From the IMG/VR virus record IMGVR_UViG_3300045935_000065, positions 1-45,556 of that record: DNA of 45,556 nucleotides. One strand, written 5' to 3'. Each line of letters starts with the position of its first letter. The stretch's first letter is position 1. Below the pieces are notes generated by a model that was not told the DNA's origin, did no database searches, and worked only from the letters and a program-made list of their open reading frames with translations. A program made the position numbers and the translations under genes. Below, in pieces: positions 1 through 45,556 of the stretch. This DNA comes from a virus.

Positions 1-123
1 ATGCCCGCGCCGGCATATTGCGCGTCGCCGAGGGGATTTACGCGCACCGGGCCGCGCAGCGCAGCCTAGGCGCGTTTGACGACGGGCTGTGGCAGGAGAG
101 CGTCGGCGCGGCGCTCGGCCGGG
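1..123. repeat. Terminal direct repeat, left copy (contig closure)
   Basis: These 123 bases are identical to 45434-45556. A gene reads in frame from the right end into the left end, so the repeat is best read as the overlap left when a circular (or circularly permuted) molecule is assembled. A true short terminal redundancy of a linear virion genome is the alternative. Confidence 0.95.
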
Positions 124-464
124 TCGGCAATACCGGCGGCCTCGGCCGCGCCGTCAATGGCGACGCCTATATCGTGCCGCGCGGCTGGACGGACAATGAC
201 GTCCACGCCTTCGTCGCGCGCTCCAATCCCCGCCAAGTCGGCGGCGCCGCCGGCGACGATTCGCCGGTCTGGGCGGACGGCCGGGTGGTGCCGCCGGCAA
301 CGATGATGGCGTTGACCCCGGAGTTGATCTCCGACGACGGCCGCCACGCTTTCTACCGATTCCGTTCGCAAAGCGGCTATGTCGGCAGCCGCCGCCAGCC
401 CGGCACCGATTTCGTGCTCGATCTGCGCGCGCTGGCCGATTACGTCCACGGCCGGCGGCGCTAG
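1..464 (+). CDS. Internal virion protein (gp15-like position), 3' part across the circle junction
   Basis: The first complete in-frame codon is at base 3. This is the C-terminal part of the gene that begins at 43777; joined across the closure it is 706 aa. The segment ends with TAG at 462-464, four bases before the next start. No domain is recognised. It is Ala/Arg/Asp-rich, soluble-looking and has no signal peptide. Its place after gp13- and gp14-like genes and before a transglycosylase-bearing giant protein suggests a core protein of the ejectosome. That role is inferred from gene order only. Confidence 0.75.
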   Translation, partial: ARAGILRVAEGIYAHRAAQRSLGAFDDGLWQESVGAALGRVGNTGGLGRAVNGDAYIVPRGWTDNDVHAFVARSNPRQVGGAAGDDSPVWADGRVVPPATMMALTPELISDDGRHAFYRFRSQSGYVGSRRQPGTDFVLDLRALADYVHGRRR

Positions 465-467
465 AAG

Positions 468-3400
468 ATGGCGAGCGCGCCGCCGCAGCCCTATCAGGAC
501 GCCTATGGCGGGATGACGATCGATCAGGCGCGCGGCCAGGGCGCGGGCTCGCCGCGCGCCGTGCCGACGCCGGGTTTCCTCGATCGCGTGCAGCTCGGCT
601 ACGATCGCGCCGCCGCCGGCCCGGATTACGGGCGCAACCAGGTGCAATGGGAAGATCGCGCGCAGGGCGAGATCATGGCGGCGCTTCGCGCGCGCGGCTA
701 TCCGGTCGAGGATTACGAGCGCGGCATGGCGCAACTCTACCACGGCGATCCCGCCCAGTTCGACGATCCACGGTTCGCGACCTCCGAGGCGCTGGACCCG
801 CACAGCGCCACCCACGCCGCCGCCGGCGATCGCGCCTTCTGGCGGGCGGTCGATGCGGAGCGGCGCCGCGACCCGAATTTCATGCCCGCTTATGGCGACG
901 TTCACGATCTCACGTCGCTGGCGGCGCATGCGGCGCGGCAGCGCGCGGCCGAGCTCGAGCGGATCGACCAGGCCGCGCCGCAGGGGCTTGGCGTTGCCGG
1001 CTTCCTCGGCACGCTCGCCCACGGCGCCGCCGATCCCCTGTCCTACATCCCGATCGGCGGCCCGCTGGTGGCGGGCACGAATTCGGTCGGCCGCCAGATT
1101 CTCTCGGCCGCGGTGCGGCAGGGCGTCGGCAACATGGCGATCACCGCCGGCGAGGAGCCGTTCGTCCGGCAGGACGCGGCGCGGATCGGGCAAGAGCGTA
1201 CGGCCGTCGATTTCCTTTATGAGGAAGCGGCGGCGGGGACGATCGGCGCGGGATTCGGCGCGGTCCATACCGGCGCCGCCCCCGCCGTGAACGCCTTGAT
1301 CGATGCCGTGGGACCGACGACGCTGCGGGTCGCGCGGTCGATCGCCGGGGCGGAGATCGACCCACAGGCGCATTACGACATGCATCTGGCGCAGGCCTTC
1401 GCGGCGGCGGTGCCGCCCGACCGGATGACGCCCGACGAACAGGCCGCGCTGCACGTGACGACGCGCGCGGCCGAGGTGCGCCGGCAATCGCCATTCGTGC
1501 CCGGGCCGGCGGGCGACGACGAGCATGCCCACTGGCTCGACACGGCCTTGCACGCGATCACCTCCGATCGCGCCCCTCCTTCGCCTGCGGCTGCGGCGAG
1601 CAGGCCGATTCCGCGCAGCCAGGTGGCGGCGGGGACGGCCGACATGTCGGGCGTGCGCAATCCGGCCTTCGAGCAGGTGAAGGCGCGAATCCGGCAGGTG
1701 GAGAGCGGCGGCAGCGACACGATCCGCAACCGCATGGGATCCTCGGCGAGGGGCCGTTTCCAGTTCACGGACGGGACCTGGCTGACCTATTATCGCCGCC
1801 GCTACGGCCAGGCTGGCAGCGACGCGCAGGTGCTGGCACGGAAGACCGACGGCGCACTCCAGGAAGTCCTGATGGACGATTCGCTGATGGATCATCAGCG
1901 GGTGCTTCAGCGCCTCGGCGCGCCGGTCGATGCCGGCAATCTGTATCTGCTGCACGCGCTCGGTGATGCGGGCGGGGAGGCTTTCCTGCGCGCCGACCCG
2001 AATGCGCGGGCGATCGACGTCTATCGCCGGATCGACCCGCGCAATGCCGACGCGGCCTATCGGCAGAATCCGTGGCTTCACGGCAGCGTCGCCGACAGCA
2101 TCAATTGGGCGCATCATCAGATGGGCGGTGGCGAGCCGGTGCCGTTCACGCCCTCGCCCGAGATGGCGGCGGGCGATGCCATTCCGCCGCGCGGCGAGGT
2201 GGCCGGGCTGGAGGGCGGAGCGGATCCGGCCCGGGCCACCCGCGACGCGCTCGGCTTCGATCACGATCCGGCGCCGATGGACAGCAGGCCGGTGCTGCGG
2301 CCGGACTGGTTCGCCAGCCCGGAGGAGCATGCCCGCGCCCAGCTTCGCTTCGAGGCGGAGCGGGATGCGCGCGACGGGTTCCAGCGCGTCGCCGATGATG
2401 GCGACATCCCGTTCGACCCGATCGACCATCTCGACCGGCTGCGCGCCTATGCGGCGACGCGGGCGCCGCTGCGGCCCGAGGCGGTGGCGCAGGCGCTTGG
2501 CCTCACGCCGGAGGAAGCGCGGAATGTCACCGAGCGGCTCGCCGGGCAGGAAGGCTCGCCGCTGCTGATCGACAAGAATGGGGTGGCGCGGCGGCGCGTG
2601 GAGCCGCCACCGGCGCCGGAGAGCCTGCTCGACTTCGTCGCCAATCGCGGCGGGATCGAGGACGTCAACGGCGATTACCGGGCGATGGACGCGCAGCTCT
2701 GGCACCGCGGCGCGCCGTTCCGCCGCCGGCTGTTGCGCGAGCGGTCAGCCGACACGCCGCGCGGCGTCGCCGAATCGCCGCAGCATGGCGAGGACGCGAT
2801 GTTTCGCGCGGCGATCGATGCCGGTTACTTCCCCGAACATGCCGGGCTGAGGGGCGGCGCCGGCCATGCCGCCGACCTGCCCGATCTCGCCCAGTTCCGC
2901 GACGCGGTCGACCGCGAGCTGCGCGGGACGCCGCTCTACACGCCCGAGGACCGGTTCGGCGCCGATGCCTCGGCGGCGGCGCTCGGCGCCGATCGCGATG
3001 AGCTGCTGCAGCGGCTCGAGGATGTCGGCGCGAAGCACGGCGTCGAGCTCGACGCGGCGACGCTCGAGGACGCGCTGGCGCGGCACGATGCCGGCGCCAA
3101 GGCGGACGCGGCGGTGCGCGACGCGATCCACGCCGCCGCCTTCCGCGACGCGGCGCCGGCCAAGCCGGAGGCGGTGGCGATGGAGGAAGCGCGCTTCGCC
3201 GACCCGGTCGGCGAGGGGGCGAAGGCGCAGGCGGACAGCCTGGAGCACGATCTGCGGATGGAAATCGCGAGCAGTGATGGCCTAGGCACCGTGGGGCGCG
3301 AGGCCTATGCGCGCGCCCATGGCGACCTCTGGCTCAAGCCGCTCGACCAACTCGACCATCTGTTCGAGGAAGCAAAGCTAAGCGAGGCGGCGCAATTCGG

Positions 3401-4103
3401 CCGCGCCATCGAACTGATTGGCTTTGCGCCGAGCGAACGGCTCTCGCGCCTACTCGGAAGCGAGCATTTCAACTTCGACAGGGTGGCGGCGTTGATCGAG
3501 AAGGAAGCCGCCGCCGCGGGGCTGGAAATTCCCGCCGCCGCCGAGCGCATCATCTCACCCAAGTGGGACGATCCGCCCCTGACTTCGCTGCCGATGAGCG
3601 AAGACATCGACAAGTTACAGCAGGCGCACGCCGCCGCCGCCGACAATGACGAGCACATGGTCGCGTCAGAGATCGGCTGGGCGCTGCGCGGCATCGACGC
3701 GGAGCGAATTCGCGCCGTGCTTGACGGCCATGGCGACCTCGACGCACAGGCGGCAATGGCGACGGTGCGGCTTGGCTTCGAGCGCCTGAAAGAGCTGGGC
3801 GTGCCGAGCGACAAGGTCCCTGCCGCGATTGCGGCCGCCATGGAGCGCAACGGCGTGAACCCGGCGACAGCGGACGAGCTGACCCGCTCTATCCTAGACA
3901 CGTTGCGCGAAGGCGGCGGCCGAAAGAATGCCCCCGCGCAGCGAAGTCAAGCCGCGCCGCAGGAACAGCTGACCTACCGCCTCGACGAAGAGGGTGGCGA
4001 GGTCGACCTCGCCTCTGTCCTGCGCGAATTGGACGAGGAAGGGCACTCGTTCGATGAAATGCAGGCATGCATGGCACCGCCGACAGCGGAGGCCGCGGAA
4101 TGA
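468..4103 (+). CDS. Giant internal virion protein with lytic transglycosylase-like domain (gp16-like)
   Basis: 1211 aa. A lysozyme-like/SLT domain lies at about residues 400-550: RQVESGG with the candidate catalytic Glu at about 412, followed by RGRFQFTDGTW and a helical tail. Such domains in internal core proteins of T7-like phages cut peptidoglycan during DNA ejection. The remaining ~1,000 residues are helical and Ala-rich, without recognised domains. The start is the ATG 4 nt after the upstream stop; no strong Shine-Dalgarno sequence is visible, so translation is probably coupled. The 3' end overlaps the next gene by 4 nt. The last ~270 codons look somewhat less GC-biased than the rest, which may mark a mosaic join. 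Confidence 0.82.
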   Translation: MASAPPQPYQDAYGGMTIDQARGQGAGSPRAVPTPGFLDRVQLGYDRAAAGPDYGRNQVQWEDRAQGEIMAALRARGYPVEDYERGMAQLYHGDPAQFDDPRFATSEALDPHSATHAAAGDRAFWRAVDAERRRDPNFMPAYGDVHDLTSLAAHAARQRAAELERIDQAAPQGLGVAGFLGTLAHGAADPLSYIPIGGPLVAGTNSVGRQILSAAVRQGVGNMAITAGEEPFVRQDAARIGQERTAVDFLYEEAAAGTIGAGFGAVHTGAAPAVNALIDAVGPTTLRVARSIAGAEIDPQAHYDMHLAQAFAAAVPPDRMTPDEQAALHVTTRAAEVRRQSPFVPGPAGDDEHAHWLDTALHAITSDRAPPSPAAAASRPIPRSQVAAGTADMSGVRNPAFEQVKARIRQVESGGSDTIRNRMGSSARGRFQFTDGTWLTYYRRRYGQAGSDAQVLARKTDGALQEVLMDDSLMDHQRVLQRLGAPVDAGNLYLLHALGDAGGEAFLRADPNARAIDVYRRIDPRNADAAYRQNPWLHGSVADSINWAHHQMGGGEPVPFTPSPEMAAGDAIPPRGEVAGLEGGADPARATRDALGFDHDPAPMDSRPVLRPDWFASPEEHARAQLRFEAERDARDGFQRVADDGDIPFDPIDHLDRLRAYAATRAPLRPEAVAQALGLTPEEARNVTERLAGQEGSPLLIDKNGVARRRVEPPPAPESLLDFVANRGGIEDVNGDYRAMDAQLWHRGAPFRRRLLRERSADTPRGVAESPQHGEDAMFRAAIDAGYFPEHAGLRGGAGHAADLPDLAQFRDAVDRELRGTPLYTPEDRFGADASAAALGADRDELLQRLEDVGAKHGVELDAATLEDALARHDAGAKADAAVRDAIHAAAFRDAAPAKPEAVAMEEARFADPVGEGAKAQADSLEHDLRMEIASSDGLGTVGREAYARAHGDLWLKPLDQLDHLFEEAKLSEAAQFGRAIELIGFAPSERLSRLLGSEHFNFDRVAALIEKEAAAAGLEIPAAAERIISPKWDDPPLTSLPMSEDIDKLQQAHAAAADNDEHMVASEIGWALRGIDAERIRAVLDGHGDLDAQAAMATVRLGFERLKELGVPSDKVPAAIAAAMERNGVNPATADELTRSILDTLREGGGRKNAPAQRSQAAPQEQLTYRLDEEGGEVDLASVLRELDEEGHSFDEMQACMAPPTAEAAE

Positions 4104-6565
4104 GCTTGAAGAACTGCATCCCAGGCCTGATCGCCGATGGCAAAATCCGCAAGGGCGATGGCGAGAAGGCGCAGCGCGCCTATGACCGGCACCTTGCCCG
4201 CGTCTCTCACGAGATGTCGCCTGAGGCGGCAGCAGCCGAGGCGAGCCGCCTGACCTTGCACGAACTTAAATATGAGCATGACCTCAAGCGCCGGCAGACC
4301 TTCCTGCAACTTAGCGCCCAGCAGCGGATGAAGGCTGACATGGAGAGGTACAAAGGCAGTCCCTATCGCGCCGCCTCGGCCCTGCTCGGCAGTGATGCCA
4401 AGGCACCCTATGCCAGCGTCGAGGCACAGCACCGGGCCGTGCTCGGCCGCATCCACGGACGGATGGAGGGCGTGCTCGCCGCGCACAGCCGCAATCTGCT
4501 CGGCGAGGCGCGGGACAAGGCCGGGCTTGCCGACCTGGTGCGCGAGCGCTTCGGCGAGGACACGGGCAATCGATCGGCGAAGGAACTGGCGGCGGCGTTC
4601 GGCGAGGCCGCCGAATATGCGCGGACCCGGTTCAACCGGGCCGGCGGCAACATTGGTCAGCGGCCCGATTGGGGGCTTCCGCAGGCACACGATGCGTCGA
4701 AGGTGCGCGCCGTGCCTTACGAGGAGTGGCGCAACGATATCACCGGCAAGGGGTCGACCGGCGAAGGCATCGATCTCAGCCGCATGATCGACGACTCCAC
4801 CGGCCAACCCTTCACGCCCGTGGGGATCGAAGAGGCGCTGCAATCCTCCTGGCAGTCGATCCGCAGCGATGGCTGGATTCGCCGCAAGCCGGGCGGGGCC
4901 GGCGACGGGAAGCTCGGCAACCAGCGCGCCGATCACCGCTTCTTCGTCTTCAAGAATGCCGATGCCTGGCTCGGCTATCAGGCTAAATATGGCACAGGCA
5001 ATGCCTTCGAGGCGATGGTGGGCCATGCCGAGGGGATGGCGCGCGACATCGCATTGATGGAGGTGCTCGGGCCCAACCCCAAGGCTAGCGTTAAATGGCT
5101 GCAGGATGCCGTGCAGAAGCGCGCGGCGATCGACCCGGAACCGGGTGGCGCGCTGATGGACAAGGCGCGGAGCGAATCGCAGCGGATCGGCGATTTATAC
5201 GACGTCGTCTCAGGCAGGCTCAACTCGCCGGTGAACGAACGGGCGGCGCGGACCTTGGGCGGGGTGCGGAGTTTTCTGACCTCGACCCTGCTCGGCTCGG
5301 CGCAGCTTTCGGCATTCTCCGACGTCGCCTTCCAGGCGGTGACGCGCGGCTATAACGGCCTGCCGGTCATGGGCGCGATCACCGGCTATCTGAAACTGTT
5401 TTCGGTGCTCGGCGGCGCGGAGCGCAAGCGGGTCGCGGTGCGGCTCGGCCTGATCGCCGAGGAGGCGGGCCGGCGCGCGGCGAGCCTCAATCGCTATGTC
5501 GACGGCACGCACGGGCCGGAGGTGATGAGCCGGCTCGCCGACGCCGTGCTGCGCGTGTCGGGGCTGAGCCCGTGGACGCAAAACGGCCGCTGGGCGTTCG
5601 GCATGGAATTGTTCGGCCATCTCGCCGACGAGCGGAGCAAAGACTGGGATGCGCTTGACGCACCGATCCGCTCGATGTTCGAGCGCTACGGCATCGACCA
5701 GGCCGGCTGGAATCAGATCCGCGCGTCCGAGCCCTATCGCTATACCGACAAGAGGTGGGGCACCTCCGAGTTCCTGCGCCCCGACGACGTCGCCGACGAG
5801 AAGCTCGGCGACGCGATGCTGCGCATGGCGCTGACCGAGACCGATTATGCGGTGCCGGCGGCGACGGCGCGCGCGCGCGCGGCATTGAGCTTCGGCCAGC
5901 GGCCGGGCACTCTGGGCGGCGAGATCATCCGCAACGGCGCCCTGTTCAAGAGCTTCGGGGTTTCGATGCTGCTCACCCACGGCGCGCGGATGATGGAGGG
6001 CACGCCGTGGAGCCGGGCCAAATATTTCGCGGGGCTGACCATCACCACCGGCCTGCTCGGCTATCTGGGTGAGAGCCTCTATGCGCTGGCGACGGGCAAG
6101 GATTTGCCCGATCCGACCGCGCCGGTGACGTGGGGCAAGGCGGAGCTGCGCGGCGGCGGCTTCGGCATTTTCGGCGACTTCCTCGGCTCCTCGACCAACC
6201 GCTTCGGCGGGGGCTTTGCCGAGACGCTGAGCGGGCCTGTGGTCGGCGCCGCGAGCGACGTCGCCCGCGCGGGCTACAAGGCGGTTGGGCACCGCGACGC
6301 CCGCACCGGGGAATGGGTCAGCAATCCGGGCGGCGCGGGCATGGACCTGTTCCGGCGCTATGTGCCGGGGGAATCGCTCTGGTATTCGCGGCTGGCGTGG
6401 AACCGCTATGTCGCCGACCAGCTCCAGCAGTGGGCCGACCCGAATTACGCGCAGAGCTGGGCGCGGATGGAGCGGGCCGGGCAACAGCAGGGGCAGGATT
6501 ATTGGTGGCGGCCGGGGCAAGGCGCGCCGGATCGGGCGCCTAATGTCGGGCGGGTGCCGGAGTAG
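4100..6565 (+). CDS. Large virion/ejection protein
   Basis: 821 aa, starting at the ATG that overlaps the previous stop (ATGA). An in-frame ATG 33 nt upstream is less likely. The N-terminal half is helical and charged. The C-terminal third (roughly residues 600-760) contains GALFKSFGVSMLLTHG, then one or two hydrophobic segments (YFAGLTITTGLLGYLG) and a Gly-rich GFGIFGDFLGSS stretch. I recall that pattern from large phage ejection or polyvalent proteins (LPD38-type). It may insert into the host membrane as part of the DNA translocation channel. That function is inferred from position after the transglycosylase protein and from the hydrophobic region. Confidence 0.7.
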   Translation: MSLKNCIPGLIADGKIRKGDGEKAQRAYDRHLARVSHEMSPEAAAAEASRLTLHELKYEHDLKRRQTFLQLSAQQRMKADMERYKGSPYRAASALLGSDAKAPYASVEAQHRAVLGRIHGRMEGVLAAHSRNLLGEARDKAGLADLVRERFGEDTGNRSAKELAAAFGEAAEYARTRFNRAGGNIGQRPDWGLPQAHDASKVRAVPYEEWRNDITGKGSTGEGIDLSRMIDDSTGQPFTPVGIEEALQSSWQSIRSDGWIRRKPGGAGDGKLGNQRADHRFFVFKNADAWLGYQAKYGTGNAFEAMVGHAEGMARDIALMEVLGPNPKASVKWLQDAVQKRAAIDPEPGGALMDKARSESQRIGDLYDVVSGRLNSPVNERAARTLGGVRSFLTSTLLGSAQLSAFSDVAFQAVTRGYNGLPVMGAITGYLKLFSVLGGAERKRVAVRLGLIAEEAGRRAASLNRYVDGTHGPEVMSRLADAVLRVSGLSPWTQNGRWAFGMELFGHLADERSKDWDALDAPIRSMFERYGIDQAGWNQIRASEPYRYTDKRWGTSEFLRPDDVADEKLGDAMLRMALTETDYAVPAATARARAALSFGQRPGTLGGEIIRNGALFKSFGVSMLLTHGARMMEGTPWSRAKYFAGLTITTGLLGYLGESLYALATGKDLPDPTAPVTWGKAELRGGGFGIFGDFLGSSTNRFGGGFAETLSGPVVGAASDVARAGYKAVGHRDARTGEWVSNPGGAGMDLFRRYVPGESLWYSRLAWNRYVADQLQQWADPNYAQSWARMERAGQQQGQDYWWRPGQGAPDRAPNVGRVPE

Positions 6566-6570
6566 CGGCG

Positions 6571-6984
6571 CTATCGCCGCTCAATTTTAGCGAGGATTGG
6601 CTTCATCTCCGTCACCACTATGCGCGTTGCTGCTGCAGAGAATGCTACAAATAGCCCGAACCCAATTATCGCCAGCCCCTTGTCGTTGTTGTCATAAGAC
6701 AGATGTGGTCCCCAAATCAGGACAACCGCTATACCGACGATGATCAGTGGGGCAGCGATCCGCCAATTCCACGCGATCCCGCCCGCAACGAAGCCGGCGA
6801 TCAAAGTCCAGCGACCATCGGGTGACAGATAACCATTGTTGCTGAAGGCCTCGACCGCGGTTCCGACCATAGTCGCGAGCGTCCGAGGCGACGTAATGAA
6901 TGCCAACGCTACCAGAACGGCGATCGCGGCGGCTAAGACCTGCCCCCAATCCCGGCGCATAAACGCTACGAACCCATCGGCCAT
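6571..6984 (-). CDS. Small multi-pass membrane protein (moron)
   Basis: 137 aa with about four hydrophobic segments (VLAAAIAVLVALAFI, TLIAGFVAGGIAW, APLIIVGIAVVLIWG, IIGFGLFVAFSAAA) and a basic C-terminus. The ATG at 6984 has a G-rich Shine-Dalgarno-like stretch upstream; a GTG six bases earlier is possible. It lies on the strand opposite to the surrounding late genes, its DNA is visibly more AT-rich than its neighbours, and a tRNA gene follows upstream. That pattern fits a separately acquired, lysogen-expressed gene. Function unknown; a superinfection-exclusion or holin-like role would be guesswork. Confidence 0.7.
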   Translation of the reverse strand: MADGFVAFMRRDWGQVLAAAIAVLVALAFITSPRTLATMVGTAVEAFSNNGYLSPDGRWTLIAGFVAGGIAWNWRIAAPLIIVGIAVVLIWGPHLSYDNNDKGLAIIGFGLFVAFSAAATRIVVTEMKPILAKIERR

Positions 6985-7055
6985 CGACACCCCCTAGATA
7001 CGCGAATCGAAGAAATGCCAATAGCAAGAAATCGACGATTTGCCGAACATCGAAA

Positions 7056-7132
7056 TGGTGCACCCGGCAGGACTCGAACCTGCGGCCTTCGGGTTCGGAA
7101 CCCGACGCTCTATCCAGCTGAGCTACGGATGC
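7056..7132 (-). tRNA. tRNA-Arg(CCG)
   Basis: Complete 77-nt cloverleaf on the minus strand with an encoded CCA end. The acceptor arms GCATCCG/CGGGTGC pair with one G-U. The anticodon arm TCGGG-TTCCGAA-CCCGA gives anticodon CCG, which reads CGG. The T arm contains GGTTCGAGTCC. CGG codons are common in this GC-rich genome, so the tRNA could support late translation. It could also be a trace of a past tRNA-site integration, but the integrase gene is 6 kb away. Confidence 0.95.
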
Positions 7133-7239
7133 CAGCGATCCAGCAGCGCCAGATAGATCACGCCGGCAAACATTAGCCCGACCGCAATAAGCACGGTAAT
7201 CTGCGCGCAAAGGGCGGCGTGTGGCCCGGTGAACATCAT
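7123..7239 (-). CDS. Possible small membrane protein
   Basis: 38 aa beginning with two Met codons. A single hydrophobic helix (ITVLIAVGLMFAGVIYLALL) ends in DRWHP. It overlaps the 5' end of the tRNA-Arg gene by 10 nt and has no clear ribosome binding site. The transmembrane segment is convincing but expression is uncertain. Longer in-frame starts reach back to 7362. Confidence 0.33.
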   Translation of the reverse strand: MMFTGPHAALCAQITVLIAVGLMFAGVIYLALLDRWHP

Positions 7240-7391
7240 GTGGCGACCATAGCTGAAGTGCCGATGTAACCTCTTCCGTAATCGAACCTTTGCTGCTAAG
7301 CAAATCCCGTAATCGGAGGCCGGGCGAAATCGCTCCCGAACGGGCTCCTCATTTGGCGGCATTGCCGCCGGGCTGAGGGGTTTGGACGGAT

Positions 7392-7413
7392 GGGGGCTTC
7401 GCCCGCTTTTTTT
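7392..7413 (+). terminator. Intrinsic terminator before the tail spike gene
   Basis: GGGC-TTC-GCCC hairpin followed by GC and a run of seven T on the plus strand. It would stop readthrough from the internal virion genes across the minus-strand moron/tRNA block. The tail spike would then need its own promoter. Confidence 0.6.
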
Positions 7414-7418
7414 GATTC

Positions 7419-7444
7419 CTGGGCCCCGGCCTGCGCCGGGGAAC
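7419..7444 (+). repeat. Repeat B copy 1: GC hairpin in the 5' leader of the tail spike gene
   Basis: A 26-bp unit with a CCCCGGC/GCCGGGG stem, identical base for base to 33663-33688 and related to 38998-39023. It ends 10 nt before the tail spike ATG. All three copies sit just upstream of start codons of structural-type genes. Confidence 0.85.
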
Positions 7445-7454
7445 GGCGGCCGCG

Positions 7455-9644
7455 ATGACGTTCACCGCGTCAGGGCGCAGCCGCATCTCGGCGGGCAATG
7501 GCGCCGTCACCGCCTTTTCGACGCCGCCGTTCCAGGCCGGCAATCTCTTCGTCTATCTGCTCTCCGCCGATTCCGATCCGGAAGCCGCGGCGATGGGCCC
7601 CGACGACGGCACCTTGCTGACCGAGGGCGTGGACTACACGCTTGCCGGCGACGGCGAGGCGGGCGCCGCCGTGGTGACGACGATCGCCACCTATGCCGCC
7701 GGCCAATATGTGCTGCGCTGGCGCCAGACCAGCCTCGACCAGGTCGCCGAATATGAAGCCGGCGTGCCGCTTTCCGCCGACGCGACCCAGCGCACGCTCG
7801 ACCGCGCCGCGATGGCGCTGGAGGAAGTGGCGGACGATCGCGCGCGGCTCTCGGCGCGGGCGCTGCAGGTGCCGGCGGGATCGGCCGCGCCGACGCTGCA
7901 GGCGCCGATCGATTATGCCGGCGCGGCGCTGGGCATGAGCGCGGACGGCAGCACGATCGTGCCGTTGACGCTCGACGGCGACGGCGTGAGCGCCCTCGCC
8001 ACGCTGGCGGATCCCGACGCGGGATCGCTCGAGGTGGCCTTCCGATACGATGGGGCGGCGGCGACGCGAACCGACCGGGCCAAGCTGACCGAGATGCCGG
8101 CCTCGGCCGCCGACCGCAATATCTCGGCGGCGAGCGCTGCCGACCAGAGTGGTGCCTTCATCGACATGTGGAACCGGGGCGGCGGCTATGTGCCACCGGC
8201 GGACAGCGGCCACGATTATGTGGTGAACGTCAACACGCCGCTCGACAATCTGTTCGGCGGCGCCCTGCCCAGGCGCAACGGCGGCTATGTGCCGCTTCCC
8301 TACGCCGCTGTGCCCTTCGACATGGCACGCAAGATCATGTCGTTGTTCGCCCAGGTGCGCAGCGGCAACGGCACGATCGCGCTGCTCGGCACCTCGGTCG
8401 ACGAGGGCTATGACTTCGCCGCACCGAACGGCACCGAGCTCGACTGGTTCACGATGCTGCGGAACCTGTTCGCCTTTGTCAGCAAATCGACCAACGAGGA
8501 GACGGTCACCAATTTCGGCGACCTCGCCCGCTACGGCCTGACCGCAGCGGGCGGATCGGCCGGCATCGTCGGCCCGATCGGCAAATCGTGGATCATGACG
8601 CCGGGCGACACTTTGACCTTCACCGGCGATTTTCAATTTGTCGAGGTGTTTCACGAGACCGATCCCGCTCACGGCAAGATCGAATTCCGCCGCAACGGCG
8701 GCGCGGCCTACAAGACGATCGACTGCGCGGCGGCGCCCGCGTCGGACGTGTCCAGCTTCCCTTCGGCGACCTGCGCGGCGGGCAGCGCCACCCACCAGCT
8801 CAAGTGCATCACCGCCAACGTGCAGATCACGGGGCTGATGCGGCTCAACGGCACGGTCACCTCGACGCCCTATTTCGCGCGGATGGCGCTGGCGGGATCG
8901 TCGACCACGGCGATCTACAACCGCACCGCATCGATCCTGCGGATCATGGCCAGCCCGGGCGCGTCGCGCGGCTGCCTGATCGTCGATCACGGCATCAACA
9001 ATTACCAGAATACGGCCGTTCATACGACGGTGGCGACTTACAAGTCGCACATGCGCACGATCGTCGGCGCCGCCCTCGCCGCCGGCCACCTGGTGCTGCT
9101 GGTCGGCCCGATGCGCCCCGACGCGACGCTGTTCCCGCCGGTCGACGACGCCTCGCTGTTCGAGAATTATCTCGCCGCTCTGGCCGACGTCGCCCGCGAA
9201 TATGACGTGCCGCTGATCGACATGGACGTGTGGGACTGGTTCGCCAAGGGTTGGCTCCCGGCGGGGCTGCACCCCAATATCGCCGGAGCGATGGCGCGCA
9301 AGGACATCTTCTTCGACGCCTTGTGCAAACTGCCGGGGCTCGCGCCGGCGCGGGCGACCGGCGCGGACCTGACCGACCTGACGCCGACCGGCAACCTGCT
9401 GCTGCCGACCGGCAAGGCGGTGAAGATCAACGGCGTCCAGGTGGTCGGCCCGCGCGACACCGGCTACACCCAGATGACCGGGACCGCCGCCAAGGGCGCG
9501 CTCGCCACCTATGCCGCGGGGACGGCGAGCGGGGCCTATGTTCAGGCCGAATTGCAGTCGGTGATGGACGCGCTGCAGGCGGTCTCGCGGCGGCTCAAGG
9601 CTCATGAGGATTCGAAGTTCGGCGCCGGGTCGATCGGGGCATGA
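7455..9644 (+). CDS. Tail fibre/spike with SGNH-hydrolase domain
   Basis: 729 aa. The N-terminal ~140 residues resemble the virion-attachment domain of T7-type tail fibres, and the section ends in a short helix rich in Glu/Arg. Residues ~300-625 look like an SGNH/GDSL esterase: LLGTS with candidate nucleophile Ser314, DHGINNY (Gly513/Asn515-516) as block III, and GLHPN with His606 as block V. The usual Asp three residues before the His is replaced (AGLH), so the acid may come from elsewhere. The C-terminal ~100 residues hold a helical segment. Such proteins deacetylate or cleave surface polysaccharide during adsorption. Enzyme activity is inferred from motifs. Confidence 0.82.
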   Translation: MTFTASGRSRISAGNGAVTAFSTPPFQAGNLFVYLLSADSDPEAAAMGPDDGTLLTEGVDYTLAGDGEAGAAVVTTIATYAAGQYVLRWRQTSLDQVAEYEAGVPLSADATQRTLDRAAMALEEVADDRARLSARALQVPAGSAAPTLQAPIDYAGAALGMSADGSTIVPLTLDGDGVSALATLADPDAGSLEVAFRYDGAAATRTDRAKLTEMPASAADRNISAASAADQSGAFIDMWNRGGGYVPPADSGHDYVVNVNTPLDNLFGGALPRRNGGYVPLPYAAVPFDMARKIMSLFAQVRSGNGTIALLGTSVDEGYDFAAPNGTELDWFTMLRNLFAFVSKSTNEETVTNFGDLARYGLTAAGGSAGIVGPIGKSWIMTPGDTLTFTGDFQFVEVFHETDPAHGKIEFRRNGGAAYKTIDCAAAPASDVSSFPSATCAAGSATHQLKCITANVQITGLMRLNGTVTSTPYFARMALAGSSTTAIYNRTASILRIMASPGASRGCLIVDHGINNYQNTAVHTTVATYKSHMRTIVGAALAAGHLVLLVGPMRPDATLFPPVDDASLFENYLAALADVAREYDVPLIDMDVWDWFAKGWLPAGLHPNIAGAMARKDIFFDALCKLPGLAPARATGADLTDLTPTGNLLLPTGKAVKINGVQVVGPRDTGYTQMTGTAAKGALATYAAGTASGAYVQAELQSVMDALQAVSRRLKAHEDSKFGAGSIGA

Positions 9645-9742
9645 TGCCGTTCAACCTCCCGACCATCGCGAGTCCTCGCCCACACGCCGTCAAGCGGAAA
9701 GAGGAGGGGGCGCCGCTTTGCCGGGTGTCTGCGCATGAATGA
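9641..9742 (+). CDS. Possible small coupled protein after the tail spike
   Basis: 33 aa, basic (HAVKRKEEG), starting with two ATGs whose first overlaps the spike stop (ATGA) and ending inside the next gene's start region. Translational coupling is plausible, and tail fibres are often followed by small assembly proteins, but nothing in the sequence proves coding. Confidence 0.33.
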   Translation: MMPFNLPTIASPRPHAVKRKEEGAPLCRVSAHE

Positions 9743-10103
9743 GCTGCTCCAGCATCTTCTCTCCGCCGGGCCGCTCTACTTGGTGGCAATCGCGGTGAGC
9801 GCGGTCGTGCTTCGTGCCGGCCCCGCCTTCATGGGACGATGGAATGAGCGGTTGCGCGACCTGTCGCGGGCGAAGGCCGGCGACTGGGCACGGCTTCGCC
9901 AGGAGATCAAGCGGCTCGATGCGCGCTGCGCATTGATCGAGGGGCGCGAAGAAAAGTGCCAGCAGGAGCTGGCCGGCGCGCTCGGCCGGATCGCCGCACT
10001 CGAAGGCTATAATGACGGCCGCGGCAAGGCCGCGCAGGACGCCGCGGGCATCGTGGCGGTGGAGCGGCTGCAGGATGCCGCCGAACGGGAGAGCAAGCCA
10101 TGA
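9735..10103 (+). CDS. Inner-membrane spanin-like protein (Rz-type)
   Basis: 122 aa: an N-terminal membrane segment (LYLVAIAVSAVVLRAG) followed by a long charged coiled coil with Glu/Arg heptads and two Cys (about residues 65 and 75). This layout is typical of i-spanins, which join inner to outer membrane at lysis. It precedes a holin-like gene (4-nt overlap) and a lipoprotein gene. The family assignment rests on topology and neighbours, not on a recognised domain. Confidence 0.55.
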   Translation: MNELLQHLLSAGPLYLVAIAVSAVVLRAGPAFMGRWNERLRDLSRAKAGDWARLRQEIKRLDARCALIEGREEKCQQELAGALGRIAALEGYNDGRGKAAQDAAGIVAVERLQDAAERESKP

Positions 10104-10363
10104 CCAAAACCATATTCGCCCACCGCACCGCGACGCCCGACCAGGCATGGGCGGCGGCGCGTCAAATCGTCATGGCGGCCGGCGCCTGGGCGATCGGCAA
10201 GGGCTGGTTGCAGGCGGACACGGCCGGCGCGCTGGGAACGCTGGCGCTGATCGTGGCCCCGTTCGTCATCGGCCAGCTCAAGACGAGGCTGCGCGCCCAG
10301 CAGCTCGCGGCCGTCGCCTCATCCCCGAAAGTCCCCGACAGCATTGCCTCAATCAAGGAGTGA
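10100..10363 (+). CDS. Holin-like membrane protein
   Basis: 87 aa. RQIVMAAGAWAIGKGW, then a short loop and LGTLALIVAPFVIGQLKTR, give two hydrophobic helices joined by a turn, with a basic, soluble C-terminus. This matches small phage holins of the kind often annotated as Pam3-gp28 type. Its ATGA overlap with the spanin-like gene and the lipoprotein six bases downstream support a lysis cassette. I find no separate endolysin in this cassette. The muralytic activity may come from the transglycosylase domain of the 1211-aa virion protein or from an unrecognised gene. Confidence 0.62.
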   Translation: MTKTIFAHRTATPDQAWAAARQIVMAAGAWAIGKGWLQADTAGALGTLALIVAPFVIGQLKTRLRAQQLAAVASSPKVPDSIASIKE

Positions 10364-10368
10364 AGACC

Positions 10369-10629
10369 ATGAACAGGATCAGAAGCATATCGTTGATCGT
10401 CGCCGCCGCCGTGGCGCTTTCCGGCTGCGCCACCGGGTTGACGCCGCAGACTTGCGCGCGTGCCGCCGCCGGGCTGAACACGGCCGCGCAGATCGCCCAG
10501 GTGCTGATCGACAACGGCATCGAGCCCGCCAAGGCCGCGAAGCTGGCCGAGGCCGTCGCAACGGACCGGATGCTGCTCGCAGTCGCTTGCGCGCAGGCTG
10601 TTCCGCCGCCGGTGCAGCCGGTCGGCTGA
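10369..10629 (+). CDS. Small lipoprotein, candidate o-spanin
   Basis: 86 aa with a clear lipoprotein signal: basic N-terminus (MNRIRS), hydrophobic core, lipobox LSGC with the lipidated Cys at about residue 20. An AAGGAG ribosome binding site precedes the ATG. The mature part has two further Cys and a helical stretch, ending in PPPVQPVG. Its position directly after spanin- and holin-like genes suggests the outer-membrane spanin partner, though it lacks the extreme Pro richness of classical Rz1. Confidence 0.65.
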   Translation: MNRIRSISLIVAAAVALSGCATGLTPQTCARAAAGLNTAAQIAQVLIDNGIEPAKAAKLAEAVATDRMLLAVACAQAVPPPVQPVG

Positions 10630-10652
10630 ACGAAGCAAGGAAGGAAGCGAAG

Positions 10653-11402
10653 ATGACGATCATCACCACCGTCAAGTTGGGCAATTACGACGCGATCGAC
10701 CTGATGGCGCCGCGCCCGCTCGCTTATGTCGACGTCGACGGCGTCACCTTGCTTCCGGTCCACGCGGCGCAGGGCCTGCCGGTGACGATCGTCACCGGCG
10801 GGCTGCCGCAATATACCGAGGACGCCCCGGCCGCCGCGAACCCGATCGGGCCGATGATGATGGCGGTGCGCCGCGACGCGCTGACCGCCGCGGAAGTCTC
10901 GACCGATGGCGACAATGTGGCGGTCAAGGCGACCAGCAAGGGCGAGGTGTGCACCAACGACGCCGCCGCAAACGCCGTGCTCGGCACCACGGGCGGCGCC
11001 GCCGTCATCACCGACGCGGCCGGCACGATCCAGCAATATCTACGCGGGATCATCGTTCGCATTCTCAGCTTCATCGGCCCTCAGACGGCAGCCGCCAGCC
11101 TGTCAGTCGTTCCCTCGGCCGACCAAAATCCCATTTTCGACAACGCGAACGGCACGAAAACCAGCGTCACCGCGTCCGCCACGATCATCACGCCGCCGGC
11201 GGGCTGCACCTTCGTCCGCATCGACACCGACGCCGACATCGTCATCAACACGGCAAACGCCACCGCTGTCGACGACGGCACGGCGACGCGCATCTGCGCT
11301 AACCAGCCCGAGATCGTGCCGGTGACGCCGGCGATCGCCGTCAAAGCGCTGTCACTGGCCGGGACGGCCGTGGTCCGCTGTACGCCGCTCAAGGTCCGCT
11401 GA
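10653..11402 (+). CDS. Virion structural-type protein, unidentified
   Basis: 249 aa, beta-rich, with many Thr/Ala/Val, no signal peptide and no recognised domain. An AAGGAAG ribosome binding site precedes the ATG. Internal patterns (GTKTSVTASATIITPPAGCTF, NTANATAVDDGTATR) resemble beta-sandwich head or tail decoration proteins. It shares a one-base stop/start overlap with the next gene and follows the lysis genes, so it belongs to the late transcript. Role inferred only. Confidence 0.6.
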   Translation: MTIITTVKLGNYDAIDLMAPRPLAYVDVDGVTLLPVHAAQGLPVTIVTGGLPQYTEDAPAAANPIGPMMMAVRRDALTAAEVSTDGDNVAVKATSKGEVCTNDAAANAVLGTTGGAAVITDAAGTIQQYLRGIIVRILSFIGPQTAAASLSVVPSADQNPIFDNANGTKTSVTASATIITPPAGCTFVRIDTDADIVINTANATAVDDGTATRICANQPEIVPVTPAIAVKALSLAGTAVVRCTPLKVR

Positions 11403-11968
11403 TGCGCCTCGCGCCCCGCCTGGTCGGTCAGCCGGCGCCGCTCGCGAGGATGCGGCAACGCGTGTTCCGGCAGCCGGCGATCGTCGTCGTGGGGCCCACG
11501 GCCGGCGCGACCGTAGCTAAGGCCACCGGCACGCCCTTCCGCACCTACAACGTCACCAAGACCGCTTCCGCGGCGTGGGGCAATGGCGGTGCCTATAGCG
11601 GGCAAGCGTTCAAGGACAATTTCCGCCTGCGGCTGCGCGCACTGCAGACCAATTGCGGGATCGTCGCCGGCATGACCAGCGGCGATCCCGCGGCCGACGA
11701 TTCCTTCCCTGCCATCGACCGGGGCATCTATTTCGTCGCCGACGGCACAGCTGGCGTGTTCGAGGGCGGAGGATTTGCCACGACTGCCGCAGCCTACACG
11801 ACCGCAGACGTCTTCTGGATCGATCGCCAGGCCGGCTCGCTGACCTACCGCAAGGGCGCTGTGTTCGAAACAGCAACAATTCTACGGACGCTCTCGCTGA
11901 CCACATCGTTCAAGTTCGACTGCGCGCTCAACGATACGGGCGGCATCCTCGAAGTGAATCTCGTCTGA
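11402..11968 (+). CDS. Virion structural-type protein, unidentified
   Basis: 188 aa. The N-terminal ~35 residues are basic (PRLVGQPAPLARMRQRVFR). The rest is predicted beta with aromatic and Gly residues (DRGIYFVADGTAGVFEGGGF). It starts within the stop codon of the previous gene (TGATG), and the following gene starts the same way. Probably a tail or particle accessory protein by context; no family recognised. Confidence 0.55.
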   Translation: MRLAPRLVGQPAPLARMRQRVFRQPAIVVVGPTAGATVAKATGTPFRTYNVTKTASAAWGNGGAYSGQAFKDNFRLRLRALQTNCGIVAGMTSGDPAADDSFPAIDRGIYFVADGTAGVFEGGGFATTAAAYTTADVFWIDRQAGSLTYRKGAVFETATILRTLSLTTSFKFDCALNDTGGILEVNLV

Positions 11969-12165
11969 TGCGCGGCTATGGCAACGCCCAGCGGTTTGCG
12001 CAGCAGGCGCAATTCGTGGCGAGCGCGGCGATCGGGGTCAGGACGACGAGCGACAGCGCGGCGGCGGCCGCAGCGATTGATGCTGCTGCCTCAGGCATCA
12101 CCGGCGGAGCGAGCGCTACGATCGCGGATCTCAAGGCCAGGATCGATGCAGCCGGCATCCCCTAG
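11968..12165 (+). CDS. Small Ala-rich protein at the end of the late operon
   Basis: 65 aa, helical, Ala-rich (SAAAAAAIDAAAS) with a possible helical hairpin. Its ATG overlaps the upstream stop. A strong inverted repeat follows five bases after its stop. Function unknown. Confidence 0.5.
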   Translation: MRGYGNAQRFAQQAQFVASAAIGVRTTSDSAAAAAAIDAAASGITGGASATIADLKARIDAAGIP

Positions 12166-12169
12166 GCGG

Positions 12170-12202
12170 CCGTTCATGCGGGGATCCCGCGAATATGAAC
12201 GG
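12170..12202. terminator. Bidirectional hairpin between convergent operons
   Basis: The CCGTTCAT/ATGAACGG outer stem and a GCGGG/CCCGC inner stem form a long inverted repeat between the plus-strand late operon and the minus-strand lysogeny operon. There is no strong T run. The remaining bases to 12335 hold no gene. They lie beyond the last gene of the integrase operon, so they are one possible place for attP, but I can identify no core. Confidence 0.5.
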
Positions 12203-12335
12203 GGCGGCGAGGGGCTTCCATGCGACGATGGGGCCGGTTTCGCGCAAAGTCGCACAGGTTGCGCGAGTTAAGCCTTTGATTTCCGTGATTTGCAGCCAAC
12301 CTTACCGTTAGACGACGGGGCAAGGAGGGCCGCAT

Positions 12336-12710
12336 CTAAGTGGCGGATTTCCCTCGGTCAAGGCTGACTGGGGAGGGCGCCATCGGACGGATTTTCCGTC
12401 CTATATCGGACGGCGGCGGGTTGCTTGCGCCTGCGATGGTGACGACGGGCATTCCCATCAGCTGCTGAACGTCGCCGCCAGCGGGCGATCCACCCGTCAA
12501 CGAGAGCAGGTGCGCTTCGAGCTCGGAGACTTCGAATGCCGTGTCCATGTTCTCCATGGCGAGAAGGCGCCGCCGCCGCTCTTCGCGTGCGCGCGTGAGG
12601 CAGGCTTGCACGGCCGGGTGGCTGAGCGCGTCAGCCAACGCGATCGCATTTGCAAAGCGCATGCCGAGATCGATCGCGGCGTCGACCGGATCCGGAGCGC
12701 GGACGGTCAT
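12336..12710 (-). CDS. Hypothetical helical protein, last gene of the lysogeny operon
   Basis: 124 aa. The N-terminal 80 residues are helical and charged (TRAREERRRRLLAMENMD). The C-terminus is Pro/Ser-rich. Its ATG overlaps the stop of the upstream gene by four bases. No family recognised. Confidence 0.55.
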   Translation of the reverse strand: MTVRAPDPVDAAIDLGMRFANAIALADALSHPAVQACLTRAREERRRRLLAMENMDTAFEVSELEAHLLSLTGGSPAGGDVQQLMGMPVVTIAGASNPPPSDIGRKIRPMAPSPVSLDRGKSAT

Positions 12711-12910
12711 GCTAGCGCCTCCGCGACAAGCGCCATGAGAACAACATCCTGCCCGCGAGCGGCGACGCTCTCGCGGCGGGCGCCGCCCGCGTCGATCCAT
12801 TGGACGAATCGCTGGCCGGGATTGGGGCCGACGCCAACGATGATGTCGGTGCGAATCCAGCCTTCGTCCGCGCCGGTCGCGCTGTGGATGCGAATCATGC
12901 GGGGCTTCAT
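12707..12910 (-). CDS. Small hypothetical protein
   Basis: 67 aa, beta-rich (MIRIHSATGADEGWIRTDII, VQWIDAGGARRESVA), possibly a small beta-barrel. It overlaps both neighbours by 4 nt, so it is translationally coupled within the integrase operon. Function unknown. Confidence 0.55.
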   Translation of the reverse strand: MKPRMIRIHSATGADEGWIRTDIIVGVGPNPGQRFVQWIDAGGARRESVAARGQDVVLMALVAEALA

Positions 12911-13341
12911 TCCGCAAGAACTCCCTCATAGCGCTTCGCCACCTCGCGATATTCGTCGCTCTCTGGCAGCGGCCCCTCATAGATGGCCATCCCCTCGACG
13001 TCGGGATCGGCCCAATCGATCTGCGTCAGCCAGAGAATATCGACCGGGTCGCGGCCATTGCATTCCTGATTGAACGGCGAGAACAAATGCATCCACGGCC
13101 CGAGCCCGCCGTCGATGATGTCGATTTTGACATGCTCCATGGGGTCGCGCCAGATCGGCTTGCGCAGGCGCTCGATCCCCATCCTGGCCGCCTCACGGCA
13201 CGACAGCAATCGCCGGCCGGCGTGCAAATCGGAAAGCGGTTTGCGGGACCGGAGGCTAAAGCACATTTTTCCCGCAGCGGCCCCGCAAGTCGGGCAGGGA
13301 ATGTCTTTTCTGACTTCCGTGTATTGGAATTTCGGGGTCAT
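12907..13341 (-). CDS. Zinc-finger protein, phage accessory
   Basis: 144 aa. The N-terminus contains CPTCGAAAGKMC followed by basic residues and a His/Arg-rich stretch (LHAGRRLL), the pattern of the small phage zinc-finger family (CxxC, then C and H ligands). The C-terminal half is acidic (DPVDILWLTQIDWADPDVEG) and looks like a separate globular part. Possibly nucleic-acid binding. It overlaps the upstream gene by one base and the downstream gene by four. Confidence 0.6.
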   Translation of the reverse strand: MTPKFQYTEVRKDIPCPTCGAAAGKMCFSLRSRKPLSDLHAGRRLLSCREAARMGIERLRKPIWRDPMEHVKIDIIDGGLGPWMHLFSPFNQECNGRDPVDILWLTQIDWADPDVEGMAIYEGPLPESDEYREVAKRYEGVLAE

Positions 13342-13547
13342 CAGAACGGCACCTCCATCACGTCGTAGCCGTGGCTTTCGAGCCAGCGGATGAAAAGCTC
13401 GGCAACGAGATCAGGTCGCCCGATCGACAATTCGTTCGTCCTCGATTCGATGTCGAAGCCGCGGGAATCGCGTAGCCAGACGTCTTCATCATCGCTGACC
13501 AGGCTCAACTCCAGGCCCTCAACGGCAACCTCGACTTGCCCGCTCAT
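13341..13547 (-). CDS. Small acidic hypothetical protein
   Basis: 68 aa, start ATG overlapping the integrase stop (ATGA). Alternating beta strands (QVEVAVEGLELSLVSDDEDV) and a C-terminal helix (LVAELFIRWLESHGYDV). Function unknown; an excision or anti-defence accessory role is possible from its place next to the integrase, without further evidence. Confidence 0.55.
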   Translation of the reverse strand: MSGQVEVAVEGLELSLVSDDEDVWLRDSRGFDIESRTNELSIGRPDLVAELFIRWLESHGYDVMEVPF

Positions 13548-14836
13548 CCTCGCTCCTCCTGCTCGGCCGCATCCGCGGCGTCCCGCTCCGCCTGCCGCGT
13601 CACGGCGATCGCCATGCCTTCGGCGGCGGCGCGGGTGTCGCGGGGCATGTAGGTGTCGAGGATTTTCTGGGTTTCCTCGATCGAATGGCCGGAGATGCTG
13701 GCGATCAGCGGCACGGGCACGTGCAACTCGCGCAGCCAGCACATGCCGGAGCGGCGCAGATCGCGGAACTGGATGGCGCTGTTCTTCTTGCCCTCCTCGC
13801 CCCCCAGCAGCTTCGCCAGGGCATGATCCTGCCGCGCGGCGGCGTCCAGGGCCGCCTTGTTCGCGACGGCCCTGAAATCGCGCTGGAAACGCCATTCGGG
13901 GCATGGGCGATCCTCATGCCGGTAGAGGATCAGATGGGTGCAGCCGGCCTTGCGGTCGCGGCTGGCGGCGAGCTGGGCGATGACGGCGGCGCGGGCGACG
14001 GGCGCGAGGCTGACCGCGACCCATTCGCCGGTCTTCTCCTGCTGGAGCCACAGGCCGCTGACCTTGCCGTCCGGGCCGGCGAGCGCGCGCCGCGCATCCG
14101 AGCTGACGTCGCCGACCTCGCGGATCTGGAAGCCGGTGGACGAGAGCAGATCGCCCTCGCGCTGCATCGAATAGAAGCCGAGCACGCAGCCCAATGCGAT
14201 ATGGGGAAAATCGAGATCGGCGGCGGCCGTGAGCAGGGGCGCGAGCTGATCGCGCAGGATGCGGCGGGTGCGCTTGGGCGGCGTCGGGATCTTCAGCTTG
14301 CGCGCCGGCGAGCCGGCGATCAGCCCCTTGTCCTCGGCGAACTGGAGCAGGAGGGAGAGGACGCGAAGCAGGGAGGCGGTGCGTGGCGGGCGGTTGTCGT
14401 GATTGACCAGGGTGTCGCGCAAATCGATCACCATCTGGCGATCGAGATCGGAAAGGATCAGATTGCCGTCGTCGGCCCAGATGGTGAGCGTCTTGATGCT
14501 CGAATCATATTCGGCGCGGCTCTTCGGCTTGAGTGCGAGATAGCGGCGATCGGCCTTGTAGGCGGCGACCAGGTCGCGCCAGCGGGCCCGGCCTGCGCCA
14601 AGGCTTCGGCGGGCAAGGGCGGCGGGGGCTATGGCACTGCCTTCGGCGCGGGCGCGGTCCCAGGCCTCGACCTCGTCGTTGCGCTCGAGCGCGGCGAGGA
14701 TGGCGGCGCGGCGATCCTCGCCGAGCGTGAGCAGCTTCCAGCCAGCTTCGCGCAGACGCGGGCTCGGCTGCCAGTAATAAGCGGTGCGGCCGCCCGCGAG
14801 CGCCTGCGTGGTGAGGAAGGGGATTTGATTAGCCAT
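13544..14836 (-). CDS. int: Tyrosine recombinase (phage integrase)
   Basis: 430 aa. The N-terminal ~95 residues form an arm-binding region, residues ~100-180 a SAM-like core-binding domain and ~195-415 the catalytic domain. Likely active-site residues: Arg226 (in MQREGDLL), Lys268 (QQEKTG), Arg358/Arg361 (FRDLRRSG, with Arg in place of the first His), His384 (SGHS) and nucleophile Tyr396 (LDTYMPR). It catalyses integration and, with an excisionase, excision. An interspersed palindromic repeat (14591-14617) lies inside the coding sequence as ARRSLGAGRA. The four downstream genes overlap or nearly overlap. It marks the phage as temperate; attP was not located. Confidence 0.93.
   Translation of the reverse strand: MANQIPFLTTQALAGGRTAYYWQPSPRLREAGWKLLTLGEDRRAAILAALERNDEVEAWDRARAEGSAIAPAALARRSLGAGRARWRDLVAAYKADRRYLALKPKSRAEYDSSIKTLTIWADDGNLILSDLDRQMVIDLRDTLVNHDNRPPRTASLLRVLSLLLQFAEDKGLIAGSPARKLKIPTPPKRTRRILRDQLAPLLTAAADLDFPHIALGCVLGFYSMQREGDLLSSTGFQIREVGDVSSDARRALAGPDGKVSGLWLQQEKTGEWVAVSLAPVARAAVIAQLAASRDRKAGCTHLILYRHEDRPCPEWRFQRDFRAVANKAALDAAARQDHALAKLLGGEEGKKNSAIQFRDLRRSGMCWLRELHVPVPLIASISGHSIEETQKILDTYMPRDTRAAAEGMAIAVTRQAERDAADAAEQEERG
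14591..14617 (-). repeat. Repeat A copy inside the integrase gene
   Basis: A copy of the GCC(A/G)AGGC(T/A)(T/A)CGGCGG(A/G)CAAG palindrome family found at nine places in the genome. Here it encodes a linker between the N-terminal and core-binding parts of the integrase. Confidence 0.8.
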
Positions 14837-14877
14837 AGAGCGGGCCTTCGGGAGCGATGCGAGGGCGGGGAATGAGG

Positions 14878-15264
14878 TTAGGTCGGGGTGGCGGGTGGGT
14901 CAACGTTGGCGGTTTTTCCCATCGCGCCGCGGCGAAAGCAGCCAAGACAGGGCTCGGCCGCGCAGGCGCGCGCTCTCGAATCTCCGGGACGCCAGGTGCG
15001 CAACGGGCAGCCGACCGGCTTGTTGGCATGTTCGGGCAAAGGCTCCTCGATCATCAGCGCCTGGTCGATCAGGCTTTGCGCGCCCTTCATCAGCCAGCCC
15101 GAGAGGGTGCGCAGCTTGTGGGCGGGCGATCCCGGCATGGCGTCGATCACGTCAGCCGGCATGTCGATCAGATGTGCCGCGAACTGGCCTTGCCCGACCC
15201 GGACGATCTCGATCGTCGCGACCCACGAGCCGCGTGGCGGCGGCAGCGAGAAGAGTTCAGCCAT
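14878..15264 (-). CDS. Hypothetical protein with Cys-rich tail
   Basis: 128 aa. Residues 1-85 look globular (ATIEIVRVGQGQFAAHLIDM, then a helical segment). The C-terminal region has spaced cysteines (VGCPLR, RACAAEPCLGC), possibly a metal site. The start ATG overlaps the preceding gene by 8 nt. It lies directly upstream of the integrase with a 41-nt gap. Family not recognised. Confidence 0.55.
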   Translation of the reverse strand: MAELFSLPPPRGSWVATIEIVRVGQGQFAAHLIDMPADVIDAMPGSPAHKLRTLSGWLMKGAQSLIDQALMIEEPLPEHANKPVGCPLRTWRPGDSRARACAAEPCLGCFRRGAMGKTANVDPPATPT

Positions 15265-15487
15265 GGATCTTCTCCTTCACCTTCTCGGGATGCTCCGCGT
15301 CGAGCCATGCCATGGCGGCCTGGGCGCCTTCGAACTTGCGGATATGCTTACCGCGCGAATCGCGGATCACGCGGGGAAAGGTGCGGCCGGGCAAGGCCGC
15401 CGCCCAGTCGTCGCCGGCGATGCGGTGCACCTGCGCGCCATCGGCGCGGCGGAAGGTGTCCTTTTCGGGGTCCTTGGTCCAGGTCAT
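15257..15487 (-). CDS. Small hypothetical protein
   Basis: 76 aa, charged, starting [17 protein letters not shown]. The strand-rich centre ends in a helix (AAMAWLDAEHPEKVKEK), the look of a compact domain. ATGA overlap with the upstream gene. Function unknown. Confidence 0.58.
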   Translation of the reverse strand: MTWTKDPEKDTFRRADGAQVHRIAGDDWAAALPGRTFPRVIRDSRGKHIRKFEGAQAAMAWLDAEHPEKVKEKIHG

Positions 15488-15696
15488 GGCGCTGAGCCCA
15501 GGGTGGCCGCTGCATTGGCGTTGGCGACGATTTCGGCGAACAGCTCCGGATCGGGCGGCGCGCCGGGGCCGTAGCCCATGCTGGCGAGGGCCTTGGCGAC
15601 CAGATGCCAGACATGGAGATCGAGGCTGCGGTGCCCTTCGACCTTGCCCTTACGGGTGACACTCCCCCCTGATCGTGGCGAAGCCGCGATCCTCAC
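15484..15696 (-). CDS. Small hypothetical protein with GTG start
   Basis: 70 aa. The GTG start overlaps the stop of the Imm-5-like gene (GTGA). The N-terminus is basic ([14 protein letters not shown]) and the centre helical. Function unknown; the strict overlaps on both sides are the main support for coding. Confidence 0.5.
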
Positions 15697-16409
15697 TTCG
15701 CCGCCTTGGCGGTGGCTGGTTTCGGCAAAGCGGGGAGGCGCAAAGGCTTGGGCTGCGCTTCAGCCAGCCAGAGGATCAGGCGATCGAACTGCCAGGCCTC
15801 GAACTCCTTACGGGCCGCAGCCCGCGCAGCCCGCGCATCCCACGCAGCCCGCGCATCCCACGCAGCCCGCGCAGCCCGCGCAGCCCACGCAGCCCGCGCA
15901 TCCCACGCATCCCGCGCATCCCACGCAGCCCGCGCAGCCCACGCAGCCCACGCATCCCACGCATCCCACGCAGCCCACGCAGCCCGCGCAGCCCGCGCAG
16001 CCCACGCAGCCCGCGCATCCCGGCTGATCCGCCCCCATTCCTCCTCCGAAATCTTGCCGGCGAGGAAGTCGGTGGTCGCCTTGATGGCGAGCCTGGGACG
16101 CTGATCGTCGGGCCATCTTTGCTCGAAGATCGGCAGCACCTTGATCGCGCAATCGTTGAGATAGCCGGTCAAGCGCCGGGCGACGGCCTCGTCGCTCATG
16201 GCGATTGCCGAGGCGACCCAGATCACGTCGCTATAGGTGCAGCCCGCCTCCCGCGCCGCCGCTGCGTTGAAGCAGTAGGAAGGGTCGCAGTTCAGGCGGC
16301 GAAGCGCAACGCGGACGCGCTTTCCATCGCCCGCGCAGGGCTTGAACTCACGAAGCTCGCCGACGGTGATGCATAGTTTCGGCGCGGTGGCAGCCTGGGC
16401 AACGCCCAT
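15693..16409 (-). CDS. Imm-5-like domain protein with a 23-unit [W/R][A/D]A repeat
   Basis: 238 aa. Residues ~1-85 include several Cys and a helical segment. Residues ~87-128 ([20 protein letters not shown], then AIKA and LAGKIS) match what I recall of the Imm-5-like 'putative immunity protein' family. Residues 130-198 are 23 consecutive tripeptides, each W or R, then A or D, then A, which would give a Trp- and Arg-striped helix. The last 40 residues are Lys/Pro-rich. No toxin gene is adjacent. It may be an anti-defence or host-protective protein; that is speculation. The repeat makes the length prone to change by slippage in steps of three residues without frameshift. Confidence 0.7.
15816..16022 (-). 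repeat. Tandem 9-bp repeat, 23 units
   Basis: 207 bp of perfect-phase 9-mers, coding strand (T/C)GG G(C/A)T GCG, with only two variable bases per unit. All four combinations occur in a non-periodic order. The array has no stop in any reading frame. It is inside the Imm-5-like gene and is not a CRISPR: units are contiguous with no spacers. Confidence 0.95.
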
Positions 16410-16411
16410 CC

Positions 16412-16927
16412 TTATTCTCCCCGTGTTTGAAGATTGTTCGCTTCCAGCGCGCAGGCCCAGGCCAGCGCGTCGTGCGCGGCCATGAGCAGGGCGGTGGCGG
16501 TGGCGAGTTTGACCAGGGCGCGGGCGCGGCGCTCGGCCTGGTCGGCCGAGGTGGCGGGGCCGCCTTTGTCGGCGGCTACCAGCTCGAGGCCGTCGCTGAG
16601 ATACTGGCGGGCCTTGCGCGGCAGATCGAAGAGCGGGCGATCGCGATCGTCGTCGATCGTGTGGCCGTGGCGCAGATAGGACAGGATCCGGCGCTCGGTC
16701 GCGGCGCCGATCGAGGGGCTCGCCATGATCCGGGCGAGCTCGCGCAGGGCAGCCGGGCTGAGATGGGCCGGCGCGGCTTCCGTCTTCGCTCCGTTAGGAG
16801 CTTCGGCGGACAGGTCCGCCACCGGAGGAGCGAAGAGATCGGCGGGCGGCTCCGGTGCTGCGGCCGGGGCGTCCATCGGCTCGAAATCCTCATCGTCATG
16901 CGCGAACGGGTCGGCGCGGCCCATCAT
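16412..16927 (-). CDS. Hypothetical acidic/helical protein
   Basis: 171 aa from the first of two adjacent ATGs, preceded by GAGGAGG. Residues ~1-60 are acidic and Pro/Ala-rich (FAHDDEDFEPMDAP). The remainder is helical with conserved-looking hydrophobics (ATERRILSYLRHGHTIDDD; ALVKLATATALLMAAHDALA). It could be a nucleic-acid-associated phage protein; no family recognised. The start overlaps the upstream stop. Confidence 0.6.
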   Translation of the reverse strand: MMGRADPFAHDDEDFEPMDAPAAAPEPPADLFAPPVADLSAEAPNGAKTEAAPAHLSPAALRELARIMASPSIGAATERRILSYLRHGHTIDDDRDRPLFDLPRKARQYLSDGLELVAADKGGPATSADQAERRARALVKLATATALLMAAHDALAWACALEANNLQTRGE

Positions 16928-17115
16928 CGCCTCCTCAAAGGCGCGGCGGCGGTGGGCCCAAGCCAATGGGCTTCGCCGCCGCCGCGAGGTTCCGCAGCGA
17001 CCGGTGGGCGATCGCGGCGGGTTACTCGCTCCGCGGCGGTGGCAATAGCCGCGGAGCGTCCGGCGACCGGGGAGGGCGCCGGAATGGGGATGTCGGGGCG
17101 CGGGCCGCCGCTCAT
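16924..17115 (-). CDS. Small basic hypothetical protein
   Basis: 63 aa, Pro/Arg/Ala-rich (PIPAPSPVAGRSAAIATAAE), overlapping both neighbours by 4 nt. The composition is not distinctive. Support comes from operon packing. Confidence 0.42.
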   Translation of the reverse strand: MSGGPRPDIPIPAPSPVAGRSAAIATAAERVTRRDRPPVAAEPRGGGEAHWLGPTAAAPLRRR

Positions 17116-17318
17116 GGCGAGGCCGGGCGTTCGATCACCGGCGCGGCCCGTACCGGCAGCGCGCCGATCGCGACCAGGCCAGCGAAGAACAGGAAGGCAG
17201 CGAGGCCGGCCCACAGCGGCAGCCAGCGGCGGTTGCGCCGGCACCACAGGACGAGCGCCGTTTCCGGCTCGACCAGCGGCGCGATGCGGCCGTGCGGACG
17301 ATAGGGGCGGCCGTTCAC
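17112..17318 (-). CDS. Small single-pass membrane protein with GTG start
   Basis: 68 aa. A basic CRRNRRW stretch precedes one hydrophobic helix (WAGLAAFLFFAGLVAIGALP), so the N-terminus is probably cytoplasmic. The GTG start overlaps the upstream stop (GTGA). Expressed with the lysogeny operon, it might alter the host envelope, but its function is unknown. Confidence 0.55.
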   Translation of the reverse strand: MNGRPYRPHGRIAPLVEPETALVLWCRRNRRWLPLWAGLAAFLFFAGLVAIGALPVRAAPVIERPASP

Positions 17319-17536
17319 GACAGCGCCTCGGTCGAGCGCCCAAGCCCCCAATCGAGCATCGCCTGCTGCTGTTGGGAGCACGTAGCGCGCAGGAAACGGC
17401 TGCGCATCGCGGCGCCGGTGCGGCCTCTGGACTTCACCGCAGCGCGGAAGGCCTTGTGGGGGAGGCCGACAAGCACGAGGCCCGGCGCCACTCTCCAGCT
17501 GATCGAAAGACCCTTGGGCTGCCGGCTGTAACTCAT
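17315..17536 (-). CDS. Small basic hypothetical protein
   Basis: 73 aa, basic, with a Gln run (CSQQQQAMLDWGLG) and a strand-forming N-terminal half (SISWRVAPGLVLVGLP). It overlaps neighbours by 4 nt on each side. No family recognised. Confidence 0.5.
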   Translation of the reverse strand: MSYSRQPKGLSISWRVAPGLVLVGLPHKAFRAAVKSRGRTGAAMRSRFLRATCSQQQQAMLDWGLGRSTEALS

Positions 17537-17979
17537 GCCGCCACCCCCGCGACCTGCCGCGCCCGCTCCGCCAGCCTGTGGCGGGTCGCGGAGCGGTTGG
17601 CGGCGGCGCTGGCCTGCGCCGCCGCCGGGGGAAGATCGTCGTCGAACCAGGCTTCCGCCTCGTCGCGGTTCCACGTGGATTTGGACCAGACCGCGTTCTT
17701 GCCGCGCTGGCGCGCGCCCTTGACGAAGCGCGGGCTCTTCGGCTCGGGGAAACCCTCATTCTCGACCAGCAGACGGATGGCGTCGATCACGGCGCGCATC
17801 CGCAGATGCTGGATTTCGAGGCGCCGCGCGACCCAGCGTATGTCGACCGGGCCACGCGCCGGCGCAGGGCGCTGGGCGGTGAAGGGGGGCTTGCCCGCCG
17901 AAGCCTCGGCGCCTGCAGGGAAGGAGAAGAGCGTCGCCAAGGGAACCTCCGTTGCTGCCGGCGAGTGAGTTGATCGCAT
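17533..17979 (-). CDS. AlpA/excisionase-like winged-helix protein
   Basis: 148 aa, first gene of the minus-strand lysogeny operon. Residues ~45-115 contain WVARRLEIQHLRMRAVIDA, ENEGFPEPKSPRF and NRDEAEAWFDD, the spacing of small MerR/AlpA-type DNA-binding proteins (helix, 'GFPxP' wing, 'W...EAW(L/F)' helix). Excisionases often have this fold, and the integrase is in the same operon. Residues 1-40 include a repeat A copy translated as AGAEASAGK. Operator-like sites 18009-18059 lie upstream, so the CI-like repressor probably controls it. Excisionase role inferred. Confidence 0.55.
   Translation of the reverse strand: MRSTHSPAATEVPLATLFSFPAGAEASAGKPPFTAQRPAPARGPVDIRWVARRLEIQHLRMRAVIDAIRLLVENEGFPEPKSPRFVKGARQRGKNAVWSKSTWNRDEAEAWFDDDLPPAAAQASAAANRSATRHRLAERARQVAGVAA
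17667..17682. other. Weak parS-like sequence
   Basis: Contains TTCCACGTGG but matches only about 12 of 16 bases of a canonical ParB site. It lies in the excisionase-like gene. The weakest of four such sequences. Confidence 0.25.
17890..17919 (-). repeat. Repeat A copy in the excisionase-like gene
   Basis: Palindrome copy in the minus orientation encoding AGAEASAGK in the N-terminal linker, in a different frame from the copies at 19042 and 43162. Confidence 0.75.
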
Positions 17980-18008
17980 GAACGCGATCGACCGGAACGG
18001 AGGCGACT

Positions 18009-18025
18009 TGTAACAATCTGTTTCA
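18009..18025. promoter_or_regulatory. Repressor operator, leftward side (TGTAACAATCTGTTTCA)
   Basis: TGTAAC-N5-GTTTCA differs by one arm base from the perfect palindrome at 18497. It lies 30 nt upstream of the excisionase-like gene start, where a repressor would block the leftward operon promoter. Confidence 0.65.
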
Positions 18026-18042
18026 AGTCGTCAAGCAGATTA

Positions 18043-18059
18043 TGACGAGATTTGTTACA
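18043..18059. promoter_or_regulatory. Second operator/half site upstream of the lysogeny operon
   Basis: TGACGAGATTTGTTACA has one perfect GTTACA arm. Its reverse complement matches 27591-27607 at 15 of 17 bases, which supports a real asymmetric site rather than chance. Confidence 0.55.
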
Positions 18060-18070
18060 GACCCATTTTG

Positions 18071-18445
18071 TTAAGCGTGCCGGCGCTCCCGCGCGGGCAG
18101 CGGCGACGGCGCGATCAGATCGGCCATGGCGTTCAGCTTCTCGCGCGTGGCGGGATCGGCGGCGCGCCAGCGGTTGACCCATGCCTGCTCATCAGGCGAG
18201 AGGCTGGCCTTGTTGTCCTCGGGCAAAAGGAGATCGCCGGGCGCGCAGCCGAACACGGCGGCGAAGCGCCTCATATAGCCGAGGGTAAGCTGGGTGACGC
18301 CGCGCTCGAGCTCCGAGATGTTGACGTGGCTCGTCCCCATCAGCTCGCCGAGGTGGCTTTGCGACCAGCCACGCTGGGTTCGGAATTCCCGAATGCGGTT
18401 GGGATCATCGCTCATCGGCGCGAATTTTAGGATGACGGCCGACAT
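18071..18445 (-). CDS. CI-like repressor (XRE family)
   Basis: 124 aa. A helix-turn-helix lies at about residues 18-70: IREFRTQRGWSQSHLGELMG, then TSHVNISELERG and LTLGYMRRFAAVFG. The C-terminal third is short and helical, with no peptidase (LexA-type) domain, so induction is unlikely to be by RecA-stimulated self-cleavage. It is divergent from a Cro-like gene across a 17-bp palindrome. The start at 18445 was chosen over the internal Met at residue 11 because a GGGGA lies upstream; neither site is ideal. Confidence 0.85.
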   Translation of the reverse strand: MSAVILKFAPMSDDPNRIREFRTQRGWSQSHLGELMGTSHVNISELERGVTQLTLGYMRRFAAVFGCAPGDLLLPEDNKASLSPDEQAWVNRWRAADPATREKLNAMADLIAPSPLPARERRHA

Positions 18446-18496
18446 TGCGTCTTTAGCTTATCCCCGAAATTATTCCGCAAGCGGGTTGCGCGATCG

Positions 18497-18513
18497 TGTA
18501 ACCATTTGTTACA
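18497..18513. promoter_or_regulatory. Immunity-region operator (perfect palindrome)
   Basis: TGTAAC-CATTT-GTTACA, perfect arms with a 5-bp spacer, in the 77-bp gap between divergent repressor and Cro-like genes and only 9 nt before the Cro-like ATG. Related sites occur at 18009, 18043, 27566 and 27591. It most likely binds the CI-like and/or Cro-like protein. Confidence 0.8.
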
Positions 18514-18522
18514 GCGATTGCA

Positions 18523-18858
18523 ATGAGCGCGCGAACCGCCCTGATCAAGACCTGCCCCGCGGTGGAACTGCCGGCGTCGGCGCACCCATTGCGGGCGTGG
18601 CGCGAGCGGCAGCGGCTGATTGATCCAGCCAGCCCGGGCGGGCGGACGTGGACGGTTTCCGACGCCGCGCGGCATTATTCGGCGTTTATCGGCCGCGCGG
18701 TCGGCCCGCACACCTGGCGGCGCTGGGAGCTGGCGCGCGAGGATCCGCAGAGCCGCATCCCTTCCTACGACGACATGATCGGCCTGCGCGGATTCACCGG
18801 CGGTGAGCTGATTGCGGACAGTTTCTATCCGGAACGTGACGACGCGGGAGAGGGCTGA
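18523..18858 (+). CDS. Cro-like regulator, first rightward early gene
   Basis: 111 aa. HPLRAWRERQRL opens the domain, TVSDAARHYSAFIG and HTWRRWELARED form the helix-turn-helix core, and DDMIGLRGFTGGEL ends it. This is the compact XRE-like arrangement of phage early regulators. The gene is divergent from the repressor and directly preceded by the palindromic operator, so it probably sets the lytic side of the switch. Confidence 0.72.
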   Translation: MSARTALIKTCPAVELPASAHPLRAWRERQRLIDPASPGGRTWTVSDAARHYSAFIGRAVGPHTWRRWELAREDPQSRIPSYDDMIGLRGFTGGELIADSFYPERDDAGEG

Positions 18859-18859
18859 G

Positions 18860-19042
18860 ATGGGCTTGGGGGAAAGAATCCTGTGGCTCTGCGGCTTCCT
18901 CGCCGTGGCGGCGGCGCTCGCGCGGCTTGGCGACTGGCTGATCGGCGGGTGGCGCGAGATCGAGGCGCTGGACGAGCAGGAGGGCAAGCCGCCGTTCGGA
19001 TCGCCGCGCTGGGTGCGCGACATGCGGGAGAATGTGGAATGA
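18860..19042 (+). CDS. Small membrane-anchored protein
   Basis: 60 aa with one N-terminal hydrophobic helix (ILWLCGFLAVAAALARLGDW) and an acidic, soluble tail. It starts one base after the Cro-like stop and overlaps the next gene (ATGA). Function unknown. Confidence 0.6.
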   Translation: MGLGERILWLCGFLAVAAALARLGDWLIGGWREIEALDEQEGKPPFGSPRWVRDMRENVE

Positions 19043-19263
19043 CCCGCCTTCGCCAAGGCTCCGGCGGGCAAGCCCTGGCCACGCGATCGGCTGCGTCGCG
19101 CAAGGCGTGGGAGACGCGGCGGCGGATGGCGGAGCTTCGCGACGCGCTCGCCGGCGGGCCGCCGATGCCGGCGCCGGAGCAGGGCAGCGCGCAGCTTCCC
19201 AAGATCGACATGTCGATTCCGGCGATCCTAGCGCGGCTCAAGGCGGCGGGGGTGGGGCAGTGA
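19039..19263 (+). CDS. Small basic early protein
   Basis: 74 aa. The N-terminus (MTRLRQGSGGQAL) is encoded by a repeat A copy, so the gene's start region was created or overwritten by that element. The rest is helical and basic (SRKAWETRRRMAELRDAL) and ends in a helix (PAILARLKAAG). The next gene's GTG overlaps its stop. Confidence 0.55.
   Translation: MTRLRQGSGGQALATRSAASRKAWETRRRMAELRDALAGGPPMPAPEQGSAQLPKIDMSIPAILARLKAAGVGQ
19042..19072 (+). repeat. Repeat A copy at the 5' end of an early gene
   Basis: The palindrome starts one base after the ATG of the 19039 gene and encodes its residues 2-11 in a frame (LRQGSGGQ) different from other coding copies. Confidence 0.8.
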
Positions 19264-19727
19264 AGATCGTCCCGCTCACCCTTCGCGCCGCGAACGACTT
19301 CGTCGAGCAGCACCACCGGCATAGTGCGCGCACTTCGAACGACGGCGGCAAGTTCGCGATCGGGCTGGAGGTTGGGGGGGCAATCGTTGGCGTCGCCATC
19401 GTCGGCCGTCCCGTTGCCCGGCTGCTGCAGCGCGAGGGCACGGCCGAGATCACCAGGCTGTGCGTCTCCGCCGCCGCTCCGCGCAATGCATGCTCGCGGC
19501 TCTATGGGCGCGCCAAACGGATTTGGCAGCTCATGGGTGGTGACCGCATCATCACCTATACCCTGACCAAGGAGAGCGGCGCGTCGCTCCGCGCCGCCGG
19601 CTTCGCGGCGATCGCGCCGGTCAAGGTCGAGCGCTGGTCGCGCCGCGGCCGCGTTCGCACCGCCAAGGCGATCGAGGATCAGCCGAAGATGCGCTGGGCG
19701 GCGGCCTTAGAGCAAGTTCCGGCCTGA
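19260..19727 (+). CDS. XF1762-family (GNAT-like) protein
   Basis: 155 aa from a GTG that overlaps the upstream stop. Family-type sequence: NDFVEQHHRHS near the N-terminus, then KFAIGLEVGGAIVGVAIVGR, EITRLCVSAAAPRNACSRLYG and YTLTKESGASLRAAGF. The fold resembles N-acetyltransferases. These proteins are common in phage early regions, but their substrate is not known to me. It probably acts in the cytoplasm early in infection. Confidence 0.75.
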   Translation: MKIVPLTLRAANDFVEQHHRHSARTSNDGGKFAIGLEVGGAIVGVAIVGRPVARLLQREGTAEITRLCVSAAAPRNACSRLYGRAKRIWQLMGGDRIITYTLTKESGASLRAAGFAAIAPVKVERWSRRGRVRTAKAIEDQPKMRWAAALEQVPA

Positions 19728-19730
19728 CCC

Positions 19731-20876
19731 ATGGCCGCCCGCACCGATCTCACCGCCAACGAAATCGAGCGGCAGCTGCGCGCCGCGGTCGATGCGATCG
19801 TGCCGAAATTGTTCGGATCGGCGGCGAAGCTGGACGGGCCTTACTGGACGCTCGGCAACGCACACGGCGATCCGGGCACGCAGATGAAGATCAACCGCGA
19901 GGTGCGGCCCGGCCTGTGGTGCGATTTCTCGGCGCCGGAGGGGGCGGACGATTATTCGGGCGACATGCTCAAGCTGATCGCCGCCAGGCTCTACGGCGGC
20001 TGGTCGATGCCCGATGCCAAGAAGAGCGCGATCGCCTGGGCGAAATGGGCGCTCGGCCTCGACGACGTCGCCCCGGATCAGGCGCGCGAGATCAAGCGCC
20101 AGACCGCCGAGCGTGCGAAGGCGATCGACGAGGAGGCCGAGGCGGCGAAGCAGGGCCGGCGCAAGAGCGCCTGGTCGATGTACAACGGCGCCACACCGAT
20201 CGCCGGCACGCCGGCTGAGACCTATCTTGCCGGGCGCGGCATCGCGCCGGCCCTGCTCGGCAAATATCCGGGCGCGCTGCGCTACCTGCCGAACTGCGCC
20301 GACAAGATCAGGGGCGGCAAGCATCCGGCGATGATCGCGGCGATCATGGGGCTCGAGGGCAAATTGCTCGGCGTGCATCGCACCTATCTGGACGTCTCCG
20401 CCGGCAAAGGCGGCTCGGTGCCCGTCGTGAAGCTCCCGCCCGACCCGAAAGGGCGGCGCAAGAGCCACAAATTGAGCCTGGGCGATTACAAGGGCGGCTG
20501 CATACCGCTATGGAAAGGATCGTCGCCGGCCACGCTGCGCGAGATTCCACGTGGAACACCGGTCTATGTCAGCGAAGGGATCGAGGACGGGCTGACCATC
20601 GCCCTCGCCTTTCCCGACCGGCGCGTCGTCGCCGGGGTGGCGCTGGCCAATATGGGCGGGCTGATCCTGCCGCCGCAGGCCGGGCCGTTGATCTTCATCG
20701 GCCAGCGCGACCCGATCGGCGGCAAGGCGCTGGAAGCCTTCGAGCGCGCGGTGGCGCGCCAGCAGGAGCAGGCCGCGGCGCAGGGGCGGCCGATGCCGCA
20801 AATCATCTGGCCCGAGGAAGGCTATAAGGACTTCAACGACCAGCTGCGCGGGATCCGGATGGCGGAGGCGGCATGA
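19731..20876 (+). CDS. Toprim-domain DNA primase-like protein
   Basis: 381 aa. The N-terminal ~110 residues form the first domain, without a zinc-binding Cys set. Residues ~130-240 match the DUF7146-type middle region (TPAETYLAGRGI; LLGVHRTYLD). The toprim domain at ~270-360 has VYVSEGIEDGLTIALAFPDR with a conserved Glu. The usual DxD is degenerate (IFIGQRDP). It would make primers for replication together with the helicase-type ATPase encoded at 21671. A TTCCACGTGGAACA sequence lies in the coding region at 20543-20558. Confidence 0.8.
   Translation: MAARTDLTANEIERQLRAAVDAIVPKLFGSAAKLDGPYWTLGNAHGDPGTQMKINREVRPGLWCDFSAPEGADDYSGDMLKLIAARLYGGWSMPDAKKSAIAWAKWALGLDDVAPDQAREIKRQTAERAKAIDEEAEAAKQGRRKSAWSMYNGATPIAGTPAETYLAGRGIAPALLGKYPGALRYLPNCADKIRGGKHPAMIAAIMGLEGKLLGVHRTYLDVSAGKGGSVPVVKLPPDPKGRRKSHKLSLGDYKGGCIPLWKGSSPATLREIPRGTPVYVSEGIEDGLTIALAFPDRRVVAGVALANMGGLILPPQAGPLIFIGQRDPIGGKALEAFERAVARQQEQAAAQGRPMPQIIWPEEGYKDFNDQLRGIRMAEAA
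20543..20558. other. parS-like sequence in the primase gene
   Basis: TTCCACGTGGAACA matches 14 of 16 bases of the palindromic ParB site TGTTCCACGTGGAACA; only the first two bases differ. Confidence 0.4.
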
Positions 20877-21052
20877 ACGACCTCGTCGACCGCATCGCGA
20901 TCGAGAATGGCTGGGCGCTCCCCGCGCCGGCGGTGGCACCCCCGCCGCCGCCGCACATACGCTGCATCGTGCCGCCCCCGCCGGAGAAGATCGACCTGCG
21001 CAACGCCCCGTCGAGCATGGAGCAGCTCGCCGAATCGTGGCGGCGAAAATGA
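20873..21052 (+). CDS. Small Pro-rich hypothetical protein
   Basis: 59 aa. A short helix (MNDLVDRIAIENGW) is followed by a Pro-rich linker (APAVAPPPPPHI) and a basic tail (QLAESWRRK). It overlaps both neighbours by 4 nt. Perhaps an adaptor or tether; unknown. Confidence 0.55.
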   Translation: MNDLVDRIAIENGWALPAPAVAPPPPPHIRCIVPPPPEKIDLRNAPSSMEQLAESWRRK

Positions 21053-21666
21053 TTGCCGCGCTCTATGTCGAGACCGGCGGCTGCTATTTCGACCTGCCCG
21101 ATGTCGACCCATGGGATGAACAGCGCGACGCGCGGTTGTATCGAGGCCCGGCTTCTGTGGTCGCACATCCGCCTTGCCAGCGTTGGGGCCGCTACGCGAC
21201 CGGGTCACCACGTAAGCCAGCACAATATCGAGTGGGCGAGGACGGCGGATGCTTTGCCGCCGCGCTCGCGTCAGTTCGCAATTGGGGGGGGGTAATCGAG
21301 CACCCAAAAGACAGCCTCGCCTGGCAGTTTTTTGGTATAATGCCACCATCGCTCAATGTCGGCTGGCATCGAGCCGACAGCTACGGTGGCTGGACCTGCC
21401 TCGTGGAGCAGGGCCGATACGGGCATTTCGCGCGCAAACCGACGTGGCTGTACGTAGTCTCCGATGGCGAGCTGCCGGCGCTGAAATGGGGCGCCGCAGA
21501 GCAACGTCTGCCGGCGTATGCCGTCGAGCGCTACGGTTATGCAAAGGCACGCCGGATCGGCGTCATGGCCGCCGTGGGAGGCAAGGACAAGACCCTCATC
21601 CGCAATTCCACACCCTCGCCGTTCCGGGATATACTAATCTCAATCGCGCGGGCGGCGAAGGCGTAG
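21049..21666 (+). CDS. PPC-motif protein, methyltransferase-like, unknown activity
   Basis: 205 aa from the ATG overlapping the upstream stop. Distinctive blocks: YVETGGCYFDLPDVDPWDEQ, VVAHPPCQRWGRY, GGCFAAALASVRNWGGVIEH and GGWTCLVEQGRYGHFARKPT. I recall related proteins from many phages. The HPPCQ segment resembles the PPC loop of cytosine-C5 DNA methyltransferases and the order suggests a Rossmann-like fold, but the SAM-binding motif is not obvious. It might modify or process nucleotides to evade restriction. Composition is slightly less GC-rich than its neighbours. A run of eight G (about 21283-21291) lies in the coding region. Confidence 0.6.
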   Translation: MIAALYVETGGCYFDLPDVDPWDEQRDARLYRGPASVVAHPPCQRWGRYATGSPRKPAQYRVGEDGGCFAAALASVRNWGGVIEHPKDSLAWQFFGIMPPSLNVGWHRADSYGGWTCLVEQGRYGHFARKPTWLYVVSDGELPALKWGAAEQRLPAYAVERYGYAKARRIGVMAAVGGKDKTLIRNSTPSPFRDILISIARAAKA

Positions 21667-21670
21667 TCCC

Positions 21671-23704
21671 ATGACAGCCCCCGACCCACCCTCCGGCATA
21701 GACTCCGTCGCCGCCTCGGCCGCGGAGGCGCAGGAGGCGCCGGATCTGCGCCAGGGGCAGATCGCCGACGCCGGCGAGGCCTATGACATTGCCGAGCTGG
21801 GCAAGGATTGCCCGGTGACGCCTTTGGGCTTCATGAAGCAGAAATTCTACTTCCTCGACTTCGCCGGGCAGCTGATCGAGCTGGGCAGCGAATTTCGCAA
21901 GGGCGAGCTGATGGCCCTGTTCGGCACGCGCATGGGCTGGCTCGAAAAGAAATGGCCGCAGTACAAGAAAGTCGGCGACCGCAAGACCGGCGAGACCGAC
22001 GATGCGGGCAAGCCGGTCACCGTGCCGATCTTCGAGGAAGACGGCTTTTCGCAGAAGCTCGCCCAGCAGGGCCTGATCATGGCCTGTTCCAAAGCCGACA
22101 TCTTCGATCCGCGCAACAAGGTGCGCGGCCGCGGCGCGCATCGCGGGCGGGGCGGCGAGCTGATCCTGCATTGCGGCAACGAATTGCTGGTCGGCGGCCG
22201 CAAGGGCACGCGCGGGCAGCCGATCAAGAGCCAATGGTACAGATCGGGCCCCTATGGCGGCTATATCTATCCGACAGCCGAGGCGCTGCCCCATCCCGAC
22301 GACAGGCCCGCCGAGGTCAATATCGGCATGGAGGTGCTGCGGCTGCTGGAGAGCTGGCGCTGGAAGCGCGGCGCGATCGACGCCTATCTGATGCTGTGCT
22401 GGCTGGTCGCGGCCAATCTTGGCGGCGCGCTCAAGATCAGGCCGCACGGCTGGATCGTCGGGCCGACCGGCGCCGGCAAATCGACGCTGCAGGACCTGAT
22501 CGAGGCGCTGATGCGCGGGTGGGGCCTCAGGACCGAGGATGCCAGCGCCGCCGGCGTGCGCCAGACGCTCGACCAGGACACGTTGGCGGTCATGTTCGAC
22601 GAGATCGAGGCCGAGGAGAATAATCACGACGTCGTCATGCAGATCGTGCGGCTCGCCCGGCTGGCCTATTCGGGCGCTTCGGCGGTGCGCGGATCGGTCG
22701 ATCACCAGGCCCGGCAGTTCGTCGCCCGCTCCTGCTTTCTGTTCAGCTCGATCCATCATCACGAATTGCCGGCGCAGGACCGCAACCGGATCGCCATCCT
22801 CAGCCTCGACAAGTTCCCGCCGAAGACGGCCAAGCTTGTCCTTCCGGCGACGCTCGAGCAATGGGGCGATGCGATGCGCCGCCGGCTGGTCGAGCAATGG
22901 GGGCGCTACGACGCCACCCTCGCCCGCTACCAGGCCGAAATGCTCGACCAGGGCTATTCGGGGCGCGAGCAGGACACCTACGGCACGTTGCTCGCCTGCG
23001 GCGACCTGGCGCTGCACGACAGCGAGCCGCGCACCCGCGAGGATATCGAGGCGCGCGGCGGCATCGATCGGGTCGCCGAACGGGTGCGCGCGCTGGCCCG
23101 CGTCATCGACGTGCAGCGCGCCGAGACGATCGACACCACCGAGCGCTGCCTCGGCCATCTGCTGACCACGCCGTTGCCGGCCTCGGCCGGGCGCGACCAG
23201 GAGACGGTGGCGCGCTGGATCGCCAAGAGCCTGATCACCATCCACAGCGTGAAGCTGAGGGGAGCGCAATCGAAGATCGCGAACGCCGCGCGCGAGAAGT
23301 TGCTGGCGAACGGCATGCGGCTGTTCCACCTGAACAAGGGCCATGACGACGGCAACGGGCAGAGCGGGTATAACGAGGCCTATCTGTTCGACGAGAAGCC
23401 CGACGAGGAAGGCACGGGCCGGCTCGCGCTCGACATCTGGCTGGCGGTGGCCGGCCAGACCAATGTCGGGATGAAGCAGATCTTCAAGAATTCGGCGTGG
23501 AGCACCGGCAACTGGAATCAGCCGCTGGCGCTCGTGCCCGGGGCCGTGACGCGCAAGAAGGCGCGGTTCGGCGGGGCGAAGCCGGAAAGCTGCACGCTGA
23601 TCCCGCTGAGCGAGTTTCTGGACATACCGGCGGTGCTGCAGGAGGCTAGGGAGGCCGCGGCGCAGGGCGAGCTGGACGCGGGCGGGGCGGAGGCGCGGGG
23701 GTGA
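21671..23704 (+). CDS. Helicase-type P-loop ATPase (D5/DUF927-like replication protein)
   Basis: 677 aa. Walker A GPTGAGKST with Lys at about 270, and Walker B VMFDEIEAE with Asp/Glu at about 310-311. FLFSSIHHHELPAQDRNRI follows as a likely sensor/Arg-finger region. The N-terminal ~200 residues hold a beta-rich region (GGELILHCGNELLVGG), and the C-terminal ~250 residues look like a winged-helix or primase-associated region. It follows the toprim primase and probably unwinds the template for replication. No DNA polymerase is encoded, so host Pol III would be used. Confidence 0.8.
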   Translation: MTAPDPPSGIDSVAASAAEAQEAPDLRQGQIADAGEAYDIAELGKDCPVTPLGFMKQKFYFLDFAGQLIELGSEFRKGELMALFGTRMGWLEKKWPQYKKVGDRKTGETDDAGKPVTVPIFEEDGFSQKLAQQGLIMACSKADIFDPRNKVRGRGAHRGRGGELILHCGNELLVGGRKGTRGQPIKSQWYRSGPYGGYIYPTAEALPHPDDRPAEVNIGMEVLRLLESWRWKRGAIDAYLMLCWLVAANLGGALKIRPHGWIVGPTGAGKSTLQDLIEALMRGWGLRTEDASAAGVRQTLDQDTLAVMFDEIEAEENNHDVVMQIVRLARLAYSGASAVRGSVDHQARQFVARSCFLFSSIHHHELPAQDRNRIAILSLDKFPPKTAKLVLPATLEQWGDAMRRRLVEQWGRYDATLARYQAEMLDQGYSGREQDTYGTLLACGDLALHDSEPRTREDIEARGGIDRVAERVRALARVIDVQRAETIDTTERCLGHLLTTPLPASAGRDQETVARWIAKSLITIHSVKLRGAQSKIANAAREKLLANGMRLFHLNKGHDDGNGQSGYNEAYLFDEKPDEEGTGRLALDIWLAVAGQTNVGMKQIFKNSAWSTGNWNQPLALVPGAVTRKKARFGGAKPESCTLIPLSEFLDIPAVLQEAREAAAQGELDAGGAEARG

Positions 23705-23791
23705 CAGAGGAGCAATATCAGTGCCCTAATTGTGAAGGCATGGGCGAGGTACGCGGCCCGCAGCGTGGAATGCCGTACTATCCTTGTCGTT

Positions 23792-23799
23792 ATTGCGAG
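23792..23799. repeat. 8-bp target duplication, left of first IS1595 element
   Basis: ATTGCGAG, repeated exactly at 25861-25868. Eight base pairs is the duplication length typical of the IS1595 family. Confidence 0.95.
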
Positions 23800-23807
23800 G
23801 GGAATTA

Positions 23808-23960
23808 TCAAGATGACTTCCGATCACTCTGAAATTCCTTCTTGGCTTGGCGCTTTAATCGGCGAGCGATTTTCTGCGCGGCGAGGCCCTTATCCACAGG
23901 GCGATGGGCGAGGACGCGGGCGGTTACGGCGTCCAGGATCGCACGGATTTTCTCGCTCAT
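23808..23960 (-). CDS. IS1595-associated small basic protein
   Basis: 50 aa: MSEKIRAILDAVTARVL, a central PVDKGLAAQKIAR, then a Lys/Arg-rich tail. The same protein (43 aa version) follows the transposase in element B, so it travels with these transposons. Its stop is 8 bases inside the element end, and its ATG overlaps the upstream stop (ATGA). Possibly a DNA-binding accessory of transposition; inferred. Confidence 0.65.
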   Translation of the reverse strand: MSEKIRAILDAVTARVLAHRPVDKGLAAQKIARRLKRQAKKEFQSDRKSS

Positions 23961-24127
23961 GATCCCCTCCGATATGGACAGCGAAGCTCGCAATCCTCGC
24001 TCCCTGCGGCCTCGCAAAAGCCGTCCGGCCCCATGTGGCAGTCGAACGTCTCTTCCTCCATCCATGTCGGGACGTAGGGCGTGTTGTCGCCGGGGCCTTG
24101 GTAAATGTCGCTCACTGGGCCTGGCAT
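23957..24127 (-). CDS. Small acidic Cys-containing passenger protein
   Basis: 56 aa, acidic (PTWMEEETFDCHMGPDGFCE; then GSEDCELRCPYR) with four Cys in a DC-x7-C-x7-C-x3-C pattern that could hold a metal. It overlaps the zinc-ribbon gene upstream and the 50-aa gene downstream by 4 nt. No counterpart in element B. Confidence 0.55.
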   Translation of the reverse strand: MPGPVSDIYQGPGDNTPYVPTWMEEETFDCHMGPDGFCEAAGSEDCELRCPYRRGS

Positions 24128-24294
24128 GTTGATGTCCTCTCATTATGATCGCGGATCGCTTGCCGGATATTGCCCGCACCCGGCCCGAGATAATGGCATT
24201 TGTCGCACTCGACGTGCTTCCACCCGTTCTCATAGCCGTACACCGCTACGTCGGGATTTCCGCACTTGCATGGCTTCATCTTCGGATAGGTCAT
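24112..24294 (-). CDS. Lar-like zinc-ribbon passenger protein
   Basis: 60 aa with KPCKCGNPDVAVYGYENGW, then HVECDKCHYLGP: two CxC/CxxC knuckles around short strands, as in the Lar restriction-alleviation family of small phage proteins. The start overlaps the transposase stop (ATGA). Restriction alleviation is only a family-based guess; the gene may simply be a cargo from another phage. Confidence 0.6.
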   Translation of the reverse strand: MTYPKMKPCKCGNPDVAVYGYENGWKHVECDKCHYLGPGAGNIRQAIRDHNERTSTCQAQ

Positions 24295-25211
24295 GCGATC
24301 AACTCCTTATAGGTGAGCCGCTGGCCTATCGCGGCAGCGAACAGGCTGGCGAGGCGGTCCATCGTATGATGCTTCACGTCGCCCTCATTGAGCCGGAAGG
24401 CGAACTCGCCGACATAGCGGTGCAGATGCTTGGGGCTGACGTGGTGATAGACGCCGTGGATGCCCCGCTTGAGGACGGCAAAGACGCTCTCAATGCCGTT
24501 CGTGGTCACGTTGCCCCGGCGATACTCCCCGAGGCCGTGATTGATCGTCTCGTGCTTGTAGATCAGGCCATTGAGCCGATTGTAGATCGCGCTTTCGTCG
24601 GTGTGTACCGTCGATCCGGCAGCGATGTTGCGATAGGCAAAGCCGGTTGCGGTGCGCCGCGTGACGGTCGCCGGAACCTCTGCCCGAACGCGCCCGCTCT
24701 CGCGCTCTCTGGCGGCGATTACAGCCGTCTTGCCGATGCTGCCACGGCCAAGGCCGAGCCGCTTGGATTGGTGCTTCGCGTCCTCTTTCCCGCCGACATA
24801 GGTTTCGTCGATTTCCACGACGCCCGCCAGTTCGGTCGGATCATTCCCGCAAGCCTCGCGGAGCCGCGCCAGCACGAACCAGGCTGTGGGCTGAGAGACG
24901 CCGATTTGCTTGGCAAGCTGGAGGCTGGAGATGCCTTTGCGGGCCGTGACGAGCAGATACATGGCATAGAGCCACTTGTGCAGCGGCACCTTGGAGCGCT
25001 CGAAAATGGTCCCGGTGCGGACGGTGAAAACCGACAGGTCCGCATTGCAGCGATAGTAGCCCGCGCCCTTGTCGTAGATGCGCTTCGCCTCGCCACAGGC
25101 CGGACAGACAGGGCCGTCCGGCCAGCGCTTCGTCTCGAAATAGGCGCGGGCGCTGTCCGCGTCCGGGAACATCTGGAAGAGTTCGAATGTACTGATGGTG
25201 GATTTGCTCAT
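24291..25211 (-). CDS. IS1595-family transposase (element A)
   Basis: 306 aa. A zinc-ribbon-like segment (CPACGEAKRIY...YRCN) lies at residues 36-56, with the usual fourth Cys absent. HTH ISSLQLAKQIGVSQPTAWFV is at ~95-114. The ISXO2/IS1595 DDE domain contributes Asp135 (VVEIDETYVGGK), Asp205 (HTDES) and Glu241 (GIESVFAVLKRG). The frame is intact and overlaps its neighbours by 4 nt on both sides. Clearly homologous to the 305-aa enzyme of element B but not identical, so the two elements are distinct family members and not copies of each other. Confidence 0.95.
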   Translation of the reverse strand: MSKSTISTFELFQMFPDADSARAYFETKRWPDGPVCPACGEAKRIYDKGAGYYRCNADLSVFTVRTGTIFERSKVPLHKWLYAMYLLVTARKGISSLQLAKQIGVSQPTAWFVLARLREACGNDPTELAGVVEIDETYVGGKEDAKHQSKRLGLGRGSIGKTAVIAARERESGRVRAEVPATVTRRTATGFAYRNIAAGSTVHTDESAIYNRLNGLIYKHETINHGLGEYRRGNVTTNGIESVFAVLKRGIHGVYHHVSPKHLHRYVGEFAFRLNEGDVKHHTMDRLASLFAAAIGQRLTYKELIA

Positions 25212-25543
25212 GCGAAGGCCTCCGGGTCGATCAACTGGCCATATTCATCATACCCTTCCATGGTCGGCAACACGGCGTTCAGGAAGTCCTCTACGGCGGC
25301 TTGGCCCTTCGTGACGGGCCTCGCCTTCTTCTTCTTCTCGGTCAGTTCGAAGAGGCGTCGGGTCAGGCGCTCCTTACGGGCATCCAGATCGTCAAGCTGC
25401 CGCATGATGTCCCACGCCTCGCGATCATCCGTATCCTTGTACTCGCTGTTGCCGGCCGCGCAGGTCAGGCGCTCGTTGCGGACGATATGCTCCGAAGGGC
25501 ATTTGCCGCAGTGGCGGCAGACCAGAGGAGGTGCCTTTTTCAT
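25208..25543 (-). CDS. Zinc-knuckle/coiled-coil passenger protein upstream of transposase
   Basis: 111 aa starting at MKKAPP with GGAGG upstream. The N-terminal CRHCGKCPSE plus a later Cys suggest a zinc site. Residues ~45-80 form a charged coiled coil (DDLDARKERLTRRLFELTEK). The C-terminus is acidic. It is four bases from the previous stop and overlaps the transposase start (ATGA). Possibly a regulator or partner of the transposase; not recognised. Confidence 0.6.
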   Translation of the reverse strand: MKKAPPLVCRHCGKCPSEHIVRNERLTCAAGNSEYKDTDDREAWDIMRQLDDLDARKERLTRRLFELTEKKKKARPVTKGQAAVEDFLNAVLPTMEGYDEYGQLIDPEAFA

Positions 25544-25544
25544 G

Positions 25545-25772
25545 TCAGCCCTCCAATTCGTCAGGGTGGCAACCGATGTCGGCGGCCTCGTCCATTCGGG
25601 CGAGGGCATCGGCGAGAACTTCCGGCGCTGCGCCCGTCCGCTGGGCACATTCGATTACGGCGAGAAGCCGATCACGTTGGCCCATATTCAAGCCGCGATA
25701 GGTGTTCCAAATGCGCCGCGCGTGCGTCTGCACTTGGTTAAGGTGGTCGGTAACTTCGGTTGGCAGTTGCAT
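25545..25772 (-). CDS. Small helical passenger protein
   Basis: 75 aa, helical (DHLNQVQTHARRIWNTYRGL), preceded by GGGAG. First gene of the element A series, 88 bp from the right terminal repeat, so the element's promoter should lie in 25773-25860. Function unknown. Confidence 0.55.
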   Translation of the reverse strand: MQLPTEVTDHLNQVQTHARRIWNTYRGLNMGQRDRLLAVIECAQRTGAAPEVLADALARMDEAADIGCHPDELEG

Positions 25773-25860
25773 CTCAAATCTCCCTCAAAACCACAGGGTT
25801 ATCCCCATGGCCATAAGGTGTCTACCCGACCACAGATCGGACGTCAACTTTATAATTCCC

Positions 25861-25868
25861 ATTGCGAG
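25861..25868. repeat. 8-bp target duplication, right of first IS1595 element
   Basis: ATTGCGAG, identical to 23792-23799. Confidence 0.95.
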
Positions 25869-25930
25869 GGCCGCGGCGCCGTTTCCGCCGCCAAGGCCGA
25901 GGATTGGTGCCGCGCAGGTGACTGGGTAGA

Positions 25931-26125
25931 CTAACCCCGACCCGCTTCCTCCGCATCGCCGATCAGCCGCACCAAGGCCCCCACCTCCTCGGCCGGCAGC
26001 GCCTCGCCGGGCGGGACGTAGCCGAGCAGGCGGCTGAATCCGGCCAGCCCATGCCGCGCCAGCGCCGCCTGCAGCTCGGCATCGGCGGCGCGGTGAATGG
26101 CTGGCGGCGGCGGCATGTGGCTCAT
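25931..26125 (-). CDS. Small hypothetical protein downstream of the LOV gene
   Basis: 64 aa (MSHMPPPPAIHRAADAEL...), with AAGGAAG at good spacing before its ATG. A helical core (QAALARHGLAGFSRLLGYVP) and an acidic end. It converges on the interrupted zinc-finger gene with overlapping stops and lies 157 nt after the LOV-HTH gene on the same strand, so it could be co-transcribed. Function unknown. Confidence 0.58.
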   Translation of the reverse strand: MSHMPPPPAIHRAADAELQAALARHGLAGFSRLLGYVPPGEALPAEEVGALVRLIGDAEEAGRG

Positions 26126-26282
26126 ACGGGTTCTTCCTTTGTGAACAAAAAGGGTACACGAACCACCGAGAAGCGCAATCCAAAACCCACGCGAATCGGC
26201 GAAATTCCGCCCAATTTGCCAGGCTAGCCGCACGCGCCGCCGCGCGGACATACGGTAATTTGTGCGTTTCGCCGGCCCGCGC

Positions 26283-26945
26283 CTACAATCCGGCCTCAAC
26301 CGCCAGCCGGATTGCCTCCGCCGTGCCGATGCCGAGCCGCGCGAGCAGCCGGGCGCGATGCATCCGCACGGTGGACAGGCTGAGGCCCAGCGCCCGTGCG
26401 ATCGCCTTGTCGACCAGGCCCTGCGCCATCAGCGCCAGCACCTGGCGCAAGCGGCCGGGCAGGGCGGCGACCATGGCATCGGCGCGGGCGCGGCGATCGG
26501 CCGGGAAGGCCGAGACGTCGACCTGACTGCCCAGGAAGAAAGCGAGCGCGCCGGCTTCATCGTGGATCGGCGACACGGTGACCGCGTTGAGGAAGGGCAG
26601 ACCATCGGCGCGGTAATTGATCACGCTGACGCTTGCCGGGGCCGCACGGGACACGGCATCGCGCAGCTGCGCCACTGCGCCTTCATTGCTCGCCAGGCCC
26701 TGCAGCAAGCGGCAATTGCGGCCCTGGGCCTGCTCGGCCGAATAGCCGGTGAGCCGGCAGAAGGCGGCGTTGACGGCGACGATCGGATTGTCGGGAAGAT
26801 CCGGATCGGTGATCAGAAAGGCGGTGGAGCTGCGGCCGATCAGGTCGACGAGCCTGGCGTGCTGGCGGTGCTTGAGCATCGGGGCCAGTGGCACGGCCGC
26901 GATGAACGCGCAATTGCTAAACATATGTAAGATTTGGGAAAGCAT
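26283..26945 (-). CDS. Blue-light LOV-domain / LuxR HTH transcription factor (EL222-like)
   Basis: 220 aa from the ATG at 26945 (a start at 27002, overlapping a parS-like sequence, is possible; neither has a good ribosome site). Residues ~30-130 are a PAS/LOV domain: DNPIVAVNAAFCRLTGYS, then GRNCRLLQG with the flavin-adduct Cys at about 78, INYRADGLPFLNAVTVSPI and LAFFLGSQVDV. Residues ~160-220 are a LuxR/GerE HTH (ALMAQGLVDKAIARALGLSL, then STVRMHRARLLARLG). The order and the FLGSQV ending match EL222 of Erythrobacter, where light forms a Cys-flavin bond, releases the HTH and allows dimeric DNA binding. All key LOV residues are present, so light sensing is likely; target genes are unknown. 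A hairpin at 27004 separates it from upstream genes. Confidence 0.9.
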   Translation of the reverse strand: MLSQILHMFSNCAFIAAVPLAPMLKHRQHARLVDLIGRSSTAFLITDPDLPDNPIVAVNAAFCRLTGYSAEQAQGRNCRLLQGLASNEGAVAQLRDAVSRAAPASVSVINYRADGLPFLNAVTVSPIHDEAGALAFFLGSQVDVSAFPADRRARADAMVAALPGRLRQVLALMAQGLVDKAIARALGLSLSTVRMHRARLLARLGIGTAEAIRLAVEAGL

Positions 26946-26985
26946 GGGTGGGCGGAGCGGTTTGGAGGGCGGACGGGGCGCGCAG

Positions 26986-27001
26986 GCTTCCACGTGAAAC
27001 A
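26986..27001. other. parS-like sequence before the LOV-HTH gene
   Basis: TTCCACGTGAAACA matches 14 of 16 bases of a consensus ParB site; the first two bases differ. It lies in the leader of the LOV-HTH gene, or at the start of its longest possible frame. Confidence 0.4.
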
Positions 27002-27003
27002 TG

Positions 27004-27043
27004 GCACCGCCGCCGAGCTGGTGGCTCGACGGCGGTGCTTTTT
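27004..27043 (+). terminator. Strong intrinsic terminator-like hairpin
   Basis: 15-bp arms (27004-27018 and 27024-27038, one mismatch) with a 5-nt loop and TTTTT on the plus strand. On the minus strand it lies between the 61-aa gene and the LOV-HTH gene and could insulate the latter from the leftward operon. Confidence 0.65.
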
Positions 27044-27085
27044 GCCGCGGCTGGAGGGGGGGGCGCCGCGGCCGGGGAAGGACTT

Positions 27086-27271
27086 CTAGACGAGCAGCTC
27101 GTGCCTCTGCCCGTCCTTGTCCGTGGCGATGACGCTCGAGCGGTCGGCGAAGTGCAAGACCTCGATCCGATCAACGCCGACGACCTTCGTGGAGGCGCCA
27201 CTATCGTCCTCGCCATAGACCGTGATCCGGCCTCCAGCGCGCTTTGCCGTCCAGTTCCTCAAGGTGTGCAT
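27086..27271 (-). CDS. Small beta-rich protein
   Basis: 61 aa, with GGAAGGAG ribosome site. Strand-rich (GGRITVYGEDDS; IEVLHFADRSSVIATDKDG), like a small OB or SH3-like barrel. Second gene of a leftward unit whose promoter carries repressor-type operators. Function unknown; perhaps an inhibitor of a host enzyme. Confidence 0.6.
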   Translation of the reverse strand: MHTLRNWTAKRAGGRITVYGEDDSGASTKVVGVDRIEVLHFADRSSVIATDKDGQRHELLV

Positions 27272-27342
27272 CGAGATTACTCCTTCCTTGCTGGCACTAT
27301 CGCCATCCTCGCGGCGGGCTCAGCGCCCGCCGTCCGGGGGCG

Positions 27343-27552
27343 TCAGTAGTGGTGACGGCTGCCGACGTAGTTGAAGTCGCCGAGTGCCTCTTCGTAATCG
27401 GTTTCGGCGGGCTTCAGTATCTCCGCACATTCGAGAAGCAGGACGAGCTGGCGCGCCCAATCGGCGGCCTCCCGGTCCTTGCCGCATTGCTTGTAGGCGA
27501 TGGCCTTGGCCATTGCGGTGGAGACTGCGCTCCGGTCGATGCATGCCGACAT
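27343..27552 (-). CDS. Small helical protein under repressor-type operators
   Basis: 69 aa with GGAGG seven bases before its ATG. Helical (AVSTAMAKAIAYKQCGKDRE; WARQLVLLLECAEI), two Cys. It begins 14 nt downstream of the operator at 27566, so the CI-like protein very likely represses it. Function unknown. Confidence 0.62.
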   Translation of the reverse strand: MSACIDRSAVSTAMAKAIAYKQCGKDREAADWARQLVLLLECAEILKPAETDYEEALGDFNYVGSRHHY

Positions 27553-27565
27553 TGATTGGTCCTCC

Positions 27566-27582
27566 AGTAACAGTTTGTTACA
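27566..27582. promoter_or_regulatory. Operator of the distal leftward unit (AGTAACAGTTTGTTACA)
   Basis: Same AGTAAC/TGTAAC-N5-GTTACA architecture as 18497-18513, with one arm base changed. It lies directly before the 69-aa gene. Confidence 0.7.
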
Positions 27583-27590
27583 TCAATTAA

Positions 27591-27607
27591 GGTAACAAAT
27601 CACGTCA
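27591..27607. promoter_or_regulatory. Second operator of the distal leftward unit (GGTAACAAATCACGTCA)
   Basis: Matches the reverse complement of 18043-18059 at 15 of 17 bases. Spacing of about 25 bp from the neighbouring site resembles tandem repressor operators. Confidence 0.6.
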
Positions 27608-27886
27608 TGTCAACAGATTTATTTCGTCTTTGGTTACAGGCTCTTACGCCTCAAACGCAAGCGGGCAGGCGTGGCGAAGCCGCGCCGGTGCGCCCGCTTT
27701 CCATCTGCATTTCCTTGGCTTGGCTGCCTCGATCCGCCATCCCATCCCGGCCGCACCACTGGCCCGGACCCGTGATTTGCAAGCAGCAATTGAGGCCGGT
27801 TCGCGCCTGCGACTGTGGGTCAGGGGAGTTCCCTGCTATTTTCCGGCTCTTTGCGCTAAGTTGCTGTATTGACTTCGATAATCCCC
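27608..27886. other. Intergenic segment without a credible gene
   Basis: Open frames here lack ribosome sites and have unusual composition. It leads into a repeat cluster. TTTGGTTACAGG at about 27628 is a further operator half-site-like sequence. I see nothing else. Confidence 0.5.
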
Positions 27887-28088
27887 TGTTCCCGCGGTCC
27901 CGTTCCCGACTGGTCACCGTCGCATGCGCGCGCTATGGCGCTCGATGCGCGAGCCTCACGCGCGCACGAGGCAAGCGGGAACACCGGGAACATGCGCCTT
28001 CTTACCTCTCTATCCTATTGGTATAGATAGATTAGTTTGTTCCCGATTGGCTCGGTTGGGCCGTTCCCAGCAACATTCGGCGGGAACA
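27887..28088. repeat. Cluster of seven CGGGAACA/CGTTCCCG-type repeats: candidate origin or control region
   Basis: TGTTCCCG at 27887 and 28038, CGTTCCCG at 27901, CGGGAACA at 27976, 27985 and 28081, and CGTTCCCA at 28062. Copies occur on both strands within 202 bp, with a less GC-rich stretch between (28005-28040, TATCCTATTGGTATAGATAG). This looks like iterons of a replication origin or sites for a regulator. Confidence 0.6.
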
Positions 28089-28920
28089 TAAGCCGTTGAT
28101 CTTGCGCCCATATTTCGGGATATGTTACAGCCAGCGGCCATGGGCGGTGATCATTCCGGGTTTTGGAATAAAATAGGGGCCGGATATCCGCGCACCCTGC
28201 GCCGGACGGGCGTCAGGCGGGCGGGGGGCGGCGGTCCTGGGGAATTTCGGCGGCGGAGCTCGGCGCCGATCGGTGGCGCTGCCGGCCTCGAGCTGGGCCT
28301 GGTCGGGGGCCCGGGCGCGGATCTCGGGTGGATTGGCCGGCTTCAACGAAATCAAGGGCTTAGCTACGCCGCGGCGGGCGGCGTCGCATGGCGGCCGTCC
28401 TATGGGCAGGCGCAAGCCATTGATCGGGGGGCGGATTCGGAGGCGCGTCGTCTAATCGCCAATTTGACGGAGGGTCGCTGCGAGCTGGGCGGCCTGGTCG
28501 CCGGCGGCGGGCGGATCGGGAGGGCCTCGCGGCCTGGCCGCGGCCGGCCGGCCTCGATCGCGCGACCCCCCTTTCCCCCTTTCGGCCGATCGGCGCCCGC
28601 TCCGGGGGTCGCGTTCGGCGGAGCTGGCATCTGTGAAAATTCGATCCGCCTTCGCCAAGGCTTCGGCGGACAAGGCCAGCGCCGGCCAATCGGCGGTGCT
28701 CTGGCCTGTTTGAGCAAGCGGTTGGGCCGCGCACTTTCCAAATCGCAAAACGGATCGGGGTCCGGGCGGTTCTTCCACCCCTGCCAAATGGGGTCGGGGG
28801 TTCGGGAGCCGCGCGCGGGGCAATGCGCCGGCGGGCTAGAGGGCCGCGCCGGGGAGCGTGCTGCGATCGGGTTGGGGCATGAGAGGCTGGCGCCTTTCGT
28901 GGAGCGAATCGGGCGAGGCT
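28089..28920. other. Long GC-rich region without an assignable gene
   Basis: About 830 bp. Several long open frames on both strands have low-complexity Arg/Pro/Gly-rich translations with no ribosome site. A minus frame ending QAAQLAATLRQIGD at 28452, and another at 28125-28415, could be degraded genes. ATGTTACA at about 28122 resembles an operator half site. A repeat A copy lies at 28643-28674. It may be a leader, an origin flank or decayed coding DNA. Confidence 0.4.
28643..28674 (+). repeat. Repeat A copy, intergenic
   Basis: Full-length GATCCGCC...GGCGGACAAG palindrome within the geneless region before the small terminase gene. Confidence 0.85.
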
Positions 28921-29715
28921 ATGCCTGCCGGGCGGGTGCTGTCAATGGCTGAAGCCGGTGCCCTCGAACGCGCGTTTCGCGACGTCTGCGAGGGCGGCGC
29001 GATGGCTGGCGTGGATGCGGAGCCGTTGCTGCTCGACGGGATGCGCGATGCGCGGGGGAAGCTGCCGACGGATGTGTTTCGGCGGTTGCGGAAGGGCGAG
29101 GCACGGCGGCCTGGCAGGCCCCCCGGGGCCGGGAACAAGCGCAACCAGAAGCTCGCCCAGCTGATCTGCCAGCAGCACGGCGATCCCGTCATGTACATGG
29201 CGAGCATTTATTCGATGCCGACCGACCAGCTCGTCGAATTGCTGCGGCTGGCGGACGATTCGGCGGAGATGGAGGAAAGGCTCTACCGCCTCGCCGAAAA
29301 GATTGAGGGCGATGTTTCGGGCCTGCTCGGCAAGGCAAATCTCAATGCGGGCCAGCTCAAGGCGCTCGACGGGCTGATCGACCGGCTCGGCGACATCGCC
29401 AAGGTGCTGCGGGTGAAGCCGGGCGATCTCGCGGTAAAGGCGCTGGCGCTGCAGAAGCAGGCCGCCCAGGCCGTCGCCGAATATGTCCACGGCAAGCAGC
29501 CGGTGAGCGTGGAGGTCAAGGGCCGGGTGGACGCGGTGATCTTCGCGCCGGGGCTGGGCGGTGCGCAGCCGATCGGCGACCCGCGCATGGTCGAGGCCGA
29601 AATCCGCAAGCGCGGGCTGGACGCAATCGACTTCGAAGGCATGAAACTGTTGCCGGGGGTCGAAGTCGATTCCGCCGAGGATGACGAATCCGAGGAGGGC
29701 GCCGACAATGGCTGA
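28921..29715 (+). CDS. Terminase small subunit (putative)
   Basis: 264 aa from the ATG at 28921 (a longer start at 28858 and a shorter one at 28948 are possible). A basic stretch GEARRPGRPPGAGNKRNQKL at about residues 58-77 precedes a helical region (MPTDQLVELLRLADDSAEME) and a C-terminal region with KVLRVKPGDL and an acidic tail (SAEDDESEEG). The basic linker followed by oligomerising helices, and the place before the terminase large subunit, fit a DNA-recognition small subunit. The tRNA and element B now separate the two terminase genes. Confidence 0.62.
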   Translation: MPAGRVLSMAEAGALERAFRDVCEGGAMAGVDAEPLLLDGMRDARGKLPTDVFRRLRKGEARRPGRPPGAGNKRNQKLAQLICQQHGDPVMYMASIYSMPTDQLVELLRLADDSAEMEERLYRLAEKIEGDVSGLLGKANLNAGQLKALDGLIDRLGDIAKVLRVKPGDLAVKALALQKQAAQAVAEYVHGKQPVSVEVKGRVDAVIFAPGLGGAQPIGDPRMVEAEIRKRGLDAIDFEGMKLLPGVEVDSAEDDESEEGADNG

Positions 29716-29892
29716 CCTCCACACAATGATCCCGGGCTCCCCCATGGAACCGACCACGCCGGCGGTTCCAACTGCGCCCATCCTCGCCAAACGGGGGGTC
29801 GATCATTGCTCCTCGCCGGAAGCGGAAAGCCTGCCCGGGATGGGTGGAGAGCACCTGCAAAGAGAGGACAAGGATGGGAACGGCGTTTCGGA

Positions 29893-29966
<74 letters not shown>

Positions 29967-29988
29967 CCGAACCTTCGCCGCGCGAGCG

Positions 29989-29996
29989 TATCCTGA
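29989..29996. repeat. 8-bp target duplication, left of second IS1595 element
   Basis: TATCCTGA, repeated exactly at 31511-31518. Confidence 0.95.
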
Positions 29997-30025
29997 GGGA
30001 ATTATATACATGAGTGCTGATCCCT

Positions 30026-30157
30026 CTAGTCATCGGCCTTCGCCTTGCGCTTCAATTTGCGGGCGGTTTTCTTCGCGGCGAGGCCCTTATCCACAGGGCG
30101 ATAGGACAGCACTTTGGCCGTCACGGCGTCGAGGATGGCCCGGATTTTCTCACTCAT
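30026..30157 (-). CDS. IS1595-associated small basic protein (element B copy)
   Basis: 43 aa: MSEKIRAILDAVTAKVLSY, then PVDKGLAAKKTARKLKRKAK. Clearly homologous to the 50-aa protein of element A. The ATG overlaps the transposase stop (ATGA). Conservation in two otherwise diverged elements argues for a role in transposition or its control. Confidence 0.68.
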   Translation of the reverse strand: MSEKIRAILDAVTAKVLSYRPVDKGLAAKKTARKLKRKAKADD

Positions 30158-31071
30158 GCGATCAGTTCCTTGTAGGTGAGCCGCTGCCCGATGCTGGCGG
30201 CGAACATGCTGGCGAGACGGTCAAGCGTGTGGTGCTTCACGTCGCCTTCGTTGAGCCGGAAAGCGAACTCGCCGACATAGCGGTGCAGATGCTTCGGCGT
30301 GACGTGGTGATAAACGCCGACGATCCCGCGCTTCATGACCGCGAAGACGCTCTCGATCCCGTTCGTGGTGACGTTGCCGCGCCGGTATTCGCCCGCGCCA
30401 TGGTTGATCGCCTCGTGCGTGTAGTAGAGGCCACCGACGCGCCGATAGCCGCCCGCTTCGTCCGTGTGGACGGTCGAGCCGTATTCGATATGGCGGTGCA
30501 TGAAGCGGAGGATCGTGCGGGTGCTGGCATTGGGAACAACCGCCGCCTTCATCCGGCCCCCGCGCTCGCGAGCCGCCATAACGGGCGTCTTGCCGCCCGC
30601 GCCGCCGCCGACGCTGAGCCGCTTGGACAGGTGCTTCGCGTCCTCGCGCCCGCCGATGTAGGTTTCGTCAATCTCGACAATGCCGGAGAGCTTCGACGGG
30701 TCGTTGCCGCAAGCCTCACGAAGGCGCTGGAGCATGAACCAGGCCGTCTTTTGAGTGACGCCGATCTGCTTGGCGAGCTGGAGGCTGGAGATGCCTTTGC
30801 GGGCCGTGACGAGCAGGTACATGGCATAGAGCCACTTGTTGAGCGGGATCGGGCTCCGCTCGAATATCGTGCCGGTGCGGACGCTGAAAACCGACAGGTC
30901 CGCATTGCAGCGGTAGAGCCCGCCGCCCTTGGCATAGATGCGCTTCGTCTCGCCGCAAGCGGGGCAGACCGGGCCTTCGGGCCAGCGTTGCCCTTCGAAA
31001 TAGATGCGCGCCGACTCGGCGTCGGGGAACATCTGGAAAAGCTGGAAGGTGCTGATCGTGGACCGGCTCAT
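30154..31071 (-). CDS. IS1595-family transposase (element B)
   Basis: 305 aa with the same layout as the element A enzyme: zinc-ribbon-like CPACGETKRIY, HTH ISSLQLAKQIGVTQKTAWFM, and DDE residues Asp135 (IVEIDETYIGG), Asp at ~204 (HTDEAGG) and Glu at ~240 (GIESVFAVMKRG). The frame is intact. The region between the first and second Asp is the most different from element A. Confidence 0.95.
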   Translation of the reverse strand: MSRSTISTFQLFQMFPDAESARIYFEGQRWPEGPVCPACGETKRIYAKGGGLYRCNADLSVFSVRTGTIFERSPIPLNKWLYAMYLLVTARKGISSLQLAKQIGVTQKTAWFMLQRLREACGNDPSKLSGIVEIDETYIGGREDAKHLSKRLSVGGGAGGKTPVMAARERGGRMKAAVVPNASTRTILRFMHRHIEYGSTVHTDEAGGYRRVGGLYYTHEAINHGAGEYRRGNVTTNGIESVFAVMKRGIVGVYHHVTPKHLHRYVGEFAFRLNEGDVKHHTLDRLASMFAASIGQRLTYKELIA

Positions 31072-31421
31072 GATTCGCGCCTCACTTCGCCAATCTCGAC
31101 CGGCTCCTTGCCGCTGGGCCGAAGGGCGCTCTCCGGCGCGATGTACGGCGTCGGATCACCCTCATTGACCAGAATGTATCGGATGTGCCCGGTCGTTTTC
31201 GTGATCATCAGTGGCCGGGCTTCGCCCAGCAAATCCGCGAGCGCATATTCGCCGGGGAAGCCGGGCGGCACCGCGACAAGCACCACGGCCTCCGCTGGCA
31301 TATGCGCGGTGGCGCGGGCGCGGCTGACCTTGACGACATCGCCGGGCTTGAACACCGCCGACCCGCATTTCGGGGTTTCGCCGTGCCCTGCATCGTTAAC
31401 GAGTAAAATCGGATTGACCAT
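31068..31421 (-). CDS. Element B passenger protein, unknown
   Basis: 117 aa. The central beta-rich part (FKPGDVVKVSRARATA; AEAVVLVAVPPGFPGEY) suggests a small barrel, and the C-terminus is polar. First gene of the element B series, overlapping the transposase start by 4 nt, in the same position as the 111-aa gene of element A but unrelated in sequence. Function unknown. Confidence 0.6.
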   Translation of the reverse strand: MVNPILLVNDAGHGETPKCGSAVFKPGDVVKVSRARATAHMPAEAVVLVAVPPGFPGEYALADLLGEARPLMITKTTGHIRYILVNEGDPTPYIAPESALRPSGKEPVEIGEVRRES

Positions 31422-31510
31422 TTCAAATCGCCCTTTTCATCAAGCGGGTTATCCACATGACAAGAAGCTATCTACCCGATTGCGGTTCGGCAGTCAAGTA
31501 TATAAGTCCC

Positions 31511-31518
31511 TATCCTGA
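31511..31518. repeat. 8-bp target duplication, right of second IS1595 element
   Basis: TATCCTGA, identical to 29989-29996; followed by nine G. Confidence 0.95.
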
Positions 31519-31580
31519 GGGGGGGGGCAGCGGGGCGGCTGAAGTCGGCCGCGTCGAAGCGCGCCGAGCGGGAGGCCGGA

Positions 31581-31703
31581 ATGGCGCACGCCCGCGACTG
31601 GCGGTTCCGCCGCTCCGTGGCGGGGTTCCTCGACAGCCTGCTTGGGCCGGAGGAAGGGCCGCGCGCCTGCACGGTCAACCCCTTCGCGCGGCCGAGGCGG
31701 TGA
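31581..31703 (+). CDS. Small basic protein before terminase large subunit, possibly truncated by element B
   Basis: 40 aa (MAHARDWRFRRSVAGFLDSL...), with GGAGG before the ATG and its stop one base before the terminase ATG. If element B is removed, the open frame extends upstream through RLKSAASKRAEREAG and into the tRNA region, so the original start may have been lost. Arg-rich, helical; function unknown. Confidence 0.5.
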   Translation: MAHARDWRFRRSVAGFLDSLLGPEEGPRACTVNPFARPRR

Positions 31704-31704
31704 A

Positions 31705-33381
31705 ATGACCGCCGCCCCCCTCTACGAGCCCGAAGACGGCGAGGCGAAGGTTGCGACCTTCATGCCGGTTGGCCCCGTCGCCGAGCGGTTCATCAACGAC
31801 CGCAAGTTTATCTCGACGATCATGGGCCCCTACGGCTCCGCCAAGACCACGTCGTGCTTTCAGAAGATCCTCAACTGCGTGTGCTGGCAGTCGCCGTCTC
31901 CGGTGGACGGGGTGCGGCGGATCCGGGTGTGCGTGATCCGCGCGACCTATTCGCAGCTCGAGACCAACGTGATGGCCGACTGGTTTTCGTGGTTCGAGAA
32001 GACGGACAAGAATTACAACGGCGAGCTGAAAAACCACAAGCTCCGCTTCGAAATTCCGGGGCTCGATGGGCCTGGCACGGTCGCGGTCGTCGAGATCGAA
32101 ATGCTGTTCCGCGCCTTGGGCGAACGCAAGGCCGAGGAAATTTTCAAGGGCATGGCGATCACCCTGTTGTGGCTCAATGAGGTCGACACGCTCGACCTCA
32201 ACGTGCTCAAATTCGGGCTCCCGCGCGTCGGCCGCTATCCGCAGGCGAAGGACGGTGGCTGTCAATGGTCCGGCATCATCGCCGACATGAACGCGCCGGA
32301 CATCGACAATTGGACCTATGAGCTGCTGGTCGAGACCGATCGGCCCTTGCACGAGCGGATCGGGATTTCCGAAGAGCAGCTGGCCGAGCTGCAGGCGGTG
32401 CATGGCGCGGAGTTCGACATCGCCTTTCACCGGCAGCCGGGTGGGCGAACACCCGAGGCGGAGAACCTCTCGAACCTGCAAAAGGGCTATTACGAGCGCA
32501 TGCTCATCGGCCTGAACGACAACGAAATTCGTCGCTTCGTCGACAATGAGTTTGGGGCGGTGAACAACGGGCAGCCGGTTTATCCCGAGTTCATCGACCG
32601 TTTCCACATGGCGACGACGTTCCTGAAGCCGATTCCGGGGCTGCCGATCAACTTCGGCCTCGACGGCGGATCGACGCCGGCGCTGGTCGCCGGGCAGGAA
32701 AGCGATGACGGGCAGATTCGCGTCCTGGGCGAACTCGTCATCTTCAACCCGGACGCCAGCAAGACGCTGGAGAAGATGGGATCGCATGCGTTCGGCGAGG
32801 AGGCGCGGCGCTGGGTCAATGCGATGTTCCCGAACGCGAAGCTCGGCGAGGTGTGGGGAGACGAGGCGGCGTTCTACGGCGGCTTCAGCGACAAGCACGA
32901 GGAAGACATCGCATGGGTTGAGGGCTTCTCGAAGACGTTCCGGCTGAAGGTCAAGCCGGCGCCGGGGACCAAGGGCAACAGGATCGGGCCGCGGATCGAG
33001 GCGGTGCGCCATTGCCTGACCCACAATGTCGGCAACAAGCCGGGCATCATCTTCGATCCGCGCTGCCGTCACCTGCGGCGCGGGATGAACAACGGCTACA
33101 TCATCCAGCGCGTCAAATATTCGAGCGGCGGCGGACGATGGAAGGACGTTCCCGACAAGAACGATTTCAGCCACGCCCAGGACGGGCTGCAGAGCCTGGT
33201 GCTCGGCCTCAGGAAGCGCGGCCAGGTGCTCGACACGCTCGATCGGCGCGAGCAGCTGCGCCGCGCGCGGGCGCATGTTTCCTACGGCGATGATTATTTT
33301 TCCGGGCGCGGCGATGGGCGGGAGGCGGCGCAGCTTCGCCGCGAGATGGCGCGCGAGCGGCGGGTGGGGAGGGCGAGGTAA
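31705..33381 (+). CDS. terL: Terminase large subunit
   Basis: 558 aa. ATPase: Walker A GPYGSAKTTS (Lys47) and Walker B TLLWLNEVD (Glu about 159). RNase H-like nuclease: FGLDGGST (Asp about 320), VWGDEAAFYGG (Asp about 386) and DFSHAQDGLQ (about 488-494). It drives ATP-dependent DNA packaging into proheads and cuts the concatemer. One base separates it from the preceding stop, and its TAA overlaps the next ATG. Overall pattern is that of podovirus terminases. Confidence 0.93.
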   Translation: MTAAPLYEPEDGEAKVATFMPVGPVAERFINDRKFISTIMGPYGSAKTTSCFQKILNCVCWQSPSPVDGVRRIRVCVIRATYSQLETNVMADWFSWFEKTDKNYNGELKNHKLRFEIPGLDGPGTVAVVEIEMLFRALGERKAEEIFKGMAITLLWLNEVDTLDLNVLKFGLPRVGRYPQAKDGGCQWSGIIADMNAPDIDNWTYELLVETDRPLHERIGISEEQLAELQAVHGAEFDIAFHRQPGGRTPEAENLSNLQKGYYERMLIGLNDNEIRRFVDNEFGAVNNGQPVYPEFIDRFHMATTFLKPIPGLPINFGLDGGSTPALVAGQESDDGQIRVLGELVIFNPDASKTLEKMGSHAFGEEARRWVNAMFPNAKLGEVWGDEAAFYGGFSDKHEEDIAWVEGFSKTFRLKVKPAPGTKGNRIGPRIEAVRHCLTHNVGNKPGIIFDPRCRHLRRGMNNGYIIQRVKYSSGGGRWKDVPDKNDFSHAQDGLQSLVLGLRKRGQVLDTLDRREQLRRARAHVSYGDDYFSGRGDGREAAQLRREMARERRVGRAR

Positions 33382-33614
33382 TGGAGGTAGCTCCATTCGC
33401 GTTGGGCGGGCTGGTTTCGGGGATCGGCACCTTGTTGTCGAAGCCGCCCAAGCCGGTGGCGGGGCCTCCGCCGGTGACGCCGAACATGGCGGCGCAGGCG
33501 GCGATGTCCGACACGATGATGCGCCAGCGTCCCGGCGCCGGGGCGACCGAGCTTGTCGGGCGCGGCGCCGGCGAGGCGCGGACGCCGGGCGGGAAGGTTT
33601 TGCTCGGGCAGTGA
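33381..33614 (+). CDS. Small Gly/Pro-rich structural-type protein
   Basis: 77 aa (MEVAPFALGGLVSGIGTLLS...), with a hydrophobic N-terminal stretch and a Pro/Ala-rich remainder. Its ATG overlaps the terminase stop; its stop abuts a repeat A palindrome. A minor virion or assembly protein by context; unidentified. Confidence 0.6.
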   Translation: MEVAPFALGGLVSGIGTLLSKPPKPVAGPPPVTPNMAAQAAMSDTMMRQRPGAGATELVGRGAGEARTPGGKVLLGQ

Positions 33615-33688
33615 TCCGCCTCCGCCGAGGCTTCGGCGGACAAGGGCCCGAGTGGGAAGAAACTGGGCCCCGGCCTGCGCCGGGGAAC
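33613..33688 (+). repeat. Composite repeat A + repeat B in a 5' leader
   Basis: Repeat A (33613-33644) overlaps the stop codon of the previous gene. Repeat B (33663-33688) follows 18 nt later and is identical to 7419-7444. Then come a GAGGAGAG ribosome site and the ATG at 33705. The same order recurs at 38937-39023. Confidence 0.85.
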
Positions 33689-33704
33689 GAAGAGGAGAGA
33701 GACG

Positions 33705-34634
33705 ATGGCGAAGGCGACAACGCGTAAGGCGGCTGGGAAGGTTTCCGGGAGGGCGGCTCCGCCCGCCGTCGCCAAGGCTATGGCGGACAAGCCCGCGACG
33801 GAAGCGCCGCCAGCGCCGCGGCTGGTCGGGGACGATCCGCCTTCGCCTAAGGCTTCGGCGGACGAGGGTGGCGCGCCGGGCGGCGGGATCAGCGAAGAGG
33901 TTGGACCCGAGGCCGAGGGCGACCAGGACGCGCCGGTGGGCGACCCCGCCACGCGACTGGCGGCGTTCGAGCAGGGCAGCACGGCGCTCGGCGCGGTGCT
34001 CGACCGGCTCGCGCCCAACATCATCCTGCGCCACACCGACCCGATTGCCGCGGCGATGGTACTGCTCGACGAGCAGGCCGGCGCGTTGCTCGACGCGCGG
34101 CGCGATCTCGAAGCGCTGCAGGCGGCCGGATCGGCCTTCCAGGCCTCGCTGACCAAGCGCGGGTCGCCGCCGGAGGAGGGCGAGACCCTTTATGCGGCGG
34201 CGTGGCGGATCATCCACGGGCTCGACGGCGCGGCCGAAGAGCTCGCCAGGGAGCTCGCCATGCTCACCGCCGATCCGGCCAAGGCGGCGGCGATCGAGGC
34301 GAAGAAGGCGCATGCCAAGGCCGAGAAGGGCGAGGTCGCGGTGCTGGCGGATTTGCCCGACACGGCGTCGCTGACCCTGCGCTTCGCCGAGGATGACGAT
34401 CGCTTCATCGCGACGATCGCGCCGATCGCGATCGAGCGCCGCGAGCTTTCGGCGTTCGGCGGGCGCGGCGTGCTCGAGCGGGCGATCGACTTCCCGCCCG
34501 ATTCACCGCCGGCGCACATCCGCTCCGCTTGGCTGATCGCCGGGGCGAAGGCGGTCAAATGCGAGCTTCATCCAGGTATCCGCATCGGCGGCGGCAGCAT
34601 CGTGAAAATCCCCAAGGGGCATCTGGTTTTTTGA
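33705..34634 (+). CDS. Hypothetical structural/assembly protein
   Basis: 309 aa. Residues 1-85 are low-complexity (Ala/Pro/Glu/Lys) and include two repeat A copies read in frame (VAKAMADKP and PSPKASADEGG). Residues ~90-215 are helical (LLDEQAGALLDARRDLEALQ). The C-terminal ~95 residues form a beta-rich domain ending GGGSIVKIPKGHLVF. It lies between terminase and portal genes. Not recognised; the N-terminus appears to have grown by repeat insertion. Confidence 0.65.
   Translation: MAKATTRKAAGKVSGRAAPPAVAKAMADKPATEAPPAPRLVGDDPPSPKASADEGGAPGGGISEEVGPEAEGDQDAPVGDPATRLAAFEQGSTALGAVLDRLAPNIILRHTDPIAAAMVLLDEQAGALLDARRDLEALQAAGSAFQASLTKRGSPPEEGETLYAAAWRIIHGLDGAAEELARELAMLTADPAKAAAIEAKKAHAKAEKGEVAVLADLPDTASLTLRFAEDDDRFIATIAPIAIERRELSAFGGRGVLERAIDFPPDSPPAHIRSAWLIAGAKAVKCELHPGIRIGGGSIVKIPKGHLVF
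33771..33866 (+). repeat. Two coding repeat A copies
   Basis: Copies at 33771-33792 and 33834-33866, 41 bp apart, both translated in the N-terminal part of the 309-aa protein. Confidence 0.75.
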
Positions 34635-34641
34635 TCATCGT

Positions 34642-34659
34642 CCCGAAACAGGTTTCGGG
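34642..34659 (+). terminator. Hairpin between structural genes
   Basis: CCCGAAAC-AG-GTTTCGGG, 8 bp perfect stem, without a T run. It may be a weak or attenuating terminator or an RNA-processing site between the 309-aa gene and the 61-aa gene. Confidence 0.4.
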
Positions 34660-34679
34660 CCGGGCCGGAAGGTAAAGCA

Positions 34680-34865
34680 ATGGCGAGGAACGGTCGCAGC
34701 ATGAAGGGGCGCGAGTTCGATCTCTGGCGTTGGCACTTCTTCGTCAATTGTCATAGCCGCTGGACGTTGCAGTCGAGCTTTCGACGTTACACAGGCCACA
34801 CGTTCCCAATCCACTGCCTGCTCGTCCTCGGCTTCGAAGTCACTTGGTGGCGTCCGCCATGCTAG
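34680..34865 (+). CDS. Small aromatic-rich phage protein
   Basis: 61 aa with GGAAGG before the ATG. Rich in Trp/Phe/His (DLWRWHFFVNCHSRW; HCLLVLGFEVTWW) and overlapping the portal start by 7 nt. Small proteins of this look occur in other phages, without known function to me. More AT-rich than its neighbours. Confidence 0.6.
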   Translation: MARNGRSMKGREFDLWRWHFFVNCHSRWTLQSSFRRYTGHTFPIHCLLVLGFEVTWWRPPC

Positions 34866-36541
34866 ACGCCGAAACCATCCAGCGCGAGCAGGGCGTCATG
34901 GAGAGCCGGCGCTCGGCGTTCGAGGCTTTGTGGCAGGATGTCGCCCAGCTGATGCTGCCGCGGCAGGCCGATTTCCTTGGGTCCTCGACCCTGTTCGGGC
35001 GAGCGGCCCAGGGCAGGCCGCGCACCGAGCGAATCTTCGACGAGACGGCGATGCTGGCGCTCGATCATGGCTGCGCCGTGTTCGAGGGCGAGGTGATCCC
35101 GCAGGGTGGGCAGTGGCAGCGTTTCGTCACCCGCGACCCCGATCTGATGAAGGACCGCACGATCGCGCTGTGGATGGAGACGCTCGGCGACCGGCTGTTC
35201 GCTTTGCGCAATTCGCCGGTCTCCGGCTTCGCCAACCAGACCCACGAAAGCGTCGCCTCCCTGCTCTCGTTCGGCTTCCAGGGGATGTGGGTCGACGTCC
35301 GCCGCGACCGGGCGACGCGGCGCGCGACCGGGCTTTCCTACAAGTCCGAACATATCGGCCAGGTCTTCGTGCGCGAAGGCCATGACGGGCTGATCGAGAC
35401 CGTCCACCGCAAGTTCACACTCACCCACCGGCAGGCGTTGGCGAAGTGGGGCGACGACGCGCCCGAATGTGCCAGGAAGGAGGCCGGCAAGCCGAACGGC
35501 GGCAACCTCGACGCCGAATCGACCTATATCCACGTCCTCACCCCGAACCGCGACTATGAGCCGGGCCGGATCGACCGCTACGGCAAGCCGATCTATTCCT
35601 GCTATCTCTCCGTCGCCGACAAGCAGGTGTTCGACGAAGGCGGCTTCCGCTCGATGCCGCTGATCTGCTCGCGCTACGAGAAGAGCCCGTTCGAGGATTA
35701 TGGCCGCTCGCCCGGCATCAACGTGCTGCCGGCGGTGAAGGCGACGCAGCGCATGATGCGCGACCTGGTCACCGCGATCGAATTTCAGGCGCGGCCGGCG
35801 CTCGGCGCGAACGACGACATGCTCGACCAGATCCTGATGTACGAGCCGGGCGGCATCACCTACGGCGCCGTCGACGCGCGCGGCAACAAGACGGTCCAGG
35901 TTCTCTTCGAGGGAGCCGACATCGCGCCGGCGCTGCAATTGCTGCAATCGACCCGCGCCGTGATCCAGCGCGCCTTCTTCGAGGACCTCTACGTCATCCG
36001 GCAGGAGGTGAAGAGCCACGTCTCCGCCACCGAGCGGCTGCAGCGCGACCAGCAGCGCGGGCTCCTCCTGGCGCCGCTGAAGCGGCAGGAAACCGAATGG
36101 TGGGATCCGCAGACCGCGCGCGAACTGGATTGCATGGCCGAGATGGGCATGCTCGACGACATGCCCCGCGCCCTGGCCGAGGCCGGCGCCCTGTTCCAGA
36201 CCATCTACGAAAACCCGCTGGCGCGGGCGCGCAAGGCCGACCAGGCCGGCGGCTTCTACGACATGCTCGGCCAGGTCGCGCCTTTGCTCAACCTCGAGCA
36301 GGGCGCCGCGGCCGAGTTCACCCGCGTCTATCCGATGCGCAAGATTCTCCCGAACCTGGCGGCGATCCACGCCGTCCCGGCGAGCTGGGCGGCGAGCGAG
36401 GCGGAGCAGGAGGCGGACGAAGCCAAGGCGGCGCAACTCGCCGACACCGCGACCGCGCTCGACGTCGGCCAGCGCGCCAGCGAGATTGCGAGAAACGTCG
36501 CCGCGTCCGGCCCGCCGGCAGGGCCGGGAGGTGGCGTTTGA
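34859..36541 (+). CDS. Portal (head-tail connector) protein
   Basis: 560 aa from the ATG overlapping the upstream stop. Typical podovirus connector sequence: FEALWQDVAQLMLPRQADFL near the N-terminus, TERIFDETAMLALDH, FEDYGRSPGINVLPAVKATQ centrally, and RQEVKSHVSATERLQRDQQR at about 385-405. It forms the dodecameric ring at one capsid vertex and docks the terminase. Followed by a gene whose TTG start overlaps its stop. Confidence 0.9.
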   Translation: MLDAETIQREQGVMESRRSAFEALWQDVAQLMLPRQADFLGSSTLFGRAAQGRPRTERIFDETAMLALDHGCAVFEGEVIPQGGQWQRFVTRDPDLMKDRTIALWMETLGDRLFALRNSPVSGFANQTHESVASLLSFGFQGMWVDVRRDRATRRATGLSYKSEHIGQVFVREGHDGLIETVHRKFTLTHRQALAKWGDDAPECARKEAGKPNGGNLDAESTYIHVLTPNRDYEPGRIDRYGKPIYSCYLSVADKQVFDEGGFRSMPLICSRYEKSPFEDYGRSPGINVLPAVKATQRMMRDLVTAIEFQARPALGANDDMLDQILMYEPGGITYGAVDARGNKTVQVLFEGADIAPALQLLQSTRAVIQRAFFEDLYVIRQEVKSHVSATERLQRDQQRGLLLAPLKRQETEWWDPQTARELDCMAEMGMLDDMPRALAEAGALFQTIYENPLARARKADQAGGFYDMLGQVAPLLNLEQGAAAEFTRVYPMRKILPNLAAIHAVPASWAASEAEQEADEAKAAQLADTATALDVGQRASEIARNVAASGPPAGPGGGV

Positions 36542-36891
36542 GCAGCATCGCCGACGACGTCCGCCGCATCCAGTATAGCGCCGAGGCGCGGCTGAGCGAG
36601 CTCCGCCGCGTCCGCGACCGGCTGCTCGATCCGGTGCAATCGGTGGCGCGGCTGTTCATGGACGAGAAGGACGGGAAGCTGCGCGCCGGCGCCGGCGAGT
36701 GGCTGGAGCGGCTTGCGCGCGAGAATTTCGTGTCGAAGCCGACCCTCGTCCCCGGCGATCGCGAGCAGAGCCTGATCAACGAGGGGCGGCGGCTGCTCGC
36801 CCTCGACATCCTCAAATCCGTGTCGCTCGATTGCGAGCGGCTCGAAAATATCGAAGCGCAAATCATGGAGATTGAACATGCCGGAAGGTGA
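36538..36891 (+). CDS. Small helical protein with TTG start
   Basis: 117 aa. The TTG overlaps the portal stop (TTGA) and is preceded at correct spacing by GGGAGGTGG, which fixes this unusual start. Long helices (SAEARLSELRRVRDRLLDPV; ERLENIEAQIMEIEH) suggest a coiled coil. It overlaps the scaffold gene by 14 nt. Perhaps an assembly or head-completion factor; unknown. Confidence 0.65.
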   Translation: MSSIADDVRRIQYSAEARLSELRRVRDRLLDPVQSVARLFMDEKDGKLRAGAGEWLERLARENFVSKPTLVPGDREQSLINEGRRLLALDILKSVSLDCERLENIEAQIMEIEHAGR

Positions 36892-37732
36892 AGTGATCGA
36901 GAGCGGCGCGGGCGCGGCGGAATTGACGGGCGGCGATAACAACGGGGCGGTCACCACGCAGCCGTGGGTGGCGGCGATCGAGGGGATTCCGGACGATCTC
37001 AAGGTCGATCCGACGATCAACCGCTACGAGAAGCCGGTGGAGTTCATCAAGGCGCACCTCGAGCTGCGCAAGGTCGCCTCGTCGAAGCTGGCGGTGCCGG
37101 CGGCCGATGCCGCGCCCGAGGCGTGGAACCCGGTCTATGACGCACTCGGGCGGCCGAAGACGCCGGCGGAGTATGATTTCGGGCTCGAGGCCCTGCCCGA
37201 CAATGCCGACGATGCCGCCAAGACGGCGCGGGCGGAGATGACGAAGCGCTATGCGGATCTGATGCACCCGCTCGGCCTCAACAATGCGCAGGCCAAGGCC
37301 CTGGTCGCGGCCGACATCGCCCGGATCAACGAGGCGACCAAGGCCTATTTCGCCAAGGGCGATGCCGAGATCGATGCGCTGAAAGCGGAAATGGGCGCGG
37401 ATTACGAGCCGCAGAAGGCGGCGGCGCACAAGATGCTCGTTCAGTTGTTCGGCGAGGAAACCGCCGGCTTTGCCGACGCGCTCGAAACGAAGGTGGGCAG
37501 CGCAGCCTTGCTCAAGGGCATGATGAAGCTCGCCAAGGTGGCGGGCGAGCATATCCGCGTCGATGGCCTCGGCGGCGACTTCAAGGACGGCGGCGAGAAC
37601 CCTCAGGCGCAGCTCGACGCCAGGATGGCCGACAAGAGCTGGCGCGAGAAGTACAATGCCGGCGATGTCGCCACCGTGGCCGAATATACCAGATTGCTCG
37701 GCGCGGCGACGAAGCGCGCCACCGCCACCTAA
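36878..37732 (+). CDS. Scaffolding protein (putative)
   Basis: 284 aa, acidic, with an Asp/Gly-rich N-terminus. Central blocks are helical (TPAEYDFGLEALPDNADDAA, then LGLNNAQAKALVAADIARIN and LKAEMGADYEPQKAAAHKML), and the C-terminus is KSWREKYNAGDVATVAEYTR. Position between portal and capsid and this helical pattern are typical of podovirus internal scaffolds. GGAG precedes the ATG. Confidence 0.78.
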   Translation: MPEGEVIESGAGAAELTGGDNNGAVTTQPWVAAIEGIPDDLKVDPTINRYEKPVEFIKAHLELRKVASSKLAVPAADAAPEAWNPVYDALGRPKTPAEYDFGLEALPDNADDAAKTARAEMTKRYADLMHPLGLNNAQAKALVAADIARINEATKAYFAKGDAEIDALKAEMGADYEPQKAAAHKMLVQLFGEETAGFADALETKVGSAALLKGMMKLAKVAGEHIRVDGLGGDFKDGGENPQAQLDARMADKSWREKYNAGDVATVAEYTRLLGAATKRATAT

Positions 37733-37737
37733 GCATA

Positions 37738-37773
37738 TCCCGTAGGGCCTTGCGCCCGATTACGGGATTTGTT
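37738..37773 (+). terminator. Intrinsic terminator after the scaffold gene
   Basis: TCCCGTA-GGGC-loop-GCCC-GAT-TACGGGA hairpin followed by TTTGTT. It lies 6 bases after the scaffold stop; partial termination here could set the scaffold:capsid ratio, or capsid has its own promoter in 37774-38011. No gene is credible in that 238-bp stretch. Confidence 0.6.
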
Positions 37774-38011
37774 AGAGACGAAATCCGCGACGCCGGGGGG
37801 CGACCCGCACATGGCCGAATGAGGCCGCACCGCTCCCCGGCAAGCGACCCGGACACCCCCTCCTTCGCCCTGGCGGGCTACGGCGGGCCCCGGTGCAGGC
37901 CGCGAAAGCAGCGGCGGGCACGTGACCCGTTAACTCACCAGACCGGCCCGGCACCGTCCGACACCCCGATCGAAACCAGCTTCTTCAGCCAGTTTCCATC
38001 GGAGACCCGAC

Positions 38012-38938
38012 ATGACCGTTCCCGGCACCCCCGCAGCGATCGAGACCGCAAGGACCGTCGCCTATACCAACGCCGTCAATTTCCAGCTCGCCGAGATTCC
38101 CGGCAAGCTCGTCCCGCTGGTCGGCGCCAAGTCGTCCAAGAAGGGCAAGTCGATCGAGGTCGACCTGCGCTTCGACGGCATCAACTTCCAGGAGGTCGAC
38201 ACCCGCAACGGCGACACCCGCACCACCGACATCGATCTCGAGCGCCGCTGGATCCACAAGCCCAAGCGGCAGAACGCCGCGGTGCTGGTCGATCCCGACG
38301 ATCTGGAGACGATGGAGATCGATCCCAAGTCGCCGATCGCCGTCCAGACCGCCCGCGGCGCCCGCCGCGCCCAGGACAATCGCTGGCTCCAGGCCTATTA
38401 CGGCAACGCTTATACCGGCGAGACCGGCACCACCGCGGTGCCGTTCAAATCGGCCAACGTGCTCGCCAGCTCCTCGGCCGGGATCACCAAGAACAAGCTG
38501 ATCGCGATGCGCGAGCTGATGCTGATCCGCCTGGTCGATCTCGAAATGGAAAAGCCGATCATGCTGATCACCGCCAAGCAGGGCAGCGATCTGCTGAAGA
38601 TCAACGAGGTCACCAACCGCGATTACAATCCTTTGTTCGCGCAGACCCTGTCCGAGGGCAAGCCCAGCGACTTCATGGGCTTCACCTTCATCCAGACCGA
38701 GCTCGGCAACACCACGGTCTATCCCGACGCCGCGTCGCTGACCACCAGCGGCGGCGAGCGGCTCAACCCGGTGTTCGTGCCCTCGGGCATGGCGAGCAAC
38801 ACCTGGATGGACTTCCGCGCCTTCATCGACCGCCGCGCGGACAAGAACATGTCCGAGCAGATTTACGGCGAGGTCATCTTCGCCTGCACCCGCGTCAACG
38901 AGGACAAGTGCTTCCAGATGGCGAACGTCGAAAGCTGA
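38012..38938 (+). CDS. Major capsid protein
   Basis: 308 aa. Features of podovirus capsid proteins: AYTNAVNFQLAEIPGKLVPL at the N-terminus, SIEVDLRFDGINFQEVD, DLERRWIHKPKRQNAAVLVD, then AQDNRWLQAYYGNAYTGE and a C-terminal receptor-like beta region ending in EVIFACTRVNEDKCFQMANV. No protease-cleaved propeptide is obvious, and a separate scaffold gene precedes it. Confidence 0.88.
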   Translation: MTVPGTPAAIETARTVAYTNAVNFQLAEIPGKLVPLVGAKSSKKGKSIEVDLRFDGINFQEVDTRNGDTRTTDIDLERRWIHKPKRQNAAVLVDPDDLETMEIDPKSPIAVQTARGARRAQDNRWLQAYYGNAYTGETGTTAVPFKSANVLASSSAGITKNKLIAMRELMLIRLVDLEMEKPIMLITAKQGSDLLKINEVTNRDYNPLFAQTLSEGKPSDFMGFTFIQTELGNTTVYPDAASLTTSGGERLNPVFVPSGMASNTWMDFRAFIDRRADKNMSEQIYGEVIFACTRVNEDKCFQMANVES

Positions 38939-39023
38939 TCCGCCTGCGCCAAGGCTTCGGCGGACAAGCCGCCGGGGCCGAGGTGCTGGTGAATTTACTG
39001 GATCCCGGCCTTCGCCGGGACAC
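38937..39023 (+). repeat. Composite repeat A + repeat B, second occurrence
   Basis: Repeat A (38937-38968) begins in the capsid stop codon. Repeat B variant (38998-39023, CCCGGC/GCCGGG) ends 14 nt before the next ATG, separated from it by an AAAGGAGAAG ribosome site. Confidence 0.85.
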
Positions 39024-39037
39024 GAAAGGAGAAGATT

Positions 39038-39484
39038 ATGGCCCAGGGTGTTTCGGCAGAATTCGCCGGTGTTCTCGACGGCACGCTCTTGCCCGCGGCC
39101 AAGGCGGATGGGCGGTCCAACAACAGTCCGGTGCGCGCGTTCGTCGCCACCTTCGACCTGTCGCTCGCGGCGGTCGCGAAGGTCAGCGGCGACACCAACG
39201 TCTGCTTCCGCGTGCCGGCGGGCTACCGCTTCCTTTACGGCCTCATCAACGCCTCGGCGACGATGGGCGCCACCGCGACGATCGCGATCGGCGTTTCGGG
39301 CACGGCCGGCAAATATCGCACCGCCGCGACCTTCACCGCCGCGGCGCCGACATTGTTCGGCAATTCGACGGCCGCCGACGACGCTCCGCTGAGCGCTTAC
39401 GAGGACGTGCTGATCACCATCGCCGCGGCCGACCTGCCGGCGTCGGGGATCCTGATCGTCACGATGTTCTACTCTGGCCGCTGA
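39038..39484 (+). CDS. Probable capsid decoration or head protein
   Basis: 148 aa, beta-rich, Ala/Thr-rich (FVATFDLSLAAVAKVSGDTN; ASATMGATATIAIGVSGT; VLITIAAADLPASGILIVTM). Strong ribosome site. Located between the major capsid gene and a strong terminator. Decoration or fibre-like role inferred from position and composition. Confidence 0.6.
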   Translation: MAQGVSAEFAGVLDGTLLPAAKADGRSNNSPVRAFVATFDLSLAAVAKVSGDTNVCFRVPAGYRFLYGLINASATMGATATIAIGVSGTAGKYRTAATFTAAAPTLFGNSTAADDAPLSAYEDVLITIAAADLPASGILIVTMFYSGR

Positions 39485-39553
39485 GCCAAGGGGGCGCCTG
39501 CGCCGGCCTTTCGGGAGCGAAATCGGGAGTGCCAGATCGTCGCGGGCGTAGTG

Positions 39554-39585
39554 AAGGGGGCGGGTTCGAGATCGCCCGCCCCCTT
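39554..39585 (+). terminator. Strong intrinsic terminator after the capsid genes
   Basis: 11-bp perfect stem AAGGGGGCGGG/CCCGCCCCCTT with a 10-nt loop. The tail genes begin 25 nt later, so they need readthrough or a promoter. Confidence 0.7.
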
Positions 39586-39609
39586 CCAGTTTCAAGCCGG
39601 AGAGATTGA

Positions 39610-40203
39610 ATGACCGCCGCGCCGTCGCAGACCGGGATCGCCAATGCCGCCCTGGTGCTGCTCGGCACTTCGGCGCGGATCGGGGCGATCAACGAGGGGT
39701 CGCCGCTGTCGCGGCAGTTTTTCGACATCTGGGATGCGACCCGCGACGAGGTGCAGGCCGCGCATCCGTGGAACCCGTGCATCGGCCGCCGCAACGGCGC
39801 GCGCGACGCCGGCTTCACCGCGATCGGCAGCCAGTGGGCCTATCGGTTCGAGCGGCCCGCCGGCATGCTGCGCTGGTTGCCCTGGGAGCGCGATCACGAG
39901 GACTGGTTCGACGGCGAGGAGGAGGAGGGTTTCATCCTCGCCAACGACACCGCGATCGTGATCCGCGGCATTTTCCGGGTCGAGGATATGGCGCGGTGGA
40001 CGCCGGGCATGATCGAGGCGATGGCCGCGAAGCTGGCCGCCAAGACCGCAAAGGCGATCACCGGCCAATCGGGCATGATGAACCGGCTCGACGGCGTGTT
40101 CGCCGACGTGATCGCGCGGGCGCGGCGCGAGGATGGGCTGGCGACGGGGCAGCGGAATCGCCGGGCGGTGTTTCGGAGCTCGTGGCTGGAGGCGCGGCAG
40201 TGA
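39610..40203 (+). CDS. Tail tubular protein A-like (head-tail adaptor)
   Basis: 197 aa. TGIANAALVLLGTSARIGAI, DATRDEVQAAHPWNPCIGRR and YRFERPAGMLRWLPW are typical of gp11-type adaptor proteins that sit between portal and nozzle in T7-like tails. The C-terminus is helical and basic. Followed by the nozzle protein, as expected. Confidence 0.8.
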   Translation: MTAAPSQTGIANAALVLLGTSARIGAINEGSPLSRQFFDIWDATRDEVQAAHPWNPCIGRRNGARDAGFTAIGSQWAYRFERPAGMLRWLPWERDHEDWFDGEEEEGFILANDTAIVIRGIFRVEDMARWTPGMIEAMAAKLAAKTAKAITGQSGMMNRLDGVFADVIARARREDGLATGQRNRRAVFRSSWLEARQ

Positions 40204-40340
40204 TGGCTAGGGCGATAACTTCTTCCGCCTCAATCGTGGTCGCAAATATTATCGCGAGGCGCGCGCCTGACGTGTTGGCCTCGGCCAGTGCCTCCATTTC
40301 TCCAATCTCGCCCCGCGAGATCGGAGCCAATCGTGGCTGA
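40203..40340 (+). CDS. Possible small protein between tail genes
   Basis: 45 aa (MARAITSSASIVVANIIARR...), overlapping the upstream stop by one base and the nozzle GTG by 8 nt. Hydrophobic/Ser-rich; coupling to the nozzle start may be its main effect. Confidence 0.4.
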   Translation: MARAITSSASIVVANIIARRAPDVLASASASISPISPREIGANRG

Positions 40341-42573
40341 GAGGGCCACGATCGGACAATGGAGCTTTAACGCGGGCGAGCTTTCGCTGCGCATGCATGG
40401 CCGTGTCGACCAGGCCGTTTATGCCAATGGGACCAAGGCGATGGTGGGGTGGATTCCGGCGATCCAGGGGCCGGCGATCGCGGCGCCGGGGACGCATTTC
40501 GTCGAGGTCGCCAGGGGGCCGTGCCGGCTGATCGCGTTCGAGCCCTATGTCGACCAGGGCTATGTGATCGAGGCCTCGAACCTCAAATTCCGCTTCTACA
40601 CCAACGACGACTGGATCGTGACGGCGCCCGACACGCCGTACGAAGTGACCCACCCCTATTCCTACGCCGATCTGCTCGATCTCGATTATCAGGAGAGCAT
40701 CGACGTGGTCTATTTCGCCGGCGGGGCCAAGGCGCCTTCGGTGCTGAGCCGCACCGGCGCCGAGACCTTCGCCTTCGCCCTGCTCGACATGCGCAACGGC
40801 CCGATCGGCCAGCCCAATGCCGACGAGACGATCACGGTCACCGCCTCCGCGACGACGGGCAGCGTCACGCTCACCGCCAACGGCGACATATTCGAGGCCG
40901 GCCATGTCGGCGGCTTCTTCGAGCTGGAGGCGAAGGATTTCAACGACGTCAAATCGTGGGAGCCGGGGATGCGCGGCATCACGGTCGGCACCACCAAGCT
41001 CACCTGGGCGGGGCGGACCTATCTCGCCACCGCCGCCGCCAACGGCACCACGCCGCGCACCGGCAGCGTGCCGCCGATCCACGACACCGGCAGCGAATGG
41101 GACGGCCAGGGCGCGCTCGACATCAACGGCAAGGGCGAATTCGGGATCAAGTGGCAATATCTCTACAACCGGATCGGCCTGCTCAAGATCACCGCCTTCA
41201 CCAGCGCCACCCAGGTCACCGCCACCGTCGTCAAGCGCCTCGCCGATTCGCTGACCGGCACGGCGAGCTGGCGCTGGGCGCACGGCGCCTTCTCCGATGC
41301 CGCCGGCTGGCCCGAGACGGTGTGCATCTGGGATCAGTGCGTCGTCATGACCAGGGACGGGATCGGCTATACCAGCGTGATCGACGGGTTCGGCGCCGAC
41401 TTCGTCGATTTCGAGCGGAGGGACAGCGCGGGAGACTTTCAGCGGGATTTGGCCGGCACCTTCTCGACGCCGGATCCCGCCCGCATCCAGTGGAGCGCCG
41501 CCGACAAACTGCTCGTGCTCGGCACCGAGAAAGGCGAGGTGACGGTCGAGCGGCTGCAAATCCAGACCGGCAGCGCCGGCCCGCCCGTCTTCGCGGTGCG
41601 CCGCCAGACGCAGAACGGATCGCGGCGGATGAAGCCGCTGGCGGCGGACGGCCGCCTGCTCTTCGCCCAGCGCGCCGGCAGGAAGCTTCGCGAGATGGGC
41701 TACCAACTCGCCGCCGATCGCTATTCGGCGCCGGACATGACCCGGCTCGCCGACCATATCGGCGCGCCCGGCTTCGTCGAGCTGGCCTGGCAGGCGGAGC
41801 CGGAGCGGCTGGCCTGGGCGGTGCGCGGCGACGGCACCCTCGCCGGGATGACCTACGATCCCGATCAGCAGGTGATGGGCTGGTTCCGGCGCGCGCTCGG
41901 CGGCGGGCTGCTGGCGAAGAGCATCTGCCGGATCACCGACCCGGAGGGCAAGCGCGACCAGCTCTGGATCGCCGTGGCGAAGAGCGCGGCCGAGGATGCG
42001 CCGTGGTGGGTGCTGCGCATGCACAAAATCTGGGAGACCGCCGACGATCAGGCGGACGTCGTCATGCTCGACGCCGCCTTGACCTATGACGGCGCGCCGG
42101 CGACCGTGATCAGCGGCTTCGATCATTGGGAGGACGACGAGATCGCCCTGCTCGCCGACGGCAAGCCGCATCCGCCGCGGACGGTGAGCGGCGGCGAGGT
42201 GACGCTGGCCTATGCGGCGCGCAAGGTTCACGGCGGCAAGGATTATGACGCCTATATCGACACGCTCGAGCCGGAGGCCGGGCAGGGCGAGGGCACGGCG
42301 CAGACCAAATTGAAGCGCATCCTCGCGGTCAACCTGCGCGTCGCGGAGGCGCAGGGGCTGCGCGTTCAGGTCCAGGGCTGCGACCTGATTCCGGTCGAGA
42401 CCCGGACCAACGAGGACGCGATGGACGTCGCGATCCCCCTGTTCACCGGCGACATCCAGATCCCGACCATCGGCACCTATGAGCGGCTCGGCTCGATCCG
42501 GGTGGAGAGATTTCAGCCGACGCCGGCGACGCTGATCGCGATCGTGCCGGCGCTTGAAGTGGGAGAGACCTGA
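40333..42573 (+). CDS. Tail tubular protein B-like (tail nozzle)
   Basis: 746 aa from a GTG with GGAG eight bases upstream; no ATG lies near the conserved N-terminus. WSFNAGELSLRMHGRVDQAV and GWIPAIQGPAIAAPGTHFVE form the typical nozzle start. The body is beta-rich with repeated strands (GSVTLTANGDIFEAGHVGGF; VRGDGTLAGMTYDPDQQVMG). It would form the hexameric distal tail through which DNA leaves. Confidence 0.85.
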   Translation: MAERATIGQWSFNAGELSLRMHGRVDQAVYANGTKAMVGWIPAIQGPAIAAPGTHFVEVARGPCRLIAFEPYVDQGYVIEASNLKFRFYTNDDWIVTAPDTPYEVTHPYSYADLLDLDYQESIDVVYFAGGAKAPSVLSRTGAETFAFALLDMRNGPIGQPNADETITVTASATTGSVTLTANGDIFEAGHVGGFFELEAKDFNDVKSWEPGMRGITVGTTKLTWAGRTYLATAAANGTTPRTGSVPPIHDTGSEWDGQGALDINGKGEFGIKWQYLYNRIGLLKITAFTSATQVTATVVKRLADSLTGTASWRWAHGAFSDAAGWPETVCIWDQCVVMTRDGIGYTSVIDGFGADFVDFERRDSAGDFQRDLAGTFSTPDPARIQWSAADKLLVLGTEKGEVTVERLQIQTGSAGPPVFAVRRQTQNGSRRMKPLAADGRLLFAQRAGRKLREMGYQLAADRYSAPDMTRLADHIGAPGFVELAWQAEPERLAWAVRGDGTLAGMTYDPDQQVMGWFRRALGGGLLAKSICRITDPEGKRDQLWIAVAKSAAEDAPWWVLRMHKIWETADDQADVVMLDAALTYDGAPATVISGFDHWEDDEIALLADGKPHPPRTVSGGEVTLAYAARKVHGGKDYDAYIDTLEPEAGQGEGTAQTKLKRILAVNLRVAEAQGLRVQVQGCDLIPVETRTNEDAMDVAIPLFTGDIQIPTIGTYERLGSIRVERFQPTPATLIAIVPALEVGET

Positions 42574-42755
42574 TGACCGACTTCGCCGCCCGCCTCGCCA
42601 CGGCGGAGGCGGCAGCACGCCAAAATGCGCTGAGAGACGCGGCAGGCGTGGCCGAAGGGTTCCGGCGTTTCTATGCGCCGGGCGAGAGCGACCCGCGCTC
42701 CGATGTGTACGCCACCGTGGCGGACGCCATTCTCAGGCTTGGAGATACGGCGTGA
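42573..42755 (+). CDS. Small helical protein between nozzle and internal proteins
   Basis: 60 aa, helical (DFAARLATAEAAARQNALRD; DVYATVADAILRLG). One-base overlap upstream, GTGA overlap downstream. Function unknown. Confidence 0.6.
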   Translation: MTDFAARLATAEAAARQNALRDAAGVAEGFRRFYAPGESDPRSDVYATVADAILRLGDTA

Positions 42756-43210
42756 TCTCCATCCTGCCCTACGAGCCCGCCCATCGCGCCATGCTGGTGG
42801 TGCAGCAGGCGCAGCGCGACGATCTCGACGTCTTCCGCCAGGCGGCGGGAATGATGGCGGAGCGCGGGCCGGCCTTCACCGCGGCCGAGGTGGACGAGAG
42901 CGGGGCGATCGTGCGGGTGCTGGGCTGCGCCGGGCTGGCCGAGAATGGGCCGGATTACGCGACGTGCTGGGCGGCGTTCGGCGATGGCCTGGCGCTGCGC
43001 GACTGGGCGGTGCTGGCGGCCGCGATCCGGCGGGTGATCGCCGCGAGCGTCTATGGGCGGATCGACCTGATCGTGCGGGGCGGGTTCGGCGCTGGCGAAC
43101 GCTTCGCGCGGCATCTCGGCTTCGTGCCCGATGCGACCATCTATCGGTATGTTCCACGTGAACCCGCCTTCGCCAAGGCTATGGCGGGCAAGTCGAGAAA
43201 GGCCGCTTGA
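42752..43210 (+). CDS. GNAT-like internal virion protein (gp13-like)
   Basis: 152 aa from a GTG overlapping the previous stop. A GNAT-type fold is suggested by RVLGCAGLAENGPDYATCWA and IDLIVRGGFGAGERFARHLG. In T7-like phages a protein of this kind follows the nozzle gene and assists core assembly. The C-terminal tail (PREPAFAKAMAGKSRKAA) is encoded by a parS-like sequence plus a repeat A copy, a late extension of the gene. Confidence 0.65.
   Translation: MISILPYEPAHRAMLVVQQAQRDDLDVFRQAAGMMAERGPAFTAAEVDESGAIVRVLGCAGLAENGPDYATCWAAFGDGLALRDWAVLAAAIRRVIAASVYGRIDLIVRGGFGAGERFARHLGFVPDATIYRYVPREPAFAKAMAGKSRKAA
43150..43165. other. parS-like sequence at the 3' end of the gp13-like gene
   Basis: TGTTCCACGTGAACCC, 14 of 16 bases of a ParB site, directly joined to repeat A. 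Confidence 0.35.
43162..43192 (+). repeat. Repeat A copy at the 3' end of the gp13-like gene
   Basis: Encodes the C-terminal PAFAKAMAGK. Confidence 0.8.
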
Positions 43211-43776
43211 TGGCTGAGTTCGCGGGCCCCGCATTGCAGTTCGATTCGCAGGTGATCGGCGCTTTTTCCTCTTATTATCAGGGCAAGGCGGCGGCGGGGG
43301 TCGACGAGGAAAATGCCCGCCGCGCCCAGCTCACCGGCGCATATCAGGAAGAAGCGATCCGCGCCAAGGGCCGCGCCGTCTCGGGCGAGGCGATCGCCGC
43401 GCTGGCGGGCAATGGCGTTTCGGTCGGATCGGGATCGGCGAGCGATCTCCTGTTCCAGAGCAATCTGGCGATGGAGCAGGACGCGCTCACCGCCCGCTAC
43501 AATGCCGGCAGCGAGGCGGCGAGCCTGCGCACCCAGGCCGGGCAGAAGCGCGCGGCGGCACGCGGGGCTTTGGTCGGCGGGTTGCTCCGCGCGGGGGCCT
43601 CGGCGCTGAGCGGGATGGATCAGGTGACCGGCTCCGACGCGGCGATGCAGGCGGCGGCGATCGAGCGCGAGGCGCGCTTCCCGGGCGCGCAGGCGCTGCC
43701 GATCCCGCAGCATCTGATCAACGCGCCTTATTATCGCGGCGGCCAGTATAATAACGGCTTCTTCGGGGGGTATTAG
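43210..43776 (+). CDS. Internal virion protein (gp14-like)
   Basis: 188 aa. SQVIGAFSSYYQGKAAAGVD, then a long helix (AQLTGAYQEEAIRAKGRAVS), a central GNGVSVGSGSASDLLFQSNL and a Gly/Tyr-rich C-terminus. This matches the small internal core protein that forms the outer-membrane part of the ejection channel in T7-like phages. One-base overlap upstream; the next gene starts right after its stop. Confidence 0.72.
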   Translation: MAEFAGPALQFDSQVIGAFSSYYQGKAAAGVDEENARRAQLTGAYQEEAIRAKGRAVSGEAIAALAGNGVSVGSGSASDLLFQSNLAMEQDALTARYNAGSEAASLRTQAGQKRAAARGALVGGLLRAGASALSGMDQVTGSDAAMQAAAIEREARFPGAQALPIPQHLINAPYYRGGQYNNGFFGGY

Positions 43777-45556
43777 ATGGCGACCGCCCCTCCCCAATAT
43801 GACCGCAACGTGCTGCCCCGCCCGGCCCGGCTCGCCGATCCCGGCCCCGGCTTCGGCGACGCGCTCGCCGAGGGGCTGGCGGCGGCGGGGCAGGCGCTGA
43901 CCCGCCACCAGGCCGGCAATCGCGAGGACGCGCTGCGCATCCAGAATGCGCGCGACACCGCCGCCCAGCTCAACGACGCCAACAAGCTGCGCGACCACGC
44001 CTCGACCCTGTCCGTCCAGCTCGCCCAGGATCAGGGCCAGCTCCAGCTCGACATCGCCAATGCCCGCGCCGAGGCCGGGCCGGGCGCCGAGGGCCATGAC
44101 GAGCGGGTGCAGACGGCGATCGACGCCTTCCACGATCGCTTCGCCGCCAGGATCGGCGGCGACCCGCGGCTGCAGGACGAATTCGTGCCGCGCATGGCCG
44201 AAGTGGCGGCGACCGCGCGAACCGGCGAGCAGCGCTGGGCGGTCGAGCAGAGGGCGGTGCGGCAGACCACGGACGCAGGCAATCTCGCCAACCAGCTCGG
44301 ATCGAACATGCAGACGGCGGCGCTCGACGGCAGCGCCACCGGCGAGGCGCTGACCACGGCCGAGCGGCAATGGGATGCCTATGTCGACCGCGCGCCGCTG
44401 CCCGACAATGCCCGCGAGGATCTGCGCCGCGACGGCCACCGCACGATCCAGCAGGGGGCGATGCTCGGCGTCATCGAGCGCAATCCAGCGGCCGCGATCG
44501 CGGCGATCGACGGCGGTTGGGGCGGGGCCTTGTTCACCCCGCATGAGCGCGCGACCCTGCGCAACCAGGCCCAGAGCCAGCTCGAGCATAATGAGGCGCT
44601 GGCGCGCTCGGCGGCGGGCTCCCAGATCGAACAGGCCAATGCGAGCGCGCGCAACCTGATCGAGGATGTCGGCCACGGCGTCCTGGTCGACCAGGCGGCG
44701 CTCGACGCGGCGACGCAGGCGGCGGACGCGGCCGCCGCGGCCGGCGGGCCGCACGCGGCGGCGGCGATCAGCCTCGCCCACGATCTCCACGACGCCAATG
44801 CCCGCAACCGCACCACGGCGCGGTTCGACGCCGCGCCGCCGGCGGAGCGGGCGCAGGCGCTGCGCGAGATCGAGGGGCACCGCAACTGGCAGAGCGATCC
44901 GAACCTGGTCGCCGAGCACACCCAGATCACGGCGCTCAACGAGCGCGACGCGCACCGGCTCAGCGACGATCAGCTCGGCCTGTACGTGCGCCAGACCGGC
45001 ACGGCATTGCCGCCGTTCGACATGAACAATCCCACGGCGATGCGGACCTACTTCGCCGCCGGAGACGCCGCCGCGGCGCGCTACCAGCGCCCGCCGCAAT
45101 ATCTGCCGCAGGAAACCGCCCAGCAGCTTCACCTGGCCTGGCAGAACGGCACGCCGGCGACGCGGGCGCAATTGATCGCGCAGATGGCGAATTTCGGGCC
45201 GGGCCGCGCCGGCGCGCTGATCCGGCAGATCACGCCCGAGCCCGAACAGGCCGATCGCAACGCCGCTCTGGTCGCGCTGGCGACGATGCGCGACCGCCCC
45301 GCCGGCGCGGCCTATGTGCGCGAGGCGCTGGACGGCTGGGCGCTGCCGGCCAATGCGGCGGTTTCCAATCGGGGGCGGATGGACGCGAGCGTGCGGAACA
45401 ATCTCGGCGCCGCGCTGCAGGGCATACCGGGCAATGCCCGCGCCGGCATATTGCGCGTCGCCGAGGGGATTTACGCGCACCGGGCCGCGCAGCGCAGCCT
45501 AGGCGCGTTTGACGACGGGCTGTGGCAGGAGAGCGTCGGCGCGGCGCTCGGCCGGG
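43777..45556 (+). CDS. Internal virion protein (gp15-like position), 5' part
   Basis: Starts immediately after the TAG of the gp14-like gene and runs off the window; continues at base 1 to 464 for 706 aa in total. Mostly helical and Ala/Asp/Arg-rich, with long coiled-coil-like stretches (AQDQGQLQLDIANARAEAG; NQAQSQLEHNEALARSAAG). No enzymatic motif seen. Likely an ejectosome core protein. Confidence 0.75.
   Translation, partial: MATAPPQYDRNVLPRPARLADPGPGFGDALAEGLAAAGQALTRHQAGNREDALRIQNARDTAAQLNDANKLRDHASTLSVQLAQDQGQLQLDIANARAEAGPGAEGHDERVQTAIDAFHDRFAARIGGDPRLQDEFVPRMAEVAATARTGEQRWAVEQRAVRQTTDAGNLANQLGSNMQTAALDGSATGEALTTAERQWDAYVDRAPLPDNAREDLRRDGHRTIQQGAMLGVIERNPAAAIAAIDGGWGGALFTPHERATLRNQAQSQLEHNEALARSAAGSQIEQANASARNLIEDVGHGVLVDQAALDAATQAADAAAAAGGPHAAAAISLAHDLHDANARNRTTARFDAAPPAERAQALREIEGHRNWQSDPNLVAEHTQITALNERDAHRLSDDQLGLYVRQTGTALPPFDMNNPTAMRTYFAAGDAAAARYQRPPQYLPQETAQQLHLAWQNGTPATRAQLIAQMANFGPGRAGALIRQITPEPEQADRNAALVALATMRDRPAGAAYVREALDGWALPANAAVSNRGRMDASVRNNLGAALQGIPGNARAGILRVAEGIYAHRAAQRSLGAFDDGLWQESVGAALGR
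45434..45556. repeat. Terminal direct repeat, right copy
   Basis: Identical to 1-123. Confidence 0.95.

Follow-up and report, generated by a model that had tools for sequence, protein, structure and literature searches.

An apparently intact EL222-type LOV-LuxR gene in the accessory slot of a predicted temperate podovirus

The LOV-LuxR gene, its product and the genome that carries it

The window analyzed here, which is the whole 45,556-nt stretch of the IMG/VR virus record IMGVR_UViG_3300045935_000065, contains a minus-strand open reading frame (ORF) at 26283-27002 that encodes a LOV domain and, C-terminal to it, a LuxR/GerE helix-turn-helix (HTH); this ORF is a real coding sequence. The features of the locus are collected in Table 1. 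Both domains passed the curated Pfam cut-offs (PAS_9, E 3e-16; GerE, E 8e-10) and the blocks GRNCRLLQG, NYRADG, and FLGSQV were all found, which bears out the first-pass annotation in its description of a LOV domain with an adduct cysteine and a LuxR-type HTH in the order of EL222. Among all solved structures, EL222 was the best sequence match (8a5r, E 7e-44; 3p7n, E 1e-43), and the alignment spanned residues 51-239 of the 239-aa reading.

Table 1. Positions of the features at the locus and of the related features discussed in the text (window coordinates, except where L117, the second phage, is named)
Feature	Position	Strand	Evidence or remark
LOV-LuxR gene, most likely extent	26283-26879	-	198 aa from ATG 26879; homologue starts, EL222 alignment from residue 51, GC
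Longest ORF, same frame	26283-27002	-	239 aa from ATG 27002; N-terminal 41 residues of low model confidence
LOV domain	26508-26831	-	residues 58-165 of the 239-aa reading; Pfam, EL222 alignment, model
Flavin-adduct cysteine codon	26712-26714	-	C97 of the 239-aa reading, in GRNCRLLQG; aligns with the EL222 adduct Cys
LuxR/GerE HTH	26325-26453	-	GerE E 8e-10; recognition helix SLSTVRMHR vs SEKTVKMHR
Hairpin (27003-27039), then TTTTT on the plus strand	27003-27044	+	between the LOV gene and its upstream gene
ORF downstream of the LOV gene, 64 aa	25931-26125	-	no known family
Slot gene upstream of the LOV gene, 61 aa	27086-27271	-	same-slot homologue in L145, 70% over 37 aa
First gene of the leftward slot cluster, 69 aa	27343-27552	-	homologues in the slots of relatives L165 (74%) and L137 (62%)
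CI-type operator palindrome GTAACAGTTTGTTAC, perfect	27567-27581		at the slot promoter; further half site 27592-27597
Slot promoter, -35-like TTGACA	27608-27613	-	17-nt spacer, weak -10 TTAATT 27585-27590; read from sequence
Eight GGGAAC/GTTCCC sites, five of them CGGGAACA	27828-28087		within 260 bp, between slot promoter and TerS
CI-like HTH repressor	18071-18445	-	PHROG transcription-regulator families, best E 2e-11; same-place homologues in five relatives
Operator copy, 1 mismatch	18498-18512		divergent region upstream of the CI-like gene
Operator copy, 1 mismatch	18010-18024		downstream of the CI-like gene
IS1, IS1595-family insertion	23800-25860	-	transposase NF033547 E 6e-59; terminal inverted repeats; 8-bp target duplication ATTGCGAG
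IS2, second IS1595-family insertion	29997-31510	-	terminal inverted repeats; 8-bp target duplication TATCCTGA
LOV-HTH gene of the second phage	L117:4891-5484		start codon at 5484; product 51% identical to the window protein

The LOV residues listed in PMC4682037 (YtvA G59, N61, C62, R63, F64, L65, Q66, N94, N104, and Q123) are all kept in the window protein except F64, the Phe after NCR, which is Leu here and is a single, conservative change among the signature residues. An alignment with 27 sphingomonad LOV-HTH proteins indicated that N129, N139, and Q160 are retained and the Asn/Arg/Gln flavin pocket is intact, and the C-terminal dimerization helix AEAIRLAVEAGL of the HTH aligned with those of the homologues. 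The AlphaFold2 model (mean pLDDT 87, about 50 for residues 1-40) matched EL222 in both domains, which take up the closed arrangement of the dark state, with a TM of 0.85-0.91 normalized to EL222, as the proposed structural comparison anticipated. Since the model was built from an alignment of LOV-HTH homologues, which are EL222 relatives, it is no independent evidence. A library of viral protein models contained no structural relative with both a LOV and an HTH domain. Judged by its sequence, the gene is an apparently intact EL222-type LOV-HTH gene with the adduct cysteine, and its product is predicted to bind flavin and to bind DNA in a light-driven manner.

The true start is probably ATG 26879 rather than ATG 27002. 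The shorter start is preferred because chromosomal LOV-HTH homologues begin at the matching place, because the GC content at codon position 3 rises from 0.71 before residue 42 to 0.86 from that residue onward, and because of the low model confidence of the N-terminal residues. No clear ribosome-binding site was present at any of the start candidates, and the consensus scan found no recognizable promoter of the gene's own; the likely start has AT-rich sequence (26911-26943) ahead of it. The interval originally assigned to the gene, 26283-27043, contains a real ORF, but its outer part (27003-27039) is a hairpin of -31.6 kcal/mol (z -2.9 for the plus strand). As the T run follows on the plus strand only, with none after it on the minus strand, the hairpin looks like a terminator for rightward transcripts, and the earlier idea that it insulates the LOV gene gives way to a terminator-like element of the opposite strand. 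Three parS-like sites (20543-20558, 26986-27001, and 43150-43165) have at most two mismatches to the chromosomal ParB site TGTTNCACGTGNAACA, compared with 0.01 expected from shuffles, and the second of them adjoins the longer start codon, ATG 27002. Intact parS clusters were seen in sphingomonad genomes and none in related phages.

The record ends with a 123-bp direct terminal repeat and by this mark is the closed genome previously described, a complete-looking assembly whose virion is predicted from its genes. These include TerL, a head-tail adaptor, the major head protein, tail proteins, and an internal virion protein, as well as a phrog_1 integrase (13544-14836), a primase, and a replication protein with primase/helicase matches. 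By its gene content, the virus is a temperate podovirus with BcepC6B/HTVC010P-like structural genes and a short-tail module. Synteny was seen with a 43-kb virus record (TerL 64%) and with prophages of the host family that carries LOV genes, in which 9 of 399 genomes had a TerL match; homologues of both the integrase and the CI-like repressor occur in the prophages of G732, G737, G715, and G472. LOV-HTH genes were found in 116 of the same 399 genomes and also on named Sphingobium, Sphingomonas, and Novosphingobium plasmids. This family was read as sphingomonads because of its LOV-HTH matches, including those on the named plasmids, and the host is probably a sphingomonad.

Further features of the genome were recorded. 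For the gene at 19032-19727, a match to Mom-like DNA modification proteins (PHROG family, E 2e-30) was obtained, and its product probably serves counter-restriction. A 9-bp unit (CGCAGCCCR/CGCATCCCR) is repeated in tandem about 23 times at 15816-16022, and complete tRNA genes for tRNA-Arg(CCG) and tRNA-Met(CAT) lie at 7056-7132 (-) and 29893-29968 (+), respectively. A dispersed palindromic repeat of 27-39 nt, GCCTTCGCCAAGGCTTCGGCGGACAAG, occurs in at least six places, with starts at 14591, 19046, 28648, 33618, 38942, and 43166.

The accessory slot and its repressor-type operators

The LOV gene sits in a variable leftward slot between the helicase gene, which ends at 23704, and TerS, which starts at 28858. 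In the closer relatives, this slot measures 2.8-6.9 kb and contains mostly small leftward genes, with a BRO-N antirepressor and a MarR-like HTH in relative L028 and an ArdC antirestriction protein in relative G732. The LOV gene comes after two slot genes with homologues in the relatives and is itself without such a homologue. None of the 80 related terminase loci, 49 of which carry helicase and TerL on one piece, contained a LOV-HTH gene, so that the proposed search of related prophages for conservation ended with the gene absent from all closely related phages that were readable. One LOV-like match, at positions 1-1149 of relative L167, is a Cys-less PAS/LOV-like frame at the contig start that apparently joins the start of a GGDEF-like stretch to other sequence; it was set aside as likely host DNA, a junction, or a chimera at a contig edge.

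Insertion elements are rare in phages, and the window contains two of the IS1595 family, of which IS1 adjoins the LOV gene. They are independent insertions with perfect 8-bp target duplications, both at non-coding places, and only the transposase and one small gene are alike between them (77%-83% DNA identity), whereas the ends and the passenger genes differ. A composite transposon with the LOV gene as its cargo was rejected because the two elements differ in their ends, each is flanked by a separate target duplication, and neither includes the LOV gene.

The first-pass annotation placed the gene near operators of a CI-like repressor, and palindromes shared between the repressor region and the slot promoter were indeed found. 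With at most one mismatch, the palindrome GTAACANNNTGTTAC has three copies in the genome versus 0.00 per shuffle (100 shuffles), an optimistic figure in that the motif was derived from the copy at 27567, while the sites of the other two copies were not chosen. Outside the slot promoter, the palindrome flanks only the CI gene. The perfect copy at 27567 overlaps the slot promoter, just behind TTGACA-17-TTAATT and ahead of the GGAGG that precedes ATG 27552; the promoter was not flagged by the consensus scan. This is the layout of a repressor-controlled promoter, with the CI-like protein as its putative ligand. The palindrome was not conserved as a sequence in the relatives, and operator conservation therefore gives no support to the model.

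The operator at the slot promoter suggests that the LOV gene is expressed on infection or induction and not in a quiet lysogen. The earlier picture of a light-sensing lysogen fits poorly with such an arrangement, which suggests a LOV gene that is silent while the repressor is bound; since the hairpin separates the LOV gene from the promoter with the operator, a private LOV promoter is possible. The cluster of GGGAAC/GTTCCC sites beyond the slot promoter, which is the repeat cluster that the first-pass annotation linked to replication, is possibly an origin, packaging, or regulator site, and in the relatives these sites are not clustered as they are at 27828-28087.

A LOV-HTH gene in a second phage and the relationships of the proteins

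A LOV-HTH alignment scan of 2.9 million viral contigs revealed one further LOV-HTH gene, in IMGVR_UViG_3300049434_000096 (L117), and since the scan rests on a few peptide patterns, more such phage genes may exist. This second phage is temperate and siphovirus-like, with terminase, portal, capsid, DnaB, and integrase genes. None of the other window proteins tested had a detectable homologue in it, and the two phages are unrelated. The palindrome GACGGATNNATCCGTC occurs in it in four copies with at most one mismatch, two of which precede the start codon of its LOV gene (L117:5484) by 36 and 67 bp. The other two lie between the divergent small HTH-type genes at L117:3449-3685 and 3752-4198, apparently the immunity region of this phage, and the copies are putative repressor operators.

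In the second phage the adduct motif reads GRNPRFLQG, with Cys replaced by Pro, and since the Pro codon differs from that of Cys at two positions, the change is not one sequencing error. Cys-less LOV proteins can still signal by chemical or photo-reduction of the flavin, and there is one natural Pro case (PMC4682037). Both phage genes encode LOV-HTH proteins and adjoin repressor-type operators, with 51% identity between the products, but they differ in the phage that carries them, in the adduct residue, and in the operator sequence. The same protein type near repressor-type operators in two unrelated phages makes a one-off accident less likely. Absence of the gene from all related phages combined with reads indicating an assembly chimera had been named as the outcome that would speak against a phage gene; the gene was absent from the close relatives that were readable, and the unrelated second phage argues against a chimera.

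Nine further loci from the viral-contig scan encode kinases or multi-PAS sensors and were rejected as LOV-HTH genes. Two large records filed as viral, L127 (416 kb) and L128 (500 kb), carry LOV histidine kinase and receiver genes. LOV matches from Listeria "phages" were set aside, as they come from unannotated UNVERIFIED assembly contigs (one inspected) and are probably host genes of the YtvA type.

In all 27 of the 27 chromosomal homologues, the recognition helix starts with Glu, then Lys, Arg, or Gln, then Thr. The window protein has Leu-Ser-Thr and the second phage Val-Glu-Thr, so that the invariant first Glu is lost in both. The C-terminal dimer helix is present in both phage proteins, the residues with which the host family reads DNA are not, and we infer that the two proteins read other DNA than the host family does. 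The EL222 consensus RGNCYWWRGNCY was not enriched, with two genome-wide matches versus 1.25 expected, and no such site was located in the proposed targets or near the CI and slot promoters; the recognition helix of the window protein differs from that of EL222.

When 50 proteins were placed in a tree, the two phage rows fell outside the main chromosomal EL222 clade (99/94) on long branches, the end branch of the window protein being 1.16 changes per column, and both branched beside two cellular rows (L060 and L069). The two phage proteins need not be each other's closest kin. A phage-specific clade was rejected because the deep-branching L060 and L069 genes lie among ordinary cellular genes and not in prophages. 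The 399 host-family genomes contained no chromosomal gene above 54% identity to the window protein, and there is consequently no recent donor among them. A peptide-pattern scan of genome contigs returned only LOV-only or HTH-only relatives and no sphingomonad LOV-HTH, which is due to the patterns used.

Possible roles and comparison with known systems

We give about an even chance to the reading that the gene is an accessory gene of a temperate phage encoding a one-component blue-light LOV-HTH factor, through which light would act on the early development of the phage or on its take-over of the host. The gene would have been acquired by a temperate podovirus whose host is sphingomonad-like, and retained in the leftward slot that separates the early module (primase/helicase) from the late one (terminase). 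The slot would be off while the CI-like repressor is bound, and on infection or induction the repressor would leave, the slot would be transcribed, and the LOV protein would be made. The protein would then bind FMN, and blue light would form the flavin adduct at C97, releasing the HTH from the LOV sheet for dimerization and DNA binding. Because the recognition helix is changed, the targets would probably be sites of its own, at phage early or late promoters or host genes, rather than the EL222-type sites of the host; the CI region, the slot promoter, and the GGGAAC cluster at 27828-28087 are candidates only. The protein would thus act as a light input during early development and not as a sensor of the resting lysogen. 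In favor of this reading, the slots of the relatives vary and include other regulators and counter-defense genes. Against it stand the strong hairpin before the LOV gene, the lack of enrichment of EL222 consensus sites, the lost Cys of the second phage, and the absence of the gene from all near relatives, which may mean a recent acquisition. A broader proposal, possible but rather doubtful, is that temperate phages of sphingomonads took up LOV-HTH genes at least twice, wired them to their own repressor operators, and gave them a DNA specificity that is new, and that the choice between lysis and lysogeny would in this way be modulated by blue light or by the redox state of the flavin.

The lysogen is often the beneficiary of accessory genes carried in variable slots, and the gene could accordingly be one of lysogenic conversion, expressed in the prophage from its own promoter and altering the photo- or stress response of the host (pigment, DNA repair, general stress) to the benefit of the lysogen. 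The hairpin that parts the gene from the CI-type promoter, the AT-rich stretch before the likely start, and the frequency of LOV-HTH genes in host chromosomes and on sphingomonad plasmids all agree with this. However, the LOV gene has no recognizable promoter of its own, the LOV gene of the second phage lies directly behind repressor-type operators, and with its changed recognition helix the protein is less likely to share targets with the LOV-HTH regulon of the host; we consider such a conversion gene unlikely, though worth keeping in view. A factor that works independently of light or responds to redox or flavin state, or one that spoils the host LOV-HTH through mixed dimers, with light gating secondary or lost, is decidedly unlikely. 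The Pro at the adduct position of the second phage, the response of Cys-less LOV proteins to reduction (PMC4682037), and the retention in both phage proteins of the dimer helix without the DNA-reading residues of the host family would fit it, but the Cys, the Gln, and the flavin contacts are all retained in the window protein, and if the gene is not a recent acquisition, it is difficult to see why they would persist without the photocycle being used.

It is very unlikely that the gene is a chance passenger without function for the phage, be it a host gene that this one phage captured recently, through illegitimate recombination or through an IS, or an artifact of chimeric assembly. Its lack in near relatives, the two IS1595-family elements bracketing the region, and the long end branch could be read in this way. 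However, the separate target duplications, ends, and passengers of the elements leave the gene outside both and not as their cargo, its codon-position GC pattern is like that of phage genes, the flanking slot genes are common to relatives, and the contig closes on itself. The same gene type in an unrelated phage and the lack of a chromosomal gene above 54% identity in the host family also argue against a passenger.

Phages sense host SOS signals, peptides (arbitrium), and quorum-sensing autoinducers, and light would be a new class of phage input. To our knowledge, no phage encodes a light-sensing transcription factor; in agreement with the first-pass annotation, which knew of no characterized phage example, the open-access literature yielded no report of such a factor or of a light or flavin input to phage control. 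Preferring the reading of an early light input, we propose that phage gene control may take light or the state of the flavin as an input. The phage LOV-HTH proteins, with their changed recognition helix and one natural Cys-to-Pro case, could also provide parts for optogenetics.

Among known systems, EL222 of Erythrobacter litoralis (PDB 3P7N, 8A5R) is the nearest to the window protein, with the same domain order, about 44% identity over 190 columns, the adduct Cys, the conserved Asn/Arg/Gln pocket, the C-terminal dimer helix, and the superposition of both domains. Unlike EL222, the window protein is encoded by a phage, retains Gln in FLQ at a position occupied by Ala in EL222, carries the recognition helix SLSTVRMHR instead of SEKTVKMHR, and falls outside the main EL222 clade. 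LOV histidine kinases of the Brucella LOV-HK type likewise place a LOV domain on contigs filed as viral in IMG/VR, which may here be host flanks rather than phage DNA, but their output is a kinase and receiver. The BRO-N antirepressor of L028 occupies the same slot in the same orientation as the LOV gene, although antirepressors of this kind are without a known light-sensing domain.
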